Assembly (NCBI GenBank): GCA_963930775.1
Contig: OZ005689.1
Span: 15,748,923-15,812,922 of the forward strand
Reading direction: 5' to 3'
DNA length: 64,000 nucleotides
Origin: Cliona cf. orientalis
Lineage: Eukaryota > Porifera > Demospongiae > Clionaida > Clionaidae
Shown here: positions 1-64,000 of the stretch, one piece after another
How the letters are laid out: each line of letters begins with the position of its first letter
Numbering within the stretch: the stretch's first letter is position 1
Program-made: the position numbers and the translations under genes
The notes under the pieces: generated by a model
Database searches by the model: none
What the model was told of the DNA's origin: nothing
The model's input: only the letters and a program-made list of their open reading frames with translations

Positions 1-296
1 GTAGGACTGATTTGCAGAGTAGCCTGGTAGAGTTAAATCTGGACTCGAGCCCAACAAAACGGATGTATATAACAGCTCTAGTGAGTCTGCAATATATAGC
101 CTAGCCCCGCCAAAATGTCCTGCAAGCCAGTACCATGCGGGAGGTGCCGGGTTTGTCATGTCAGTGCGCATGCGCATATGCAGCGTTGGCACGTTCGGAA
201 GCACTAAGCTATGGGGAATTTACGCTTAAGAATACTACACAATATATTATTGATACTGCTAAACAGGGTGCACTTCCAGGGTTTTATCTCAGTGGC

Positions 297-798
297 CCGT
301 CCGTCCTTTTGCTAAATGGTAAGGGTCGTCATATATAAAGTACGTTTGGCATAAAGAAAGCGTGGTCATGTTAAGTCTTGCCCAGTGGAGTAGTAGCCAG
401 TGTGCTGCTGTTAAACAGTTGTAACTTGCCAGTCTGTGTTTGCATGGCACCTACCTCAACTACATGACGCCATTCTGCACTTTGCTGGTAAGCTGTCAAT
501 GCAGTGACTGCATGTAGCTAGTGTAAACAGGCAGTGGTTCTCAAGTGCATAATTCAGCTGAAGTATGTCACAGAGGGTTTCAGTTTATATAGTGGCATAG
601 TCAGCTAGGTGCCTTTCCCAAACACTGACTCTCAGTCTAGTACCAGAACCCTGTTTAGGTGCAGGGTATGTAGTTATAGTACCAGTACCCTGTTCAGGTG
701 CAGGGTGTGTAGTTCAATACTCCTGATCGATATTGAACAAGCACAGTAGTATACACAGTGAGCCATATGCTATATGCATGCATGTAGCGGTGAGGGTT
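297..798 (-). repeat. AACCCTC-family interspersed repeat, copy 1 (truncated)
   Basis: The right end reads, on the minus strand, AACCCTCACCGCTACATG, matching the ends of the copies at 21768, 39732 and 43938. The interior shares long stretches with those copies in reverse complement, including the block around 515-600 and the 'aaatggtaagggtcgtcat' block near 315-333. The far end seen in other copies is missing, so this copy is truncated. No coding content. The bases before it (1-296) hold nothing I recognise. Confidence 0.7.
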
Positions 799-823
799 CT
801 GCACTCCTGTGCATCCATTATAC

Positions 824-3548
824 GGTCCTGTAGAAGTTAGTGTAAAATAGAGTTTTATATATCCCTAGAGTAACTCATGGGATGATTTTACACCAGCAAA
901 ACCTAGAGTAACTCATGGGACGATTTTACACCAATAGCTACAACCTAGAGTAACTCATGGGACGATTTTACACCAGCAAAATTAGTGTGAAATCCTGAGT
1001 ATGTATTGTATGCCAAGCATAATATTATTATTAAGGGAGGATTTTACACCACATCAAAATTAAGGGGCTAACTCATGTAAAATTCTCCCATATAACTTAC
1101 CTCTGCTATATAATATACGGGACGATTTTACACCAGTTGCCATCACATGCAGGTACTGAAGTGGTGTAAAATCATGCCATATAATAATCATGGCTAACAG
1201 TAACTGGAGCAAAGATTTACATGTGACCTTTGACCTTACTTAAAATTCTCCCATGATAATAAGAATGTACATCCATACTCTGCTAAAACTTTAAGTGTGA
1301 ACTTTGACCTGGTGTAAAATGCTCCCTTGTATATAGCCACTGAATCCAGACTCAGGTAGGGTTTTAAGTGCGTTCCGAATGCTTACTTGCTGTGGGTGTG
1401 GCTGCATGTAGTGCAGAATGGTAGGTGGGGCTCACTATGTACACGTGTTACAATGCATGCAATTAATGTCGAGTTCCTCATCAGGACATCTCTGCTTCGC
1501 GCTCTAGCTAATAGAATGGTACCACGTGCACAACTGCATGCATGTTTGTGAAGTGTGCCTGGGAGTAATGCCATTACGAATTGGTTGAAAGAGAAGATGC
1601 ATATGAGTACGAGAAGGAAATAATTATAATTGTACAAAATTAAGATAATATGAGACACTTAACTATTGACTGCTTTTAGACAGTTTTTTTAGGAGTATTT
1701 TATGTGGGTTTTTAGCTCAGACTGCCTATGGTCTCTAATACACTGATTAGAGGCCATAGGTAGTCTGAGCTTAAAAAAACCCACGTAAAGACCTAGCTAT
1801 TGGGGTACCAACCCCATGTGCGCATACGTGCCTGTGTGCTTTCAAAGAAATCTTTGTAACTTTTGCGAAGGCTTGCCCCGCACAGATGATTTTCATTTTT
1901 TGTGATCACGGAGTATTATGGGACACCTAGCCTGTCCCTATTATGAGACACATACCACATGAGATGTTTTATTTAAAATTGATATCCTAGCCTTGGGTAT
2001 TAGCTAATGACAACAAAAAATAGCTAAGTAGCTAATTTGATGTGCTAAATAAGCAAATTAGCAAAATTGATACACCAAAAACCGTGTTTTACTACAAAAA
2101 CCCATATCAAAATAACTTAAAGGTAGATAGCTAGCAAATCCAACTTTGTAGGCAGGTAGCTAGCTAATTAGGTATAATACAATTACCCCAAAACCAGAAG
2201 CTTCCATCTTCGTTAGTATGGATGTCCGACAGTCCCATAATACCAACTGTCTCATAATAATTATCTGCATATAGCTCAGACTGATATAGCTATACTTTAA
2301 TACCAAACACATGAGTGAGTCGTGCACTGCTGGTGATGCAATACATCCAATGCTGCGGGGTCTGGGTTCGATACTAGCCATGAGTGATTCCTGATAGCAG
2401 CTACAATAGTGATTTAGCTAGCTACATCTCTTTTTAATGTGATAGCTACTTCTCTTTGAGTGATTAGCTATAATAATTATTATAGCTATAAAATTATTAT
2501 TATTATCTGTGTATTCATTAAGCAGAGTAAAACACTATACCAAATAAAATTATAGGGTGCAATTGAGTGAGTTCACTTCCATGTATAGCTATGGTATCTA
2601 GCTAGAGACAAACTGAAGAGGCATCTTTTGATGATGAAGACTTAGAAAGATTAGTATAAATTAGCCACAATAGCATCCAAGTGAGAGAATCTACTGGAAT
2701 TTATAGTCACAGAGTCATGATTACTATAAACTCTAAAACAGTAAAATTAATACCCGATATTATAGCTATAAGTCAATGATGATCATATCATCATTTCTAC
2801 CCTTATCACTCTAAACACAAGGTTGTACTGCAGAAATTACCCTGACATGCTTTATAAAGAACGGCTCGTGCACAAATGCAGTAGCTAAGCCCCCGGCCTA
2901 CCATTCTATTACTTAGCACAAGCCCAAAATAGTGTCGTGGCTGCAGGGTAGCTGCCCCACCCACCAAGTGTATGCACTACAGCCACACCCACAGCAAGCG
3001 AGCATTCGGAACGCACTTAAAACCCTACCTGAGTCTGAATTCAGTGGCTATATACAAGGGAGCATTTTACACCAGGTCAAAGTTCACACTTAAAGTGTTA
3101 GCAGAGTATGGATGTACATTCTTATTAATATGGGAGAATTTTAATTGAGGTCAAAGGTCACATGTAAATCTTTGCTCCAGTTACTGTTAGCCATCAGTAT
3201 TATATTATGGCATGATTTTAGACCACTTCAGTACCTGTGGTGGCAACTGCTGTAAAATCGTCCCTTATATAGCAGAGGTAAGTTATATGGGAGAATTTTA
3301 CATGAGTAAGCCCCTTAACTTTGATGTGGTGTAAAATCCTCCCTTAATAATATGCTTGGCATACAATATAGCTATAGCTACTCAGGATTTTATACTAATT
3401 TTGCTGGTGTAAAATCGTCCCATGAGTTACTCTAGGTTGTATTTGTGTAAAATTGTCCCATGAGTTACTCTAGGTTTTGCTGGTGTAAAATCGTCCCATG
3501 AGTTACTCTAGGTATAAAACTCTATTTTACACTAAAATATGTAGGACC
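824..3548. mobile_element. Long-TIR (fold-back / Mutator-like) DNA transposon, non-autonomous
   Basis: Two arms of about 650-700 bp (824 to about 1525 and about 2890 to 3548) are inverted copies of each other. The element starts GGTCC and ends GGACC, and is flanked by the 8-bp direct repeat CATTATAC (816-823 and 3549-3556). Each arm carries three tandem copies of a roughly 40-50 bp unit containing TAGAGTAACTCATGGG and a TTTTACACC motif, plus more scattered TGTAAAAT motifs. The middle has no transposase reading frame. Long inverted repeats with an 8-9 bp target duplication are typical of Mutator-like elements, but the superfamily is an inference. It sits between an AACCCTC repeat and a kinase-Kelch gene fragment. 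Confidence 0.85.
1704..1784. repeat. Near-perfect hairpin inside the long-TIR element
   Basis: GTGGGTTTTTAGCTCAGACT at the left pairs with AGTCTGAGCTTAAAAAAACC and the following CAC at the right. The stem is about 34 bp with few mismatches and the loop is short. It may be a tiny fold-back insertion or the original centre of the transposon. Confidence 0.75.
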
Positions 3549-3559
3549 CATTATACAAC

Positions 3560-4330
3560 CCTTGAAGGAGGCTTCTCCCCCTCTCTTCACCTCACTGCTC
3601 CAGTCTTGGCCCCGCCATCTTTCCCCTGTACCTGACTTCTCAGTACTTTTAGTTCTTCTTCAAGTTCTGTGTTTCATTTAGCCGCGTACCAGCCGCTTCC
3701 TCTCTTCCAGCTACTGGTTCACTCGTTCCAGCTGCCTCTCTTTCTCTATACATTTTCTTAAATCGTCTGATCCCTTTCCTGTTCTACTTGTCGCTTCTCT
3801 CTCCAGCTGCTGATTCTGTGGCTGAATTTGTTGAATCTGCTGAGTCGGCTTCTTTCTATATTGTCTCAGTTGTTGATCTTTTTCTGCTATAGTTGCATCT
3901 TTTTGATCTATGACATGTCGAAGTTGCTCATAATATTATCCCTCCTTGCCTCTGCTGTCCTTCATGATCACTCTCTCACTGGCATTCTTAAATTATTTAG
4001 CTGCTTCTTTCAGTGTTGCTAGTCTTTCACAGAGCTGCTGAGCTGAGGGGCGTTCACCATCAGCATCTTTGAAACAGTCGATGGCAGTTAAATGTAGGAG
4101 AGGATGGTTTGGGTCAACTTGACTGATGTGGTTTTGTCGTCGTTCTATTTCTGGTACACATAACTTCAGTGCACCTTGTGGAAATTGTGGATTGTCAAAT
4201 GTTCTAATTCAATCTCCAGGGTTGGGGAACTCTCGTGTCAGTGTCTGGACTGCAATGACACCAAATGAGAAGCAGTCGATCGTCTCTGTGTACACTGGTT
4301 TGTCTTGAACAGCTTCTGGAGGCATGTAAT
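3560..4330 (-). pseudogene. Kinase-Kelch gene fragment (kinase C-lobe tail plus coiled coil)
   Basis: On the minus strand this stretch aligns base for base with the nearly intact copy at 12682-14957. It starts at the EAVQD segment after the activation loop, runs through the C-lobe (DCFSFGV, ERRQNHISQVDPNHPLL-like blocks) and the Gln/Glu-rich coiled coil, and stops just inside the LRWREGE motif before the Kelch domain. The frame is broken in several places, and both the N-lobe and the whole propeller are absent. The left edge meets the long-TIR transposon, whose insertion or a linked deletion probably removed the Kelch part. The right edge is abrupt at about 4330, next to unrelated repeat DNA. 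It is a dead relic of the tandem family. Confidence 0.8.
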
Positions 4331-5110
4331 GAGCTCATTAAGAAGCAATTAGGCCTTATGTATGGACACAATGCCTTTAATGACAATGCGCGATATTGTG
4401 GAGGCGCGTGACTCAGTGAAGCTGCAATCTGATTGGTGCCGTCCTGTACAGGGCGCCGGAACAACTCCGTGCATAGCAAGTCACCAGACCCTCTCCCCCC
4501 GCGTAAGGGTCTGGCTCCGCGAGACTAGGTGCCACCGTGAAGGATGTTCATAACAAGAGTATATATACTTAGACGATATCATTTTGGCTGACAGTGATGT
4601 CATTGCTGACCACTGCCTCATGGGCAACTTACGTATGGAACTCTCAGTCACGATATCTAGCTATGTAGCTATAGGTCAGTGTGCTGTGTCTGTAGTGGGC
4701 CTAGGTAATTTTTGAGGAATCAGAGTTGAAAGTTTGATTTTATTCCTCAAGAATTAACTTTCAAGGATAGGCTAGATTTGTTTAAAAATCAATGTGAGTG
4801 TTTGATTATTTTCCTTGCCTGCTGTAGTTTCCTAGCTTCATCACTGTTTCTTCTGCTTGGGAGAGCTGAGAAGAAGAGGATTTTATCTCTGGAATCACCA
4901 GCATAAATGCAGACAGCCATCATGGAAGAATCTATGACTTGATATACCATAATTATGCATCCTATAGCTAGACATTCAATTTTTAATTCTGATACCTGCA
5001 GGAGTGCATTAAATTACACTAACTTTTTCATCGTGAATATTGTTATCATTATGACACAAAATTAATTACGGTTATAAAAAAATCGATAAAATTAATATAA
5101 TTGCACAATG
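4331..5110. other. Intergenic DNA with a small repeat and a duplicated 3' flank
   Basis: 4337-4545 is a GC-richer insert with CCAGACCCTCTCCCC and its partner GGGTCTGG, like a small inverted-repeat element. 4550-4930 matches 12190-12530 and, more weakly, 16320-16420, so this is the 3' flank of a kinase-Kelch unit copied along with the gene. No gene is seen. Confidence 0.6.
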
Positions 5111-5121
5111 TTGGGGAAAGC

Positions 5122-7285
5122 TTAAAATACTGTTCCAAACTCAACTGAATTACAGTATTTGTTACCAGTGGTCCTCCCTCCCACCACCATCAGTTGGTTG
5201 TCAGGGAGTACAGCTGATAAACAGGCATACCTAGGTGTTATCACGTGACTGATGATCTCCCAGGAGTTAGTGGCTGGCTGGTACATATGAACAGCTGTAG
5301 TGGGTTTCCCCTTTGAATCCATCCCACCAATTGCCAGTAGTCGATCATGAAGACTCACAGCAGTGGAGTACCTTACAGGGAGGTTAGCAACACTGTTCCA
5401 TGGCCTATAGCTACCCTTGATGAATCGTGTTAGTCTACTCACAAGACGCTCTCCTAGCGATGTGGAGCCAGTGGAGGAAATAAGTGATGTTACTGAACAA
5501 GAGTACACTGAATTTGTAGCTATTTTGTCTTTGTTGACTCCCCCCAGCAGATAGACCATATCACCACAGAGTGCTATCGATGCACCTGACAATGGTTGAA
5601 GTAGATCAGCAGCAGTGTGCCACTTTCGAGTCTCGGTGTTCAGCACTTCAACCTTTTTTTAGTACCTGGATGTCATCATCATATCCTCCTGCTACAATCA
5701 GAGTTGTTCCAGTGCACAGTACTAGTGCAGATACACAGAAACGTTTAGTAGGCATTGGTGGGAATTTCTCAGTCCACCTCCTACCACTACCATCATCAGT
5801 CGGATTCAACAGCTTGTTGGTGTTCTCACCACCTATAATAATATCCTCCAACTGCAGTCAGTAGACCATCAATGACTGCCAGAGCCAATCCTTTATACGG
5901 GGTGTCTTGAGTGAGAGACCAGCTGGAGCTTGATATGTGGTAGGCATACACTTTGTTGTTTGTATCATGTCTGCAATACACTGTGCTGTTGTGCACAACT
6001 GCATCACAACATGGAGCCTTTTCTCCCTCTCTCCACCTCAGTTTGAAATCAGTTCTGCTCACAGTTCCAGCCATGGCCCCGCCATATTTCCCTTTCTCAG
6101 CACTAGAAGTTCCTCTTCAAATTCTGCATTTCGTTTGCCAAAATCAGCTATCAGCCCCAGTTCTCTCTCTTTTTCTTGAATTGCTTGATCTCTTTCCTGT
6201 TCTACCTGTCGCTTATCTCTCTCTAGCTGCTGAATTTTCAGAGTCAGCTCTTCTCTAGCTACATTGTCTCAGCTGTTGTTCATTTTCTACTGTAGTTGCA
6301 TCTTCTTGATCTAAGACATGTCGAAGTTGTTCATATTCTCCCTCCTTGCCTCTGCTATCCTTCACTCTCTCACTGGCATTCTTGTATTTAGCTGTTTGTT
6401 TCAGAGCTGCTAGTCCTTCACAGAGCTGCTGAGCTGAGGGACGTTCACCATCGGCATCTTTGAGGCAGTCGAGGGCAATTGGTAGGAGAGGATGATTTGG
6501 ATCAACTCCACTGATATGGTTTTGTCGTCGTTCTATTTCTGGAATGCTCATCTTTAAAGGCCTAGAGTAGCGTGGGTCATGGACCATCGTCTGTCGATCT
6601 CCAGGTTTGGGGAACTCTTGTGTCAGTGTCTGTCTGGACAGCGATGACACCAAATGAAAAGCAGTCGATCTTCTCCGTGTTTGTCTTGAACAGCTTCTGG
6701 AGGCATGTAGATATCAGTGCCGGGACACAAGGTGTTGGTGAACTGAGATGCTTGAGGATTTAGATCACCTAGCCTTGCCATTCCAAAATCGGTCAATTTT
6801 GCTCTAATGTTGCCGATAAGCAACACATTGTTGCTGGAGAGATCTCTGTGGACAATGCCATTGGAGTGGAGAAACGATAGCGCTCAACTTATATCATGAC
6901 AAATGTTGATTTGGATGTGGTAGGGAATCGACTGTTGGGAGCTTTCCAGAAAGTGGGTCAGGCTACCATCCATCAGCTCCATTAATAAGAATTGGGAGGC
7001 GTGTTCAGGATCTTGGTGGATGCCCAGGTATTGGACAATGTTAGGGTGCCATACGGTGCTCAAGAACTCACACTCTAGTTGAAATCTCCTGATTGGTAGC
7101 CTGTGCTCTCTGTGAGGGGCTATTTGATGCAGTGCAGTTGGATTGAATAAAGTTGGGTGGATGATTTTAGCTGCACAGAGGAGGTCATCACACTTTGCCT
7201 TGCAGACTGAACCATATGATCCAATACCGAGGGTTCGGTGTTTGATATACCGTACAGTCACATGTTCTTTGTCTATAAACCACAA
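5122..7285 (-). pseudogene. Kinase - coiled coil - Kelch pseudogene (copy A)
   Basis: Minus-strand reading gives the kinase N-lobe (GIGSYGSV glycine loop, AAKIIH lysine), then the C-lobe (TDFGMARL, MPPEAV), a shortened coiled coil, and Kelch blades with VGG and LLGG motifs, ending SVEFGTVF. Lesions visible against the better copies are: an in-frame TGA right after HDIS (a CGA in its sister), so the HRD loop lies beyond a stop; a frameshift after EAVQDK; a shortened coiled coil with a further break; and at least two breaks in the Kelch part. No convincing ATG exists: the first exon appears to have been deleted and fused to upstream DNA, because the flank at 7270-7560 matches the upstream flank of the copy at 12682. 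Several independent lesions make this clearly a pseudogene. Confidence 0.88.
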
Positions 7286-7289
7286 TTAC

Positions 7290-8600
7290 TTTTAGCCGTG
7301 ATGAACCGCTAACAATATGACTAATGGTTGATATAGCTACTTCATTTGGTAAGAGCATTTTGTGGTATAATAATAATATTATTATAGCATCTATAAATTT
7401 CCTAGCTACACAGTTCTATACAATACCTTATTGCAGGAATATATAGAAAATGAGGATTCACCTTGGACTCGGTGCTTGCTTCTGGGATGGCAACATCTAT
7501 AATAGCACGTGTCTAGTTACACCTACCTGGGCATGACAAATAGCTACAGATGGCGTAGAGCAAAACAAAATTAAGCCCTATAATGATACAGGATGAGCAA
7601 AATGACTGTCAATCACTATGTGAGACAGGTACCGGTATACTATTATTACGTCACAATAATATTATGGGTAGAAGTTCATTATTGTCCTAGTCTGGGCTAT
7701 AATAATATAGGTCTGGGTGCAGAGAGCACTGTTTCAAGTGTCACCGGGACAGCATTTCTATTATTTCTCTCTGAAAGTAAATGTATAGATTGCATTGAAT
7801 GAGCACGTGTCTAGTTACGCCTGCCTGGGCAAGACAAATAGCTACAGATGGTGTAGAGCAAAACAAAATTAAGCCTTATATTATATAATGATATAGGATG
7901 AGCAAAATGAGTTAAAAAGTATTTAGAAGGTGTAAGACATGACTATAACATGAGAGGTCCATGGTAGTCAGAGAGTCAATAAGAGGTGTGCTCATCAGTA
8001 AAATGCTCAGCCAGAGTCAGTTCTGATATATCATAGAGTGGACACTTGCTTGTAGCATGATCTGGGTAGGTGATTACCCTTACTAAGTTCTTCATGCTAT
8101 GGAAAACAAAGGAGCTGTGGTCAAGTGCATGCTCCTTAATTGTGCCCATGCACGCAGGGTAATTAGTTGCATAAATTATTGTGCCATGAGAGAAGCTCTG
8201 ACAGTGAGTAGCTAGCTAACTGTTTTTGTCTATGAAATGTTTTTGCATAACAAATTCAAGGGATATATAATATTATACAAAATAGTGAAACACACTAATA
8301 TGAATGCATACCCTAATGAACAAGTATGACTATATGTAAATGATTTAGAACTAAAGTAGTGCTTTAAATTACCTTTAAATGAAGTAATGGAAGGGGAAGT
8401 AGTGGCTGAGCATTTTACTGTTTCAAGTGTCACCGGGACAGCATTTCTACGCATTAAAAACCCATCCTACGGTATTATGCATCCTAGACTTTCAGTTTTC
8501 CATGCGAAATTTTCATCATAAATATTATTATCATTGTGACACAAATTTAATTAGCTGTATTGAGATAAAAAATATTTAATTAATATAACTGCACAACGTT
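7290..8600. other. Intergenic DNA with duplicated blocks
   Basis: 7300-7560 matches 15060-15270 (the upstream flank of copy C). A block of about 85 bp at 7503-7588 recurs as a direct repeat at 7801-7880 (GTCTAGTTAC...GCAAAACAAAATTAAGCC). TTTCAAGTGTCACCGGGACA occurs at 7733 and again near 8422. 7620-7760 matches 16600-16790 in reverse and provides the empty site for the 28-bp element there. No gene is seen. Confidence 0.65.
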
Positions 8601-8609
8601 GGAGAAAGT

Positions 8610-10871
8610 TTAAAATACTGTTCCAAACTCAACTGAATCACAGTATTTTTTGCCCGAAATCCATCCTCCCACCACCATCAGCTGATAGTCAGGGAGGACA
8701 GCTGATGAACAGACACTCCTAGGTGTTGTCATGTGACTGATGACCTCCCAGAAGTTAATGGTTGGCTGGTACACATGAACAGCAGGGGTGGTTTCACCCT
8801 TTGAATCCTCCCCGCCAATCGCCAGCAGTCGACCATGAAGACTCACAGCAGTGGAGCACTTAACAGGGAGGTTAGCAACTCTGTTCCATGGGCTGCCTTT
8901 GCTGGATTGTGTTAGTGTACTTACAGGACGCCCTCCTAGCGTCTTGGAGCCAGTGGAGGAAAGAAGTGATATTACAGAACAAGAGTACACTGAATATGTC
9001 GCTACTCTTTCTTTGTTGTATCCCCCCAGCAGATAGAGCAGATCACCACAGAGTGCTATTGATGCACCTGACAATGGTTGAGGTAGATCAGCAGCAGTGT
9101 GCCACTCTTGAGTCTCAGTGTTCAGCACTTCTGAATCAACTGTTTTTAGTATTTCATCCTTACAACCACCCCACCCCCCTGCTGCAATCAGAGTTGTTCC
9201 AGTGCACAGTGCAGATATAGAAAAACGTTTAGTTGGCATTGGTGGGAATTTCTCAGTCCACCTCCTACCACTGCCTTCACCAGTCAGACTCAACAGCTTG
9301 TTGGTGTTCCTATAATCACCTCCATATCCTCCAACTGTAGTCAGTAGATTGTCAATCACTGCCACAGCAAATGCATTATATGGGGTGTCAGGAGTGAGAG
9401 ACCAGCTGGAGCTTGATATGTGGTAGGCATATATTTTGTCCCTTGAATCATATACTCTAAAATACGCTGAACCATTGTGTACAACAACATCACAACATCT
9501 ACTCATTTCACATGGAAACTTCTCCCCCTCTCTCCACCTCAGTTTGAAGTTAGTTCTGCTCACTGCTCCAGTCTTGACTCCTCTATCTTTCTCCTGTACC
9601 TGACTTCTCAAGACTCTAAGTTCTTCTTCAAGTTCTGTGTTTCATTTACCAAAATCAGCTATTAGTCTCTCACTCTCTTCCAGCTGCTGGTTCACTCGTC
9701 TCAGCTCCCTCACATTCTCTTGAATTGCATGCTGTTTCTCTCTTTCTAGCTGCTGGATTTGTTGATTCTGGTGCTGATTCTCCTGATTCGCTTGCTGAAT
9801 TTGCTGATTCTTTTGCTGCATCTGCTGAGTCAGTTCCTCTCTACATTGTCTCAGTTGCTGTTCTTTTTTATCTATGATATATCGAAGTTGCTCATATTCT
9901 CCCTCCTTGCCTCTGCTATCCTTCACTCTCTCACTGGCATTCTTGTATTTAGCTGTTTCTTTCAGAGCTGCTAGTCTTTCACAGAGCTGCTGAGCTGAGG
10001 GGCGGTCACCATCCGCATCTTTGAGACAGTCGAGGGCAATTGGTAGGAGAGGATGGTTTGGGTCAACTCGACTGATGTGGTTATGTCGTCGTTCTATTTC
10101 TGACACATCCATCTTTAGAGGCCTGGGATAGTGAGGGACATGGACTGTCATCATTCGTTCTCCAGGTTTGGGGAACTCTTGTGTCAGTGTCTGGACTGCA
10201 ATGACACCAAATGAGAAACAGTCGATCTTCTCTGTGTACACTGGTTCGTCTTGAACAGCTTCTGGAGGCATGTAGACATCAGTGCCGGGACACATGGTAT
10301 TGGTGAACTGAGATGCTTGAGGATTTAGATCGCCTAGCCTTGCCATTCCAAAGTCGGTCAATTTTGCTCTAATGTTGCCAATAAGTAACACATTGTTACT
10401 AGAGAGATATCTGTGGATGATGCCATTGGAGTGGAGAAACGATAGCGCTCGCGTTATATCATGGCATAGGTTGACTTGGATGTGGTAGGGGATCAGCTGT
10501 GGGTAGCTTTCCAGAAATTGGGTCAGGCTGTCTTCCATCAGCTCCGTTAGTAGAACTGGGAGGTGTGTTTCAGGATCTTGGTGGGTGCCCAGGTATTGGA
10601 CAATGTTAGGATGCCGAAGGGTGCTCAAGAACTCACACTCTTGTTGAATTCTCCTGATTGGTAGCCTATGCTCTCTGTGAGCAGCTATATGATGATGTGC
10701 AGTTGGATCGAATAGAGTTGGGTGGATGACTTTAGCAGCACAGAGGAGGTCGTCACACTTTGCCTTACAGACTGATCCATATGATCCAATACCAAGGGTT
10801 TGATCTTTCAGAAGAACGACAGTTTTGAAACCAATCTTCTTGTTTTCCTGCTGCCGCTGTTCTCCAGCCAT
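8610..10871 (-). pseudogene. Kinase - coiled coil - Kelch protein (copy B), split by one nonsense codon
   Basis: From the ATG at 10871 (MAGEQRQQENKKIGFK) the frame runs through a complete TKL-like kinase domain: GIGSYGSV loop, AAKVIH lysine, TDFGMARL and MPPEAV. A Gln/Glu-rich coiled coil follows, up to ADFGK, then a single TGA at about 9642-9644 where copy C has an Arg codon. After it the same frame continues for over 330 codons through six Kelch blades to SVEFGTVF at 8610. The change is CGA to TGA, as expected from CpG decay. The catalytic loop reads HRYLSSNNV instead of HRDLSSSNV, so the catalytic Asp is lost as well. Dead kinase activity plus a nonsense codon argue for a young pseudogene. 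A truncated pseudokinase - coiled coil protein of about 410 residues is possible if it is transcribed. The gene is single-exon as far as can be seen, like its siblings. Confidence 0.85.
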
Positions 10872-12681
10872 AGCTATGCTCGGAAACTCTCTTACAATAC
10901 TGTTATGGCAGACATGCAGTATAGCAGTATAGCTAGATGGCAATAGTCTCGTCTTCTTTTGGGGCGGGGTCTGGGGACGAGACTAGATGGCAACGCCCCA
11001 TGCCCGACGCCCACCATCCGTCCATGTCACATGATTAATTTGTCTCTCTTACACATGCGCACATGACAATTTGTTAGTTGCATCACGGCGTCAGTACTAC
11101 CAACAGTGGTTCCAAGTATACGGATTGGTCAACATTTTTACTGAATTCTGACCGTAAATACTGATAAATTTAAATTTCAAAAATACTGAAAACTGGGAGA
11201 ATTTTGCTCTTTATAAAAATAATACTAAAAAATACTGAAAATGCATGCAAAATACTGAAAAATGGGAATACATGTATTTAGCTATACGAGAACAGCTTGG
11301 AGGCACTGTACCAAAGACTCGGATAGTAATATTATTAGGATTTTTGAACATGAAAATGCCTAATTAGCCTAATATTATGCATATTAGCAGGTATCTAGCT
11401 ATTCCCATATAAGGCCAGTATATTTGACAGAATTTTTCCGGAAATCGCTCTTAGGATTTCTTGTCACAAGATGTTTATAGTACCAGTGTTGGTATGTTAT
11501 ATTAGCATTGAGGATCTAGGAGAGAACTATCTCTGACAGACACCTTATGTATATTAATTAATATAATTATTACAACAATCACATCGATCAACATTGAACT
11601 CTTGTTTTGTCAATCCCTTAATGGATCTATCATTTCATGCTTTTGGTATTTCTGTAGAATAAACATCTCTAATTGACTGATCTCTGTTTCTTGTTTTCAA
11701 TATTATATTTACAAGCATGGCATTTCGGAGACTTTGCCATTGCCTTGATGATCATTGATACTCTTCACCAGGAGCTGAATGGGTTGGGGGGGGGGGGGTG
11801 GATAGGGTGACTATAGCCACCCCCTTCATTAGTTCTTTTATGCAATGTAGTATAGGAAACGTTCACCAGCCACCCCATTTGCCAGTATAGTTTACTATGG
11901 GTATAGTCGCCCTATCAACCTCCTTCCATGCTTCCATTCCTTCCAGCCTGTTTACAGTGTTTGAATCATCCAAGGCAACAACCCAGCTGGGGCCAGTCTG
12001 CAACTTCACAATCATCTTCTTTGCAGCTCCTCTTGCGACTATATAGTAGCTAACCACTTGAACACTAGCCACCTGTGGCATGAAATGAGGACACTTTCTT
12101 CAATACAATAATATTATTATAGAGACTGTGCATGGCCCCATGCAGCTGCATGTATTAATTTTAAAATACCGCCCCCTCCACTTTTTCTCTCCCTCAACAC
12201 AAGAGTACCGAGATGATGTCATTTTTGCTGATAGTGATGTCATTGCTGACAACTGCCTCATGGGCAACTTATGGAACTCTCATTCACGATATCTATGTAG
12301 CTACATGTCAGTGTGCTGTGTCTATAGTGGGCCAGGGTAATTTTTGAGAAATCAAATTTTATTCCTCAAGAATTAACTTTCAAGGATAGACTAAAAATCA
12401 ATGCGAGTGTTTTATTATTTTCCTTGCCTGTTGTAGTTTCCCAACTTCATTGCTCAGAAGAGAACTGTATCTCTGGAATCACCATCATAAACACAGACAG
12501 CCATCATGGAAGACTTTGTGATTTAGCATACTATAATATTATCCTAACAATAATATATACACACATGTATAGCAGTTTTTGAATTCCGTAGCTACCTGGA
12601 ATGCATCAGTTATACACTGAAATTTTCATATGAAATTTACATCATGAATACAAATTACAATAAACAAAAAATCGCACAATG
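10872..12681. other. Intergenic DNA between kinase-Kelch copies
   Basis: 11640-12540 matches 15870-16420, and its 12190-12530 part also matches 4550-4930, so duplicated flanks account for much of this. 11787-11801 is a G homopolymer. 11795-11920 is a small inverted repeat (GATAGGGTGACTATA against TATAGTCGCCCTATC), a relative of which lies at 60580-60650. The short reading frames here fall in the repeated flanks and look non-coding. Confidence 0.6.
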
Positions 12682-14957
12682 TTAGTAAATTATTGTTCCA
12701 AACTCAACTGAATCACACATTTTGTCACCAGTGGTCATCCCTCCCACTACCATCAGTTGGATGTCAGGGAGGACAGCTGATAAACAACAATATTTAGGTG
12801 TTATCATGTGACTGATGACCTCCCAGGAGTTTGTAGTTGGTTGGTACATACAAACAGCTGTGGTGGATTTGTCTTCTGAATCCTGCCCACCAATTGCCAG
12901 CAGTCGACCATGAAGATTTACAGCAGTGGAGCGGTTTACAGAGAGGTCAGCAACTCTGTTCCATGGCCATGGGCTACTTTTGATGGATCGTGCTAGAATA
13001 CTTACAAGACGTCCTAGCGAAATGGAGAAGCCAGTGGAGGAAAGAAGGGATGTTAATGAACAAGAGTACACTGAATTCACAGAATCATTGTCTATATCAA
13101 CTCCCCCCAGCAGATAGACCAGATCACCACAGAGTGCCATTGATGAATGTGATAATGGATGAGGTAGATCAGCAGCAGTGTGCCACTCTCGAGTCTCAGT
13201 GTTTAGTACTTCAATTGTTCTTACGGCCTTGTCATTATCACCATATCCCCCTCCTACGATCAGAGCTGTTCCAGTGCACAGAGCAGACACACAGTATCGT
13301 TTAGTTGGCATTGGAGGGAATTTCTTAGTCCACCTCCTACCACTGCCTTCACCAGTTAGACTCAACAGCTTGTTGGTGTTCTTATTATTGTCTCCATATC
13401 CTCCAACAGCAGTCAGTAGACCATCAATGACTGCCAGAGCAAATCCTTTATATGGGGCGTCTGGAGTGAGAGACCAGCTGGATCTTGTTATGTGGTAGGC
13501 ATACACTTTTTTCAAACCATATCTGCAATACACCATACTGTTGTGTACAACTGCACCAGAATACCTACTCATTTCATATGGTGCCTTCAGCTCCCCCTCC
13601 CTCCACCTCAGTTTGAAGTCAGTTCTGATTACTGCTCCAGCTTTGGCTCCACCACCTTTCCCCTGTACCTGACTTCTCAGCGCTCGAAGTTCTTCTTCAA
13701 GTTCCGTGTTTCGTTTGCCAAAATTAGCTATCAGTTTCTCACTCTCTTCCAGCTGCTGGTTCACTCGTCCCAGCTGCCTATCTTTCTCTTGAACTATTCT
13801 GTCCCTTTCTCGTTCTACTAGTTGCTTGTCTCTCTCTAACTGCTGAATTTGTTGACTCTGTTGCCGCATCTCTTGATTCTTTTGCTGGATTTGTTGAGTC
13901 AGCTCCTCTCTACATTGTCTCAGTTGTTGATCTTTTTCTGCTATAGTTGCATCTTTTTGATCTATGACATGTCGAAGTTGCTCATAATATTCTCCCTCCT
14001 TGCATCTACTATCCTTCACTCTCTCACTGGCATTTTTGTATTTAGCTTTTTCTTTCAGAGCTGCTAGTCTTTCACAAAGCTGCTGAGCTGAGGGGCGTTC
14101 ACTATCGGCATCTTTGAGACAGTCGAGGGCAATTTGTAGGAGAGGATGGTTTGAGTCAACTCGACTGATGTGGTTTTGTCGTCGTTCTATTTCTGGTACA
14201 CACAATTTCAGTGCACCGCGAGGATAGCGAGGGTCGTTGACTGTATTAAGTCGATTTCCGGGTTTAGGGAACTCTCGTGTCAGTGTCTGGACTGTGATGA
14301 CACCAAATGAGAAGCAGTCGATCTTCTCCGTGTACACTGGTTTGTCTTGAACAGCTTCTGGAGGCATGTAGACATCAGTACCGGGACACATGGTGTTGGT
14401 GAAGCGAGTTGGTTTAGGATTTAGATCGCCCAGCCTTGCCATTCCAAAGTCGGTTAATTTTACTCTAATGTTGCCGATAAGCAACACATTGCTACTGGAC
14501 AAATCTCTGTGGACAATGCCATTGGAGTGGAGAAACGATAGCGCTCGAGACATATCATGACAAATGTTGACTTGGATGTGGTAGGGAATCGGCTGTGGGG
14601 AGCTTTCCAGAAAGTGCGTCAGGCTATCGTCCATCAGCTCCATTAGTAGAACTGGTAGACCATTGTCGGGATCTTGGTGGGTGCCCAGGTATTGGACAAT
14701 GTTAGGGTGTCGTACGGTGCTCAAGAACTCACACTCTAGTTGAAATCTCCTGATTGGTAGCCTGTGCTCTCTATGAGGGGCTATTTGATGCAGTGCAGTT
14801 GGATCGAATAGAGTTGGGTGGATGATTTTGGCAGCACAGAGGACTTCATCACACTTTGCCTTGCAGACTGATCCATATGCTCCAATACCGAGATTTGGTC
14901 TTTGAGAAGAACGATACTTTTGAAGCCAATCTTCTTATCTCCCTGCTGTTGAGCCAT
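12682..14957 (-). CDS. Protein kinase - coiled coil - Kelch protein (copy C), near-intact with one early frameshift
   Basis: From 14934 to 12682 the minus strand stays open for about 750 codons. It encodes GIGAYGSV (glycine loop), AAKIIH (VAIK-type lysine), HSNGIVHRDLSSSNV (catalytic loop), TDFGMARL (metal-binding DFG), MPPEAV (APE), a long Gln/Glu/Arg coiled coil, and six Kelch blades with VGGY, LLGG, AIGG and VVGG motifs. All catalytic residues are present, so this is the only copy here that could be an active TKL-like Ser/Thr or dual-specificity kinase, with the propeller likely binding substrate. The natural ATG by homology with copy B is at 14957 (MAQQQGDKKIGFK), but a single base is missing before the glycine loop, so ATG and kinase are in different frames. 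This is either a real young lesion, an assembly error or an unrecognised intron. The upstream flank is shared with copy A. Confidence 0.8.
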
Positions 14958-16461
14958 TCAGCTTCAAGTTGCCACTGAGATGGAATGATGACGCTCCTAG
15001 TGACCTTTGCTACTGTAGCCCTTAGAATTACCTAGCTATGCCAGTCTCATAATATTCTATAAACCACAATTTTTTTAATAATGAACACCCAACAATGTGA
15101 CTGATAGTTGATATACTTCATTTGGTAAGAGCATTCTGTGGTATAATAGCATGGCAAATATGTGTAATTACCTATACACTACGCTAGTGCCTTACTGCAA
15201 GAATAGACAATGAGGATTTACCTTGGACTGCTTACTTCTGGCATGGCAACATATTGAAATTCAGAATAGTTAGCTAGCTAGCTACTTGTTGTCAGAGCAT
15301 CTGTTATGGCACTACATATGCATGTATAGCTAATATTTATAATAGTGCATGGTCACTGCAACTTTGATTCTTGAACTACCACCCATGCACATGCTATAGC
15401 TAGACCTTGCTACTAGCTAGCTACTGATATGATATTGAGCTATTGAAGCTTAATATGACATTGCTGAAGATACATGACAATTGTACTTAGATGATTTGTC
15501 TGCATGTTCTCACCCCCAACACATATGTTATAAATAGCTACATAAAGGTTTTCGTAACAATAGTAGTAGGTATAGATCATCTTGCGGTCGTACAAATTGG
15601 GTCTATAAGTAGTCTTGTTTGCATTATTGGATCTTCTCTCTGAGTTATAGTGGTTTGAGCAAATTAGGGCATAGAGAGAAGACTAGCTACATAGCTAGCT
15701 ATAGGGGGAACTATCATAAGATTATAATAGTAATCATAATTATTATATTCTCTTGATCCTCAGTTCCTCAACAGATCGGATCCACTTCGAATTCTGTCAT
15801 GCTTATATATAGCTATAGCTATATTATAGGTTCTCCTGAGCTGGTAGCTTTATACTCTTGACTAGCATGGGGAATGGTTGTAGTACATACTTAATATCTG
15901 AATGTCTGTCTCTTGCCTTTTCAGTATTATTGTGTGCAATGCATGCGCATCGAGACTTTGCCGTTGCTCAATGATCATTGCCGCTGTTGTTTGCTACTTC
16001 ACAGTGTTTGTGTTTGAGTCATCCAAGGCAATCGTTCACCTGGGGCTAGTCTGCAACTTCTTCACAATCATCTTCTTTGCAGCTCCTCTCGCTACTAGCT
16101 ATAGTAACAACACTATCTATAGCTAGCTATACCCATTAACAAGAACAGATCCTTTAATTTCAACTCTATGCATGGCCCCAGCTACAAAGAGAAGTATACA
16201 AGGCTATCCCCCATCTAGATCTGTCTCTCTCTCCGTCTCCTTCTCCCTCCCCTCCTCTCTCGCTCTCTCCCTCCCTTTCCTCCCTCTCTCACACACACTC
16301 AGGAGACGGTTGTTCGTAAGAAGAGTACTTAGACTATATCATTTCCATTAACAATGATATCATTGCTGACAACAGCCTCATGGGCCACTTATGGAACTCT
16401 CATTCACGATATCTATGTACTGGTCAGTGTACAACCATACAATACATCATAAAAAATCACA
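14958..16461. other. Upstream flank of copy C and intergenic DNA
   Basis: 15060-15270 matches the flank of copy A (7300-7560). 15870-16420 repeats 11640-12540, suggesting that another tandem unit once stood further right. 16215-16300 is a CT/CTC microsatellite. No gene is seen. Confidence 0.55.
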
Positions 16462-17123
16462 TGTAGAACTAGAGCTCTGTAGAGCACATACCCCGCGCGT
16501 GCACATTGTGCAATCTATAGATTTACTTTCGGTGCATGCCATGATTGCTATAATTTTGTAAACTTCAGAGAAATAGAAAATTAATACTGCTTAGCCTACT
16601 GGAGGTTCCAGTGACACTTGAAAAAGTGCTCTCTGCACCCACTGTCGGACCTAGCCCAGACCATAGATTATATATTCCCCTCCCCTATGCCCAGACTAGG
16701 AAGATATGAATTTCTACCTTTATTTTTTGTAACAATACGGTAGTATAGCTGTCTTACGTTATGATTGGTTCCAGATTTCAGTCACTATAGACATCACGAG
16801 CATTATTTAGAACATCGACGATCTTTACCTGTCATATGCTTGGCCACTTAGTTGTGCGCATGAGCAGAAAGTATGCATATGCATTGTGGGCACTGTCGAT
16901 AGGCGTGGCTACGGTGGCCAACAAAAAATCACTATTTGTGACGCTCGTGGACCGTATCCTTCGATTTCACGCATACTGAAGCCAGTTTTTCGCCGAATTC
17001 GATTGATTCGTTGTGCTTACGAGTCGCTTAGACGCCTACATCTCGAGATATGGCGATTTTTGTGCTAACGACAACGACGACAACGACGACACAACCGATT
17101 ACTTTACCCCCTTGCGCATGCGC
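16462..17123 (-). mobile_element. TACCCC-family MITE, copy 1, carrying an internal insertion
   Basis: The ends match the copy at 25326-25693 in reverse: GAACTAGAGCTCT..AGAGCACATACCCCGCGCG at the left, and a GCGCATGCGCGCGGGGTAA end at the right. Shared interior blocks include TTGTGCGCATGAGCAGA and a GGCGTGGC..GGCCAACAAAA stretch. This copy is about 290 bp longer because a block matching 7620-7760 lies within it. The open stretch at 16886-17068 is inside the repeat and not a gene. Confidence 0.75.
16662..16689. mobile_element. 28-bp micro-transposon with 7-bp target duplication
   Basis: The segment begins CATAGATTATATATTCCCCT, the exact start of the 14.7 kb element at 44247, and ends CCTATG, whose last five bases are the complement of CATAG. 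It is flanked by a perfect CCCAGAC on both sides (16655-16661 and 16690-16696). A related locus without the insert is seen on the minus strand at 7687-7698 (AGCCCAGACTAG), with one CCCAGAC. It looks like an almost completely internally deleted member of that transposon family. Confidence 0.8.
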
Positions 17124-17323
17124 GCGGGGTAATAATATGACCTAATCATTAATAATTAGTACTAGTGCAATGCATTGTAGCATATATGTCACACTTACGA
17201 TCTACATACTATTTGGATACTGTAAAGGAGGTCTTCTAAATCTCAGCATACAACCAACCAAACATTGTCTAGATCCTAGCAACAATGCCTAAGCTTGACA
17301 AAATAAACTGCTGCCTATAGCTA

Positions 17324-17556
17324 CAGGCCCATAGCCAGACATTTTAAAAGGGGGATGCACATGTGTATGCATGGGTTTAATTATAATATTATAATGTACT
17401 CGCAACAAGGGTTGGAATATTTCTTGCTGTTGTACTATACAGTTTCAATGTACTACTGCAAAAAAGGGGGGTGGACGTGCACCCCCCTGCACCCCCCCCT
17501 GCACCCCCCCCTGCACCCCCCCCCCCCCCCCCCCCCCCCCCCCGCCTACGGGCCTG
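17324..17556. mobile_element. Small inverted-repeat element with long C tract
   Basis: The left end CAGGCCCATAGCC and right end CTACGGGCCTG form an imperfect inverted repeat. Inside are three direct units of CCCCCCTGCA followed by an uninterrupted C run of about 30 bases (17515-17543). The open frame at 17355-17564 translates this low-complexity DNA and is not a gene. Confidence 0.6.
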
Positions 17557-17734
17557 CTATATAGCAATAAACTTAACGACAGGTAAACAAATTTACCAGG
17601 TTTTTTTATGGAGCATATAAGGTGTTTATGAAGGATAGATACTCCAATTCAACTGATCAGATCACTGTAGCAAGTTGCTACAAGTCTATAGGTTAAAAGT
17701 AGGATCTAAAGATCTCTATAGCTACTGCAAGTAG

Positions 17735-17910
17735 CTATAATTGTTATATATAATACAACGAAAAATATTTTTCAGACGATCATTTTTCTTATATAGTCCG
17801 TGTCATTACATGAGGGCATGGATACGCGTCTTGGAAGCGCCCGGTTGCTATGAACGAGCCGCATTACAAAGCTCAGGATTGGTCAAAACTGTAGGGCCGT
17901 GTGCACAAAG
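17735..17910 (+). repeat. Interspersed repeat shared with 41210-41365
   Basis: Blocks such as GTCATTACATGAGGGCATGG, CTCAGGATTGGTCA and GGCCGTGTGCA recur in the same order and spacing at 41210-41365 in intron 12 of the receptor gene. The family is unknown. No inverted ends were identified. Confidence 0.65.
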
Positions 17911-18241
17911 AAGTAACGTGTGCACAAAGAAGAGTAGCCTTAATGCCTCGGGCCATAGCTACAGCTAGCGACGCATTGTCGATCGAACGATCGGCGCGAA
18001 GCGCCGCGCGTTTCGAAAGGCCTGCTAAGCAGGCGCTTGTATAATTATTAAGTTATTGTAACTAGTTAGTTTTCTATAGTCAAGATGGTGCGTGCATGCA
18101 CAAACTCAGTAGCTAAAGGTATAGCTCAGAGTTATAATGCCCTGTTTTTCAACCAAGTGGCTAACTTCGAAACCGTGAACTTCGGCACAAACAATAAACG
18201 TCCAGGCAACATATGATAAACACTCATAAGCATAGTTCTAT

Positions 18242-18480
18242 CAAGGGCTTATAGACCCCAAAGGGGGAGAGGGCATGTAACTGTCACCTGGCAAAATTCC
18301 AATCCATAGCTAGGCTAAAAATAATAAAATCCACATTATAAGCCCTTGATAGAATCCAGACAGCAGCTGTTACTACAATTAGTTACAAACCATTGTCTGA
18401 TTTGAATTTTGCTAGGTACACTATCATGTATGGCAGTTACATGCCCTCTCCCCCTTTGGGGTCTAGCTACAAGTCCTTGG
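18242..18480. mobile_element. Fold-back MITE
   Basis: GACCCCAAAGGGGGAGAGGG followed by CATGTAACTG at the left is inverted at the right as CAGTTACATG followed by CCCTCTCCCCCTTTGGGGTC. The homology runs outward to AAGGGCTT / AAGTCCTTGG. The interior is short and non-coding. Confidence 0.75.
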
Positions 18481-18557
18481 TTCGTATCTTCCTAGATAGC
18501 TACTGCTTATGACCTCTAAACTTTCATTTTTTCCCGTGTAGCTATTTGGAGTATCAA

Positions 18558-18912
18558 CAGGGGCGGCAGAAGGTTGAGAATAGTGGTGTGGCAAGCTTAC
18601 CATTACAAAGGCCCAGTATAACATCACAAACATGCAAATACTCTAATATTTTGAGAAAAGTGGGCGTGGCCAGATAATCGCGAATCGTTGGCCTCATATT
18701 CAAGCCAAACTGCGTCTATCATGACCGTGGCAATACTAGCTAGCTACTAGTGGAATGGAAAGACGTGACCTGCTCATTACTACAGCCAAGTTACAGCTAT
18801 TTCAAGGTCAGGAAAGTATTCATGGCTATTAAAAAGTGGTATGGCATTGCCTATCCATGTAAAAAGTGGTATGGCAAATGCCACACCAGCCATACCGCTT
18901 CTGCCGCCCTTG
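18558..18912. mobile_element. hAT-like non-autonomous element
   Basis: It starts CAGGGGCGGCAGAAG and ends CTTCTGCCGCCCTTG, a 15-bp inverted repeat with one mismatch. Both sides carry ATCAA (18553-18557 and 18913-18917). CAGGGGCGG-type ends are typical of hAT elements, but hAT normally makes 8-bp duplications, so the assignment is tentative. The interior holds repeated AAAAAGTGGTATGGC. No transposase. Confidence 0.7.
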
Positions 18913-18929
18913 ATCAACCTCTCAAAGTG

Positions 18930-19260
18930 CATGACCTTTTCTAGGACTTCGTTACTTTCCGCATTCCATTCCGAACACTAGACACGCCCTCGCGATCGAT
19001 TAAGTGCGCATGCGTAAAATCTCGGTCACGCCTCTTGCTATTCTGGAGATAGGGCCCAGAACATCGCTTGACGATCCCCCAAAAGTGCCTTGACCGTTTG
19101 ACTGCATTTTGACTCCGGTCGCACCTCTGGACACGGCGCCTGTGGGAGTGATCCCCCTTGATCGAGGAGCGTGATTTGATAGCGTTAGGTGAACTTTTGT
19201 GTGAGCGGCTCGGCTTAATACACTGAAGCATCAAGTATTGTGGTAAGCTTAATTTCAGGC
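18930..19260. other. GC-richer, CpG-containing stretch of unknown role
   Basis: Base composition jumps above its AT-rich surroundings, and CpG is common. A GTG|GTAAGC at about 19240 could be a splice donor, so a 5' exon on the plus strand is conceivable. A minus-strand frame of 97 codons also exists, but it resembles no family I know. No function is assigned. Confidence 0.3.
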
Positions 19261-21767
19261 TTAGATAAAATTTAATATATAGCTAATTGTCTACTGTAAC
19301 ATAATATATATTATTATATAAATATGCATATTAAATGCTTGGCTGAAATCTACTCTCAGAACTTATAGATAGTGCATCCGGGACTGCCAAATAATAGCCT
19401 GCGGCATTACGTTTGCTCTGAACCAAAATTATGAGGCATTCCATGATTCCACACCATGATAGTCTCCATACCAATTCAATGAATTGTATGATATGTAGCT
19501 AGCTAGCAAAAAGAGTGCTCCCTGTGGCAAAAAAAGAGTGACGTTCATCCTTCATTTTTTGCAGTGGTACGTACGTATACTATAATTGAATTAATCATAG
19601 TCATGATGAAGTTGTCTGTATGCACAACCATACAAAACATCATAGCTGAAATGTTATCCTAATAAAATTTATTGTTGGAATCTCAGAGTCCTTAGCTTGA
19701 TTCCTCACAATGTCATGTCCTTACCACATTAACTTTTTAAGCGAGAAGCTCCAAGGAAACAATCATGGGAAGTACTTGTACTGCTCATGTCTTCTCCAGA
19801 ACAACACCATACTCTCTACAGATGGAAAGAAAGTGGTACTGTATGAATCGCAACCTTCTGCATGTTTACATGTACTTTGACGGTTAACTGTATTCCTATA
19901 CAGGTGCATGCATGAATATTATGGTATTATTGGTCTGCACGAAGATCCCACGTTTTCTCTTGCCCACATAGGAAGTTCGTGCTTACTTCGTTGACATGAC
20001 TGTATTATAATATTATTATTATGCCAATGGCCGGCGCAGGAGTGCTGAAAGTATTCACGCTAATTTTGTCTTGCAAACTTGAAGGCCTGTGTGGGTACGT
20101 AGGTAGATACATTATTGATAAATTTCGTGGGCACATCATATTCAGCATCTACTCTACAACTGCGCATTTGCACTTGATTGGTCAACCCTAATATCTGTAT
20201 ATGAGCATCCGGGCTAAGAGGGCTTGCTGTCCAAAGTCCTTGTGGAAAAATTAACGTCATAATAATATTAACATTAATTTAATCCCCTTCCCCCCCCCCC
20301 TAGATTTCAGCATAGATTCAATACTGAAATTCTGATTCTGGTCCATGTAGCCTACACGTTCGGCATTAGCTATGTCTTCAGGATCAATTCATTGCATACC
20401 TGTGCTTCTTTGACAGTTTCTTGCTTGCCTAGCTATACCTACATGTACACTATTAGGTACGTGGTACTTGACACAGATGTCACTAAATTTGATACTGCCT
20501 GGAGGCATGTCCAGACTTGTTCAATCACAAGAATGTATAATTACTACTAAAGCTATAACAATGTAGTTGTAAACGTCATAGACCAATAATCCCCCTCCCC
20601 CCCCCCCCCCCCCCAACGTCACAATGAGGTTAATTTTTCACAAGGGTTTGGGACAAGCCCCCTAATGGAAGGTCAAGGGGGTGAGCAACACATTAAATTC
20701 TTTTGCATAAAGAGAAACAATACTCATATTTCAAAGAGACATCTATATATAACATAATATTATTATATTGAACTATTAGTGATAATATCTAAAACTGCTA
20801 ACTCTCGAGGGATTCAAGGATTTCTTTCCCTGTGCACTAAAATTCCAAAAATTTGCCAGACACTAATCTTCAAAAAATGGTGTTGCAGATTCAGGTAGCT
20901 ATATCTCCAGAACTACAGAAAATAAAAAGTATAATAGAGAATGATTAAATTATAAAAGTACGAGTGCTCAACCTCAGTATAAAGTAAGTCCCTTTTCCAG
21001 TTGTGCTATATCGTGCTGGATTTAGTGAAGTTTTATACCTCGTATATATAGTTCTGATCAGGAGAGTGGCAGTCTCATCTGAATAATAATTAAATGTTAC
21101 AGATCCGAAGGTGCTGCTCCCAAAAACTAGGATTGGAGGTTATTGCAGGTGATTTAGCTAGTGTATGCACTAAAAATTAATTGTGAAGATGGCTCAGACA
21201 CTCAAACATGGAAGATAGTGGCAGTAGTCTTCAAGCTCTTGCAACCAAAAAAAGACAAGTTTAGACTACAATAATTTAGCTAATATACAATAACTTCAAG
21301 TAGTTCTTGGTTCAAAAACCTTCGCACTGGCTTTATTGACACGTAGCATCGACTTCAATTGACCAGCTGTTTTGTTTGCCATGTTGGAATTTTCCTGTTA
21401 CAGTACAAAATCCCCATAGTGTATTCTTAACTTGCGCATGCATGATTCACTCCTGTGTGGGCAAGAGAACTGGGGGTCTTAGTGCAGACGACTTTAAATT
21501 GAAGGTTATTTTAACCCAGTTTGGGTTAGCTATCCCTGTTGCATGCACATGCAAGGTGTTCTTGAAATACATTCACAAGTGTAATCTACATGCAATTGGA
21601 TCTGGCACCATTATTCATTAGAGACTAAGTGGTTTTCAATTAAGGTTTTCATGGCTGTTTCAAATGCTTGGTGCATGATCAGTTTAATACTTTAATGCAA
21701 CTGGGTAACCCAAACTGGGTTAATTTACATGCTATTTAATTAATTACATGACTGCACTGGAGTGCAG
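19261..21767. other. Gene-poor intergenic DNA
   Basis: No convincing gene. C homopolymers lie at 20287-20300 and 20591-20614. A short ATG frame starting near 19711 is unrecognised. Otherwise this is AT-rich unique DNA. Confidence 0.5.
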
Positions 21768-22365
21768 AATCCTCATGCACCGCTACATGCATGTAGTCAT
21801 GACTCCCACGTGTATATCATGGTTGTTACTATTATGCAAACTTGTTTAATATCAGGAATATTGAATTACAAACCCATCACTTAAACTGGATTCTGGTAGG
21901 CTAGCTAGCTACTATATATTCTCTGCAGATCAATGCATGACCTTAGCATCTAGGACTCAGTAGGGGAACGGCACCTGGCTATGTCACTGTATTGACTGCT
22001 ATATAAACTATAACATTCCTAAATTGAATTACGTAGTTTGAGGGCCACTGCCTGTTTACACTGTCCACTGCATTGAGACCCGACCCCCAAAGAACAGAAT
22101 GACAATCAGTGATGTAGGTGAGGTAGGTGCCATGTAAACACAGATAGGCCGGGCACCCAGCAGCTGCATGCACATTACTACACCACTGGTCAGGACTTAA
22201 CATGCTGAGTATATTAAACGTCGAATGCGTACTTTCTCTCAGATGACCTTTACCAGTGAACACAGGGAGGGTGCGAACAGACTGATGGACGGACAAACGG
22301 TGAGACGGATAAAAATCACCAAACAATTGCAGTAGCCACTCCACGTATACTTTGCAGCGCAGGTT
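21768..22365 (+). repeat. AACCCTC-family repeat, copy 2 (about 600 bp, diverged)
   Basis: It begins AATCCTCATGCACCGCTACA and ends GCAGCGCAGGTT, with the family's interior order: GCACCTGGCT, then CACTGCCTGTTTACACTG, then GTAGGTGCCATGTAAACACA, then a degenerate GACGGACAAACGG tract. It gives the uninterrupted version of the site (near 22060) where the 14.7 kb element inserted in copy 4. The minus-strand frame here is repeat-derived. Confidence 0.75.
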
Positions 22366-23990
22366 ATATAAATATTATTATAGTTGGGTATCCATTACTA
22401 AGTCTTGGTAAAGGTCAAAGGAACATGACAACTGTAGTCTATAATAATATGTGCAACCAAGAGTAGACTATGAGAGGGAAGAGTGTCCAAAGCACTACTT
22501 ATACGATAATTTATAGTAATAAGATTTTCCGCCTTGAGCACGTGACTAGCCCTAGGGGCGAGACACTTAATTGATGAAGAGTAGGGTCATTTTTGTAACT
22601 GTTATGCTAGATTCTTCAGGAAAGTTTTTTTTAAGCTAGAGTTAGCTTGCAGTTGATGCCACGCCCATAATATTCCATTTAAATCAAGTGTTCTTATTAA
22701 TCTTGAATTCCTGGTACGTGACTTTCTGCAAACATCTTATACGGAGCATTATTAAAAATCATTATAATACAGAGATCCTAATTAAATTATTGGGGCACAG
22801 TTATAACGTATTCACGTATAAGCTAGCCTCCCTGCTTGTTTGGGGCATAGACAGTACAGGGGAGAAGAGGGATTGGAAATGCCTCTACAAAGTAAAGGGA
22901 TGCGACGGTGGATGCTTGTCACAGCAAGCCCCCTTTGCGATATGATAGTATACATGTACACTACAGTACAAGTAGGTCCTTATTATGGGCCTAGATCTAT
23001 GGCTAAACCAAGCATGGGGATGAAACCAATACCCGATTTTGAGCTATCCTTTATCCTGTATACAAAAACTTGTGGACTTTTCTTTTGCTACGGGCGAGAG
23101 AACTCAAAGAGAGAGGGATTGGGCAGCTGACTATACCATGTCCTTTATATAGAATCATCTGTGAAGTTTCTGGAGGTAGCTAACACTCGGATTAGTGAGC
23201 TTTATTAACAGCCCGAGTCGTACTCAGATTGAACTTAGCTATCTGAGCTTGCCATAGTTTGGATTTAATTTTTGTTGCACTTGCTTTGTAAGGAAGCATT
23301 ATACTCCAGGTCATCATTAGCACTCCTTGCCTGATTCTGGATCTATCGAGGCGTTTAACAAAGGCCTACACCACTTGCAGATCCCAGGAAAGTGCCACAA
23401 GAGCAAACGGCAGCCCACAAATAAGGCTGTTCAGAAACGCTACCTGATTCTATCTTCTTTGGCTTCAGGACCTCGGGTGACATGGCTACAATGCATGAAA
23501 TCTTTTCGAGGGCTATAAATGTAGCCTTTGCATTGTAGCAAAATTGTAACTTTTGATCATGACAGAGTCATGTGACCATGCATGACAGTATACGTGCATA
23601 CACACATTTCCCTCTTCCCCCTCTATTATCTATGTGTAACGAGTGTCAATAGTTCTTAAGCAGATAATGTTAAATGAGGAATTTACACAGTTACAGAGTC
23701 GCTAAGGTCTATTAAATTTACAAGAGGTATACAGAAATCATGACTACAAAGAACATGAGATCAGGGCGATTAGATAGACACAAATAATAATTATTAGCTA
23801 GTACACAGTCAGTTGCACATCTCCAGATTATGAATTACATAATATTAAACAATGTTTGCAAAACACTCTACTTGCTACACCATATCCTCTCCTTTGCAGG
23901 AGTATCATAGTAGATCATACGACATCTCTGTAGCGGATCATTGGTCTTCTTATTCTAGTTGAGCATCGTAGTTCTACTATATGGCACCTC
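22366..23990. other. Intergenic DNA, no gene recognised
   Basis: Short open frames at 22688-23130 and 23327-23518 have no recognisable motifs and no supporting splice structure. The far end approaches the retroelement fossil. I did not find a terminal repeat of that element here. Confidence 0.45.
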
Positions 23991-25325
23991 CTCATTTATA
24001 TTGACAGGTTATTCCTAATGATCCTGATCTTCTGAGACCTGGCGACTAGTAGCTACAAGGTCTCTCTTGCTCGTTGTCAGAAGTATGAGCTGGGTCACTC
24101 ACTAAATAATCCCAGGAGTCCAAGGGGTCTGGCTGGCTATTGATAGACAATTTGTAGGGTTTCAGTTGGTTGTAATGCACTACAAGGTTTTTCCGAGGTG
24201 GAGTATCTTCAGGGTCATAGCCACAAAATTTTGAGTGTGGACTCATGCACACTGATGCGATATATAGGCATTGGCAACTTATTGTCTTAGTCAACTTGGT
24301 TATCTGATGAAGCCATACTTAACAGCGCTTTCAATCATCCCATCTGATTGGGGATGGTATGGAATTGTTCTTGTGTTGCTCACACCCAGAAGCTAGCACA
24401 CTTCTTTCATGAAGTTGGATTCAAATTTTTTCCTTGGTCAGTATGAAGGAATTCAGGTGGGCCATGCTTTGCCACAAATTCATTGACGAATATGGTTACC
24501 ACTGTTTCCGCCTCCATTATTATCAGGAATTGTAAAAGCCTCGGTCCACTTTGTAACTGATGATGAGAATGTAATTGTTATCTCATGGTGTTTGTTACAG
24601 AGGCCACAGAATGTCCATAGCTACTCGCTGCATCGGATTACCCGAGAGTGAGGTTTGCACTGTATCTTGAAGGAGATTTTCTTGAATTGCAGATCTCACA
24701 ATTTTGGTACTATTTCTCAACATCATACCTTTGCCTCACCCAATAAAATCTCGAGCGAACTTTGTGCAATAGTTTAGCTGTACCCAGATGTCCCCTGCTG
24801 GAGTATTATGAAGATCTGAAAGGACTTTAGGAGCTACTTCTCGCGGGATTACCAACTGCAGGTGTTGTTAGCTCCTGCCCCGCTTACATCTTCCCAATGG
24901 GCATTTATGAGGCATGGTGTTGATCCTCAGATATTCCATCATCTGTTTTAAGTCAGGATCACACTGTTGCATGACCAAGATCTCTTCTTGTGTCCACTGT
25001 GAGAAAAGGCTAACCAGCGTAACATGTGACGGTTCATCACATGGTTCTTCTCCAAAGGCCTGACCACACTGACTGCATGATTGACTTGATAGAGCATCAG
25101 CATTAGTGTGTTGTGCTCCTGCATGGACGGTGCTCAACCATAATATCAAACTCCACTAGTCTCTCAGCCACCTTGCCACATATCCTTCTGGGTCCTGAAA
25201 ACCTCATAGCCACTTTAGGGCACTGTGATCAGTTCTCACCAGAATCTGTCTTTCATACAAGTAGGGTCGAAAATGTTGTGTAGCCCAAACTAGGGCTAGC
25301 ATTTCTTTTCTTGTGACACACTATT

Positions 25326-25693
25326 TACCCCGCGCGCATGCGCAAGGGGTAATGTAATCGGTTTTGTCCGTCGTCATCGTCTGTGAGCATAAAAATCGCC
25401 AGATCTGGAGATCTAGGCATCTGAGCGACTCGTAAATACAACGTATCTATCAATATCACCGAAAAACTGGCTTCAGTATACTTCGAATCGTTTGGCAAGT
25501 CCCACGAGCGTTGCAAATGCTGCATTTTGTTGGCCACGCCTATGGACACTGCCCACTATGTGCTCTCTGCTCATGCGCACAACCTGGCACCATATGTAGG
25601 TAAAGGTCGTCAACAGGCTGCTCTGATATGCTCCGACACTGACATCCGACGCTGCAGCGCGCGCGGGGTATGTGCTCTATAGAGCTCTAGTTC
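25326..25693 (+). mobile_element. TACCCC-family MITE, copy 2
   Basis: It starts TACCCCGCGCGCATGCGCAA and carries GCGCGCGCGGGGTA near 25657-25670, followed by the shared tail ending in AGAGCTCTAGTTC. Retroelement sequence continues on both sides, so it inserted into the fossil. It is about 368 bp with no transposase, and is the same family as 16462-17123 in opposite orientation. Confidence 0.75.
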
Positions 25694-26022
25694 GTTCATT
25701 CTTTGTCAAGGCTCTATAGCTAATACTTGCAAATGCAACAGCTCACTCCACTCCATCTATTATCTGGGATAAGACAGCACCCAGTCCATCTTCGCTAGTG
25801 TCACAGTCCCAAATAGATGCTGAAAGTGAGGGAATGCAAGTACAGGAGCCGTAATTAAATGGGTTTTGAGCAGCTGAAAGGCTCATTCACATTCCGCGGA
25901 CTATGTCCACTGCTTTCTTTCTCTGTTAGTCGCTGTAGTGGTGCTGCGAGGTGGGCAAAATTTTTCATGAATTGGCAGTTGGTCGTACAAGGCAAAACCA
26001 AGAAAGTTGTAGCGGTCATTAA

Positions 26023-27455
26023 GGTACCATTAAATTACGTGGGCGTGAGGTGGGGGATATGACACCTAAACCACATCAAAGTCATTAGTGGTGTGCATGT
26101 TGTGTAACCACGCCCCTTTAATTGCACAGGTCTCAGGGGTGTGGCTGCTAGAGCCGGAAGTGTTCATTTAATATCCTCCATGGACCGGAAACCGAGCCGG
26201 AAGGGAGGGGCCAGGCCACGCCCAAAACAGCCCCACCCTGTTCCCCAAGGACCACCATTCTCAATCAAGTGCCTACTAACCACCGGATGTCCACCGGAAG
26301 CCCACAATCAATCCCAATTAAAACACACAGCTTCCTCAAGGCCAAAACACACACAAACACTTGGAGGCCGTTCTGCCACACCGCCCACGCAAGAGCTCAC
26401 CTCATTTCCTGTGTGGGCGGAGTAACAACACGTCATCGCAACCACATCCGCTTCAAACCATCGTCAGCTTCCGTCCAGCCGTACGGGCCCCTCGATCGCA
26501 CCGCCGTACAGTGCCTCATTAACTGACATGGCCTCACCTTTGACCTCCTGCCACGCCCCAAAGCCTCCTGGCCGGGTTCAAAGGTCACCACCGCATCCGG
26601 GACACGCCCACCTATCGCCGCGGCCAAGTCCCAGGCCCCGATGCCCAAGCACTGGCCTGTGAAGCCACGCCCAATCGGAAGCAATAAAACCTGCATTAAC
26701 GCACACGCACACACTCCACACAGTGCCAGGAACACGCCCACATGCTTAATTAGGCCTAATTAGGCTTTTTTTTTTTTTTTTTTTTTTTCAAGGCGACCTG
26801 AACACTAAGCAGAAAAAAAAATTGTCCAAAACCACCACATAGTTGAGCTGGATGCTTAGTAGAGCCATACAATGCAAGCAGGCACCCTATACAGTAACTC
26901 CAATTTTGACCACAGTAGGTAAAGGTCGTCACGTTTGTGTGCGCGGGCCTATAACGGGGATTCCCCGTTTTTCACGTAGCGCGTGGGCGGAAAACATTGC
27001 AAACGTATGGCTTCCCTATACAAACATATGGGGAAACTTCAAAGGGCTGTAACTTTAACTCTAAAGTGTGAATCAAAATTCCGCTTCCTAGAAACTTCTA
27101 ATTTTGACCCATTCTGCATGCTCATATCAATAATTTGTCATGAATGCTTTCCCAGAGTCTCAAACATTTCATTACATTAAATTCTTTTTTTTTTTTCTAC
27201 TTAGTGTTTAAGTCGTTGCGGTTAATAGTTAAGAAAGAATGCTTTGATCTTGCTTTGATGTGGGCAATTACCGGCCTTTTCTTCAGGGGCCACTTCCGGT
27301 CGCTAATTACACGCGCATAATCATCCCTGGCCGATTCTGGACACGCCCACCTTCGACCAAAAGCACTCGTATGGCCTCTTCGGCCACGCCCCTTCACGAT
27401 TCGCTAATTGAATTAGCCATTCCTGACGCTCACGCCCACGCAATTAAATGGTACC
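26023..27455. mobile_element. TTAA-flanked non-autonomous DNA transposon (1433 bp)
   Basis: The left end GGTACCATTAAATTACGTGG and the complement of the right end, GGTACCATTTAATTGCGTGG, form an inverted repeat of about 26 bp. TTAA stands on both sides (26019-26022 and 27456-27459). The interior is much more GC-rich than its surroundings and is strewn with CCGGAAG/CTTCCGG and CACGCCC motifs on both strands. These look like multiplied subterminal transposase-binding sites (inference). TTAA duplication fits piggyBac or Sola2-type elements, but the termini do not settle which. No transposase frame. A CACTAAG MITE is nested at 26803. It interrupts the reverse-transcriptase region of the retroelement fossil. 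Confidence 0.85.
26803..27206 (+). mobile_element. CACTAAG-family MITE, solitary copy
   Basis: It begins CACTAAGCAGAAAAAAAAAT and ends TTTTTTCTACTTAGTG, an imperfect inverted repeat, and is 404 bp long. The interior holds the family blocks GGTAAAGGTCGTCACGTTTG, CACGTAGCGCGTGGGCGGAA and ATGGCTTCCCTATACAAACA. It is preceded by the same CAAGGCGACCTGAA leader seen between units in the tandem arrays, and by a T run of 23 bases. Confidence 0.85.
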
Positions 27456-29600
27456 TTAAGTGTGCTCCAGGCTGCCTCACACTTTGTATTTTGATCAGTG
27501 TGGACATCTTGCTGTGACACGATATGACCAAGGTAGTGCACCATTCCTGAATAGACTTCACTTCCGTGGCTCAATCTTCAGCCCGGTTTGCTGCCAGCGC
27601 TGAAAAACTAATTCCATGGTAATTTTTGAAAATGATTGTGACTGAAGATAATATCATCCTAGTATACAAAACATGTAGCTAGACCAGTGCGGCCCAGCAA
27701 GAATAAGCTCCAGTAGCTGCTGGACAAGGGTGGAGAGCAGGTAGTCTGAGAAAGACCGTGCGGCCAGTGGTTGCCGCCAATGGTGAGAATCTGGCCCTTC
27801 TTGGTGAGGCCACAGTTTCTGTACAGATAGGAAAGACCTGTGTTCAGCACCCAGTGCTAGTGGCTGATAATTTGATGCAGGAATGCCTGCTTGTCACAGA
27901 CTTTTTAACCAACCAAGGCTGCATTATATTTGCAACGATATGTCATGTTAACTCGTGGAGAAGAAATTTCACTGCAGGATGCAAGGGAGGAGAGAGAGAC
28001 AATGGCATGCCAGTAGGCAATCAGTAATACAATCACTATACCAGCAAGACACCAAGTGTTGTTGGAAGCAGAGCTCGCGACCTAAGAAATATATGATTGC
28101 ATGGGCATGGTAGAACCGGAGCCTAATTGACAGGCATGGCTTGTATGTTGCCCAGTCACTGTCCATGAATAGAAATGGTTTCATTACTGTACAAGTGCTT
28201 AACCCAGCATTTGCTCCCATTGTAGTTCATAAATCCGAAAAGCTGGGACTCTTCCAACCTGTACAGTAAGGAAGCCAAGTTCATTCGATTTGAGACCAAA
28301 ATAAATGAAGCTACTCAGCAGGAGCCCCCTTCTTCCAACATTGCTGAGACGATTGCCAAGATGAAGTACAGTGTGGAGGGTCTGACCCAGTCTGAACAAT
28401 GGAAGTTTAGTGAACTGCTAGTAGCTATGGGGACATAATTTCCACACAGGATGGAAACATTGGAAGAACCAACAAAATCAAACGTCAGATCAACATGCAA
28501 GATGCTTCCACTACACCAGCATGAGGAAGTTCGGTCAATGATCGATGATATGCTAAATCAAGATGTGATCGAGCCAGCACATGGGCCCTGGTTACAATGT
28601 TTTGGTGAAGAAAAAAGATTGGTCCTCCCGTTTCTGCATTGATTTTTTGGGTCACGAATACTATTTTCTCCCAATCTCCCAGCTGTCTGAATTCCTTTTC
28701 TACTTGGCAGTAGCCACTGGCTATAAATCAATTATTGTTGAAAGCTACTGTGCTCCGGCCAATGCATCCAGGATGTCATCTATATGTGGCATCTACACGT
28801 GGCAATGGGTGTGCATCTTTTCTGGTGACTGAAATCAACTGCCAGGTGTTTGCAAAGAGTGCTCAAGTAAAATTGCTACTAAAATCAGTCCAAAAACTGG
28901 TGCCAGATTGCACCAGAAACGCTCTCAGAGAGTCGAAATTTCCAAGATTTTCTGTGGGAGCATGCTGCCAGACCCTCCTAGGTGGGCTGTGGGCATATGC
29001 CCACAGCCTAACAGTTGTCCCAGTACACAGTCAAAGGTCTGAGCCCACCCCCCCCCCCCCCCCCCCCCCCCACTTTTGCTAGTTACTCGATTTCCAGGCA
29101 TAAGCATGGAGAATGGTTACTACCAATCCGGTGTCAACCAACATTGAGACAGGATGGCCATTGATACTCCCATTAATTGAATAACGGGTCCATACATGAC
29201 TCTATCAGTCACTGAATAATTCACTCCTCTGCCTTCCTCTGTCCTCCAGCTGACCTTCTAGATCCTTTAGCATGGGGGCAGTTGCGTCGGATATGCCCTG
29301 TCTGAAGATATCACCATCACAACTTCAGAACCCTGCCAGTTTTCTGACCCTGGCATGTGAGGGCTACTGCTAGCATGTGGTCAAGCGAATTCTTCTGCCA
29401 ACTTTTGGACTTGGACACGGTTAATTCGCCAAACTTTACTTCCATTAGGTCTCTCGTACCACTTGCTGTTGCATTGGCTTGGGATGATGTTTCACTGTCT
29501 TGACTACCCAACTCTAACAGCAAAGACTTTGCTGGGTTTCTCTCACTTGGAGGTGCTGTTGAGCCACCACAATAGACTCCAACTTGCAAGCATCTTTGAG

Positions 29601-31098
29601 GGAACTTGCTATATTATATCTAGCAAAGGAGGCATGTCTCGCATTAGTTGCAACTGGGTCCTTGGTGAATTCAGTCCTTGAGTAAATAAGTTACGAGTTA
29701 GGATTTTTAGCCTTTTACTCCCATAAGGTGCAGTGTTTTCCTTGATTAGCTATCTCAGGATTTGGGGTACGTTTTTTTTTAATTTATTGTCAAAAGATTA
29801 TGGCATGCAGCCCTGCATAAGGACAAAGGTTTCTCATAGACGGCCCCAAGAAATATTATTGGATGATTACGTATCTTAAGGCAAGATTATATATGAGGTC
29901 AAATACCTCTCTATCCCTGTTTACACTTGGTATTTTAACTGCTTTGGAAGTTTAAGCTGGCTTAGTGTAGCTAAACCACTTTACAAATCACCTTCTCAAC
30001 CGATTTGTGACCACATCTAGGAGGTGGTTTGAAACATGTACTTTTTCGCCAGGAGAAATTTTTCACTTTTGCCATCATCATTTGAAGACATGGGAGTGGC
30101 CTGGGGACGAGGCTAGATGGGAATAGTAGCGGGCGAGCATTTCTATTCTTGACTGAGCCTGCAAATATCATTCAATCGTATTCATAAAAAAAACGATAGT
30201 AGCCGTTTCAAACTTGACCCCTCATCAAGCCACGTCTATTTGATTAGCATTATCGAATTTACGTTCACACCCACTTTTTTAGAGCTACTTTTGCTGACTC
30301 AGTAAAACAAATCAACCAGACCCTTCCTCCCTCTTGTGAAGGGGCTGGCACCCAGACTAAGAATTTTCCAATTTTGAGTTTTATTACAGGTCATTCTTAC
30401 ATAATAATGTAAACTGGATGGAGCATGGGTGGATTTCACTTTAATAATTGCATATAATATAGCTAGTCCTATATTAAAATGGGGACGTCACTCTAGATAA
30501 GGCAGATCCACAACTATGATGGGTCTCTGGTACATAAGATAGACCCGGGTCATTATCATATAAAAGAAACCCTTAAAAAGGTTAGCAAAGATGCAGTAGT
30601 TTAGGAATCAAGCTGTATCTGGATAGCCCGCATGCAAATTCTATTTATGTCCCTTAGCAACAAGCTCCATACACGGTAGCTGTACAGACTATATAATATG
30701 TGGGTCGAAATGGAAGCTAATTTCGCCTTTATAGCTTACAATTAGCCTCCGTGGGCAAGTAGTCTTGTACCCAGCTTCTATATTGCAAACAGAATAAAGA
30801 GGCTGGGCATGAGACTAGTGGATAACGGCATGCAACAGTTATGAGAAGGGTTAAGTATGACAAAATCTGTGTTTTGACAAGTTTGGATCTGCATGAGCTA
30901 ACAAAAACACATAGATATTGTGCAAATCATGTGTGGATCCCATACGGAGGGTTTTCTTAAATGCGGTCACATGTAGGTTCACGTAGTATAATAAAATATT
31001 TTGTGTAGAGTCAACTTTTAAGAGAAGAATTTTTGAGAAACACAATCATCTGAGAAGTGAACATAATATTATTATAATAGCTATACATCAAAATCAAG
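29601..31098. other. Upstream region of the receptor gene
   Basis: No gene. 30320-30360 carries CCAGACCC..GGGGCTGG, like the small repeat near 4490. A TGGGGACGAGGCTAGATGG block at 30102-30120 resembles one at 10970-10990. The promoter of the gene starting at 31099 must lie here, but no clear TATA box was seen. Confidence 0.45.
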
Positions 31099-34000
31099 AT
31101 GACAAAATCTAAAGAACCCATTTCAATGCTTGTGATTCTGTTGCTGCTCATTGCTAGCTCTCCATGTGAAGCCATTATTATACTCACATCAGCGAATGAT
31201 AATTGTCCTGGAGGACTCCAGTGCATGACTCTCCAACAGTATGCTAACAATCCCAGTCAAAACTCTAGTACAGTTCTTGAACTTCAGCCAGGAAACCACT
31301 CCCTCAGTTCCCAACTAAATGTCGCAAATATTGTAAACTTTACAATAACTGGCAACGATTCACAAGTGGTGTGTATACCCGGATCAGGTGAAATTAGTCT
31401 CACTTTAGTTCAAAATGTCCTCATCACTGAGGTATCTTTTATTGGATGTGATCGAAATGTGCTCTCAACAAATGGAGACAGTGTGGAAATTAGAAATGCA
31501 ATGTTCAGTCAGAATCGAATTAACATTATAGAATCAGTTACTTCAGTAGTGGTTGTGGACTCCACCTTTGACGGAAATTCTGAAACTGGATTGGATTTTA
31601 GGAATACTGATATTGAAAGTACAGCTACAATAGTAAATTGTGTCTTCTCTAATAATGGCCAAAGAGGTATTACTGCCGTCTCTACAAACCTGGATATCCG
31701 TGGAAGCACTTTCTTCAGAAATAGTGGACCACAGGGAGGATGTATTAGAGCCCAGTCGTCGAGAGTTGATATCGCTTCTTCAAATTTTACACAGTGCACC
31801 ACAGTAGGACACCCTGGTGGAGCCATATATGGTCAGCAAGTTACCTTCACAATTACGAATACCAATTTTATGGGCAATCAGGGGTACACTGGGGGAGGAA
31901 TTCGTGGAGATTCCTCATCATTTAACATTACCTCAAGTGAATTTGTCAAAAACGTTGGTAATGTAGATGGTGGTGCGATTTATGCCGGCTCTGGCACAAC
32001 CTCATTCAATCTTGCAGACACGAACTTTATCTCCAATACTGCAGCTAGAACAGGAGGAGCTGTATACACGTTAAGGCTAGATTCACTAGTTTGTGGTGAC
32101 TTCATCAACAACACTGCTGTGAGTGGTAATGGTGGAGGCCTGTATGTCAGCACTCATTTCTCTGTTACTATTAGCCATTGCAACTTTTGGAACAACACAT
32201 GTGATGGGGGTGGCCTTGGTGGAGCTGGTGTATCAATAGTTGCACCTGCAAATCATATTTCAGTGAATGTCATAGGAAGCACCTTTCTCAACAATGTCGT
32301 ACAAATTGGAAATGGAGGTGGACTGTACTTTCGATCTAATGGGCAACTAGCAAGTATGATGATCACTGAATCAAGCTTTAGAAATAACACTGCGACCTCT
32401 ATTCAGGATTCTCTACGCAACAGAAACACTGTCTTTGGTGGTGGTATCTACATGTCTGGTGGTAACAGTTCTATTTCTATTGATTCTAGTGAGTTTTCAA
32501 TGAACTGCGCAAGTGGAAGTGGCGGTGGTGTGTATATGACCGGTTCGATAGTTGTAAACTCAAGCAATTTTACTGAAAACTCTGCCTTGCTTGGGGAGGG
32601 TGGAGCGATACATTGCGACGGTCGCAATGCAAATGTAACATTGATCAGCAGTATGTTTGACTACAATTCTGCACCATCTTGTGGAGCTTTGGATGTAAAT
32701 GAACGCTTTCATGTTATAGAATTCCAAGACTGCTCCTTCACTCACAATACAGCCACTGGCACAGAAATTGGAGGTGGTGCTTGCTGCATCTCTAGTGCTT
32801 CTCTGTCCGTAACAAATAGCAATATGAGTCATAATGCAGCAACTATGAATGGTGGAGTCTTCTACTTTAATGGTGGTGTAGTTGAAATAAGAAACAGTAA
32901 CTTTATCAACAATTCTGCTGAAGGACGTGGTGGTGTTGTGTACACATACATACATCCAGTTTCATACAACATTCTTGAAAGTACATTTCGCCAGAATACG
33001 GCAAGAAATGACGGAGGGGTACTATATATTGGCAGACGGAGTAGCAATGTTCACATCAGAGAGAGCGAGTTTGCCTATAACTCGGCTACAGAGGGTGGTG
33101 GAATCATCTCCATCATAGGCAGTAGTCTCATATTTAATACCACCAATTTCTACAATAATACGGCAAATAAGGGAGAAATCATTAGTGCATGCAATAGCAT
33201 TGTCTCTCTCTACAACGATGCTGGGCAAGTTCAGACGCAAATATCAAGGGACATGTGTACATTTTTTGACAATACTGACTCTAATGGTCTCAGTGAACCA
33301 ATTAATGAAACCAGCGGTTTTAATCAAACAAATTGCATAAACTGTGATGCATTTATTATTTTAACATCTTCAAATAACTACTGTCCGGGAGAATTTACTG
33401 GTGATCCTTGCCTTACACTGCAACAATATGTAGCTAGTCCCAGTTTTGAAGCGAACATCTCACTGATATTTGAGCCTGGGAATCACACACTCACAGGGGA
33501 ACTATCTGCATCAGATTCATACAACTACACAATGGCAGGGAGTGGTGCAAAAATTATATGCGATACTTCCGCAGCTGAATTAAGTCTCACTTCAGTTCAG
33601 CATGTCTTCATTATTGATTTATCTTTTATTGGATGTGATCGAAATGTGCTCTCGACAAATGGAGGCAGTGTGGAGATAAGAAATGCAATGTTCAGTCAGA
33701 ATCGAATTAACATTATAGAATCAGTTTCTTCAGTAGTGGTTGTGGACTCCACCTTTGATGGAAACTCTGATACTGGATTGGATTTTATGAACAATATTCA
33801 AAGTACAGCTACAATAATGAATTGTGTCTTCTCTAATAATGGCCACAGAGGTATAACTGCTGTCTCTACACACCTGGATATCCATGGAAGCACTTTCTTC
33901 AACAACAGAGGACCACAGGGAGGATGTATTAGAGCCCAATCGTCGAGAGTTGATATAGTCTCTTCAAATTTTACACAGTGCACCTCAGTAGGGGGACACC

Positions 34001-35782
34001 ATGGTGGAGCCATATATGGTCAGCAAGTTACCTTCACAATTATGAACACCAATTTTATGGGCAATCAAGGGTACACTGGGGGAGGAATTCATGGAGATTC
34101 CTCGTCATTTAATATTACCTCAAGTGAATTTGTCAAAAACATTTGTGATAGAGATGGTGGTGCAATATACGCTGGCTCTGGCACAACCTCATTCAATCTT
34201 GCAGACACGAACTTTATCTCCAATATTGCAGATAGAACAGGAGGAGCTGTATACACGTTCAGGCTAGATTCATTAGTTTGTGGCAACTTCATCAATAATA
34301 CTGCTGTGAGAGGTGATGGTGGAGGACTGTTTCTCGACACTATTCTCTCTGTTACTATTAGCTATTGCAACTTTTGGAACAGCATAAGTGGTGAGGGTGG
34401 CTTCGGCGGAGCTGGTGTATTAATAATTTTGCGTAGGGATTATATTTCGGTAAATATCATAGGGAGCAGCTTTATGAGCAACGCTGCCGTACCTGGACAT
34501 GGCGGAGGGCTTCACTTCAGGTCTAATGGACAGCATGCACGTATGACAATCACAGAATCCAGCTTTATAAACAACTCTGCCAATTTACTCGAGTCTGTAC
34601 CACATAGACAAATCATTAACGGAGGAGGGATCTACTTATCTGGTAGCAATAGTTCTGTTTTTATTGACAAAAGTAATTTTTCAATGAATACTGCCAGTGT
34701 AAGTGGAGGTGCTATTTATGTCACTGGCTCAATTTTCATCAATGACAGCACTATTTCCAACAATAGAGCTATAATGGGTGAAGGTGGAGGCATCGTCTCC
34801 GATCAGCAGAATGCACACGTGTCTGTGACTCAAACTACATTCATTCACAATACTGCCCCCACTTGTGGAGCAATTTCTATCCAAAACTACGACCATACTG
34901 TCACCTTGATTGACAGTTCATTTGCTTACAATGAAGGAACTAACCACTCCAATGGAGGAGGAGGAGTAGCTTGCTTTAATGGTTCTTCGACATCAATCAT
35001 CACCAGTAGTTTCCGTACTAATATGGCAAATTATAATGGTGGAGTTTTTCTTTTTCAATATAGCACTTTCAGATTTGAAGACAGCCATTTTCACAGTAAT
35101 TTGGCACTAAAGGATGGTGGTGTTATCTATTCCAGTACTACATTTCTTAATCCATCTACTATTTACCAGTGCTCCTTTATCCAAAACACAGCTGGAAGCA
35201 ATGGAGGGGTTTTATTCATGCACAATACTGGCAGCCTGCTCAACATTAGTCATAGTAGATTTTCCAACAATAATGCAACTAGCAGTGGGGGTGCTATTTA
35301 TGTCAGCGAAAGTGCAATACGAATCACGGAGACTAATATCTTCAATAACTCCGCTGATCTTGGAGATGCAATTCAAGCTTGTGGCAGTGATGTCACATTA
35401 CGAGACTCACAATTTACAATAAGTACTGATTCTAGCAACTGTACTTCCTATGACGGAGATGTTGACAACTTTGTAAATTTTATGCGCACGATTGACATAG
35501 AGATTGACTCAAATATGACCACTTTTTTTGCTACATGCCCCTTTGAAAATGATTTAGATTCCGTTACTACTTCTGAAACTGAAATGATTACTACTCCTAA
35601 AGCAACTATGTCTACTGAGGCTAGGGCAGAGACTACCACTACTGCTGAAGCTGTCAGTACTGGCACTGAAGCAACTACAGAGATGATTACTACAACCATT
35701 GTCACCGAGGCTGCTCAAACCACTAATGCAATCACCAATGACACTGAAACCACTGATGCAATCACACCACTTATTTCAACTG
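31099..35782 (+). CDS. Receptor exon 1: signal peptide and duplicated PMP-repeat ectodomain
   Basis: The ATG at 31099 is followed by a hydrophobic core (MLVILLLLIASSPCEA), a clear signal peptide. The rest is one 4.7 kb exon of repeated FxxN..A..GGAI/GGGI units (for example FINNTAVSGNGGGLY, FRNNTA, YNSAPSCGAL), the hallmark of chlamydial polymorphic membrane protein repeats, which fold as a right-handed parallel beta helix. Two modules start with matching segments, IIILTSANDNCPG at residue 25 and FIILTSSNNYCPG at about 752. They keep register at about 730 codons, with stretches near identity such as FIGCDRNVLSTNG. N-glycosylation sequons are abundant. The exon ends in a Thr/Glu/Ala-rich, mucin-like stalk (about residues 1490-1561), then ACT G|GTTAGT, a phase 1 donor. 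Confidence 0.88.
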
Positions 35783-38700
35783 GTTAGTTCAGCAACTAAA
35801 TATCTGAATTCATAAACTACCCTACATGCACATAACTTTGAATCCGTAAGGCCGTGTAAATTGATGGGCATCCACAGATGAGTCCCTCCCATGCGCATAT
35901 TATTATGCATGTACCTGATAAGAAGGTATAGCTAATGTTTTTGTGGGATAGAGCCTCAAGTTAATATTTGATAAGGTTTTTCCTTTTCATAAGTATGCTC
36001 ACATGAAGTATTTTGCGGGTTTACCTTTCCCAGAACATACCAGTGAAAGTTTCAACCAGGAAACAAGTACCACATTGATAGTTCTTGATACTACATCAGC
36101 AATTAATACTGAAGCCAGCTCCCCTACTGGTGAATCTGTCTTGTTAGGAGCAGTTATTGGAGGAATTATAGCATGCCTTGCACTTTTGTTGCTTGTGGTG
36201 GCAAGTATCATAGGTGGATATTGCTTGTACCATTCTGGGCATAAGAAGAGTAGAAAATACAATGTCACTCAAGAGATGGGAATGTCATTAAAAACGGTAA
36301 GAAACTGAAATTATAGTTATACTGATAATTTAGTTTATGACTTTCTGCAGGTTTTACTGAGGATCAGCAAAAATCAAATTCTGATATCATTGAAATAAAA
36401 GTGAACAGTAAGCAATGTATAACATTAACGAGTCTGCACATATAGTGTCATGTTATGATCCCTCCTTGATAACATACATAATATGTACTGTAGATAAATA
36501 TGAGATTTATTTGCCTATCATGATAATAATTATAGGTAGTGAAGGAAGCATTGAACAATGTGAAGTTTTTGAAGGACCATTGGCAAAAGAAGACATCAAG
36601 GTGCCACATTAATTTTAATATATTATCGGTACTCAGTCATTTACATTAGATTATGTGTGCAATATCATCGATTCAACATTACAATTATGAACAAACGTAG
36701 GCTGAGTACATGAAGTGCCCGGTTTGTAAGGAGATTCAGGTTGACCCCTGTACACTTCAGTGTGGACACACTGTCTGTCAGCTTTGTCTAGCAAGAATGT
36801 GGAAACGTCAAAGTCAATTTTGTCCATTATGCAAGGATCACTGGCAAGTATACCCTGCAATCACCATTGACTACAGGTACATGGTTAATGTGCACTGAGT
36901 GCAATGCCTGTGTACACCTGATCTTCAATTGAATTGTAGAGATAACATCGAGAAATTTTATAGTGACGAAATAGTTCAGCTAAGAAATTCATATACTCCA
37001 GAAGATAAGGAATTAATAAAGGAGTTCCTGTCAAACAAGACCTCTTTTAGTCCAGCAAATGATACCCAAGAGCAGGAGATTGATGTGCAAGGCAGTGTGG
37101 AAGAAGAGTACAAGCAAGGTTATGCTCTCTCTATCTCCCTCTCTCTCTCTCGCTCTGTCTCTCTCTCTCACTCGCTCTCTCTCTCTGAAGCTCTTTCTCA
37201 CCAGTATTTATCAGATTCTTACTTTTGCATCAGATGTCACCAGTGAATATTATGAAGAACTGCAACTAACTTCTGCATCTGAGCCAAGTGAACCACTTTT
37301 ATACCAGTCATCAGATGACAAGGAGGATAATAATGAAAGATGGTATTCTCAGTCTGTTAAAGAAGAAAGCACACAAGAACCTAATATCTATGCAGCTCCC
37401 CGTCACAAATCTGTGGGATCAAAGTCCAGCATTAAAGTTTCACGTATGTCACTGTTGTCATTTCAAATTAATACTAATACCGGTACTAAACATAGTGCAT
37501 GTACTGATTTTTGAAGAGGGTGGTATATGCTTGTCCCTGACCCCTCCTTCCCCTCATACATGCTAACATAAGGATTAATTCCACAAAAATACCAGCTCAC
37601 TCCATTAACGGGCTATAAGGATATTGGGTGTTTTTTGGATACTACTTTGGGAATGTTGAGGCCTACTTATATCAAGGTCATTATCTCAACAACAGTCTTA
37701 CCCAGTTAAATCATGGATTTGAAGGCCATATTACCACAGAAACTGGTTATTAAGTGCATGCGCTTATAACACGCATGAGCAGCAAGAAAATATTATGCGC
37801 ATAACAAAAAGTATGCGCTTAATTAAAAGTGCTAAAAACACGGTAGGTAGGGCGTGCGTAAAGAACGTGTCGAGGGTAGAAAGGCCTACAACGGTGGCCA
37901 AGAAGCGACCAGAGAGCGTAATTCTCGATGTTTTCTTCTCCAGCCCACTTCTAGCCTTCTTTCTGGGTTCATGTACCAATCGCTTGTCATTCGGTGGCTT
38001 GCTAGGCATATGCGGCTAACATAGAGCGGTAAGACTCGAGCAAAACTATGCACTTAATAAAAAGTATGCACTTAACAGTGAGCAGCGCTTAACAACCAGT
38101 TTCTACAGTATTTTAGCTTAGATTTGTGAGAACACGTGCATGCTAATTACATACAATCATGTACAGCTATATATTTACTAGTGGACTAGAGTATAATTGT
38201 AATTAAACTGAGTAGCAGCTTAGAACTTTGTGCAGATATTCGGATAAAGAACCACCCTGAGAGTGATGTAAATATTAAATATCTTGAAAACATGACGTTG
38301 TCTGTGACTGCGGTTGGAGCCAAGCCCCCATGTTACAAGTGGAGGAGAAATGGACAAGATATCACTCATCCCAAATGTTCGGGAATTGATACTCCCACTC
38401 TCACCATAAGTTGCTTTTCACCTGAACATGAAGGAAATTACACATGCATTGTCTCTGATGGCAAGGAAGTGTTTGAATCAGCCCCTGCTAAACTGAAGTT
38501 GGGTAAGCAGACATTTGTGGAAGGCACTTATTTGGTTGAAATGAGCAATTGCATTTTTCACTTAGCTATAATATCATAATGTCAATTTTCAATATCATAC
38601 TGTCTATAGGATTTATTACCATATTTATGCACTTTCTGTGGCTCTGAGTATCAGGTAGCCTTTTTTGGCTCACCCGATGGCCTTGTGATAGCAATAATAT

Positions 38701-41700
38701 TATCATACAATACACTGCATACAGATCTCCAGATAATAAAACAGCCACAGCTTCCCCCAAGTGTGAAATATGGTGCTTATGTGGCTATTACTGTGTCCGC
38801 TGTTGGAGACCAACAATCCCTCAGCTACTACTGGAAGCTTAATGGAAAAGATATCGATCTTGAAAGCTGCACTGGAACTAATACCCGTATTCTTGTTATA
38901 AAATCTTGTTCATTTGAACATCAAGGGACCTTCACATGCACTGTAAAAAGCATTCAGGGAATGATCGAGTCAAAACCAGCTAAACTGAAATTGAGTAAGT
39001 AACTAGATATCTCCATGCAGTATTCACAACTTTGATTATTGTGTGGGTATGATTTTCAAGTAATCTTTCTTTCGACTCCCTGGCCACTAATTTCACTACT
39101 GCTATAGTTGATAAGTGTCACAAGTAGTGATACGAAAGTATGTATATAATTATGTCTTGGCCTTTTTCTATATAATAGCCATACAATTTCTGTAAATGTG
39201 CTACAGTAACTAAGCATAATATTATATAATAATTATTGCATGCATACTAACAGCTATAGTAAAATATCACTTTTCATTACATTTTAGAAATAAAATTTGA
39301 GACATCTATGTCAGCTAATGATTTCTACCTGTGGCTTCAGTTAGGAGGACTGAGTGAAGAGGATCTGCAAGCTCTAAAATGTGTGTATATATGTATGCCC
39401 ATACAGTTGGCTAGGGGTAACAAGAGAATAATAATTATAATATAATATTTATAAAAACTACAGTTATTACATTGAGTGTATATAATAATATTATAGCATT
39501 GATTATTGTCTACACAGGTCATGAAAAGATATTAACAGCACAATTGTTTGAAAGACTCAACTCCGATATCATTGATAGGCTTAAACTGTCAACAGGAGGA
39601 AAGATGGTAGTTAATCAACTGCTGGATGAAATAAAAGAAAGACGTAAGTGTAATAGCTATAGGCATAGAGAATAGTTTAGCTGTCATGCACGCCTGATGT
39701 CTACTTGACATGTAAAAGTGCATGGCTAATTAACCCTCAGCGCATGCGCCGTAGGGTTACGGTAGTCGTTCTGTGTGTCTGTCTGTCCGTCTGTCTGTCT
39801 GTCTGTTAACTCTGTAACTGCTTCATACTTCGTTTGCGAGTCTTAAGTTCGGTGTTATATGATTCCTTATGGCGTTTCAAAGCCATGTATTGTGTGGATT
39901 TCGCTGAAAACGCTTTGTTCTCCAGTTCTGGCGACATTTGTTCAGGACCGCTACCTTTCACCATAAATCATCCTTCCACGCACCGTTGCAGCTTTTCGAT
40001 GGACAAAATGAACAACACTGGACTTCTTTCAAGATACAAAGTGATAATAACTCTTGCAAAGTTACTGTCTCGAAGTATTTAGTGTAACTGCCAAGCTTCT
40101 TGACTTTCCTGGCCTGCAAGCCCACACCCAATGCACTCGTTTCTATTTACACGAAAATCATGCTACCGTATACATGCATGCGTACCATACTGTACTGTAC
40201 TAAGTATGCTACTTACATACGTATACTGACCCTTTACCATATACAATGAACCTACTAGGGATGTGGCAATTCATTGTACCACTATTAATGAAAATTTACA
40301 GCTACATACCTAGTATTATCAATAACATAAATCTCATGCACAGCGCCGAGGGTTTAGCACCAATGGTGTTCATATTATAATATTACCACATTCTGGGGCC
40401 CCTAGTAATGTCATCCAGGTATTTTTTTGCTAAGTGCATGTCTGTTTTCTTCAAGTAAACATCTCCCCATTATTTGGAGAAGATCAAATGCCAGAAGACA
40501 CTCCTCATAAGTGTAGTTCGTGATAGCATTACTGACAACAAATATGGTGACGGGGACGCTTTTACTTGATCACTGAGGACAGTTTCCAGAGAAAATAATC
40601 TGTAGCTCTTCAAATGGACTGCTCTATATAATAATTATACACAATCATACATTCTAAAAGGCATGAGGGTCAAAAATGGTTATTACGATACACAACTGAT
40701 GGAAACATAGATAGGTGTTAGATTACGCGAGAACAAATTGCAAGCAAAACAAACAATACTTAGTGTTCTATGCATCTGTTTCTGCATAGGCTCTTAATTA
40801 TCACACTGCCCCCTCCTTAAGATTCTTGTCTCAAGAGATTTGTGGTTGCAACTTGATAGTTGGGATGTAAATTTGTATCCAAATGTCACATCCACAACAT
40901 ATTATGCTACATATATTTTAAGGATAGAATGGATCTAATCTATGAAAGCTTGTTTACTACTAATTAAGTACTTCGGCCTGGCTGTGAATTGGCTTCGGCT
41001 GATCTTCCATACCAGTAATGTTACAGTTGTATAAATCCATGCAGCAACGTAATGATAAACCATTATTAACAGATGATCACATTTTTAGGTCAACATAATG
41101 ACACCGCTGCAGTTAAACAAGAACACTCGACCCCAAAGAAAGGTAAACATAATAGTGATTGTGATAGAATGACATTAGCTAGGGTAGGGCATCATAATTA
41201 TACTATGTACAATGAAAAACTTAATACCTTTTCAGAGGATCATTAATTTTTTTTGTAGCCTGTATCATTACAGGAGGGCATGGAAACACATCCTTGGACA
41301 TGCCCAGTTGACAGAAATTTAGATTCTAGGCTCAGGATTGGTCAGAACTGTACAGCCGTGTGCAGCTGTGCACTGGCCATAGAGCTATACCGGGATTTTC
41401 AGATCCCGGACCGTTGTCCTCTGGATAAACTTTCAATCAACACTCACACATGGTCGATTTCAGCTCTTAAGTACTGTAGTCTAAGGATCATGCTGAATCC
41501 CAAAATGGCAAATAATTTGCCCACAAACTATATATCTGAGCTGCGGATAGCACATCTATTGCATGTGTCAGAGCACACGTACAGTGAGGAGGTATGTGGC
41601 CTTGTTCTACCATAGTTGTAATGTGAGACCCAATGCATGTATATAAGTATGGCCCGCAGCGTTTCCTCAGAGAATTTGAAAAAAATTAATATTTCTACTG

Positions 41701-43221
41701 TGGCTGGTACTAGCTATTCCTGGTATTTATCTATATGAGCTAAAGAGTGAATTGGTCAAAATGTTTGGAATTTCCGTGGGCAAAGCCATGATCTGTAGAA
41801 CCGTGACAGAGATTCATGGGTAGCACAAGACAATCATGTGGCACTACAGCGGTCTGAAGTCCATTGGGGCAGATTTATGTCAGGATCGAATCTCTATGTA
41901 TGATCCATCGTTGATTTGGCTGGATGTGACTGGTTAAGGTGTCCATGAGATTAATATGGGTATAGCCTGAGATCGAGGCATCACTCTCTGCCTGCTAGGA
42001 CAAAGGCTGCCCACCTATTGTATTAGCCCAGTCACCAACTAGGGTGACCTTAGCACTACACTGTTGGCATAGGTGGCAGGCGCTTTCTCCTCTCTCTGTA
42101 AAAGTTTGATTTTACAGACATCAGCGGTATCCTAAGTTGAAATCCCCATGATTTTTGGTTGGTTAAAGTAGCTATCACCAAACTGTATGACTTTAATGCA
42201 ACATTAATTTCTTGATTTACGGTATGCTATACCATCCTTGAGATGTGGCTATACCTGGGCTACATACTAGACATGAGAGGCTGTACTTTCCATACAAATG
42301 CGTAGTGCTACAGTCAAACAGCACTCAATTAAATCTGCAAATTTTGACCTTTTATCATTAACCTACTGTTTGTTCTAATAGCTATAAGCGCCTTTTGAGA
42401 TCTGCGCAATTTTTTCGGTTCTAATTAAAGTTGCCTTTCCAGATATCCATTAAATTTAGGTGGCGTCTGTTTCTTAAATTGGAACGTATTGCCATGTGCA
42501 ATATCACAATTGCACCGCTGTATCATCGATTGACATATCGAGCTAGCGTTCAGATGTCAAACTAAGCTGTCTATTACATTTATGTGAGCACTTACCTACT
42601 GCTTTGATGTCTTCCTGGAGTTAGAGACAACCGTTCTGATGGTTCTAATTGGAGGCACCTGTGCGATCTGTAATTATTTTTAGGGACGCCTAAATTAGAA
42701 AGTACACGGTATATACCATAAAATCACCGACCTCCATCCTATAGCCAGCACTTTGCATATTATAATAATGGCTAGGCAATGGCCACAAAATGTAGCCGTG
42801 CACCGCAATACTCTATAATATTATGATTGCAATATATATTGCAATCATGCGGCTAACTAATAATTAAAATTATTTTATTGTTTTAGAAGTCACGATAGGT
42901 GATCTACATGTTCTCAAGCGTTGTGATAAGAGTGGCAAAACCATGAAAACTGTGAAAATCATCAATAGCGTAAGCCACAGATGGTGGCAAATTACATCTC
43001 TCCTGTCAGATGACGCAAACAAGGCAGAAATTCTAAGTCAGAAGTTCAATAATGATCCTCAAAAGTGCCTCGAACAGCTGTTTAAAGATTGCTTCATCAA
43101 GAACAAACCAGCTGTTGGCCGATATTCACAAGATTGGGATGGACTTATTGAGCTCCTTGAGGATATTGATGAAGCAGTAATTGCAGAAAAAGTGAGGGAA
43201 ATGGTGATAAATCCATACTGA
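31099..43221 (+). CDS. Predicted receptor: PMP beta-helix x2 - TM - RING - Ig - Ig - SAM-like - Death
   Basis: Thirteen exons join with consistent phases: 31099-35782, 36034-36296, 36362-36407, 36536-36600, 36701-36876, 36940-37118, 37234-37443, 38236-38502, 38725-38994, 39288-39380, 39518-39643, 41089-41142, 42887-43221. Every junction has GT and AG. They give 2255 residues: signal peptide (1-25), PMP-repeat ectodomain in two modules (about 26-1480), Thr-rich stalk, TM (about 1597-1624), RING (1692-1730), Ig domains (1875-1963, 1964-2053), SAM-like region (2054-2126) and Death-type domain (2145-2255). By topology, RING, Ig and Death are cytoplasmic. Family knowledge suggests ligand or microbe sensing coupled to ubiquitination and death-fold assembly; this is inference. 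The exon 3 acceptor is the weakest call, and an AATAAA lies at about 36394. The alternative is two adjacent genes, a PMP-TM protein and a RING-Ig-Ig-Death protein. Confidence 0.72.
36034..36296 (+). CDS. Receptor exon 2: juxtamembrane and transmembrane segment
   Basis: The acceptor CTTTCCCAG|AA restores the phase from exon 1. The exon encodes a short Ser/Thr-rich stretch, then SVLLGAVIGGIIACLALLLL and VVASIIGGYCLYH, a strong single membrane span. Basic HKKSRK follows, marking the cytoplasmic side. It ends ACG|GTAAGA in phase 0. If the intron is retained, the protein stops after three more codons (VRN). Confidence 0.85.
36701..36876 (+). CDS. Receptor exon 5: C3HC4 RING finger
   Basis: The exon reads AEYMKCPVCKE, then C-G-H, C-x2-C and CPLC with the spacing C-x2-C-x11-C-x-H-x2-C-x2-C-x11-C-x2-C, a classic C3HC4 RING. 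All eight zinc ligands are present, so E3 ubiquitin ligase activity is plausible. The acceptor CGTAG|GCT and donor ACAG|GTACAT keep frame with exons 4 and 6. The position just inside the membrane span makes this a membrane-tethered RING. Its ATG (MKCPVC) could also start a separate protein. Confidence 0.85.
37125..37195 (+). repeat. CT microsatellite in receptor intron 6
   Basis: Runs of CT/CTCTCG interrupted by occasional A or G, just after the exon 6 donor at 37118. Open frames across it arise from the low complexity and are not exons. Confidence 0.85.
37737..38106. mobile_element. MITE in receptor intron 7
   Basis: The left end AAACTGGTTATTAAGTGCAT pairs with the right end CGCTTAACAACCAGTTT. 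Repeated TATGCRCTTAA motifs are near both ends. It is about 370 bp, non-coding, and entirely within the intron between 37443 and 38236. Confidence 0.75.
38236..38502 (+). CDS. Receptor exon 8: Ig domain 1
   Basis: A phase 1-1 exon, as is usual for Ig domains. Core motifs are TLSVTAVGAKPPCYKWRRNG (B strand, Cys and the invariant Trp) and GNYTCIVSDG (the Y-x-C of the F strand). It ends AKLKL and a GTAAGC donor. It follows a low-complexity acidic linker (exons 6-7), which tightly spaced TED/SSDD segments suggest is unstructured. Confidence 0.85.
38725..38994 (+). CDS. Receptor exon 9: Ig domain 2
   Basis: Parallel to exon 8 in length, phase and motifs: VAITVSAVGDQ, SYYWKLNGKDI, GTFTCTVKS, and the same ending AKLKL before GTAAGT. 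The two exons are clearly tandem duplicates. The position usually taken by the first Cys is replaced (the segment reads QQSLSYYW), so the canonical disulphide may be absent. That fits a cytoplasmic, titin-like Ig fold. Confidence 0.83.
39288..39643 (+). CDS. Receptor exons 10-11: SAM-like helical region
   Basis: Exons 39288-39380 and 39518-39643 join to give a helical stretch with DFYLWLQLGGLSEEDLQALK and then LFERLNSDIIDRLKL..GGKMVVNQLLDEI. The pattern (aromatic-x-WL, glycine-leucine turn, a DIIDRLKL helix, a Gly before a long last helix) resembles SAM domains, but it is a weak, pattern-level match. A Death-fold hairpin is the main alternative. Confidence 0.5.
39732..40354 (-). repeat. AACCCTC-family repeat, copy 3 (in receptor intron 11)
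   Basis: It begins AACCCTCAGCGCATGCGCCG and ends CAGCGCCGAGGGTT, an inverted repeat, with the family's GTCTGTCTGTCCGTCTG tract near one end. Length is 623 bp. The open frame at 39834-40082 lies wholly inside and is repeat-derived. Confidence 0.8.
41210..41365 (+). repeat. Interspersed repeat shared with 17735-17910
   Basis: Same block order as the copy at 17735: TATCATTACAGGAGGGCATG, CTCAGGATTGGTCAGAACTG, then GCCGTGTGCA. It lies in intron 12 of the receptor gene. Confidence 0.65.
42887..43221 (+). CDS. Receptor last exon: Death-type domain
   Basis: The acceptor TTGTTTTAG|AAG is preceded by a good pyrimidine tract. The exon gives SHRWWQITSLL at helix 1, KAEILSQKFN, CLEQLFKDCFIKNKPAVGRY (central W/L-rich helices), then DWDGLIELLEDID and EAVIAEKVREMV before TGA. 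The layout is that of the Death superfamily (helix 1 with Trp, a ..W..L..aL..i....va..i end). The separate ATG at 42943 is internal and not needed. Confidence 0.7.
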
Positions 43222-43937
43222 GTATTAACACAACCCTTATAAATATTATTATTGCTATAGTCTAGTATTATTGAGCTGCTAGCTAGCATTATAATATATA
43301 GCTATATGTAACTTTTGATTAACTATCATAATAATATTTATCGAGTCGGTAGACTAAATAGAGATGGCCTGGATTTGCCATAATAATAATTATTATATTA
43401 TTATGTGATACAAAACGTTAATAACTAGATCATTGGAGCTATATAGCTCTCTTGTCAGTTTATATTATGAATCCAAAATAGTGATATTCGGACACATAAT
43501 CCAATTAATATTGTCACTTAAATGAACTTGACGCCTTTTAATACTCCAGCTACTTTTTTGTAGCGTGTTGGATAAAATTATTGATTATTAGGGGCTTTCC
43601 CACCCACAATACTTACTACTATAGCTACATCCCTGCAGTCTCGTCATACTCCAGACCACACCACATTATTAGTGCAGCATGAGTTATCTTACCAACTCAA
43701 TTTGGCTTAATATTGTTGGTATCAACAGACAATGTCCAATAAATTCAATTCCTGCCTTTAAATTAAGACACCTTTCACAATACAAGCTAGGGACATGTGG
43801 TGAACATGTAGCTAGCTCATCGGAACAATGCATTGAATCAATTATATATAGCACATCAGGAACTGAAACGACTATTGTACAAATATCTTGCTAAAGGCAT
43901 AGCTACCTACAAAATTAATGAATGCACAAGAGTGCAG
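43222..43937. other. 3' flank of the receptor gene
   Basis: AT-rich, with many ATTATTAT runs. No perfect AATAAA was noticed close after the stop. A 71-codon frame at 43679-43894 has no recognisable features. Confidence 0.4.
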
Positions 43938-44284
43938 AACCCTCACCGCTACATGCATGCATATAATATAGCTGGAGATGTATCACATAGCTCACTGTGT
44001 ATATAGCTACTATTCAATGCCAGGAGTATTGAACTACATACCCTGCACCTGAACAGGGTTGTGGTACTACTGAACTAGTGACATATAGCTACCCTGCACC
44101 TAAACAGGGTTCTGGAACTAACCATTTTCCTTAGAGTCAAAGAGTTGGGGGAAGGCACCTGGCTCTGCCACTATAGCTATAAACTGAAACCCTCTGTGAC
44201 ATACTTCAACTGAATTATACACTTGAGAGCTACTGCCTGTTTATACCATAGATTATATATTCCCCTCCCCTGGATTGGAAACGG

Positions 44285-45235
44285 GGTTCGTTAGCACCGT
44301 TTCACGCGGGCAGTCCGCGTAAGACGGAAGTCCAGGATAATTGATGGGCGGAGCGTTAAAGTAAGCCTGAAGCGCGGTGTGCATTTATTAGATATCTTGA
44401 TAGCAGTGAAGATGACAAGGAAACTATGGATATTGGAGGCGAAGCAAGACTGTATGATGATCATCTGCCAATGGGTGAAGCAAGGAGTTTTTCATATGCC
44501 AGTACTTGGCTGAAAAGTACAACAGACCACACAGAAGTCTGAGTCTGCAATTCAAGCATCCGAGTTCGATTCAACTTGAAATTAAACTTGACCATAGATT
44601 ATAATATATTCCCCTCCCCAAGAGAAGTTGACTTCTATTACAAACAATAATCACTATGACTGAAGTAGCCCACTTTTTAGATGTTATGTTGGTTGTATGT
44701 TAACGTATTATATAAATATTAATTAATATCATTTTATACTGACAATACATTGGGTCAAAAAGCCAAAAACCTACTGTACAGTTAAAATGTGTGGATATCA
44801 TTCACTAAAAATAATAGTCCTGATGTACTACTTTTGCACTCAGTAATGATTAGGCATTCACTGTAGTTGAGTTGGTCCCTTACATGCATGAGCAGTACTG
44901 GTGTACTCAGTGTTCAAGAGTCATGAACTTCTGACACGGATGAATTATCGTACACCTCAAGGCAGCTGACCATTGTTGGAGGGGGTTGATATCTGCAATA
45001 ATGCTATGATTATCACAAACTTAATTTACTGTATCTCGACTATACCTATGATTAATATAGCCTGAGAAGCAGAGACGGAGACCTTGTCCCGTGATTCTGG
45101 TCATGCTGCTGAACGGTAGGTACAATTTCTGGATAGCGAACACCTTAATTTTTCATCTGTCAGTTGGAGCTGGCAGGTCCAGTATCACTGGTGGTTGAAC
45201 CATTGGTAGAGAGGTAGATCATGCATATGTATAAA
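44285..45235. other. Left interior of the 14.7 kb element
   Basis: A plus-strand stretch at about 44365-44541 stays open and looks protein-like (RYLDSSEDDKETMDIGGEAR, then YASTWLKS, before a stop). It could be a relic exon of the element's own gene, but the support is weak. Near 44592 a second CATAGATTATAATATATTCC start motif occurs without a matching right end. The rest is unassigned. Confidence 0.35.
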
Positions 45236-45577
45236 CAGTGGCGTGTCCAAGGGGGGGCTCCGGGTGCTCGAGCACCCCCCTCAGCTCTGGCACAACAGCC
45301 AGATCAGTAGCTCAGTGGCAACTGTTTATGCTGATAATCGACAGTTGGTAGCCAGAACCAACAATAAACTTACTGGCCTCGAAAATTCGCTCTCTAAACA
45401 ACTCTTTCTCGTCGCTACTTGGCCAAAAACAGCCTTCTTTGTCAGCCAGCTATCTTCAAGAACGCGTTAGCGAGGGGCGTGGTCAACGGTTTGGGGGCGT
45501 GGCTTAAAATTTTGCGCGCGCGCTTCGCTCGCGATTGGCTTAGCACCTCCCTCCTTCAAATCCTGGACACGCCACTG
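45236..45577. mobile_element. hAT-like non-autonomous element, 342 bp
   Basis: It starts CAGTGGCGTGTCCAAG and ends CTGGACACGCCACTG. CAGTGGCGTGTCC ends are typical of hAT MITEs. The surrounding bases (ATAAA on the left, CATAAA on the right) resemble a short target duplication but do not give the canonical 8 bp. Nothing coding inside. Confidence 0.75.
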
Positions 45578-45758
45578 CATAAACCTGTATATACATTAAT
45601 AAGATATGATGGTATTTACGTGTAGATACAGCAACTGGGGTATGTACAGCATGATTTACCTAAAGAACCACATTTTGTGATCTGATCTATGTTCAGAGGA
45701 TAGATTTAGCCATACAGTACTTTCTGAGGATCATTTTTTTTTTTCAAGGCGACCTGAA

Positions 45759-47760
45759 CACTAAGCAGAAAAAAAAATTGTCCAAAAAATCACCGCATAG
45801 TCGAGTTGGGTGCATAGTGGAACCATACAATGCAAGCAGGCAACCTAAATTTCAATTTTGTCAAGAAGTTGGTAAAGGTCGTCACGTTTATGTGCGCGCG
45901 TGGCCCCGCCCCTCACGTAGCGCGTGGGCGGAAACATTGCAAACGCATGGCTTCCCTGTACAAACATATGGGGAAACTTCAAAGGGCCGTAACTTTGATT
46001 CTAAGGCGTGTATCAAAATTCCCCAAGGTCAAATTTCTCGTTTCGATCCATTCTGCGTGCCCATGTAAAAATTATCTCCCCAAATACTCCCCAACCCCCC
46101 AAACATTAATTAATTATATAAATTCTTTTTTTTCAAGGCGACCTGAACACTAAGCAGAAAAAAAAATTAAAAAATTGTCCAAAAACCACCATATAATCGA
46201 GGTGGGTGCATAGTGGAGCCATACAATGCAAGCAGGCAGCCTAAATTTCAATTTTGTCAAAAAGTTGGTAAAGGTCGTCACATTTATGTGCGCGCGTGAC
46301 CCCGCCCCTCACGTATCGCGTGGGCGGAAACATTGCAAACGCATGGCTTCCCTGTACAAACATATGGGGAAACTTTAAAGGGCCGTAACGTTAATGCTAA
46401 GGCGTGAATCAAAATTCCCTAAGGTCAAATCTCTAGTTTCGACCCATTCTGCGTGCCCATATAAAAATTATGCACTCAGGTGCTCTCAACCCCCCTGTGA
46501 ATTATTTTTCTATATTTTTTTCTACTTAGTGTTTAACAAGACCACACACTAAGCAGAAAAAAAATTGTCCGAAAACCACCACATACGCGTAGTATAGAGA
46601 GCCTTACAATGCAAGCAGGCAGCCTATACATCACTTTTGACCAAAGTGGGTAATGGTCGTCACGTTGATGTGCGCGCGTGGCCCCGCCCCTCACGTAGCG
46701 CGTGGGCGGAAAACATTGCAAATGCATGGCTTCCTATACAAACATATGGGATAACTTCAAAGGGCCGTAACTTTAATTCTAAGGTGTGAATCAAAATTCC
46801 CCAAGATCAAATCCTTAGTTTCGACTCATTCTGCATGCCCATATAAAAATTGTGGTATAATATGCTTTATAGACCCCTAAGACTTTTCTTCTTCCCTATT
46901 CCTTTTTTCTTTTTTTCTACTTAGTGTATAATTTTCAAGGAGACCAAAACACTAAGCAGAAAAAAAAATTGTTCGAAAACCGCCACAAAGTTGAGCTGGA
47001 TGCATAGTAGAGCCATACAATGCAAGCAGGCAGCCTATACAGCAATTTTGATCAAAGTGGGTAATGGTCGTCACGTTTGTGTGCGCGCGCCTAACGGGAA
47101 TTCCCCGTTTTTCACGTAGCGCGTGGGCGGAAAACATTGCAAACGTATGGCTTCCCTATACAAACATATGGGGAAACTTCAAAGGGCCGTAACTTTAATT
47201 CTAAAGTGTGAATCAAAATTCCGCTTCCTAGAAACTTCTAGTTTTGACCCATTCTGCACGCTCATATCAATAATTTTTCGTGAATGTTTTCCCAGAGTCT
47301 CAAACATTTAAATTCTTTTTTTTTCTACTTAGTGTTTAACAAGGCGACCTGAACACTAAGCAGAAAAAAAATTGTCCAAAAACTACCATATAATCGAGCT
47401 GGGTGCATAGTGGAACCATACAATGCAAGCAGGCAGCCTAAATTTCAATTTTATCAAAAATTTGGTAAAGGTCGTCACGTTTATGTGCGCGCGTGGCCCC
47501 GCCCCTCACGTAGCGCGTGGGCGGAAACATTGCAAACGCATGGCTTCCCTGTACAAACATATGGGGAAACTTCAAAGGGTCGTAACTTTGATTCTAAGGC
47601 GTGAATCAAAATTCCTGAAGGTCAAATCTCTGCATTCGATCCATTCTGCGCGCCGGTGCAAAAATTATGTCCCCAAGTGCTCCCAGTTCCCCCCTGAATT
47701 AATTAATTAAAAGTCTTTTTTTTTTTCAAGCTACCGTGCACACTAAGCAGAAAAAAAAGA
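45759..47760 (+). mobile_element. Tandem array A of CACTAAG-family MITEs (five units plus a stub)
   Basis: Units start at 45759, 46148, 46547, 46950 and 47354, with a stub at 47741, so the period is 387-404 bp. Each runs CACTAAGCAGAAAAAAAA to TTTTTTCTACTTAGTG. Most junctions keep the same linker, TTTAACAAGGCGACCTGAA. Interior blocks (GTCGTCACGTTTATGTGCGC, CGCGTGGGCGGAAACATTGC, ATATGGGGAAACTTCAAAGG) are strongly conserved. The open frames inside come from one conserved block and have no protein family match that I know. A shared linker argues for tandem amplification rather than repeated insertion. Confidence 0.88.
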
Positions 47761-47790
47761 GCGGCACATAATTAGAAGCATGCATTATAT

Positions 47791-47906
47791 AGTCTAGCGA
47801 GTTATACCCTCTCTCGCTCTCCACTTAGTGGGTGTGGTTTTGAAAGCTCGCGCTTTCAAAAGCACACCCACTAAGCAGCGAGCGAGAGGGTTTAGCTCGC
47901 TAGACT
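47791..47906. repeat. Long perfect-type hairpin beside array A
   Basis: AGTCTAGCGAG at the left pairs with CTCGCTAGACT at the right, and the inner arms CCACTTAGTGGGTGTGG..TTTTGAAAGC pair with GCTTTCAAAAG..CACACCCACTAAGCAG. The inner arms contain the MITE end motifs CACTAAGCAG and CTTAGTG in outward-facing order, so the hairpin looks like a head-to-head junction of two MITE ends. Confidence 0.75.
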
Positions 47907-50014
47907 AATTACCAATATTCACACACTACAGTAGTCATCCCGAGTATTATTACTTTAGCTAGTGACCCTTTACCATGCAGATCGATTTAGTACCACTGTT
48001 GATATATAATCATGTGGTGCTAAGTGCTAATTTAAATAGATTTTGAGTTAATATAAAAATTTTAAGTTAATATTGAGGTGTGTTACAGAATCGTGTGGTG
48101 GAAGTGTTGTCCATGCTGTGGTTCACAAAAGTCAAATCCACTCACTGAGGCAAGCTTGCACAGTATTAGCACTAAAAGTGGCCCGACCTGATGAAGGGTC
48201 ACAGACTATCAGGTGAGACGTGGCGTGTAGCGATTCAGTTGATGATGTTCACATGAATTTTAGAGTGAACAGGTATCCTGGACTGTGATCAGCATAAATA
48301 CCATATTGTAGGGTATGAGCAAATATCTATCAGTGAAATGGGAGCTACACCATGGCTCATGAATAATTAAAGTTTAACAGATATACAGAGAAATAAACTA
48401 GTATAATTATTATAATTAATTTTGTCTGAGCAGTTAATTAAAAGTGAAATAATATTGTGTGACAGCACTCAATCTAGCTCAGCTAGAGAATGGTACTCCA
48501 TCCTACAGCATGGTTATACACGTGGAGAGTACTAGTCACATGGTATTAATTATCCCTGGTCAGTGTTTCCTCTAGGAATGAATTCAAACAGGGTGGTTGA
48601 GTGCTAACATTACTATCATTGAATATTAATTATGGGATATTATGTTGACCATGAAGAGGGAATGATTTGCTTTTGCAGGCTTTAATACTTTGCAATGTGC
48701 ACTTGGATAATCACTGTGTATGCACAGTCTACTATAATATTATTGTGTGTGCAAGTGCTGTGTACACTAGTACAACCACACTTCAACCACTAGTAGTGTA
48801 TCTCTGAGCTGATTGTGGGAAGCCAAAGATACACACAACACTTGGGAGCTACTACCATACTGCAAACCACTGTTGCAGCTGTCAGCATTTTTGCAAATCA
48901 GCCACTCACAAACAGGGCGGGGCGCCCCTTTTCAAGTATAGTAGCGGAAACACTGCCTGGTGCTCCACTTACAGCTGGAGTCGTAGACACACTGCCTTCA
49001 GGTCAGTGCGTTTCGCTCTTTTTGGAGCTCGTCAGTACGACCTACCAGCATACATGAAAGTACATACACTATAATGAGGATACAACAAAATTCGGTAGTC
49101 TGTATCACTGCATGAAGGATGTCCACTGGCAAAAACTTGTAAAATGTCAAATGATCCCACTGTTCTCACTGGAGGAAACCTGTAACTGGTGTATGTTTGT
49201 ACTAGATAGTCTTGCATAAGTCATACACATTTAGTTTCGATCCCAGGGTGTGTGTATGTGTATGTACATTTGTATGCAGGTTTCAGGGCAAGCACAGAGC
49301 AAGTGTGATTAAAATATTATGTATACACACCATCAGGGTAGGCCTCCTTAATCTGTAGTAATATCACATTTAATTTCTATACAATACAATACAACATTCT
49401 GTACGTACCTGTGTAATACTAAGTATTTGTATGTGAAAGAATGTTGGGAATGGTTGGGTGCCAGCCTCAATCTAGTTGTACCAACTAGAGAGGGTACTCG
49501 ATCATTGTTGCTCAGTGCACATATACTTGTTTATTAGTAGCGGTAAACAGGTGAAACAGTGCACAATATTAAGCCACACTAATGAGAGTACTGGGCAGCC
49601 AGAGTGAGTGGTGCTATTGTAGACACCACATGAAAGAACAAATCTGGGTAAACGCAGCTCTCACCCCAGAAGCAGCATGATCTGCATGGCTGACAGAAAT
49701 ACACACAGAGCATATTATTATAGTGCAATATGGGCTCAAACTAGATGTGATATTAGTTAAGGTACCATGTACATGTGAAAAGATTACAGAGGTAAATGTA
49801 CTTGTTAAGTGCTGGCAATAAGTTGGAGCACACAGATGTGACAATGATTCACAAGAGATCTGCCTCTGTTCTCAATATCAGGTGATAGAGGCGAGCCACT
49901 CATATCCAGGTACATGGTCCCCAGAGAGCAGTGTGTGTGCATGCATGGTGGCGATCACCATCTTGTGACGTAATTGTCTGCACCTGAAGTAACTAACAGG
50001 TGGGTATATAATGC
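47907..50014. other. Interior DNA downstream of the OTU frame, no gene recognised
   Basis: About 2.1 kb of AT-rich DNA. Frames at 48815-49057 and 49614-49844 show no family features. It may include the 3' end of the Helitron-like element, but no CTRR-type hairpin terminus could be fixed by eye. Confidence 0.4.
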
Positions 50015-50797
50015 TTAGGCATCCAAGACTTTACCAAATGGGATGGGTACATGCTGGAGGACAGCAGATGACAAAGGCACTAGTGCTGTGAAGTGACTGT
50101 GTGCAAAAAACAGTGCTAGTGGCAAGTGTGGTAGTGTTGTAACATCACCTGACATAAGCAAGGCTCTATGTGCACTACTGCACCATTGTAGGTGTTGCCT
50201 TGTACCTGAAACAAATGCAAGAAAATTCTGAGCAAACACGTGAACATTGTCAATATCTGCTAGCATGAGTGTCCTCACGCAGTCCTCACTAGTGGTGTAG
50301 AAATAAACATATGTGAATATTGGCCTGTCAAGGAGAAGTGACAATGGAAATAAGTGGAAGTCACTTCCCCAGGTTCCAATTCGTAATGCATGTACAATAA
50401 GGGTATTGGCTTTACGGACATGATTCCCGTAAGGGTCTGTAGGGAAAGCATGTTGCAGGGCTTGAATTAGGATGTCCCTGTATTTCACAGTAGCGTATGC
50501 AATCAATAACCTGAAAACCCTTGAAAGCTGCTCACTACCACACACAACTCTAGAGAGAGTATGGTACATGCAGTCCCCATCCCCTGTTGTCAACACAGGC
50601 TTGTATGTCTGTAACATTAGTGGGTGACATTGGCTGACAACAGACACAGCTCTGGGTAAAGTGGGAAAATCATTAGCATAGACTGGGGGCAGTGCATTAA
50701 CAGCTTGTGCAATGGCTTCAAAAGCCTCATGCATACCATTCAAACTGTCAATTACCTCTTGTATGGAATTTAATGATAGTGTAGTGGCCAGCACACT
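50015..50797 (-). CDS. OTU-type cysteine protease domain, in frame after a TAG
   Basis: About 260 codons open on the minus strand directly after the TAG that ends the Rep/helicase frame, and in the same frame. There is no ATG at the front: the first in-frame codon of note is GTG, and the first Met (NGMHEAF) is about 20 codons in. The OTU signature is clear. TTGDGDCMYHTLS holds the catalytic Cys (about residue 75), FFAHSHFTALVP near the end holds the catalytic His (about 234), and hydrophobic strands lie between. OTU domains are a known companion of Rep-helicase in Helentron-type Helitrons, where a role in removing ubiquitin has been proposed. It is probably the C-terminal part of one polyprotein with 50798-56224, now separated by a single stop. 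Confidence 0.82.
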   Translation of the reverse strand, partial: SVLATTLSLNSIQEVIDSLNGMHEAFEAIAQAVNALPPVYANDFPTLPRAVSVVSQCHPLMLQTYKPVLTTGDGDCMYHTLSRVVCGSEQLSRVFRLLIAYATVKYRDILIQALQHAFPTDPYGNHVRKANTLIVHALRIGTWGSDFHLFPLSLLLDRPIFTYVYFYTTSEDCVRTLMLADIDNVHVFAQNFLAFVSGTRQHLQWCSSAHRALLMSGDVTTLPHLPLALFFAHSHFTALVPLSSAVLQHVPIPFGKVLDA

Positions 50798-53700
50798 CTA
50801 TGGAGAGGCACCAAGTAATTGTTGCACTCTTTGCAGCAAGTGAACACAGGCACCAGTTACATTACTATGAACGGATGGCTCATCTGTGGAAAGGGTACTA
50901 AATGGAGTGCTCACCTTAAGCACTTTGCTAGGGGGCTGTCCACTATTATTGCTATTGGCTCTCTTAGGAGGTTGCCCTCTCCCATGTTTTGGAGGCTGAG
51001 TACTGTTAGGAGCCTGTGACTTTGGAGAGCATGCAGTATCAATAGTATTAGGAGGCTGAGATTTACGAGGACGTTCCCTACCACGTTTTGGCTGTGTTTC
51101 AGTGGATGAATCTGAAGGAGTATTTTTACGGGGATGACCCTTGCCTCGTTTAATTGAGGTACTCTGTGGATCAACATCTGAAGAATCAGAATCAAGTGGC
51201 ATGGATCCAGATTTAGGCTGATCTGATTTGCGAGGACGTCCCCTACCAGGTTTAGGCTGTGTTTGGATGGATGTCTCCAATGGAATATTTTTACGGGGAC
51301 GTCCCCTCCCTCGCTTGGTTGAATTGCACTGTGTATCAACATTTGAAGGATCAAAATCAAATTGTATGGATCCTGACTTAGGGTTAATATCATTCATAGA
51401 TGGCTCTGGAATGGGTTCATTACTCAATAAGTCATGAGATCTCTCTGGGTACTCAACTACATCAGTTGGAGGAGTGGGATGAATTACATCAACATTATCA
51501 CACCACTGCAATAGCTGTTGGTAGAAGGGTTCAAGGTGGATGGCAGAGGGATCAAACTCCCATAAGACTAGATCATTCAGAGTTCTGACTCTGCTTAGAG
51601 CTGCATAAGCTTGACCAGAAGCAAAAAATCTTTCACCCAAGTATACTACTGCCTTTTGAACAGTACAGCCCTGAACTCGGTGCACTGTCACACCATATGC
51701 TAACTGAAGGGGAAATTGCTGACGTAGTATGCTGTAGGATGCCCCACGGATTTCAATCCGCTGTCTGAACCTAGGGACAGGATGCTTGTGGGCTGGATTG
51801 GCAAGCTTGGCTATAACAATGCAACTAGGATGGAGGGAGGTGACAATAGCTAGAGTACCGTTGACCCAACCTCCATCAATGTTGATATTACGCCTTAAAA
51901 CAACACGGGCACCCACTTTGAGTACTAGTTTATCAGGAAGTCGCTCACGATACTTAAGAACTGTTTGCTTGTCAGCCTCTCTTAGTGGGTGGCCATGATG
52001 GTCAGTGTCTAAGGCTTCATATACACTCTCTCTTCCATCAATTCTGTTAATGCAAAGGTCATTAACCTCCTCACACTCCTTTCTAGTGCTACAGATCACA
52101 ACAGTCCTGTCTAACTGTATGTTATCCATATCCCGAGGTTGAACTATACTTCTCAGAACATCAGTGACTTCTTGATCACACACACCCATCCTGACTTTAG
52201 TCAAGACACTAGTAAGTACAGGATCCTGAGACCTTTTGATCTCTCTGAGGACTAAAATTGAAAATGTACGCCAAAGATGGGTACCAAACAAATCACTCCT
52301 ACCCACAGCAGGCAACTGGGCAGGGTCCCCAAGCATAACAATATGCCTGCCTCCCCAGGGTAGCCTAGATGCACCATGTTTGGCAAACTTTCTACAGAGA
52401 CCCTCTGCTACACGGAAAAGGTAATAGTCCAGCATACTGAACTCATCAATGACTATTACATCAGTCTTCCTCAATTTGGTTACCTCCACTGTACCATTTT
52501 CTAATGTGCTTTGGCACTCAATATCCAAAGAAAAAAATTTGTGAAGAGTTGTACCTCCAATGAGGTGGGCAGCAACACCACTAGGAGCCACCTTTGTAAC
52601 AACTAGGCCTTTGGACCTGGCCAACTCAATTAAACCCTTCAATAGATAAGACTTGCCAGTTCCAGCTGGCCCCACTATGGCTGCATGGACCAGTTTGTTC
52701 TGGTTGAACTGACCCTCAACCCACCTGTAGGCTCTTAATTGGGACTCGGTAAAAGTATTAATAAGGATGCTCAAATCAACACCAGAACTGTTAGGGAGCA
52801 GGTCCCCTGTATCACTGTGAGGGTGATTCAACATTTGATCAGTTACAGTAGCCTCAGGCTCATCCTGCTCACCAAGGACAGGAATATCGCTCAAAAATGT
52901 GTCCGCTTCTTCTTCAGATAAGAAGCCATGCTCAATATACAACTGTGCTAAGGACCTTAACTGGTCTGTGTGAAACCCCCTTGAGATTGCTGACTGCAAG
53001 CAAGATAGTGCATCAAGGTGGGCATCACACATTCCACTTTCAGCACAGAGCTCTACCCAAGACTTGGGAGGATTCAAAACAACCTCATGGTCTTCTGTCA
53101 TGGGCACACTGAGTAGATACTTCTGTTGATAATACTTTTCAGTATCATCACCAACAGAACTGATGAATCGGTGTCTAGTAATGACCATTTTGGCCCGCCT
53201 AATCCAATAGTGACCCACTCTGTCGGCTAACATGGTACCAGGAGGGTATGTGCTCAAAACAGACACCAATTCATCGCTGGGATTGGCTTCCATAAGCCAG
53301 TGTTTTGAATTCAGACCACTCTCTAGGTCAGGGTGGTAAAAATCGACTACTTCGAAAACGCCATTTGCAGTAATAATGGATTCAAGGGGGAAATCATTGC
53401 ATTCCTCACTCTGTTCATCTATTCCAGATTCAGTATAAAACTGCACAACAGCTTCAACCACTATAGGGGCTACATCATGTGCCTTCAAGCACCTTTTCAA
53501 GGCTAAAAGATCATAACCACTCTGTATCTGCAAGCTACACTCTGAGAGTAAATCGGCAAGGAGTGCCTGAGCTGATTCTAAGGCTGACTTGGCATCCAAG
53601 TAACCACTGAAATCATCAGCACCCTTGCTTTTGATAACACACTGGCTATTCGCCCGTGCTGCTTTTTTCTGCTCATCTTGGTTGGCAGAACGCCACCACT

Positions 53701-56224
53701 GATAAAATTCAGGATAAGTGAGCGAATCAAGCTGAGAAGGCCTCTTCAGGTAGGTTTCCAGCTTGGTCTGCAAGTAAATGTCCTCACTATCCTCAGAAAG
53801 TGAATCAAGCTCAAACTTTGGCTTCAGCATTCTTTGGCAAGGATTGAGCTCAGTCTGCAAAAATATCACTTGCCTAGACATTTGATTCTGGTGGAAGCCC
53901 ATGAGCACATCAAGCACTTCCACTGATCCAACAACACGTGTTCTGAGAAATCTCTGGGGATCACTGCACTTCTCTGGGAGCTCTATCTTCAAGCTAGGCT
54001 CAGGTTTTGAGATGTACTTGGCCAAGTACATCTCAAAACCATGCTTGGACACTATCTGTACATTGTGAGCTGCACCCCAGAGGATTGTTATCTCGGGGTT
54101 GTAAGGTACTACATTTTTGTCTTCGTCATGTCGACGCACATACAAGTACCTAACTCCATCTTCATCAAGACAGAGAGTTTCATGAGGGACTTCAAATGGA
54201 AACCCATACTTGCACTTGGACAGTACCTTCCCATGACTACCCTTGAAACAACGGGATGGGTAACATGTTTTGTGCTGGAGCATGTTTTCAACAAGTTTCC
54301 TAAGGTAAGCAGCCCTCACATCACTAGTATCAGCTGCACGTGGCATCTCTGCCATCACAGCATGCGGAGGTGCAGTCCCTGGCTCTACCCAGATCAACAT
54401 GTGCCAGTGAACTGCACCTCTGCGCTGGTACTCTTTCTTGACAATAGAATCAGTTACTACACCAAGTGGGCCACCTTCAGGTGATCTCAAAATGTTCATA
54501 AACCAGTCATATCTCTTCTCTGCAGCTAGTACAGAGATTTGAGGTTTGAATCCGACAGGCTGCCTATCAGAGAGGTCTTTGGCCAGATCTTGCACCTCAA
54601 GCTCACTAGCACGTGCACCCCACCCATCCCTTAAAGTAGCTTGTACTTGGGGCCACCCATCATAAGCTGTGAGGGTGAGAAAAAAGTTAGGCAAACCCCT
54701 CTGTTCTACGAAGGCCACAAGATCAAGGCCAAATGACCTCCAGAACTCCTTGCTACCAGGAATAATCCTTGGAATTTCAGTCCCATAAACTGAGTATGGA
54801 TCAGATGGGCCAGATACTCGTTCTGCAGTGAGGGGTTCAGATAGACTTTGTACTTTCACAATCTTACGGGCCTCATGCATGCGGAGGCGGACTTTCAGCA
54901 TGTAGTCATACTTAAAGAAAGGATACAAACGATCCTCAGCATAAAATCCACGCACATCAAAGAGCCTCATCTTCACATGGGCATTAAATGGAATAGAGCA
55001 CTTGTGATACCATCCTCCATAGCCCCAAGGGTGGAGGTGTGGAAAAGCCTTACAGTCAAGGAACTCTTCCCCATACTTAGCCTTGCATAGGTTTACTAGA
55101 CTTTCTGCCAATTCAGGACGGGGATACTGACGGCCAGCAATATCATCATGCATATCCCCCCGTATGACAGGAAAATCATCAAAGTACTTTGCATCCAAGG
55201 GGAAAGCCATAGCAGCAGCCTCATCTTCCAAAAGCTCTTCGAGTGATATGCTTTGGTCCTCTAAAAGTTTGGGATTGATAAAGCTGGGCTTACAGTATCG
55301 CATGAGTGTCTCATACTGGGAGAAAAATTTGGAATAAAGATGGTTATTTGCATGCATCCACTGTACCGCCCTTTTGATTCGTAGGGACGATGCAGGTGAG
55401 GGGCTCCTCTCCCAGATGTCACTATCTTTAACAGCTAGGAAACCAAATAGGCCATGGTAATGCTTATCTAGTTTTGTGATAGCATTCACTTCACCTTGAA
55501 AATGGCGGTATTGAGTCATGCTTGCTTCCCTGACAGTACTAGAAAATAAGCCACAGACAGACATTTGTCCACGTTCATATTGGTTCACTAGAGACTGTAT
55601 CTCCGTGGGAAAGCTCATATCCCACTCGTTGACAGGCTTCACATTTAAACTAGGATCAAAGACACACCCAACATGCTGTTTTGATGGAATAGTATTGCAC
55701 CTACAATAGGGACAAGAGTACCATCGCTCTTTAGTTGATGTACCCCTCTCAGTGTATACAAACCCTGCTGTACAGCTAGGTACAGCTTGTAAGTAAGCAC
55801 TTGCAGGCGCCTCATCTTCGCTCATGCCACTGGGTTTGTCCACAAGGAAGGTATGGCCAGACTTCCACAATAGATGGCCACACCCGTAACACACAGCTAC
55901 ACCCAGTGGCTTCTGATCAAAGGTACGCTGCTGTGAAATTCTGCGTGCACATGCATCTAGCAGCTCATCATCAATATTCACTAAGTCATTCGAGTGACAC
56001 CAATCAGTTGGGAGCTGTATGGTATTGTGAAATTCAGGGCATCGCCTACCATAGCCTGCTTCGTGGGTGGTGCCACTAGGACGACCTGGCTTCCTAAAAC
56101 TCTCCCCACAACTAATACAAGCCATAGCGCGAACGTTGTTCGCTTCGCCACATGCTTTACACAGCTTTGCACGGACAGGCATAATTTGGTATCCGTAGCT
56201 ATCGTCTATATACACAATTATCAA
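50798..56224 (-). CDS. Helitron-like Rep/PIF1 helicase with AT-hook tail
   Basis: An uninterrupted frame of 1808 residues. From the N terminus: a zinc-ribbon-like C-x2-C-x10-C-x2-C (22-39) and further Cys pairs; a Helitron-like N-terminal region; the HUH nuclease motif as HWHM (H606, H608); the two-tyrosine motif YLAKY (Y733, Y737); then a PIF1/RecD-type superfamily 1 helicase with Walker A GPAGTGKS (1185-1192), VIVIDEFSML as Walker B, GDPAQLPAVG and a QLAYGVTVHRVQGCT motif. The tail (about 1640-1770) has five AT-hook-like repeats (RGRGRPRK and variants). These enzymes nick and unwind DNA for rolling-circle transposition. All key residues are present, so the copy is young or under selection. 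The second Met (residue 15, MPVRAK) may be the true start. It lies inside the 14.7 kb TIR element, downstream of MITE array B. Confidence 0.92.
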   Translation of the reverse strand: MIIVYIDDSYGYQIMPVRAKLCKACGEANNVRAMACISCGESFRKPGRPSGTTHEAGYGRRCPEFHNTIQLPTDWCHSNDLVNIDDELLDACARRISQQRTFDQKPLGVAVCYGCGHLLWKSGHTFLVDKPSGMSEDEAPASAYLQAVPSCTAGFVYTERGTSTKERWYSCPYCRCNTIPSKQHVGCVFDPSLNVKPVNEWDMSFPTEIQSLVNQYERGQMSVCGLFSSTVREASMTQYRHFQGEVNAITKLDKHYHGLFGFLAVKDSDIWERSPSPASSLRIKRAVQWMHANNHLYSKFFSQYETLMRYCKPSFINPKLLEDQSISLEELLEDEAAAMAFPLDAKYFDDFPVIRGDMHDDIAGRQYPRPELAESLVNLCKAKYGEEFLDCKAFPHLHPWGYGGWYHKCSIPFNAHVKMRLFDVRGFYAEDRLYPFFKYDYMLKVRLRMHEARKIVKVQSLSEPLTAERVSGPSDPYSVYGTEIPRIIPGSKEFWRSFGLDLVAFVEQRGLPNFFLTLTAYDGWPQVQATLRDGWGARASELEVQDLAKDLSDRQPVGFKPQISVLAAEKRYDWFMNILRSPEGGPLGVVTDSIVKKEYQRRGAVHWHMLIWVEPGTAPPHAVMAEMPRAADTSDVRAAYLRKLVENMLQHKTCYPSRCFKGSHGKVLSKCKYGFPFEVPHETLCLDEDGVRYLYVRRHDEDKNVVPYNPEITILWGAAHNVQIVSKHGFEMYLAKYISKPEPSLKIELPEKCSDPQRFLRTRVVGSVEVLDVLMGFHQNQMSRQVIFLQTELNPCQRMLKPKFELDSLSEDSEDIYLQTKLETYLKRPSQLDSLTYPEFYQWWRSANQDEQKKAARANSQCVIKSKGADDFSGYLDAKSALESAQALLADLLSECSLQIQSGYDLLALKRCLKAHDVAPIVVEAVVQFYTESGIDEQSEECNDFPLESIITANGVFEVVDFYHPDLESGLNSKHWLMEANPSDELVSVLSTYPPGTMLADRVGHYWIRRAKMVITRHRFISSVGDDTEKYYQQKYLLSVPMTEDHEVVLNPPKSWVELCAESGMCDAHLDALSCLQSAISRGFHTDQLRSLAQLYIEHGFLSEEEADTFLSDIPVLGEQDEPEATVTDQMLNHPHSDTGDLLPNSSGVDLSILINTFTESQLRAYRWVEGQFNQNKLVHAAIVGPAGTGKSYLLKGLIELARSKGLVVTKVAPSGVAAHLIGGTTLHKFFSLDIECQSTLENGTVEVTKLRKTDVIVIDEFSMLDYYLFRVAEGLCRKFAKHGASRLPWGGRHIVMLGDPAQLPAVGRSDLFGTHLWRTFSILVLREIKRSQDPVLTSVLTKVRMGVCDQEVTDVLRSIVQPRDMDNIQLDRTVVICSTRKECEEVNDLCINRIDGRESVYEALDTDHHGHPLREADKQTVLKYRERLPDKLVLKVGARVVLRRNINIDGGWVNGTLAIVTSLHPSCIVIAKLANPAHKHPVPRFRQRIEIRGASYSILRQQFPLQLAYGVTVHRVQGCTVQKAVVYLGERFFASGQAYAALSRVRTLNDLVLWEFDPSAIHLEPFYQQLLQWCDNVDVIHPTPPTDVVEYPERSHDLLSNEPIPEPSMNDINPKSGSIQFDFDPSNVDTQCNSTKRGRGRPRKNIPLETSIQTQPKPGRGRPRKSDQPKSGSMPLDSDSSDVDPQSTSIKRGKGHPRKNTPSDSSTETQPKRGRERPRKSQPPNTIDTACSPKSQAPNSTQPPKHGRGQPPKRANSNNSGQPPSKVLKVSTPFSTLSTDEPSVHSNVTGACVHLLQRVQQLLGASP

Positions 56225-56394
56225 ATGATAACTTTATTTCACACTTACAACACTTGGTAAACGAAGAGAAGTTCGATTGTGCCTTCCTGGTCTGGATTCT
56301 TTTCAGCAGTCAAGAAGACACGAGGAACACAAAGCCAAAGCGCTGCGCATGCACTTATATACAAATGCATTCTAAATAACGCACACCGGGACTC

Positions 56395-57858
56395 AAAACA
56401 TTGCAAATGCGTGGCTTCCCATACAATCATATGGGGAAACTTTAATGTGCCATAACTTTATTTCTATGGTGTGAATTAAAATTCCCCAAGGTCAAATCTC
56501 TAGTTTTGACCCATTCTGCGTACCCATGTAAAAATTATGCCCCCAAGTACTCCCAAATCCCCCGTGAATTATTTTTCTATATATTTTTTCTACTTAGTGT
56601 GTAACAAGGCGACCAGAACACTAAGCAGAAAAAAATCGTCCAAAACCACCATATAATCGAGCTGGATGCATAGTGGAGCCAAACAATGCAAGCAGGCAGC
56701 CTAAATTTCAATTTTGTCAAAAAGTTGGTAAAGGTCGTCACGTTTATGTGCGCGCGTGGCCCCGCCTCTCACGTAGCGCGTGGGCGGAAACATTGCAAAC
56801 GCATGGCTTCCCTGTACAAACATATGGGGAAACTTCAAAGGGCCGTAACTTTAATGCTAAGGCATGAATCAAAATTCCCTAAGGTCAAATCTCTAGTTTC
56901 AACCCATTCTGCGTGCCCATATAAAAATTATGCACCCAGGTGCTCTCAACCCCCCTGTGAATTATTTTTCTATATTTTTTTCTATATATTATATTATATA
57001 TATATATTTTTCTACTTAGTGTTTAATTTCTACTTAGTGTTTAACAAGGAGACCAGAACACTAAGCAGAAAAAAAAACTGTCCAAAACCACCACATAGTT
57101 GAGCTGGATGCTTAGTAGAGCCATACAATGCAAGCAGGCACCCTATACTTCAACAAATTTGACCAAAGTAGGTAAAGGTCGTCACGTTTGTGTGCGCGTG
57201 CCTAACGGGGATTCCCCGTTTTTCACGTAGCGCGTGGGCGGAAAACATTGCAAACGCATGGCTTCCCTATACAAAACATATGGGAAAACTTCAAAGGGCC
57301 GTAACTTTAATTCTAAAGTGTGAATCAAAATTCCCTGCCATCAAAATTCTAGTTTTGACTCATTCTGCATGCTCATGTAAAAATTATCCCCCCAAGTACT
57401 CCCAAACCCCCCATGAATTAGATTATTTAATTATTTAATTATTTAAATTTGCTTTTTTTTTCTACTTTGTGTTTAACAAGGGGACCACACACTAAGCAGA
57501 AAAAATGGTCCGAAAACCACCTCACAGTCGAGCTGGATGCATAGTAGAGCCATACAATGCAAGCAGGCACCCAAATAGCCATATATACAATGTTTGGTAA
57601 AGGGTCGTCAACGTACCCCGCGCGCCCGTAATTTTTTTTATGGGCAAACATTGCAAGTGCATGGCTTCCTATACAAACATATGGGGATACTTCAAAGGGC
57701 CGTAACTTTAATTCTAAAGCGTCAATCAAAATTTTCTCATGTCAAATCTCGTGTTTCGACCCATTCTGCGTGCCCATATAAAAATTATCTCCCCAAGCAC
57801 TCCCAGTCCCTCCAAACATTATTTACTGCACAGAAATCTTTTTTTTTTCTACTTAGTG
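56395..57858 (+). mobile_element. Tandem array B of CACTAAG-family MITEs (partial unit plus three)
   Basis: A unit lacking its left 150 or so bases begins at about 56395 (CATTGCAAATGCGTGGCTTC). Full units start at 56619, 57059 and 57490, ending CTTAGTG at 57858. Linkers again read AACAAGG.GACC..AACACTAAGC. An ATAT microsatellite and a duplicated TTCTACTTAGTGTTTAA lie at 56985-57043. Array B and array A bracket the Helitron-like gene, so that element may have split one longer array. Confidence 0.85.
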
Positions 57859-57987
57859 TGTAATTTTTTTTGTCTATAATACTTCATGTACTACAATATG
57901 TACATAGGATACATGAATAGCTGAATAAGCTAATTTAGAACACATACCCTTAATAATTATTATGGTGATAAACAAAAATAAGTGGTA

Positions 57988-58386
57988 TTACTGTGATAAT
58001 ATAGTGGCATTATAAGCTCTCTTAAATGATGTGATAGAGGTAGCTGACACCACCTCAGAGGGTAAAACATTCCACAGACGAGGTGCTTGACAAAAAAAAG
58101 AGTTATATAGGTACTCCGTTCGTGCAAATGGCACATTCAGGGTGAGGCTGTGCGATCTAGTGGCACACAAGTTTGGTCTGAAAGTGATAGGAGAGTTAGG
58201 AAAGTCAACCAAATTATTTACGAGTTTGAACAGAAAAGCAAGTTTCAGAAACTGCCTCCTTGCCTGGAGTGTTGTCAGATTCAATGTTTGAAGCCTCTCA
58301 CTGTAGTTGGAACCCTCCCAGCATTTAGTGCACACTTTGGTAGCAAACCTTTGCACTGCTTCTAGAGCTTGAACATCTTTCACCAT
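57988..58386 (-). mobile_element. LINE (non-LTR retrotransposon) 3' tail, 5'-truncated
   Basis: The minus strand encodes VQALEAVQRFATKVC, YSERLQTLNL, ARRQFLKLAFLFKLVNNLVD, SHSLTLNVPFARTEYLYNSF, then APRLWNVLPSEVVSATSITSFKRAY and a stop. This is the well-known C-terminal tail following reverse transcriptase in Jockey/CR1/RTE-like LINEs. Endonuclease and polymerase are missing, so it is a typical 5'-truncated insertion, with 132 codons left open. About 100 bp of 3' UTR may extend to near 57870. Confidence 0.82.
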
Positions 58387-58389
58387 TTG

Positions 58390-58916
58390 GCATGTGCATG
58401 CAACAAAACATCTCCAAATGGACTAAAAGACACACAGAATTTCCATTTTAGTGTTACTGGTAAGGTACAACTGTCCCACAAAGCTCACCTAAATTCAGCT
58501 CACTGTTTTGACACCTCCATCAAGATTACAACAAAAAAAATTAATATACACTAAAAAGGAGCATACCATGCAACAGATCTCAACAAAGGCACTACATCTA
58601 GCTACACCCTTTTAGTTCATCTCCATTGCCAACAGGTAGAGATTTTGTCCCACAAAGATTTTATCTGATGCCCTATGATGCCAAAATCTGACTTTAGGTA
58701 TGAAAACTGTTTACTCGCAGCTTGACCGCGGAACATAGGCTTGGGGAGTCACTTCCAGATACAAATAAACTAAAATGATGTTGTATCTTACCTTAGGAGA
58801 GCTTCCAACGACCTCAAGAGCTCATCTGCCTCACCAGCTTCTCTAGTTCAACGTGTGAAAAACAATAACGCGGACTGCCCGCGCGAAGAAGTATTGTACA
58901 TATGGCGCTCACGTGA
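58390..58916. other. Right interior of the 14.7 kb element
   Basis: No gene recognised. Near 58880 the block CGCGGACTGCCCGCG mirrors the left interior and marks the subterminal inverted repeat. Confidence 0.5.
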
Positions 58917-59249
58917 CCGTTTCCAATCCCGGGGAGGGGAATATATAATCTATGTTTATACTGTCACTGCATTGATGACCAGCAAAGCACAGAATGATAA
59001 TCAGTCATGTAGTTGAGGTAGGTGCCATGTAAACACACACTGGCAATTTGCAACAGCTGCACACTACTACACCACTGGGCAGGACTTACTCTTCCTTTAT
59101 GCTACGTATACCTAGAATGCGTACTTTCTCTATGACGACCCTTACCATTTAGCAAAGGAGGGTTGCGACGGACGGACGGACGGACAGACGGACAAAAATC
59201 GCCAAACAACTGCAGTAACCCTCCGCCTATACACGTTGCGGCGAGGGTT

Positions 59250-61608
59250 AATGAAAGCACGTACTGAAGTGCAAAATGCTCGGCACAAATTCAGCATATT
59301 AAAACAGTAACTACTTATGATGGTTAATAATGCTGAGATTGTGCAATGTGAGTCACAAGTCAAGATGGAATAGTAGTTTCGTGCAAATGACGTTCTGGGG
59401 TGTTCTTGCAGTGATTACTGTTAAATTTTAGCTAAATTGTGCTGATGTGTGTGAGCTGCTATTCATTAAAGCAGTAATACTGGCCAGGTTGCTGGACTAA
59501 GATACAACGATAATATTATGCATGCACGCTTGGCCTCATGCACTACAAGGCTATGACAGGATATAGTGGGTACATGATGATGTCAGAGCATACGACCTGT
59601 CACACCAGTCTATGATCTGCCTGAAGAATTACTGGACAAGAGGTGACTAAATTAACACAAAAGTCACAATAGGAGTTAATATTATGTCTTGAAGGAGCTT
59701 GGTAGGCATTTGATTAATAAACTCATGATCATGCACTGATGCATTGATGAGGGAAGCATCACTGACATGTATATTACATGTTAGAGTGATGCTGTGTACA
59801 TTCATTAAGGGAGGTAGGCAGGTGGCATAAGAACAGGTGCGCTGCTGAGATCGTCACTTCAAAATCTAGGTATACGCGAACTTTTGATCTAGTGACACTG
59901 AATTTGGCTTCTAATACGCATACGTCAGAGGTAGATGATCCTGGCTCAGATTCGTCCCTGGAAAGCAGTAGCTAACACCTATTTTCGGGATTGTTTGTTA
60001 AGAGCATGCAGGACTTCGTCTGCTCAAAGAAGGGTCTTTTTGACAGTAGCAGTGTCCAAACTTCCTGCCTCCTCTCCATTTAAGTCGGACTTGGAGGCCA
60101 ATATTTCGCCACTGACGTTGTCATCAACACCTTCTAGCGACATTTTCTTCACAGCTTCCCAATGACTTGCACACTTGACAGTTCCGACAAAAATGGCTGA
60201 GTAAGCTGTGTGGGCTAGGCACGTCTATAGGTGTGGCAACATACATTGTGGCACTGGGCTCTAAGTGGAGCTAATTTTCTTGAGAGTCAACAAAGTGCCC
60301 TATCATTGGACACCACCAATTATAGTACATGGCACGGAATATCATGTACCACAAAAGTTGCAGGTATGCTGTATGCGCAGGAAAACGGTTCTAAATAACG
60401 TATAGGTATCTGGGTAACAAAAAAATCTGGATAATTTAATTACTAACTGTTGTCTCCAGCACTGAATGAAAGCAGTAGCTAGCTAAGACAAATGACTCTA
60501 ATTGTACGCAAACCAGATTTGAAATTGCTTGCATTCTATTGGAATAAACACGGTAGTATTGGAGACATCCACCATTATCAATCAGCCACCCCCCTTGTAC
60601 CAGTATAGTTAACTATGGGTAGCCACCCTATCAGCCACCTTCCGTGCAAATAGTATTACAGTGTTTTACTATCATAGTATCATCTAAAATTGTTAGACAC
60701 TGTTTAGTCGGTTTGAACTTTCCACGTGATTTAGAAGACCTCAGGGCTCTGTAGAGAACCCTCGCTGCACTTGGGATTCCACATATCAATCTTCTAAAAC
60801 CGTACGTGTCTTTTTTGTAATCTTCTTGACGACCATTTCCTTTTCATTTTCGTTTCCGTTTTCGTCCGTCTCCGCTTGCCCGTTCAAACGCTATACTTGG
60901 CCTTATAGAGACTCGTAAGCTATTGTTTCGTTCGTGTATCACTTCATATACGCTGTTTATCTTGGCAAAAACTGACGCAGAAAATAGCAATACTTAGCTA
61001 CCCGCGCTTGCAGACTGACAGCGGTATGCAAGTTTGCTTTTCGTCTTTGTGGACTATGGGGCAAGCATCAGGAGAGCTACTTACCTGTGCCTAGACTGTG
61101 CAAAGAACGTGGACAAAAACTGGAATATAACTGTCTCATTTATTATAGCGCTATGTGAACTTTGACCATACATGGGCGGAACACTATCCCGTAATTCAAT
61201 TGTTTCAATATTGAATGGTTCGGAAGATGAATATTTTTATGATAAATTTCAATTTCTGAGAAAGTGCGTACGTGCCACATTGCCCACAAACATTCTACAT
61301 TATTATCCCTCGGTGCGGCCGCATGTTATAGCTAAATAAAATTTAATTGTGGTCATCAAGAAAACACAATCTTTATTCAAATCTAACACCGTGCACATAC
61401 TACTTTCGGCTATAGAGTATACTGCTATATATACTATTCAGTTATAATGTTAGCTATGTAGCTCTATACATCTCTATATACAACCAAACTCCTTTCTCAG
61501 GTTTTGCTCACTCTGCAAAAAGAAATAAAGAACAGCCTCAGGTCTCATACTCCCATCAAAAAGGTCATGCATCGTCGACGTCCATGCATCCACTTGTCTG
61601 CCCATTCA
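59250..61608. other. Intergenic DNA
   Basis: No gene is firmly supported. On the minus strand, the ATG at 60143 opens 40 codons (MSLEGVDDNVSGEILASKSD and onward) in a GC-richer stretch, possibly a 5' exon of an unseen gene. 60580-60650 shares an inverted repeat motif with 11870-11920. 61372-61377 is AATAAA on the minus strand, a fitting polyadenylation signal for the gene ending at 61609. Confidence 0.45.
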
Positions 61609-62157
61609 TTAAGTACAAAGTTCAGACTTACTAGCACAGCAGCAGATCTTGTTTCCTGTCCAGCAACTATCGGGCCAAGGCATGCAGTTGTCACTGCGGC
61701 AGTCGGAAGAGCAATCACCTCCACAGAATGGTGCAGTTCCAATGACTACACCATTCCCATTACCACCTGACTGGCAATGGCTGTTGCAATCAGCTTGAGC
61801 AACTGCATCCATCAGCCTTTTAGCAAACTGCACTTTAACCTTGCCACTGGTGGGACGCCGTTGTGCAGCAGCAAGTAGAGCAATTAAACCTGGTCAGGCA
61901 AGAATTAAAGAGAAGGTACACATACATGTATAGCTAGGGGAGAATAAAAGAAATCTAGCTATGCTCACATATTATTATAATACTTTGAGGTTATCTTATG
62001 CAGCAAAGTGCATGGAACATAATAATAATAATTATTATTATATTCATAATAGTCCACCTTTTCCCAGGAGCTGATCCTCATCTTCTTGATTTGGAAATCG
62101 CGGATAGGAGTATGCCATGGTGAAAAAGATGGTCAGAATCAAGACTTTCATCAACAT
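61609..62157 (-). CDS. Small secreted cysteine-rich protein, two exons
   Basis: Exon 1 is 62157-62058 and exon 2 is 61889-61609. The junction AAAAG|GTGGAC to CCAG|GTTTAA joins in phase 1 and gives 126 residues. The start MLMKVLILTIFFTMAYS is a clear signal peptide. An acidic segment (PRFPNQEDEDQLLGK) follows, then a basic stretch (AQRRPTSGKVKVQF), and a mature part rich in Cys (about 13). The Cys-rich part contains NSHCQSGGNGNG, FCGGDCSSDCRS, SCWTGNKICCC and a C-terminal SELCT. I do not recognise the family. The pattern suggests a disulphide-rich extracellular peptide, perhaps defence or signalling related. A TATA box lies about 95 bp upstream of the ATG and a polyadenylation signal about 230 bp after the stop, so this is a compact complete gene. 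Confidence 0.78.
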
Positions 62158-62251
62158 GATTCTTTTAGAGTAATGATGTCGATCCTCAGTAGCTAGCTGC
62201 AGATTAAGAGAGCTTCAAGTTCAAAGTGTGACTATGAAGTTGTATTGCTCC

Positions 62252-62258
62252 TTTTATA
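62252..62258 (-). promoter_or_regulatory. TATA box of the secreted Cys-rich gene
   Basis: The minus strand reads GTGTATAAAAGG, about 95 bp before the ATG at 62157. That leaves room for a start site near 62225 and a 5' UTR of about 70 bp. No other strong core motif was seen. Confidence 0.6.
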
Positions 62259-62259
62259 C

Positions 62260-63586
62260 ACATAGCGCACACTGTATGGCTTCTCCCACCGTAAAATGCG
62301 CATGCTCATAATGCACTTGCATAGGTATCCCAAATTTAAGCGGGACACTTAGCTATGATCTTGACTGCTTGTCCCACTATCCCGCCTTCTCAGTGCAGTT
62401 AAGGACTGTCTCACCTGTGTTCATCAATGAAATATGCACATTTTCAGGAGCTAATACTAGTGCCTTGTGTGACAATTGAGTACTGATCATGATATTGAAA
62501 TTGAAGCCCAACTCTAGTACTTTCATAATATGAAACAATAAACCACAAATATCTAATCAATTAAGCGGCAGACAAAGTTAAATCTAAGCAGCTTTTCTTT
62601 ATTTTCACCAAGGGAGATTCAGAAACAACATCGTGTTAAGAAAATAGCTAATTGCAAAAAACGCCTTTTCAGCTACCCTGACGGAACGATCTATCGCACA
62701 CGACCACAAAGCGGAGCGAGCAGTCAACTCGAGCTCCTCCCTCGGCAGATCCTCGATAAATATCTAGAAGTTTAGCTTTCCATCATTCAAACTGCGAAAC
62801 AACCCCTGGAACAATGGTGGAACTCGCAGAACGAAAAAAATTGCTCGATTGTTGCGGCTACTCAGCCGTGGCTTGTAGCTACTACGCCACTATCGGGTGA
62901 CGTCACGTCTAATCGCTAATGAGAGTCCTTACGTACTGAGTTGCCTTCAGTTTGTCACGACGTTATGAACTGGCTTGAAATCATACATTATTAATTTTAG
63001 ACTACGTGCATGTGTATATTATCTATGCTTGAAATACATACAAAGCATACTAAAATAGCACCAGCCATGGATAGCTAAATCAGAGTAGCTAAGCTAATTA
63101 ATAGATAGCGTGCAATGAATATAAGCAAAGTTCTTTAGAGCTTAGCATTAGACTATATGCATCAAACTTTCATTTTGTAAACCTTTCAACATGGAGATCG
63201 ACTTGCCACGCCCACTAGCAATTGACGACCATTACCGATCGAATTTTTGGTACTGTCCTGCTCTGTATAGAGGATTTTTGTCCCTCCAAGTGAGATTGGT
63301 AGGTTGGCGTGTATGCACTTGATCATTTTTAAATTCTAAGCTCATTACTGGTTGACAAATGTAGGTTATGTGGCAGGGATGGGATTAGGGCATATTGGAA
63401 TTGCCACACCTTTCAGCTGCAGGATTAACACAATAACCACGATAGATTATTTATATATTATTTACTCTTGATTGCATGGCTTCAACAATATATCTTTGAT
63501 GGGTAAAGTGAGATTCCAGATATAGATTCCATGTGTAGATAAGTGAGCATGGGTCAACAAAAATAAGCGTTTTATTTTGCACATTA
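62260..63586. other. Intergenic DNA with a GC-richer block
   Basis: 62660-62920 is GC-richer and contains TGACGTCACG at 62898-62907 (CRE-like). A short plus-strand ATG frame at 62813 ends within about 25 codons. No gene recognised. Confidence 0.4.
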
Positions 63587-63852
63587 GGCCAAGCAAAATT
63601 GATTATTAGTTTCTCATCCTATGTTCAGGAATTTCCCCAGGCGGAAGGGTGGCTTTTTAGTTTATTTTTTGTCATGAATATCATTAAATGTCATCATGAA
63701 TTTCATTAAAAAAATTGGCGCGTCTATGACGTAATGCCTCGTGCATTTTTTAGTGATAGTTTTAATGATATTCATGAAATAAAATGTGGTCAGGCGGAGG
63801 AAAAACTAGAGGCGGGCGGGGATGAGAAACTAATATTCAATTTTATTTGGCC
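63587..63852. mobile_element. MITE flanked by TTA
   Basis: The left end GGCCAAGCAAAATTGATTAT and the complement of the right end, GGCCAAATAAAATTGAATAT, continue into TTAGTTTCTCATCC, an inverted repeat of about 33 bp. TTA stands on both sides (63584-63586, 63853-63855). It is 266 bp long, with a second inner inverted repeat around ATGAATATCATTAAA. The open frame starting at 63734 runs through its right arm and is not a gene. Confidence 0.8.
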
Positions 63853-64000
63853 TTATTATATGCACATGTGCTTCAATAATTATTGTGATGTATGGGTGGA
63901 TGTCTCCCTAGTATTCGTTTTCTATTACTACCATGCACTCTTGTTTAGTTAGCCTTGTCTCTAGCAATGTTCATAGGCGTAGGAACCATGGGGGCTCCGG
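63853..64000. other. Window end, possible start of another element
   Basis: The last 30 bases (AGGCGTAGGAACCATGGGGG and on) resemble the GGGGGGGCTCCGG start region of the hAT-like element at 45236. It is cut by the window edge. Confidence 0.3.

Follow-up and report, generated by a model that had tools for sequence, protein, structure and literature searches.

On its plus strand, the 64-kb window (by which we mean the whole stretch of DNA that was analysed) carries a chain of 13 exons which, with a probability of roughly 0.55, represents one gene encoding a single-pass type I surface protein; in this protein a PMP beta-helix ectodomain and a membrane span would be followed by a tail containing a RING and two Ig domains. 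The joined chain is 6,768 nt long and is translated into 2,255 aa, the sole stop being its last codon (43219-43221). GT/AG borders were found at 12 of the 12 introns and the phases run on without a break across the 13 exons (Table 1), in agreement with the original prediction of 13 open segments with matching borders and phases and a terminal stop. The ATG of exon 1 has an A at -3. Exons 7 to 12 are all of phase 1-1, the classic class for exon shuffling.

Table 1. Exons of the modelled chain and modules of the ectodomain (positions in the 64-kb window).
Feature	Position	Strand	Content
Exon 1	31099..35782	+	1,561 open codons; hydrophobic signal-peptide-like N-terminus, two PMP/beta-helix modules, Thr-rich stalk
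PMP module 1	about 31171-33341	+	within exon 1
PMP module 2	about 33343-35538	+	within exon 1
Exon 2	36034..36296	+	end of stalk, single membrane span (36141-36230, residues 1598-1627), then KKSRK
Exon 3 (uncertain)	36362..36407	+	juxtamembrane linker; frame kept only with acceptor 36362
Exon 4 (uncertain)	36536..36600	+	linker; basis, codon use
Exon 5	36701..36876	+	C3HC4 RING, ligands within 36716-36832
Exon 6	36940..37118	+	linker; basis, codon use
Exon 7	37234..37443	+	acidic linker, phases 1-1; codon score 0.22 per codon
Exon 8	38236..38502	+	Ig domain 1, phases 1-1; Ig_3 match
Exon 9	38725..38994	+	Ig domain 2, phases 1-1; second stretch of the Ig_3 match
Exon 10	39288..39380	+	first half of the module previously labelled SAM-like
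Exon 11	39518..39643	+	second half of the module previously labelled SAM-like
Exon 12	41089..41142	+	short linker; basis, frame and codon use
Exon 13	42887..43221	+	C-terminal helical domain previously labelled Death; stop TGA

The chain is a choice among splice sites, one fit among several; an alternative set, which combined acceptor 36351 with a donor behind 39382 and added 41274-41591 as an exon, broke the frame and was rejected. The stretch 41274-41591, located in intron 12, is open over 106 codons and has AG/GT borders and no Pfam match; it is open in phase 0, the surrounding intron being of phase 1, and its phase-1 reading stops after 12 residues, so that it cannot be spliced into the gene and was discarded as an exon.

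Codon use was evaluated with a score trained on the kinase-Kelch open reading frames, with the intronic and intergenic sequence of the window as background. The modelled frame scored best of the six in 13 of the 13 exons, which is more than chance, in a test that penalises stops and in which closed frames therefore lose easily; exon 5 won by just 0.09 vs 0.08, exon 2 scored -0.03, and the unused open stretch in intron 12 likewise won in its own frame. Among stop-free background windows the score of exon 3 was equalled by 7.8% of 1840 and that of exon 4 by 0.4% of 1000, while for exon 7 no stop-free background window was available for comparison. The scores of exons 6 and 11 were equalled by none of 105 and none of 187 background windows, respectively, and those of exons 10 and 12 by 1.4% of 500 and 5.2% of 1365.

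In the ectodomain, exon 1 matched Beta_helix (5.2e-25) and Chlam_PMP (9.2e-17, 59.8 bits vs a curated cut-off of 20.6) in Pfam, and POMP_repeat (4.9e-16, 57.7 bits vs a cut-off of 15) in NCBIfam. Residues 1-1540 contain 43 FxxN motifs with a median spacing of 26.5 (shuffle mean 9.2, maximum 18) and nine GGA[ILV] motifs (shuffle mean 0.2, maximum 3). These matches, together with an overall identity of 59% between the two modules, bear out the two-module PMP beta-helix ectodomain that had been proposed. Sequon counts in the ectodomain were set aside as evidence (37 vs a shuffle mean of 35.9). Both types of repeat are shared with chlamydial Pmp proteins (PF02415, TIGR01376), and in Chlamydia they are described as coils of a beta-helix, according to the available text of PMC11166332. 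Unlike in those proteins, here the repeats are followed by a membrane span and a tail; neither an autotransporter beta-barrel nor a Pmp middle domain was among the three Pfam families matched by exon 1 at E<=1, and no C-terminal autotransporter beta-barrel was detected in the tail at the same threshold.

In the alignment of the two modules, columns 91-330 gave a dS of 0.17, compared with 1.68 before them, 0.74 after them and saturation further on; the low-dS part corresponds to about 31426-32142 and the matching part of 33343-35538. Such a low value in the middle against at least 0.74 in the flanks suggests that the two modules have recently undergone conversion or exchange. The dN/dS ratio was 0.26-0.39 where computable, the last stretch being saturated, which indicates purifying selection; thus exon 1 looks like part of a living gene.

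Kyte-Doolittle windows of at least 1.6 were confined to the N-terminus (residues 7-32) and to residues about 1592-1630, the span reaching a peak of 2.96, so that a single membrane span follows the ectodomain, as predicted. The proposed signal peptide corresponds to a hydrophobic, signal-peptide-like N-terminus. If the exons form one gene, the Ig domains would be cytoplasmic; the number of sequons in the tail (7 vs a shuffle mean of 3.7) does not favour a cytosolic location.

The RING was recovered by zf-C3HC4 (PF00097) with an E-value of 3.7e-8 in the whole tail (33.6 bits vs a cut-off of 21) and of 3.2e-9 for the segment of exons 5-6, and all eight zinc ligands of the RING consensus are present, which leaves the predicted C3HC4 RING well founded. 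Among solved RINGs, that of TRIM21 came first (5e-9), followed by those of other TRIMs and then by RNF168, BRCA1 and others. The likeness is therefore to TRIM RING E3 ligases (TRIM21, TRIM5, TRIM25, TRIM56), although in the present case the RING would be fused to a receptor, and neither B-box nor SPRY was among the 22 Pfam families reported for the tail.

The two Ig domains predicted after the membrane span were also found, Ig_3 (PF13927) matching two stretches in exons 8-9 (9.5e-18, 64.9 bits vs a cut-off of 30). In alignments with contactin-2 and off-track, both domains show Val at the column of the B-strand Cys and keep the F-strand Cys; the canonical B-F cysteine pair, common in Ig domains and not obligatory, is thus absent from both. 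As the B-strand Cys is missing, the usual Ig disulfide cannot form, which would suit the cytosol or a reducing compartment. Four cysteines in total are left in Ig1 and three in Ig2, other disulfides being possible, and with these and the tail sequons taken into account the evidence from sequence on topology is not decisive.

A tandem of intracellular Ig domains is also present in MALT1, a cytosolic protein with the order Death-Ig-Ig-paracaspase-Ig. Both proteins would have tandem Ig domains on the intracellular side, perhaps next to a Death fold; they differ in that the Death candidate is C-terminal here, in that the cysteine pair of the MALT1 Ig is absent, and in that no caspase-like family was found by Pfam in this protein. 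MALT1 was absent from the best 60 of the 65 PDB matches to the Ig pair. The available text of PMC3179463 reports that the tandem Ig domains of MALT1 form dimers and tetramers, and that they make no disulfide despite a close pair of cysteines.

The C-terminal modules behaved differently from the RING and the Ig pair, as the original prediction of a SAM-like domain in exons 10-11 and a Death domain in exon 13 was not borne out by profile searches. No Death (PF00531) or SAM family was found by Pfam at E<=1, nor at E<=10 for the trimmed segments, a search limited by HMMER filters, which drop most matches above about 0.1. Using phmmer against PDB sequences at E<=10, the SAM segment gave no match at all and the Death exon gave three (E 0.34-1.2), all of them unrelated proteins and none a Death domain. 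We also built home-made profiles, one from ten Death sequences and one from eight SAM sequences; in leave-one-out controls all ten and all eight members were recovered, the lowest at 18.1 and 15.7 bits, respectively. With these profiles exon 13 obtained 2.6 bits, a score as good being reached by 84 of 2000 shuffles, and the SAM segment -0.6 bits, equalled or exceeded by 1052 of 2000; among unrelated open reading frames of the window, two scored above exon 13 with the Death profile and at least ten above the SAM segment with the SAM profile.

It is accordingly a serious possibility, if somewhat short of even, that both C-terminal modules (exon 13 and exons 10-11) are specific to the lineage and have no relationship to Death or SAM: neither module matches a profile or a PDB sequence, their bit scores lie far from those of the lowest left-out members, and exon 13 has no fold match. 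Some observations lean the other way. In a whole-profile alignment each module had a higher z-score with its own label (1.25 for the Death exon with Death, 1.45 for the SAM segment with SAM, a value reached in either test by 19 of 200 shuffles) than with the other one (-0.55 for the Death exon with SAM, -0.05 for the SAM segment with Death), five left-out members being at 5.7-9.2; this is a faint lean to the SAM and Death labels, and the home-made Death profile, with the 84 shuffles in 2000 given above, is in line with it. AlphaFold2 returned a hairpin and five helices for exon 13 alone (110 residues, pLDDT 55.6), and six helices for a 96-residue part of it (pLDDT 61.3, low confidence), six being the helix count of the Death fold; Foldseek with both low-confidence models gave no Death match. 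We consider that the C-terminal exon may well be a diverged Death-fold domain, and that a diverged SAM in exons 10-11 is conceivable, at rather less than even odds. Of the three domain types that profile searches were expected to recover, RING and Ig were therefore obtained and Death was not, and a "death-fold output" of the tail is a conjecture drawn from the pattern of residues and from an all-helical model of low confidence.

The single gene itself depends on the interval 36296-36701. Between the donor of exon 2 and the acceptor of exon 5 we counted 194 open, phase-consistent chains (1 direct, 16 with one exon and 177 with two), and 30 shuffles of the interval gave a mean of 7.4 one-exon and 38.0 two-exon chains; because so many chains fit, many by shuffling too, phase agreement across the interval is no evidence, and the agreement between exon 2 and exon 5 was dropped as an argument, being nearly worthless. 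The exon chain and its phases are real, as had been claimed; the joining of exons 1-2 to exons 5-13 is plausible. The chain through exons 3 and 4 ranked second of 194 by codons, eighth by splice scores alone and first when both were combined; an equally coding-like chain was found in 2 of 26 non-coding slices (overlapping control slices from this window). By splice scores alone, which were computed with a generic weight matrix, splicing exon 2 straight to exon 5 ranked first, and this would still mean one gene.

The alternative is that of two neighbours on the same strand. The first would encode a PMP membrane protein whose tail, a few dozen residues long, ends near 36306-36398; the second would begin at 36710 or slightly upstream of it and encode a cytosolic adaptor made of RING, Ig, Ig and helical C-terminal modules. 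The end of the first gene could be supplied by acceptor 36351, the strongest of the 25 in the interval and in the 98th percentile of the window, which yields VLLRISKNQILISLK and, 15 codons on, a stop at 36396-36398 overlapping an AATAAA at 36394; however, AATAAA is common, with 34 occurrences on the plus strand of the window. Read straight on, exon 2 also meets a stop, at 36306-36308. The start of the second gene could be the ATG at 36710, immediately ahead of the RING, but it has a T at -3, and a start there would clip the edge of the RING, the Met lying two residues before the first zinc Cys and exon 5 coding Ala-Glu-Tyr ahead of it. The acceptors in between are weak, that of exon 4 being in the 55th percentile of the window and that of exon 5 (36701) in the 29th and 12th of the 25 in the interval, which again suits two genes; against this, exons 3 and 4 are coding-like and contain no in-frame Met, which means that, were they translated, their reading frame would have to come from an exon further upstream. 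On balance we regard two genes as unlikely, and exons 1-2 and 5-13 as probably belonging to one gene, counting under this heading an alternative short form and the direct joining. Such a short form, in which one locus would use tandem acceptors, 36351 for a signalling-dead surface form and 36362 for the full receptor, is suggested by the position of the two strongest of the 25 acceptors 11 bases apart (36362, in the 80th percentile of the window, is required by the frame), of which the first stops at once and the second opens the RING frame, but the weight matrix was a generic one and chance could explain the pair, and we hold such a switch to be improbable.

Returning to a single gene for a surface protein with a RING-Ig-Ig tail, its long ectodomain might bind a surface, be it that of another cell or a glycan of microbial or extracellular-matrix origin, and this binding would cluster the tails. 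The clustered RINGs, whose activity is predicted from sequence, could then engage a ubiquitin-conjugating enzyme and assemble chains of ubiquitin, and the Ig pair, like the two modules at the C-terminus, may serve as a platform for oligomerisation or docking, by analogy with the tandem Ig of MALT1. Only tentatively do we extend this to a single early-animal receptor in which the PMP ectodomain is combined with a tail made of a RING ubiquitin ligase, an intracellular Ig platform and a death-fold module, that is, to a class of sensors that are neither TLR nor NLR. If one transcript covers the chain, it would provide an animal receptor in which one polypeptide joins an adhesin-like beta-helix directly to a ubiquitin ligase, no separate adaptor being required, with Ig domains on the inner side of the membrane as in MALT1, and a concrete candidate for how an early animal reads microbes or neighbours at its surface; if there are two genes, what is left is an unremarkable PMP surface protein next to a RING-Ig adaptor.

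Sponge Ig-TIR receptors are comparable in being early-animal membrane receptors that join Ig domains to an immune signalling module; in them the Ig domains are extracellular and accompany a TIR, whereas here they would lie on the cytoplasmic side, and Pfam reported no TIR in this protein. In the Dysidea genome, the accessible part of PMC12909245 gives 6 of 14 TIR genes carrying Ig, with Ig-TIR combinations, and 128 DEATH-domain genes. In Amphimedon, 357 TRADD-N proteins were reported, up to 50% of them with unique architectures (Kaur et al. 2021, PMC8195603, as far as its available text goes). These TRADD-N/Death proteins resemble the present one as sponge-specific mixes of Death-like, kinase, adaptor and other domains, and differ in having N-terminal Death-like units and TRADD-N; the same portion of PMC8195603 mentions no beta-helix receptor. 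A novel Death-kinase-TIR gene is described in actiniarians in the available text of PMC5094078, which credits such novelties to domain shuffling. Since one sponge at least has many proteins of unique architecture, to judge from the text of PMC8195603, a new domain mix is to be expected and the surprise is tempered.

Collections of viral contigs, genome contigs and phages, none of them compiled for animal genomes, were searched with single parts of the protein. No relative was found in viral contigs with the RING exon and exon 1 as queries, in genome contigs with exon 13 and the two PMP modules, or in phages with exon 13. Among the literature matches listed, which mostly leave out subscription journals, no title described a PMP receptor that carries RING or Death; one may still exist in print.

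The rest of the window contains at least three paralogous genes in a row encoding a protein kinase and Kelch repeats, on the minus strand at 3714-7285, 8613-10982 and 12685-14934. By Pfam, one of them is a single open frame of 750 aa and one is split in two frames; 3714-7285 holds broken frames that resemble kinase-Kelch genes by blastp only, with partly overlapping matches, and perhaps more than one copy. A Helitron lies at 50018-56233 (minus strand), with a frame of 1,811 aa containing Helitron_like_N and a PIF1 helicase, and the next frame has a weak match to an OTU-like protease (3.5e-5). Finally, a dispersed repeat family is present at 26759-27177, 45664-47707 and 56446-57860, its frames being alike at about 44-100%.
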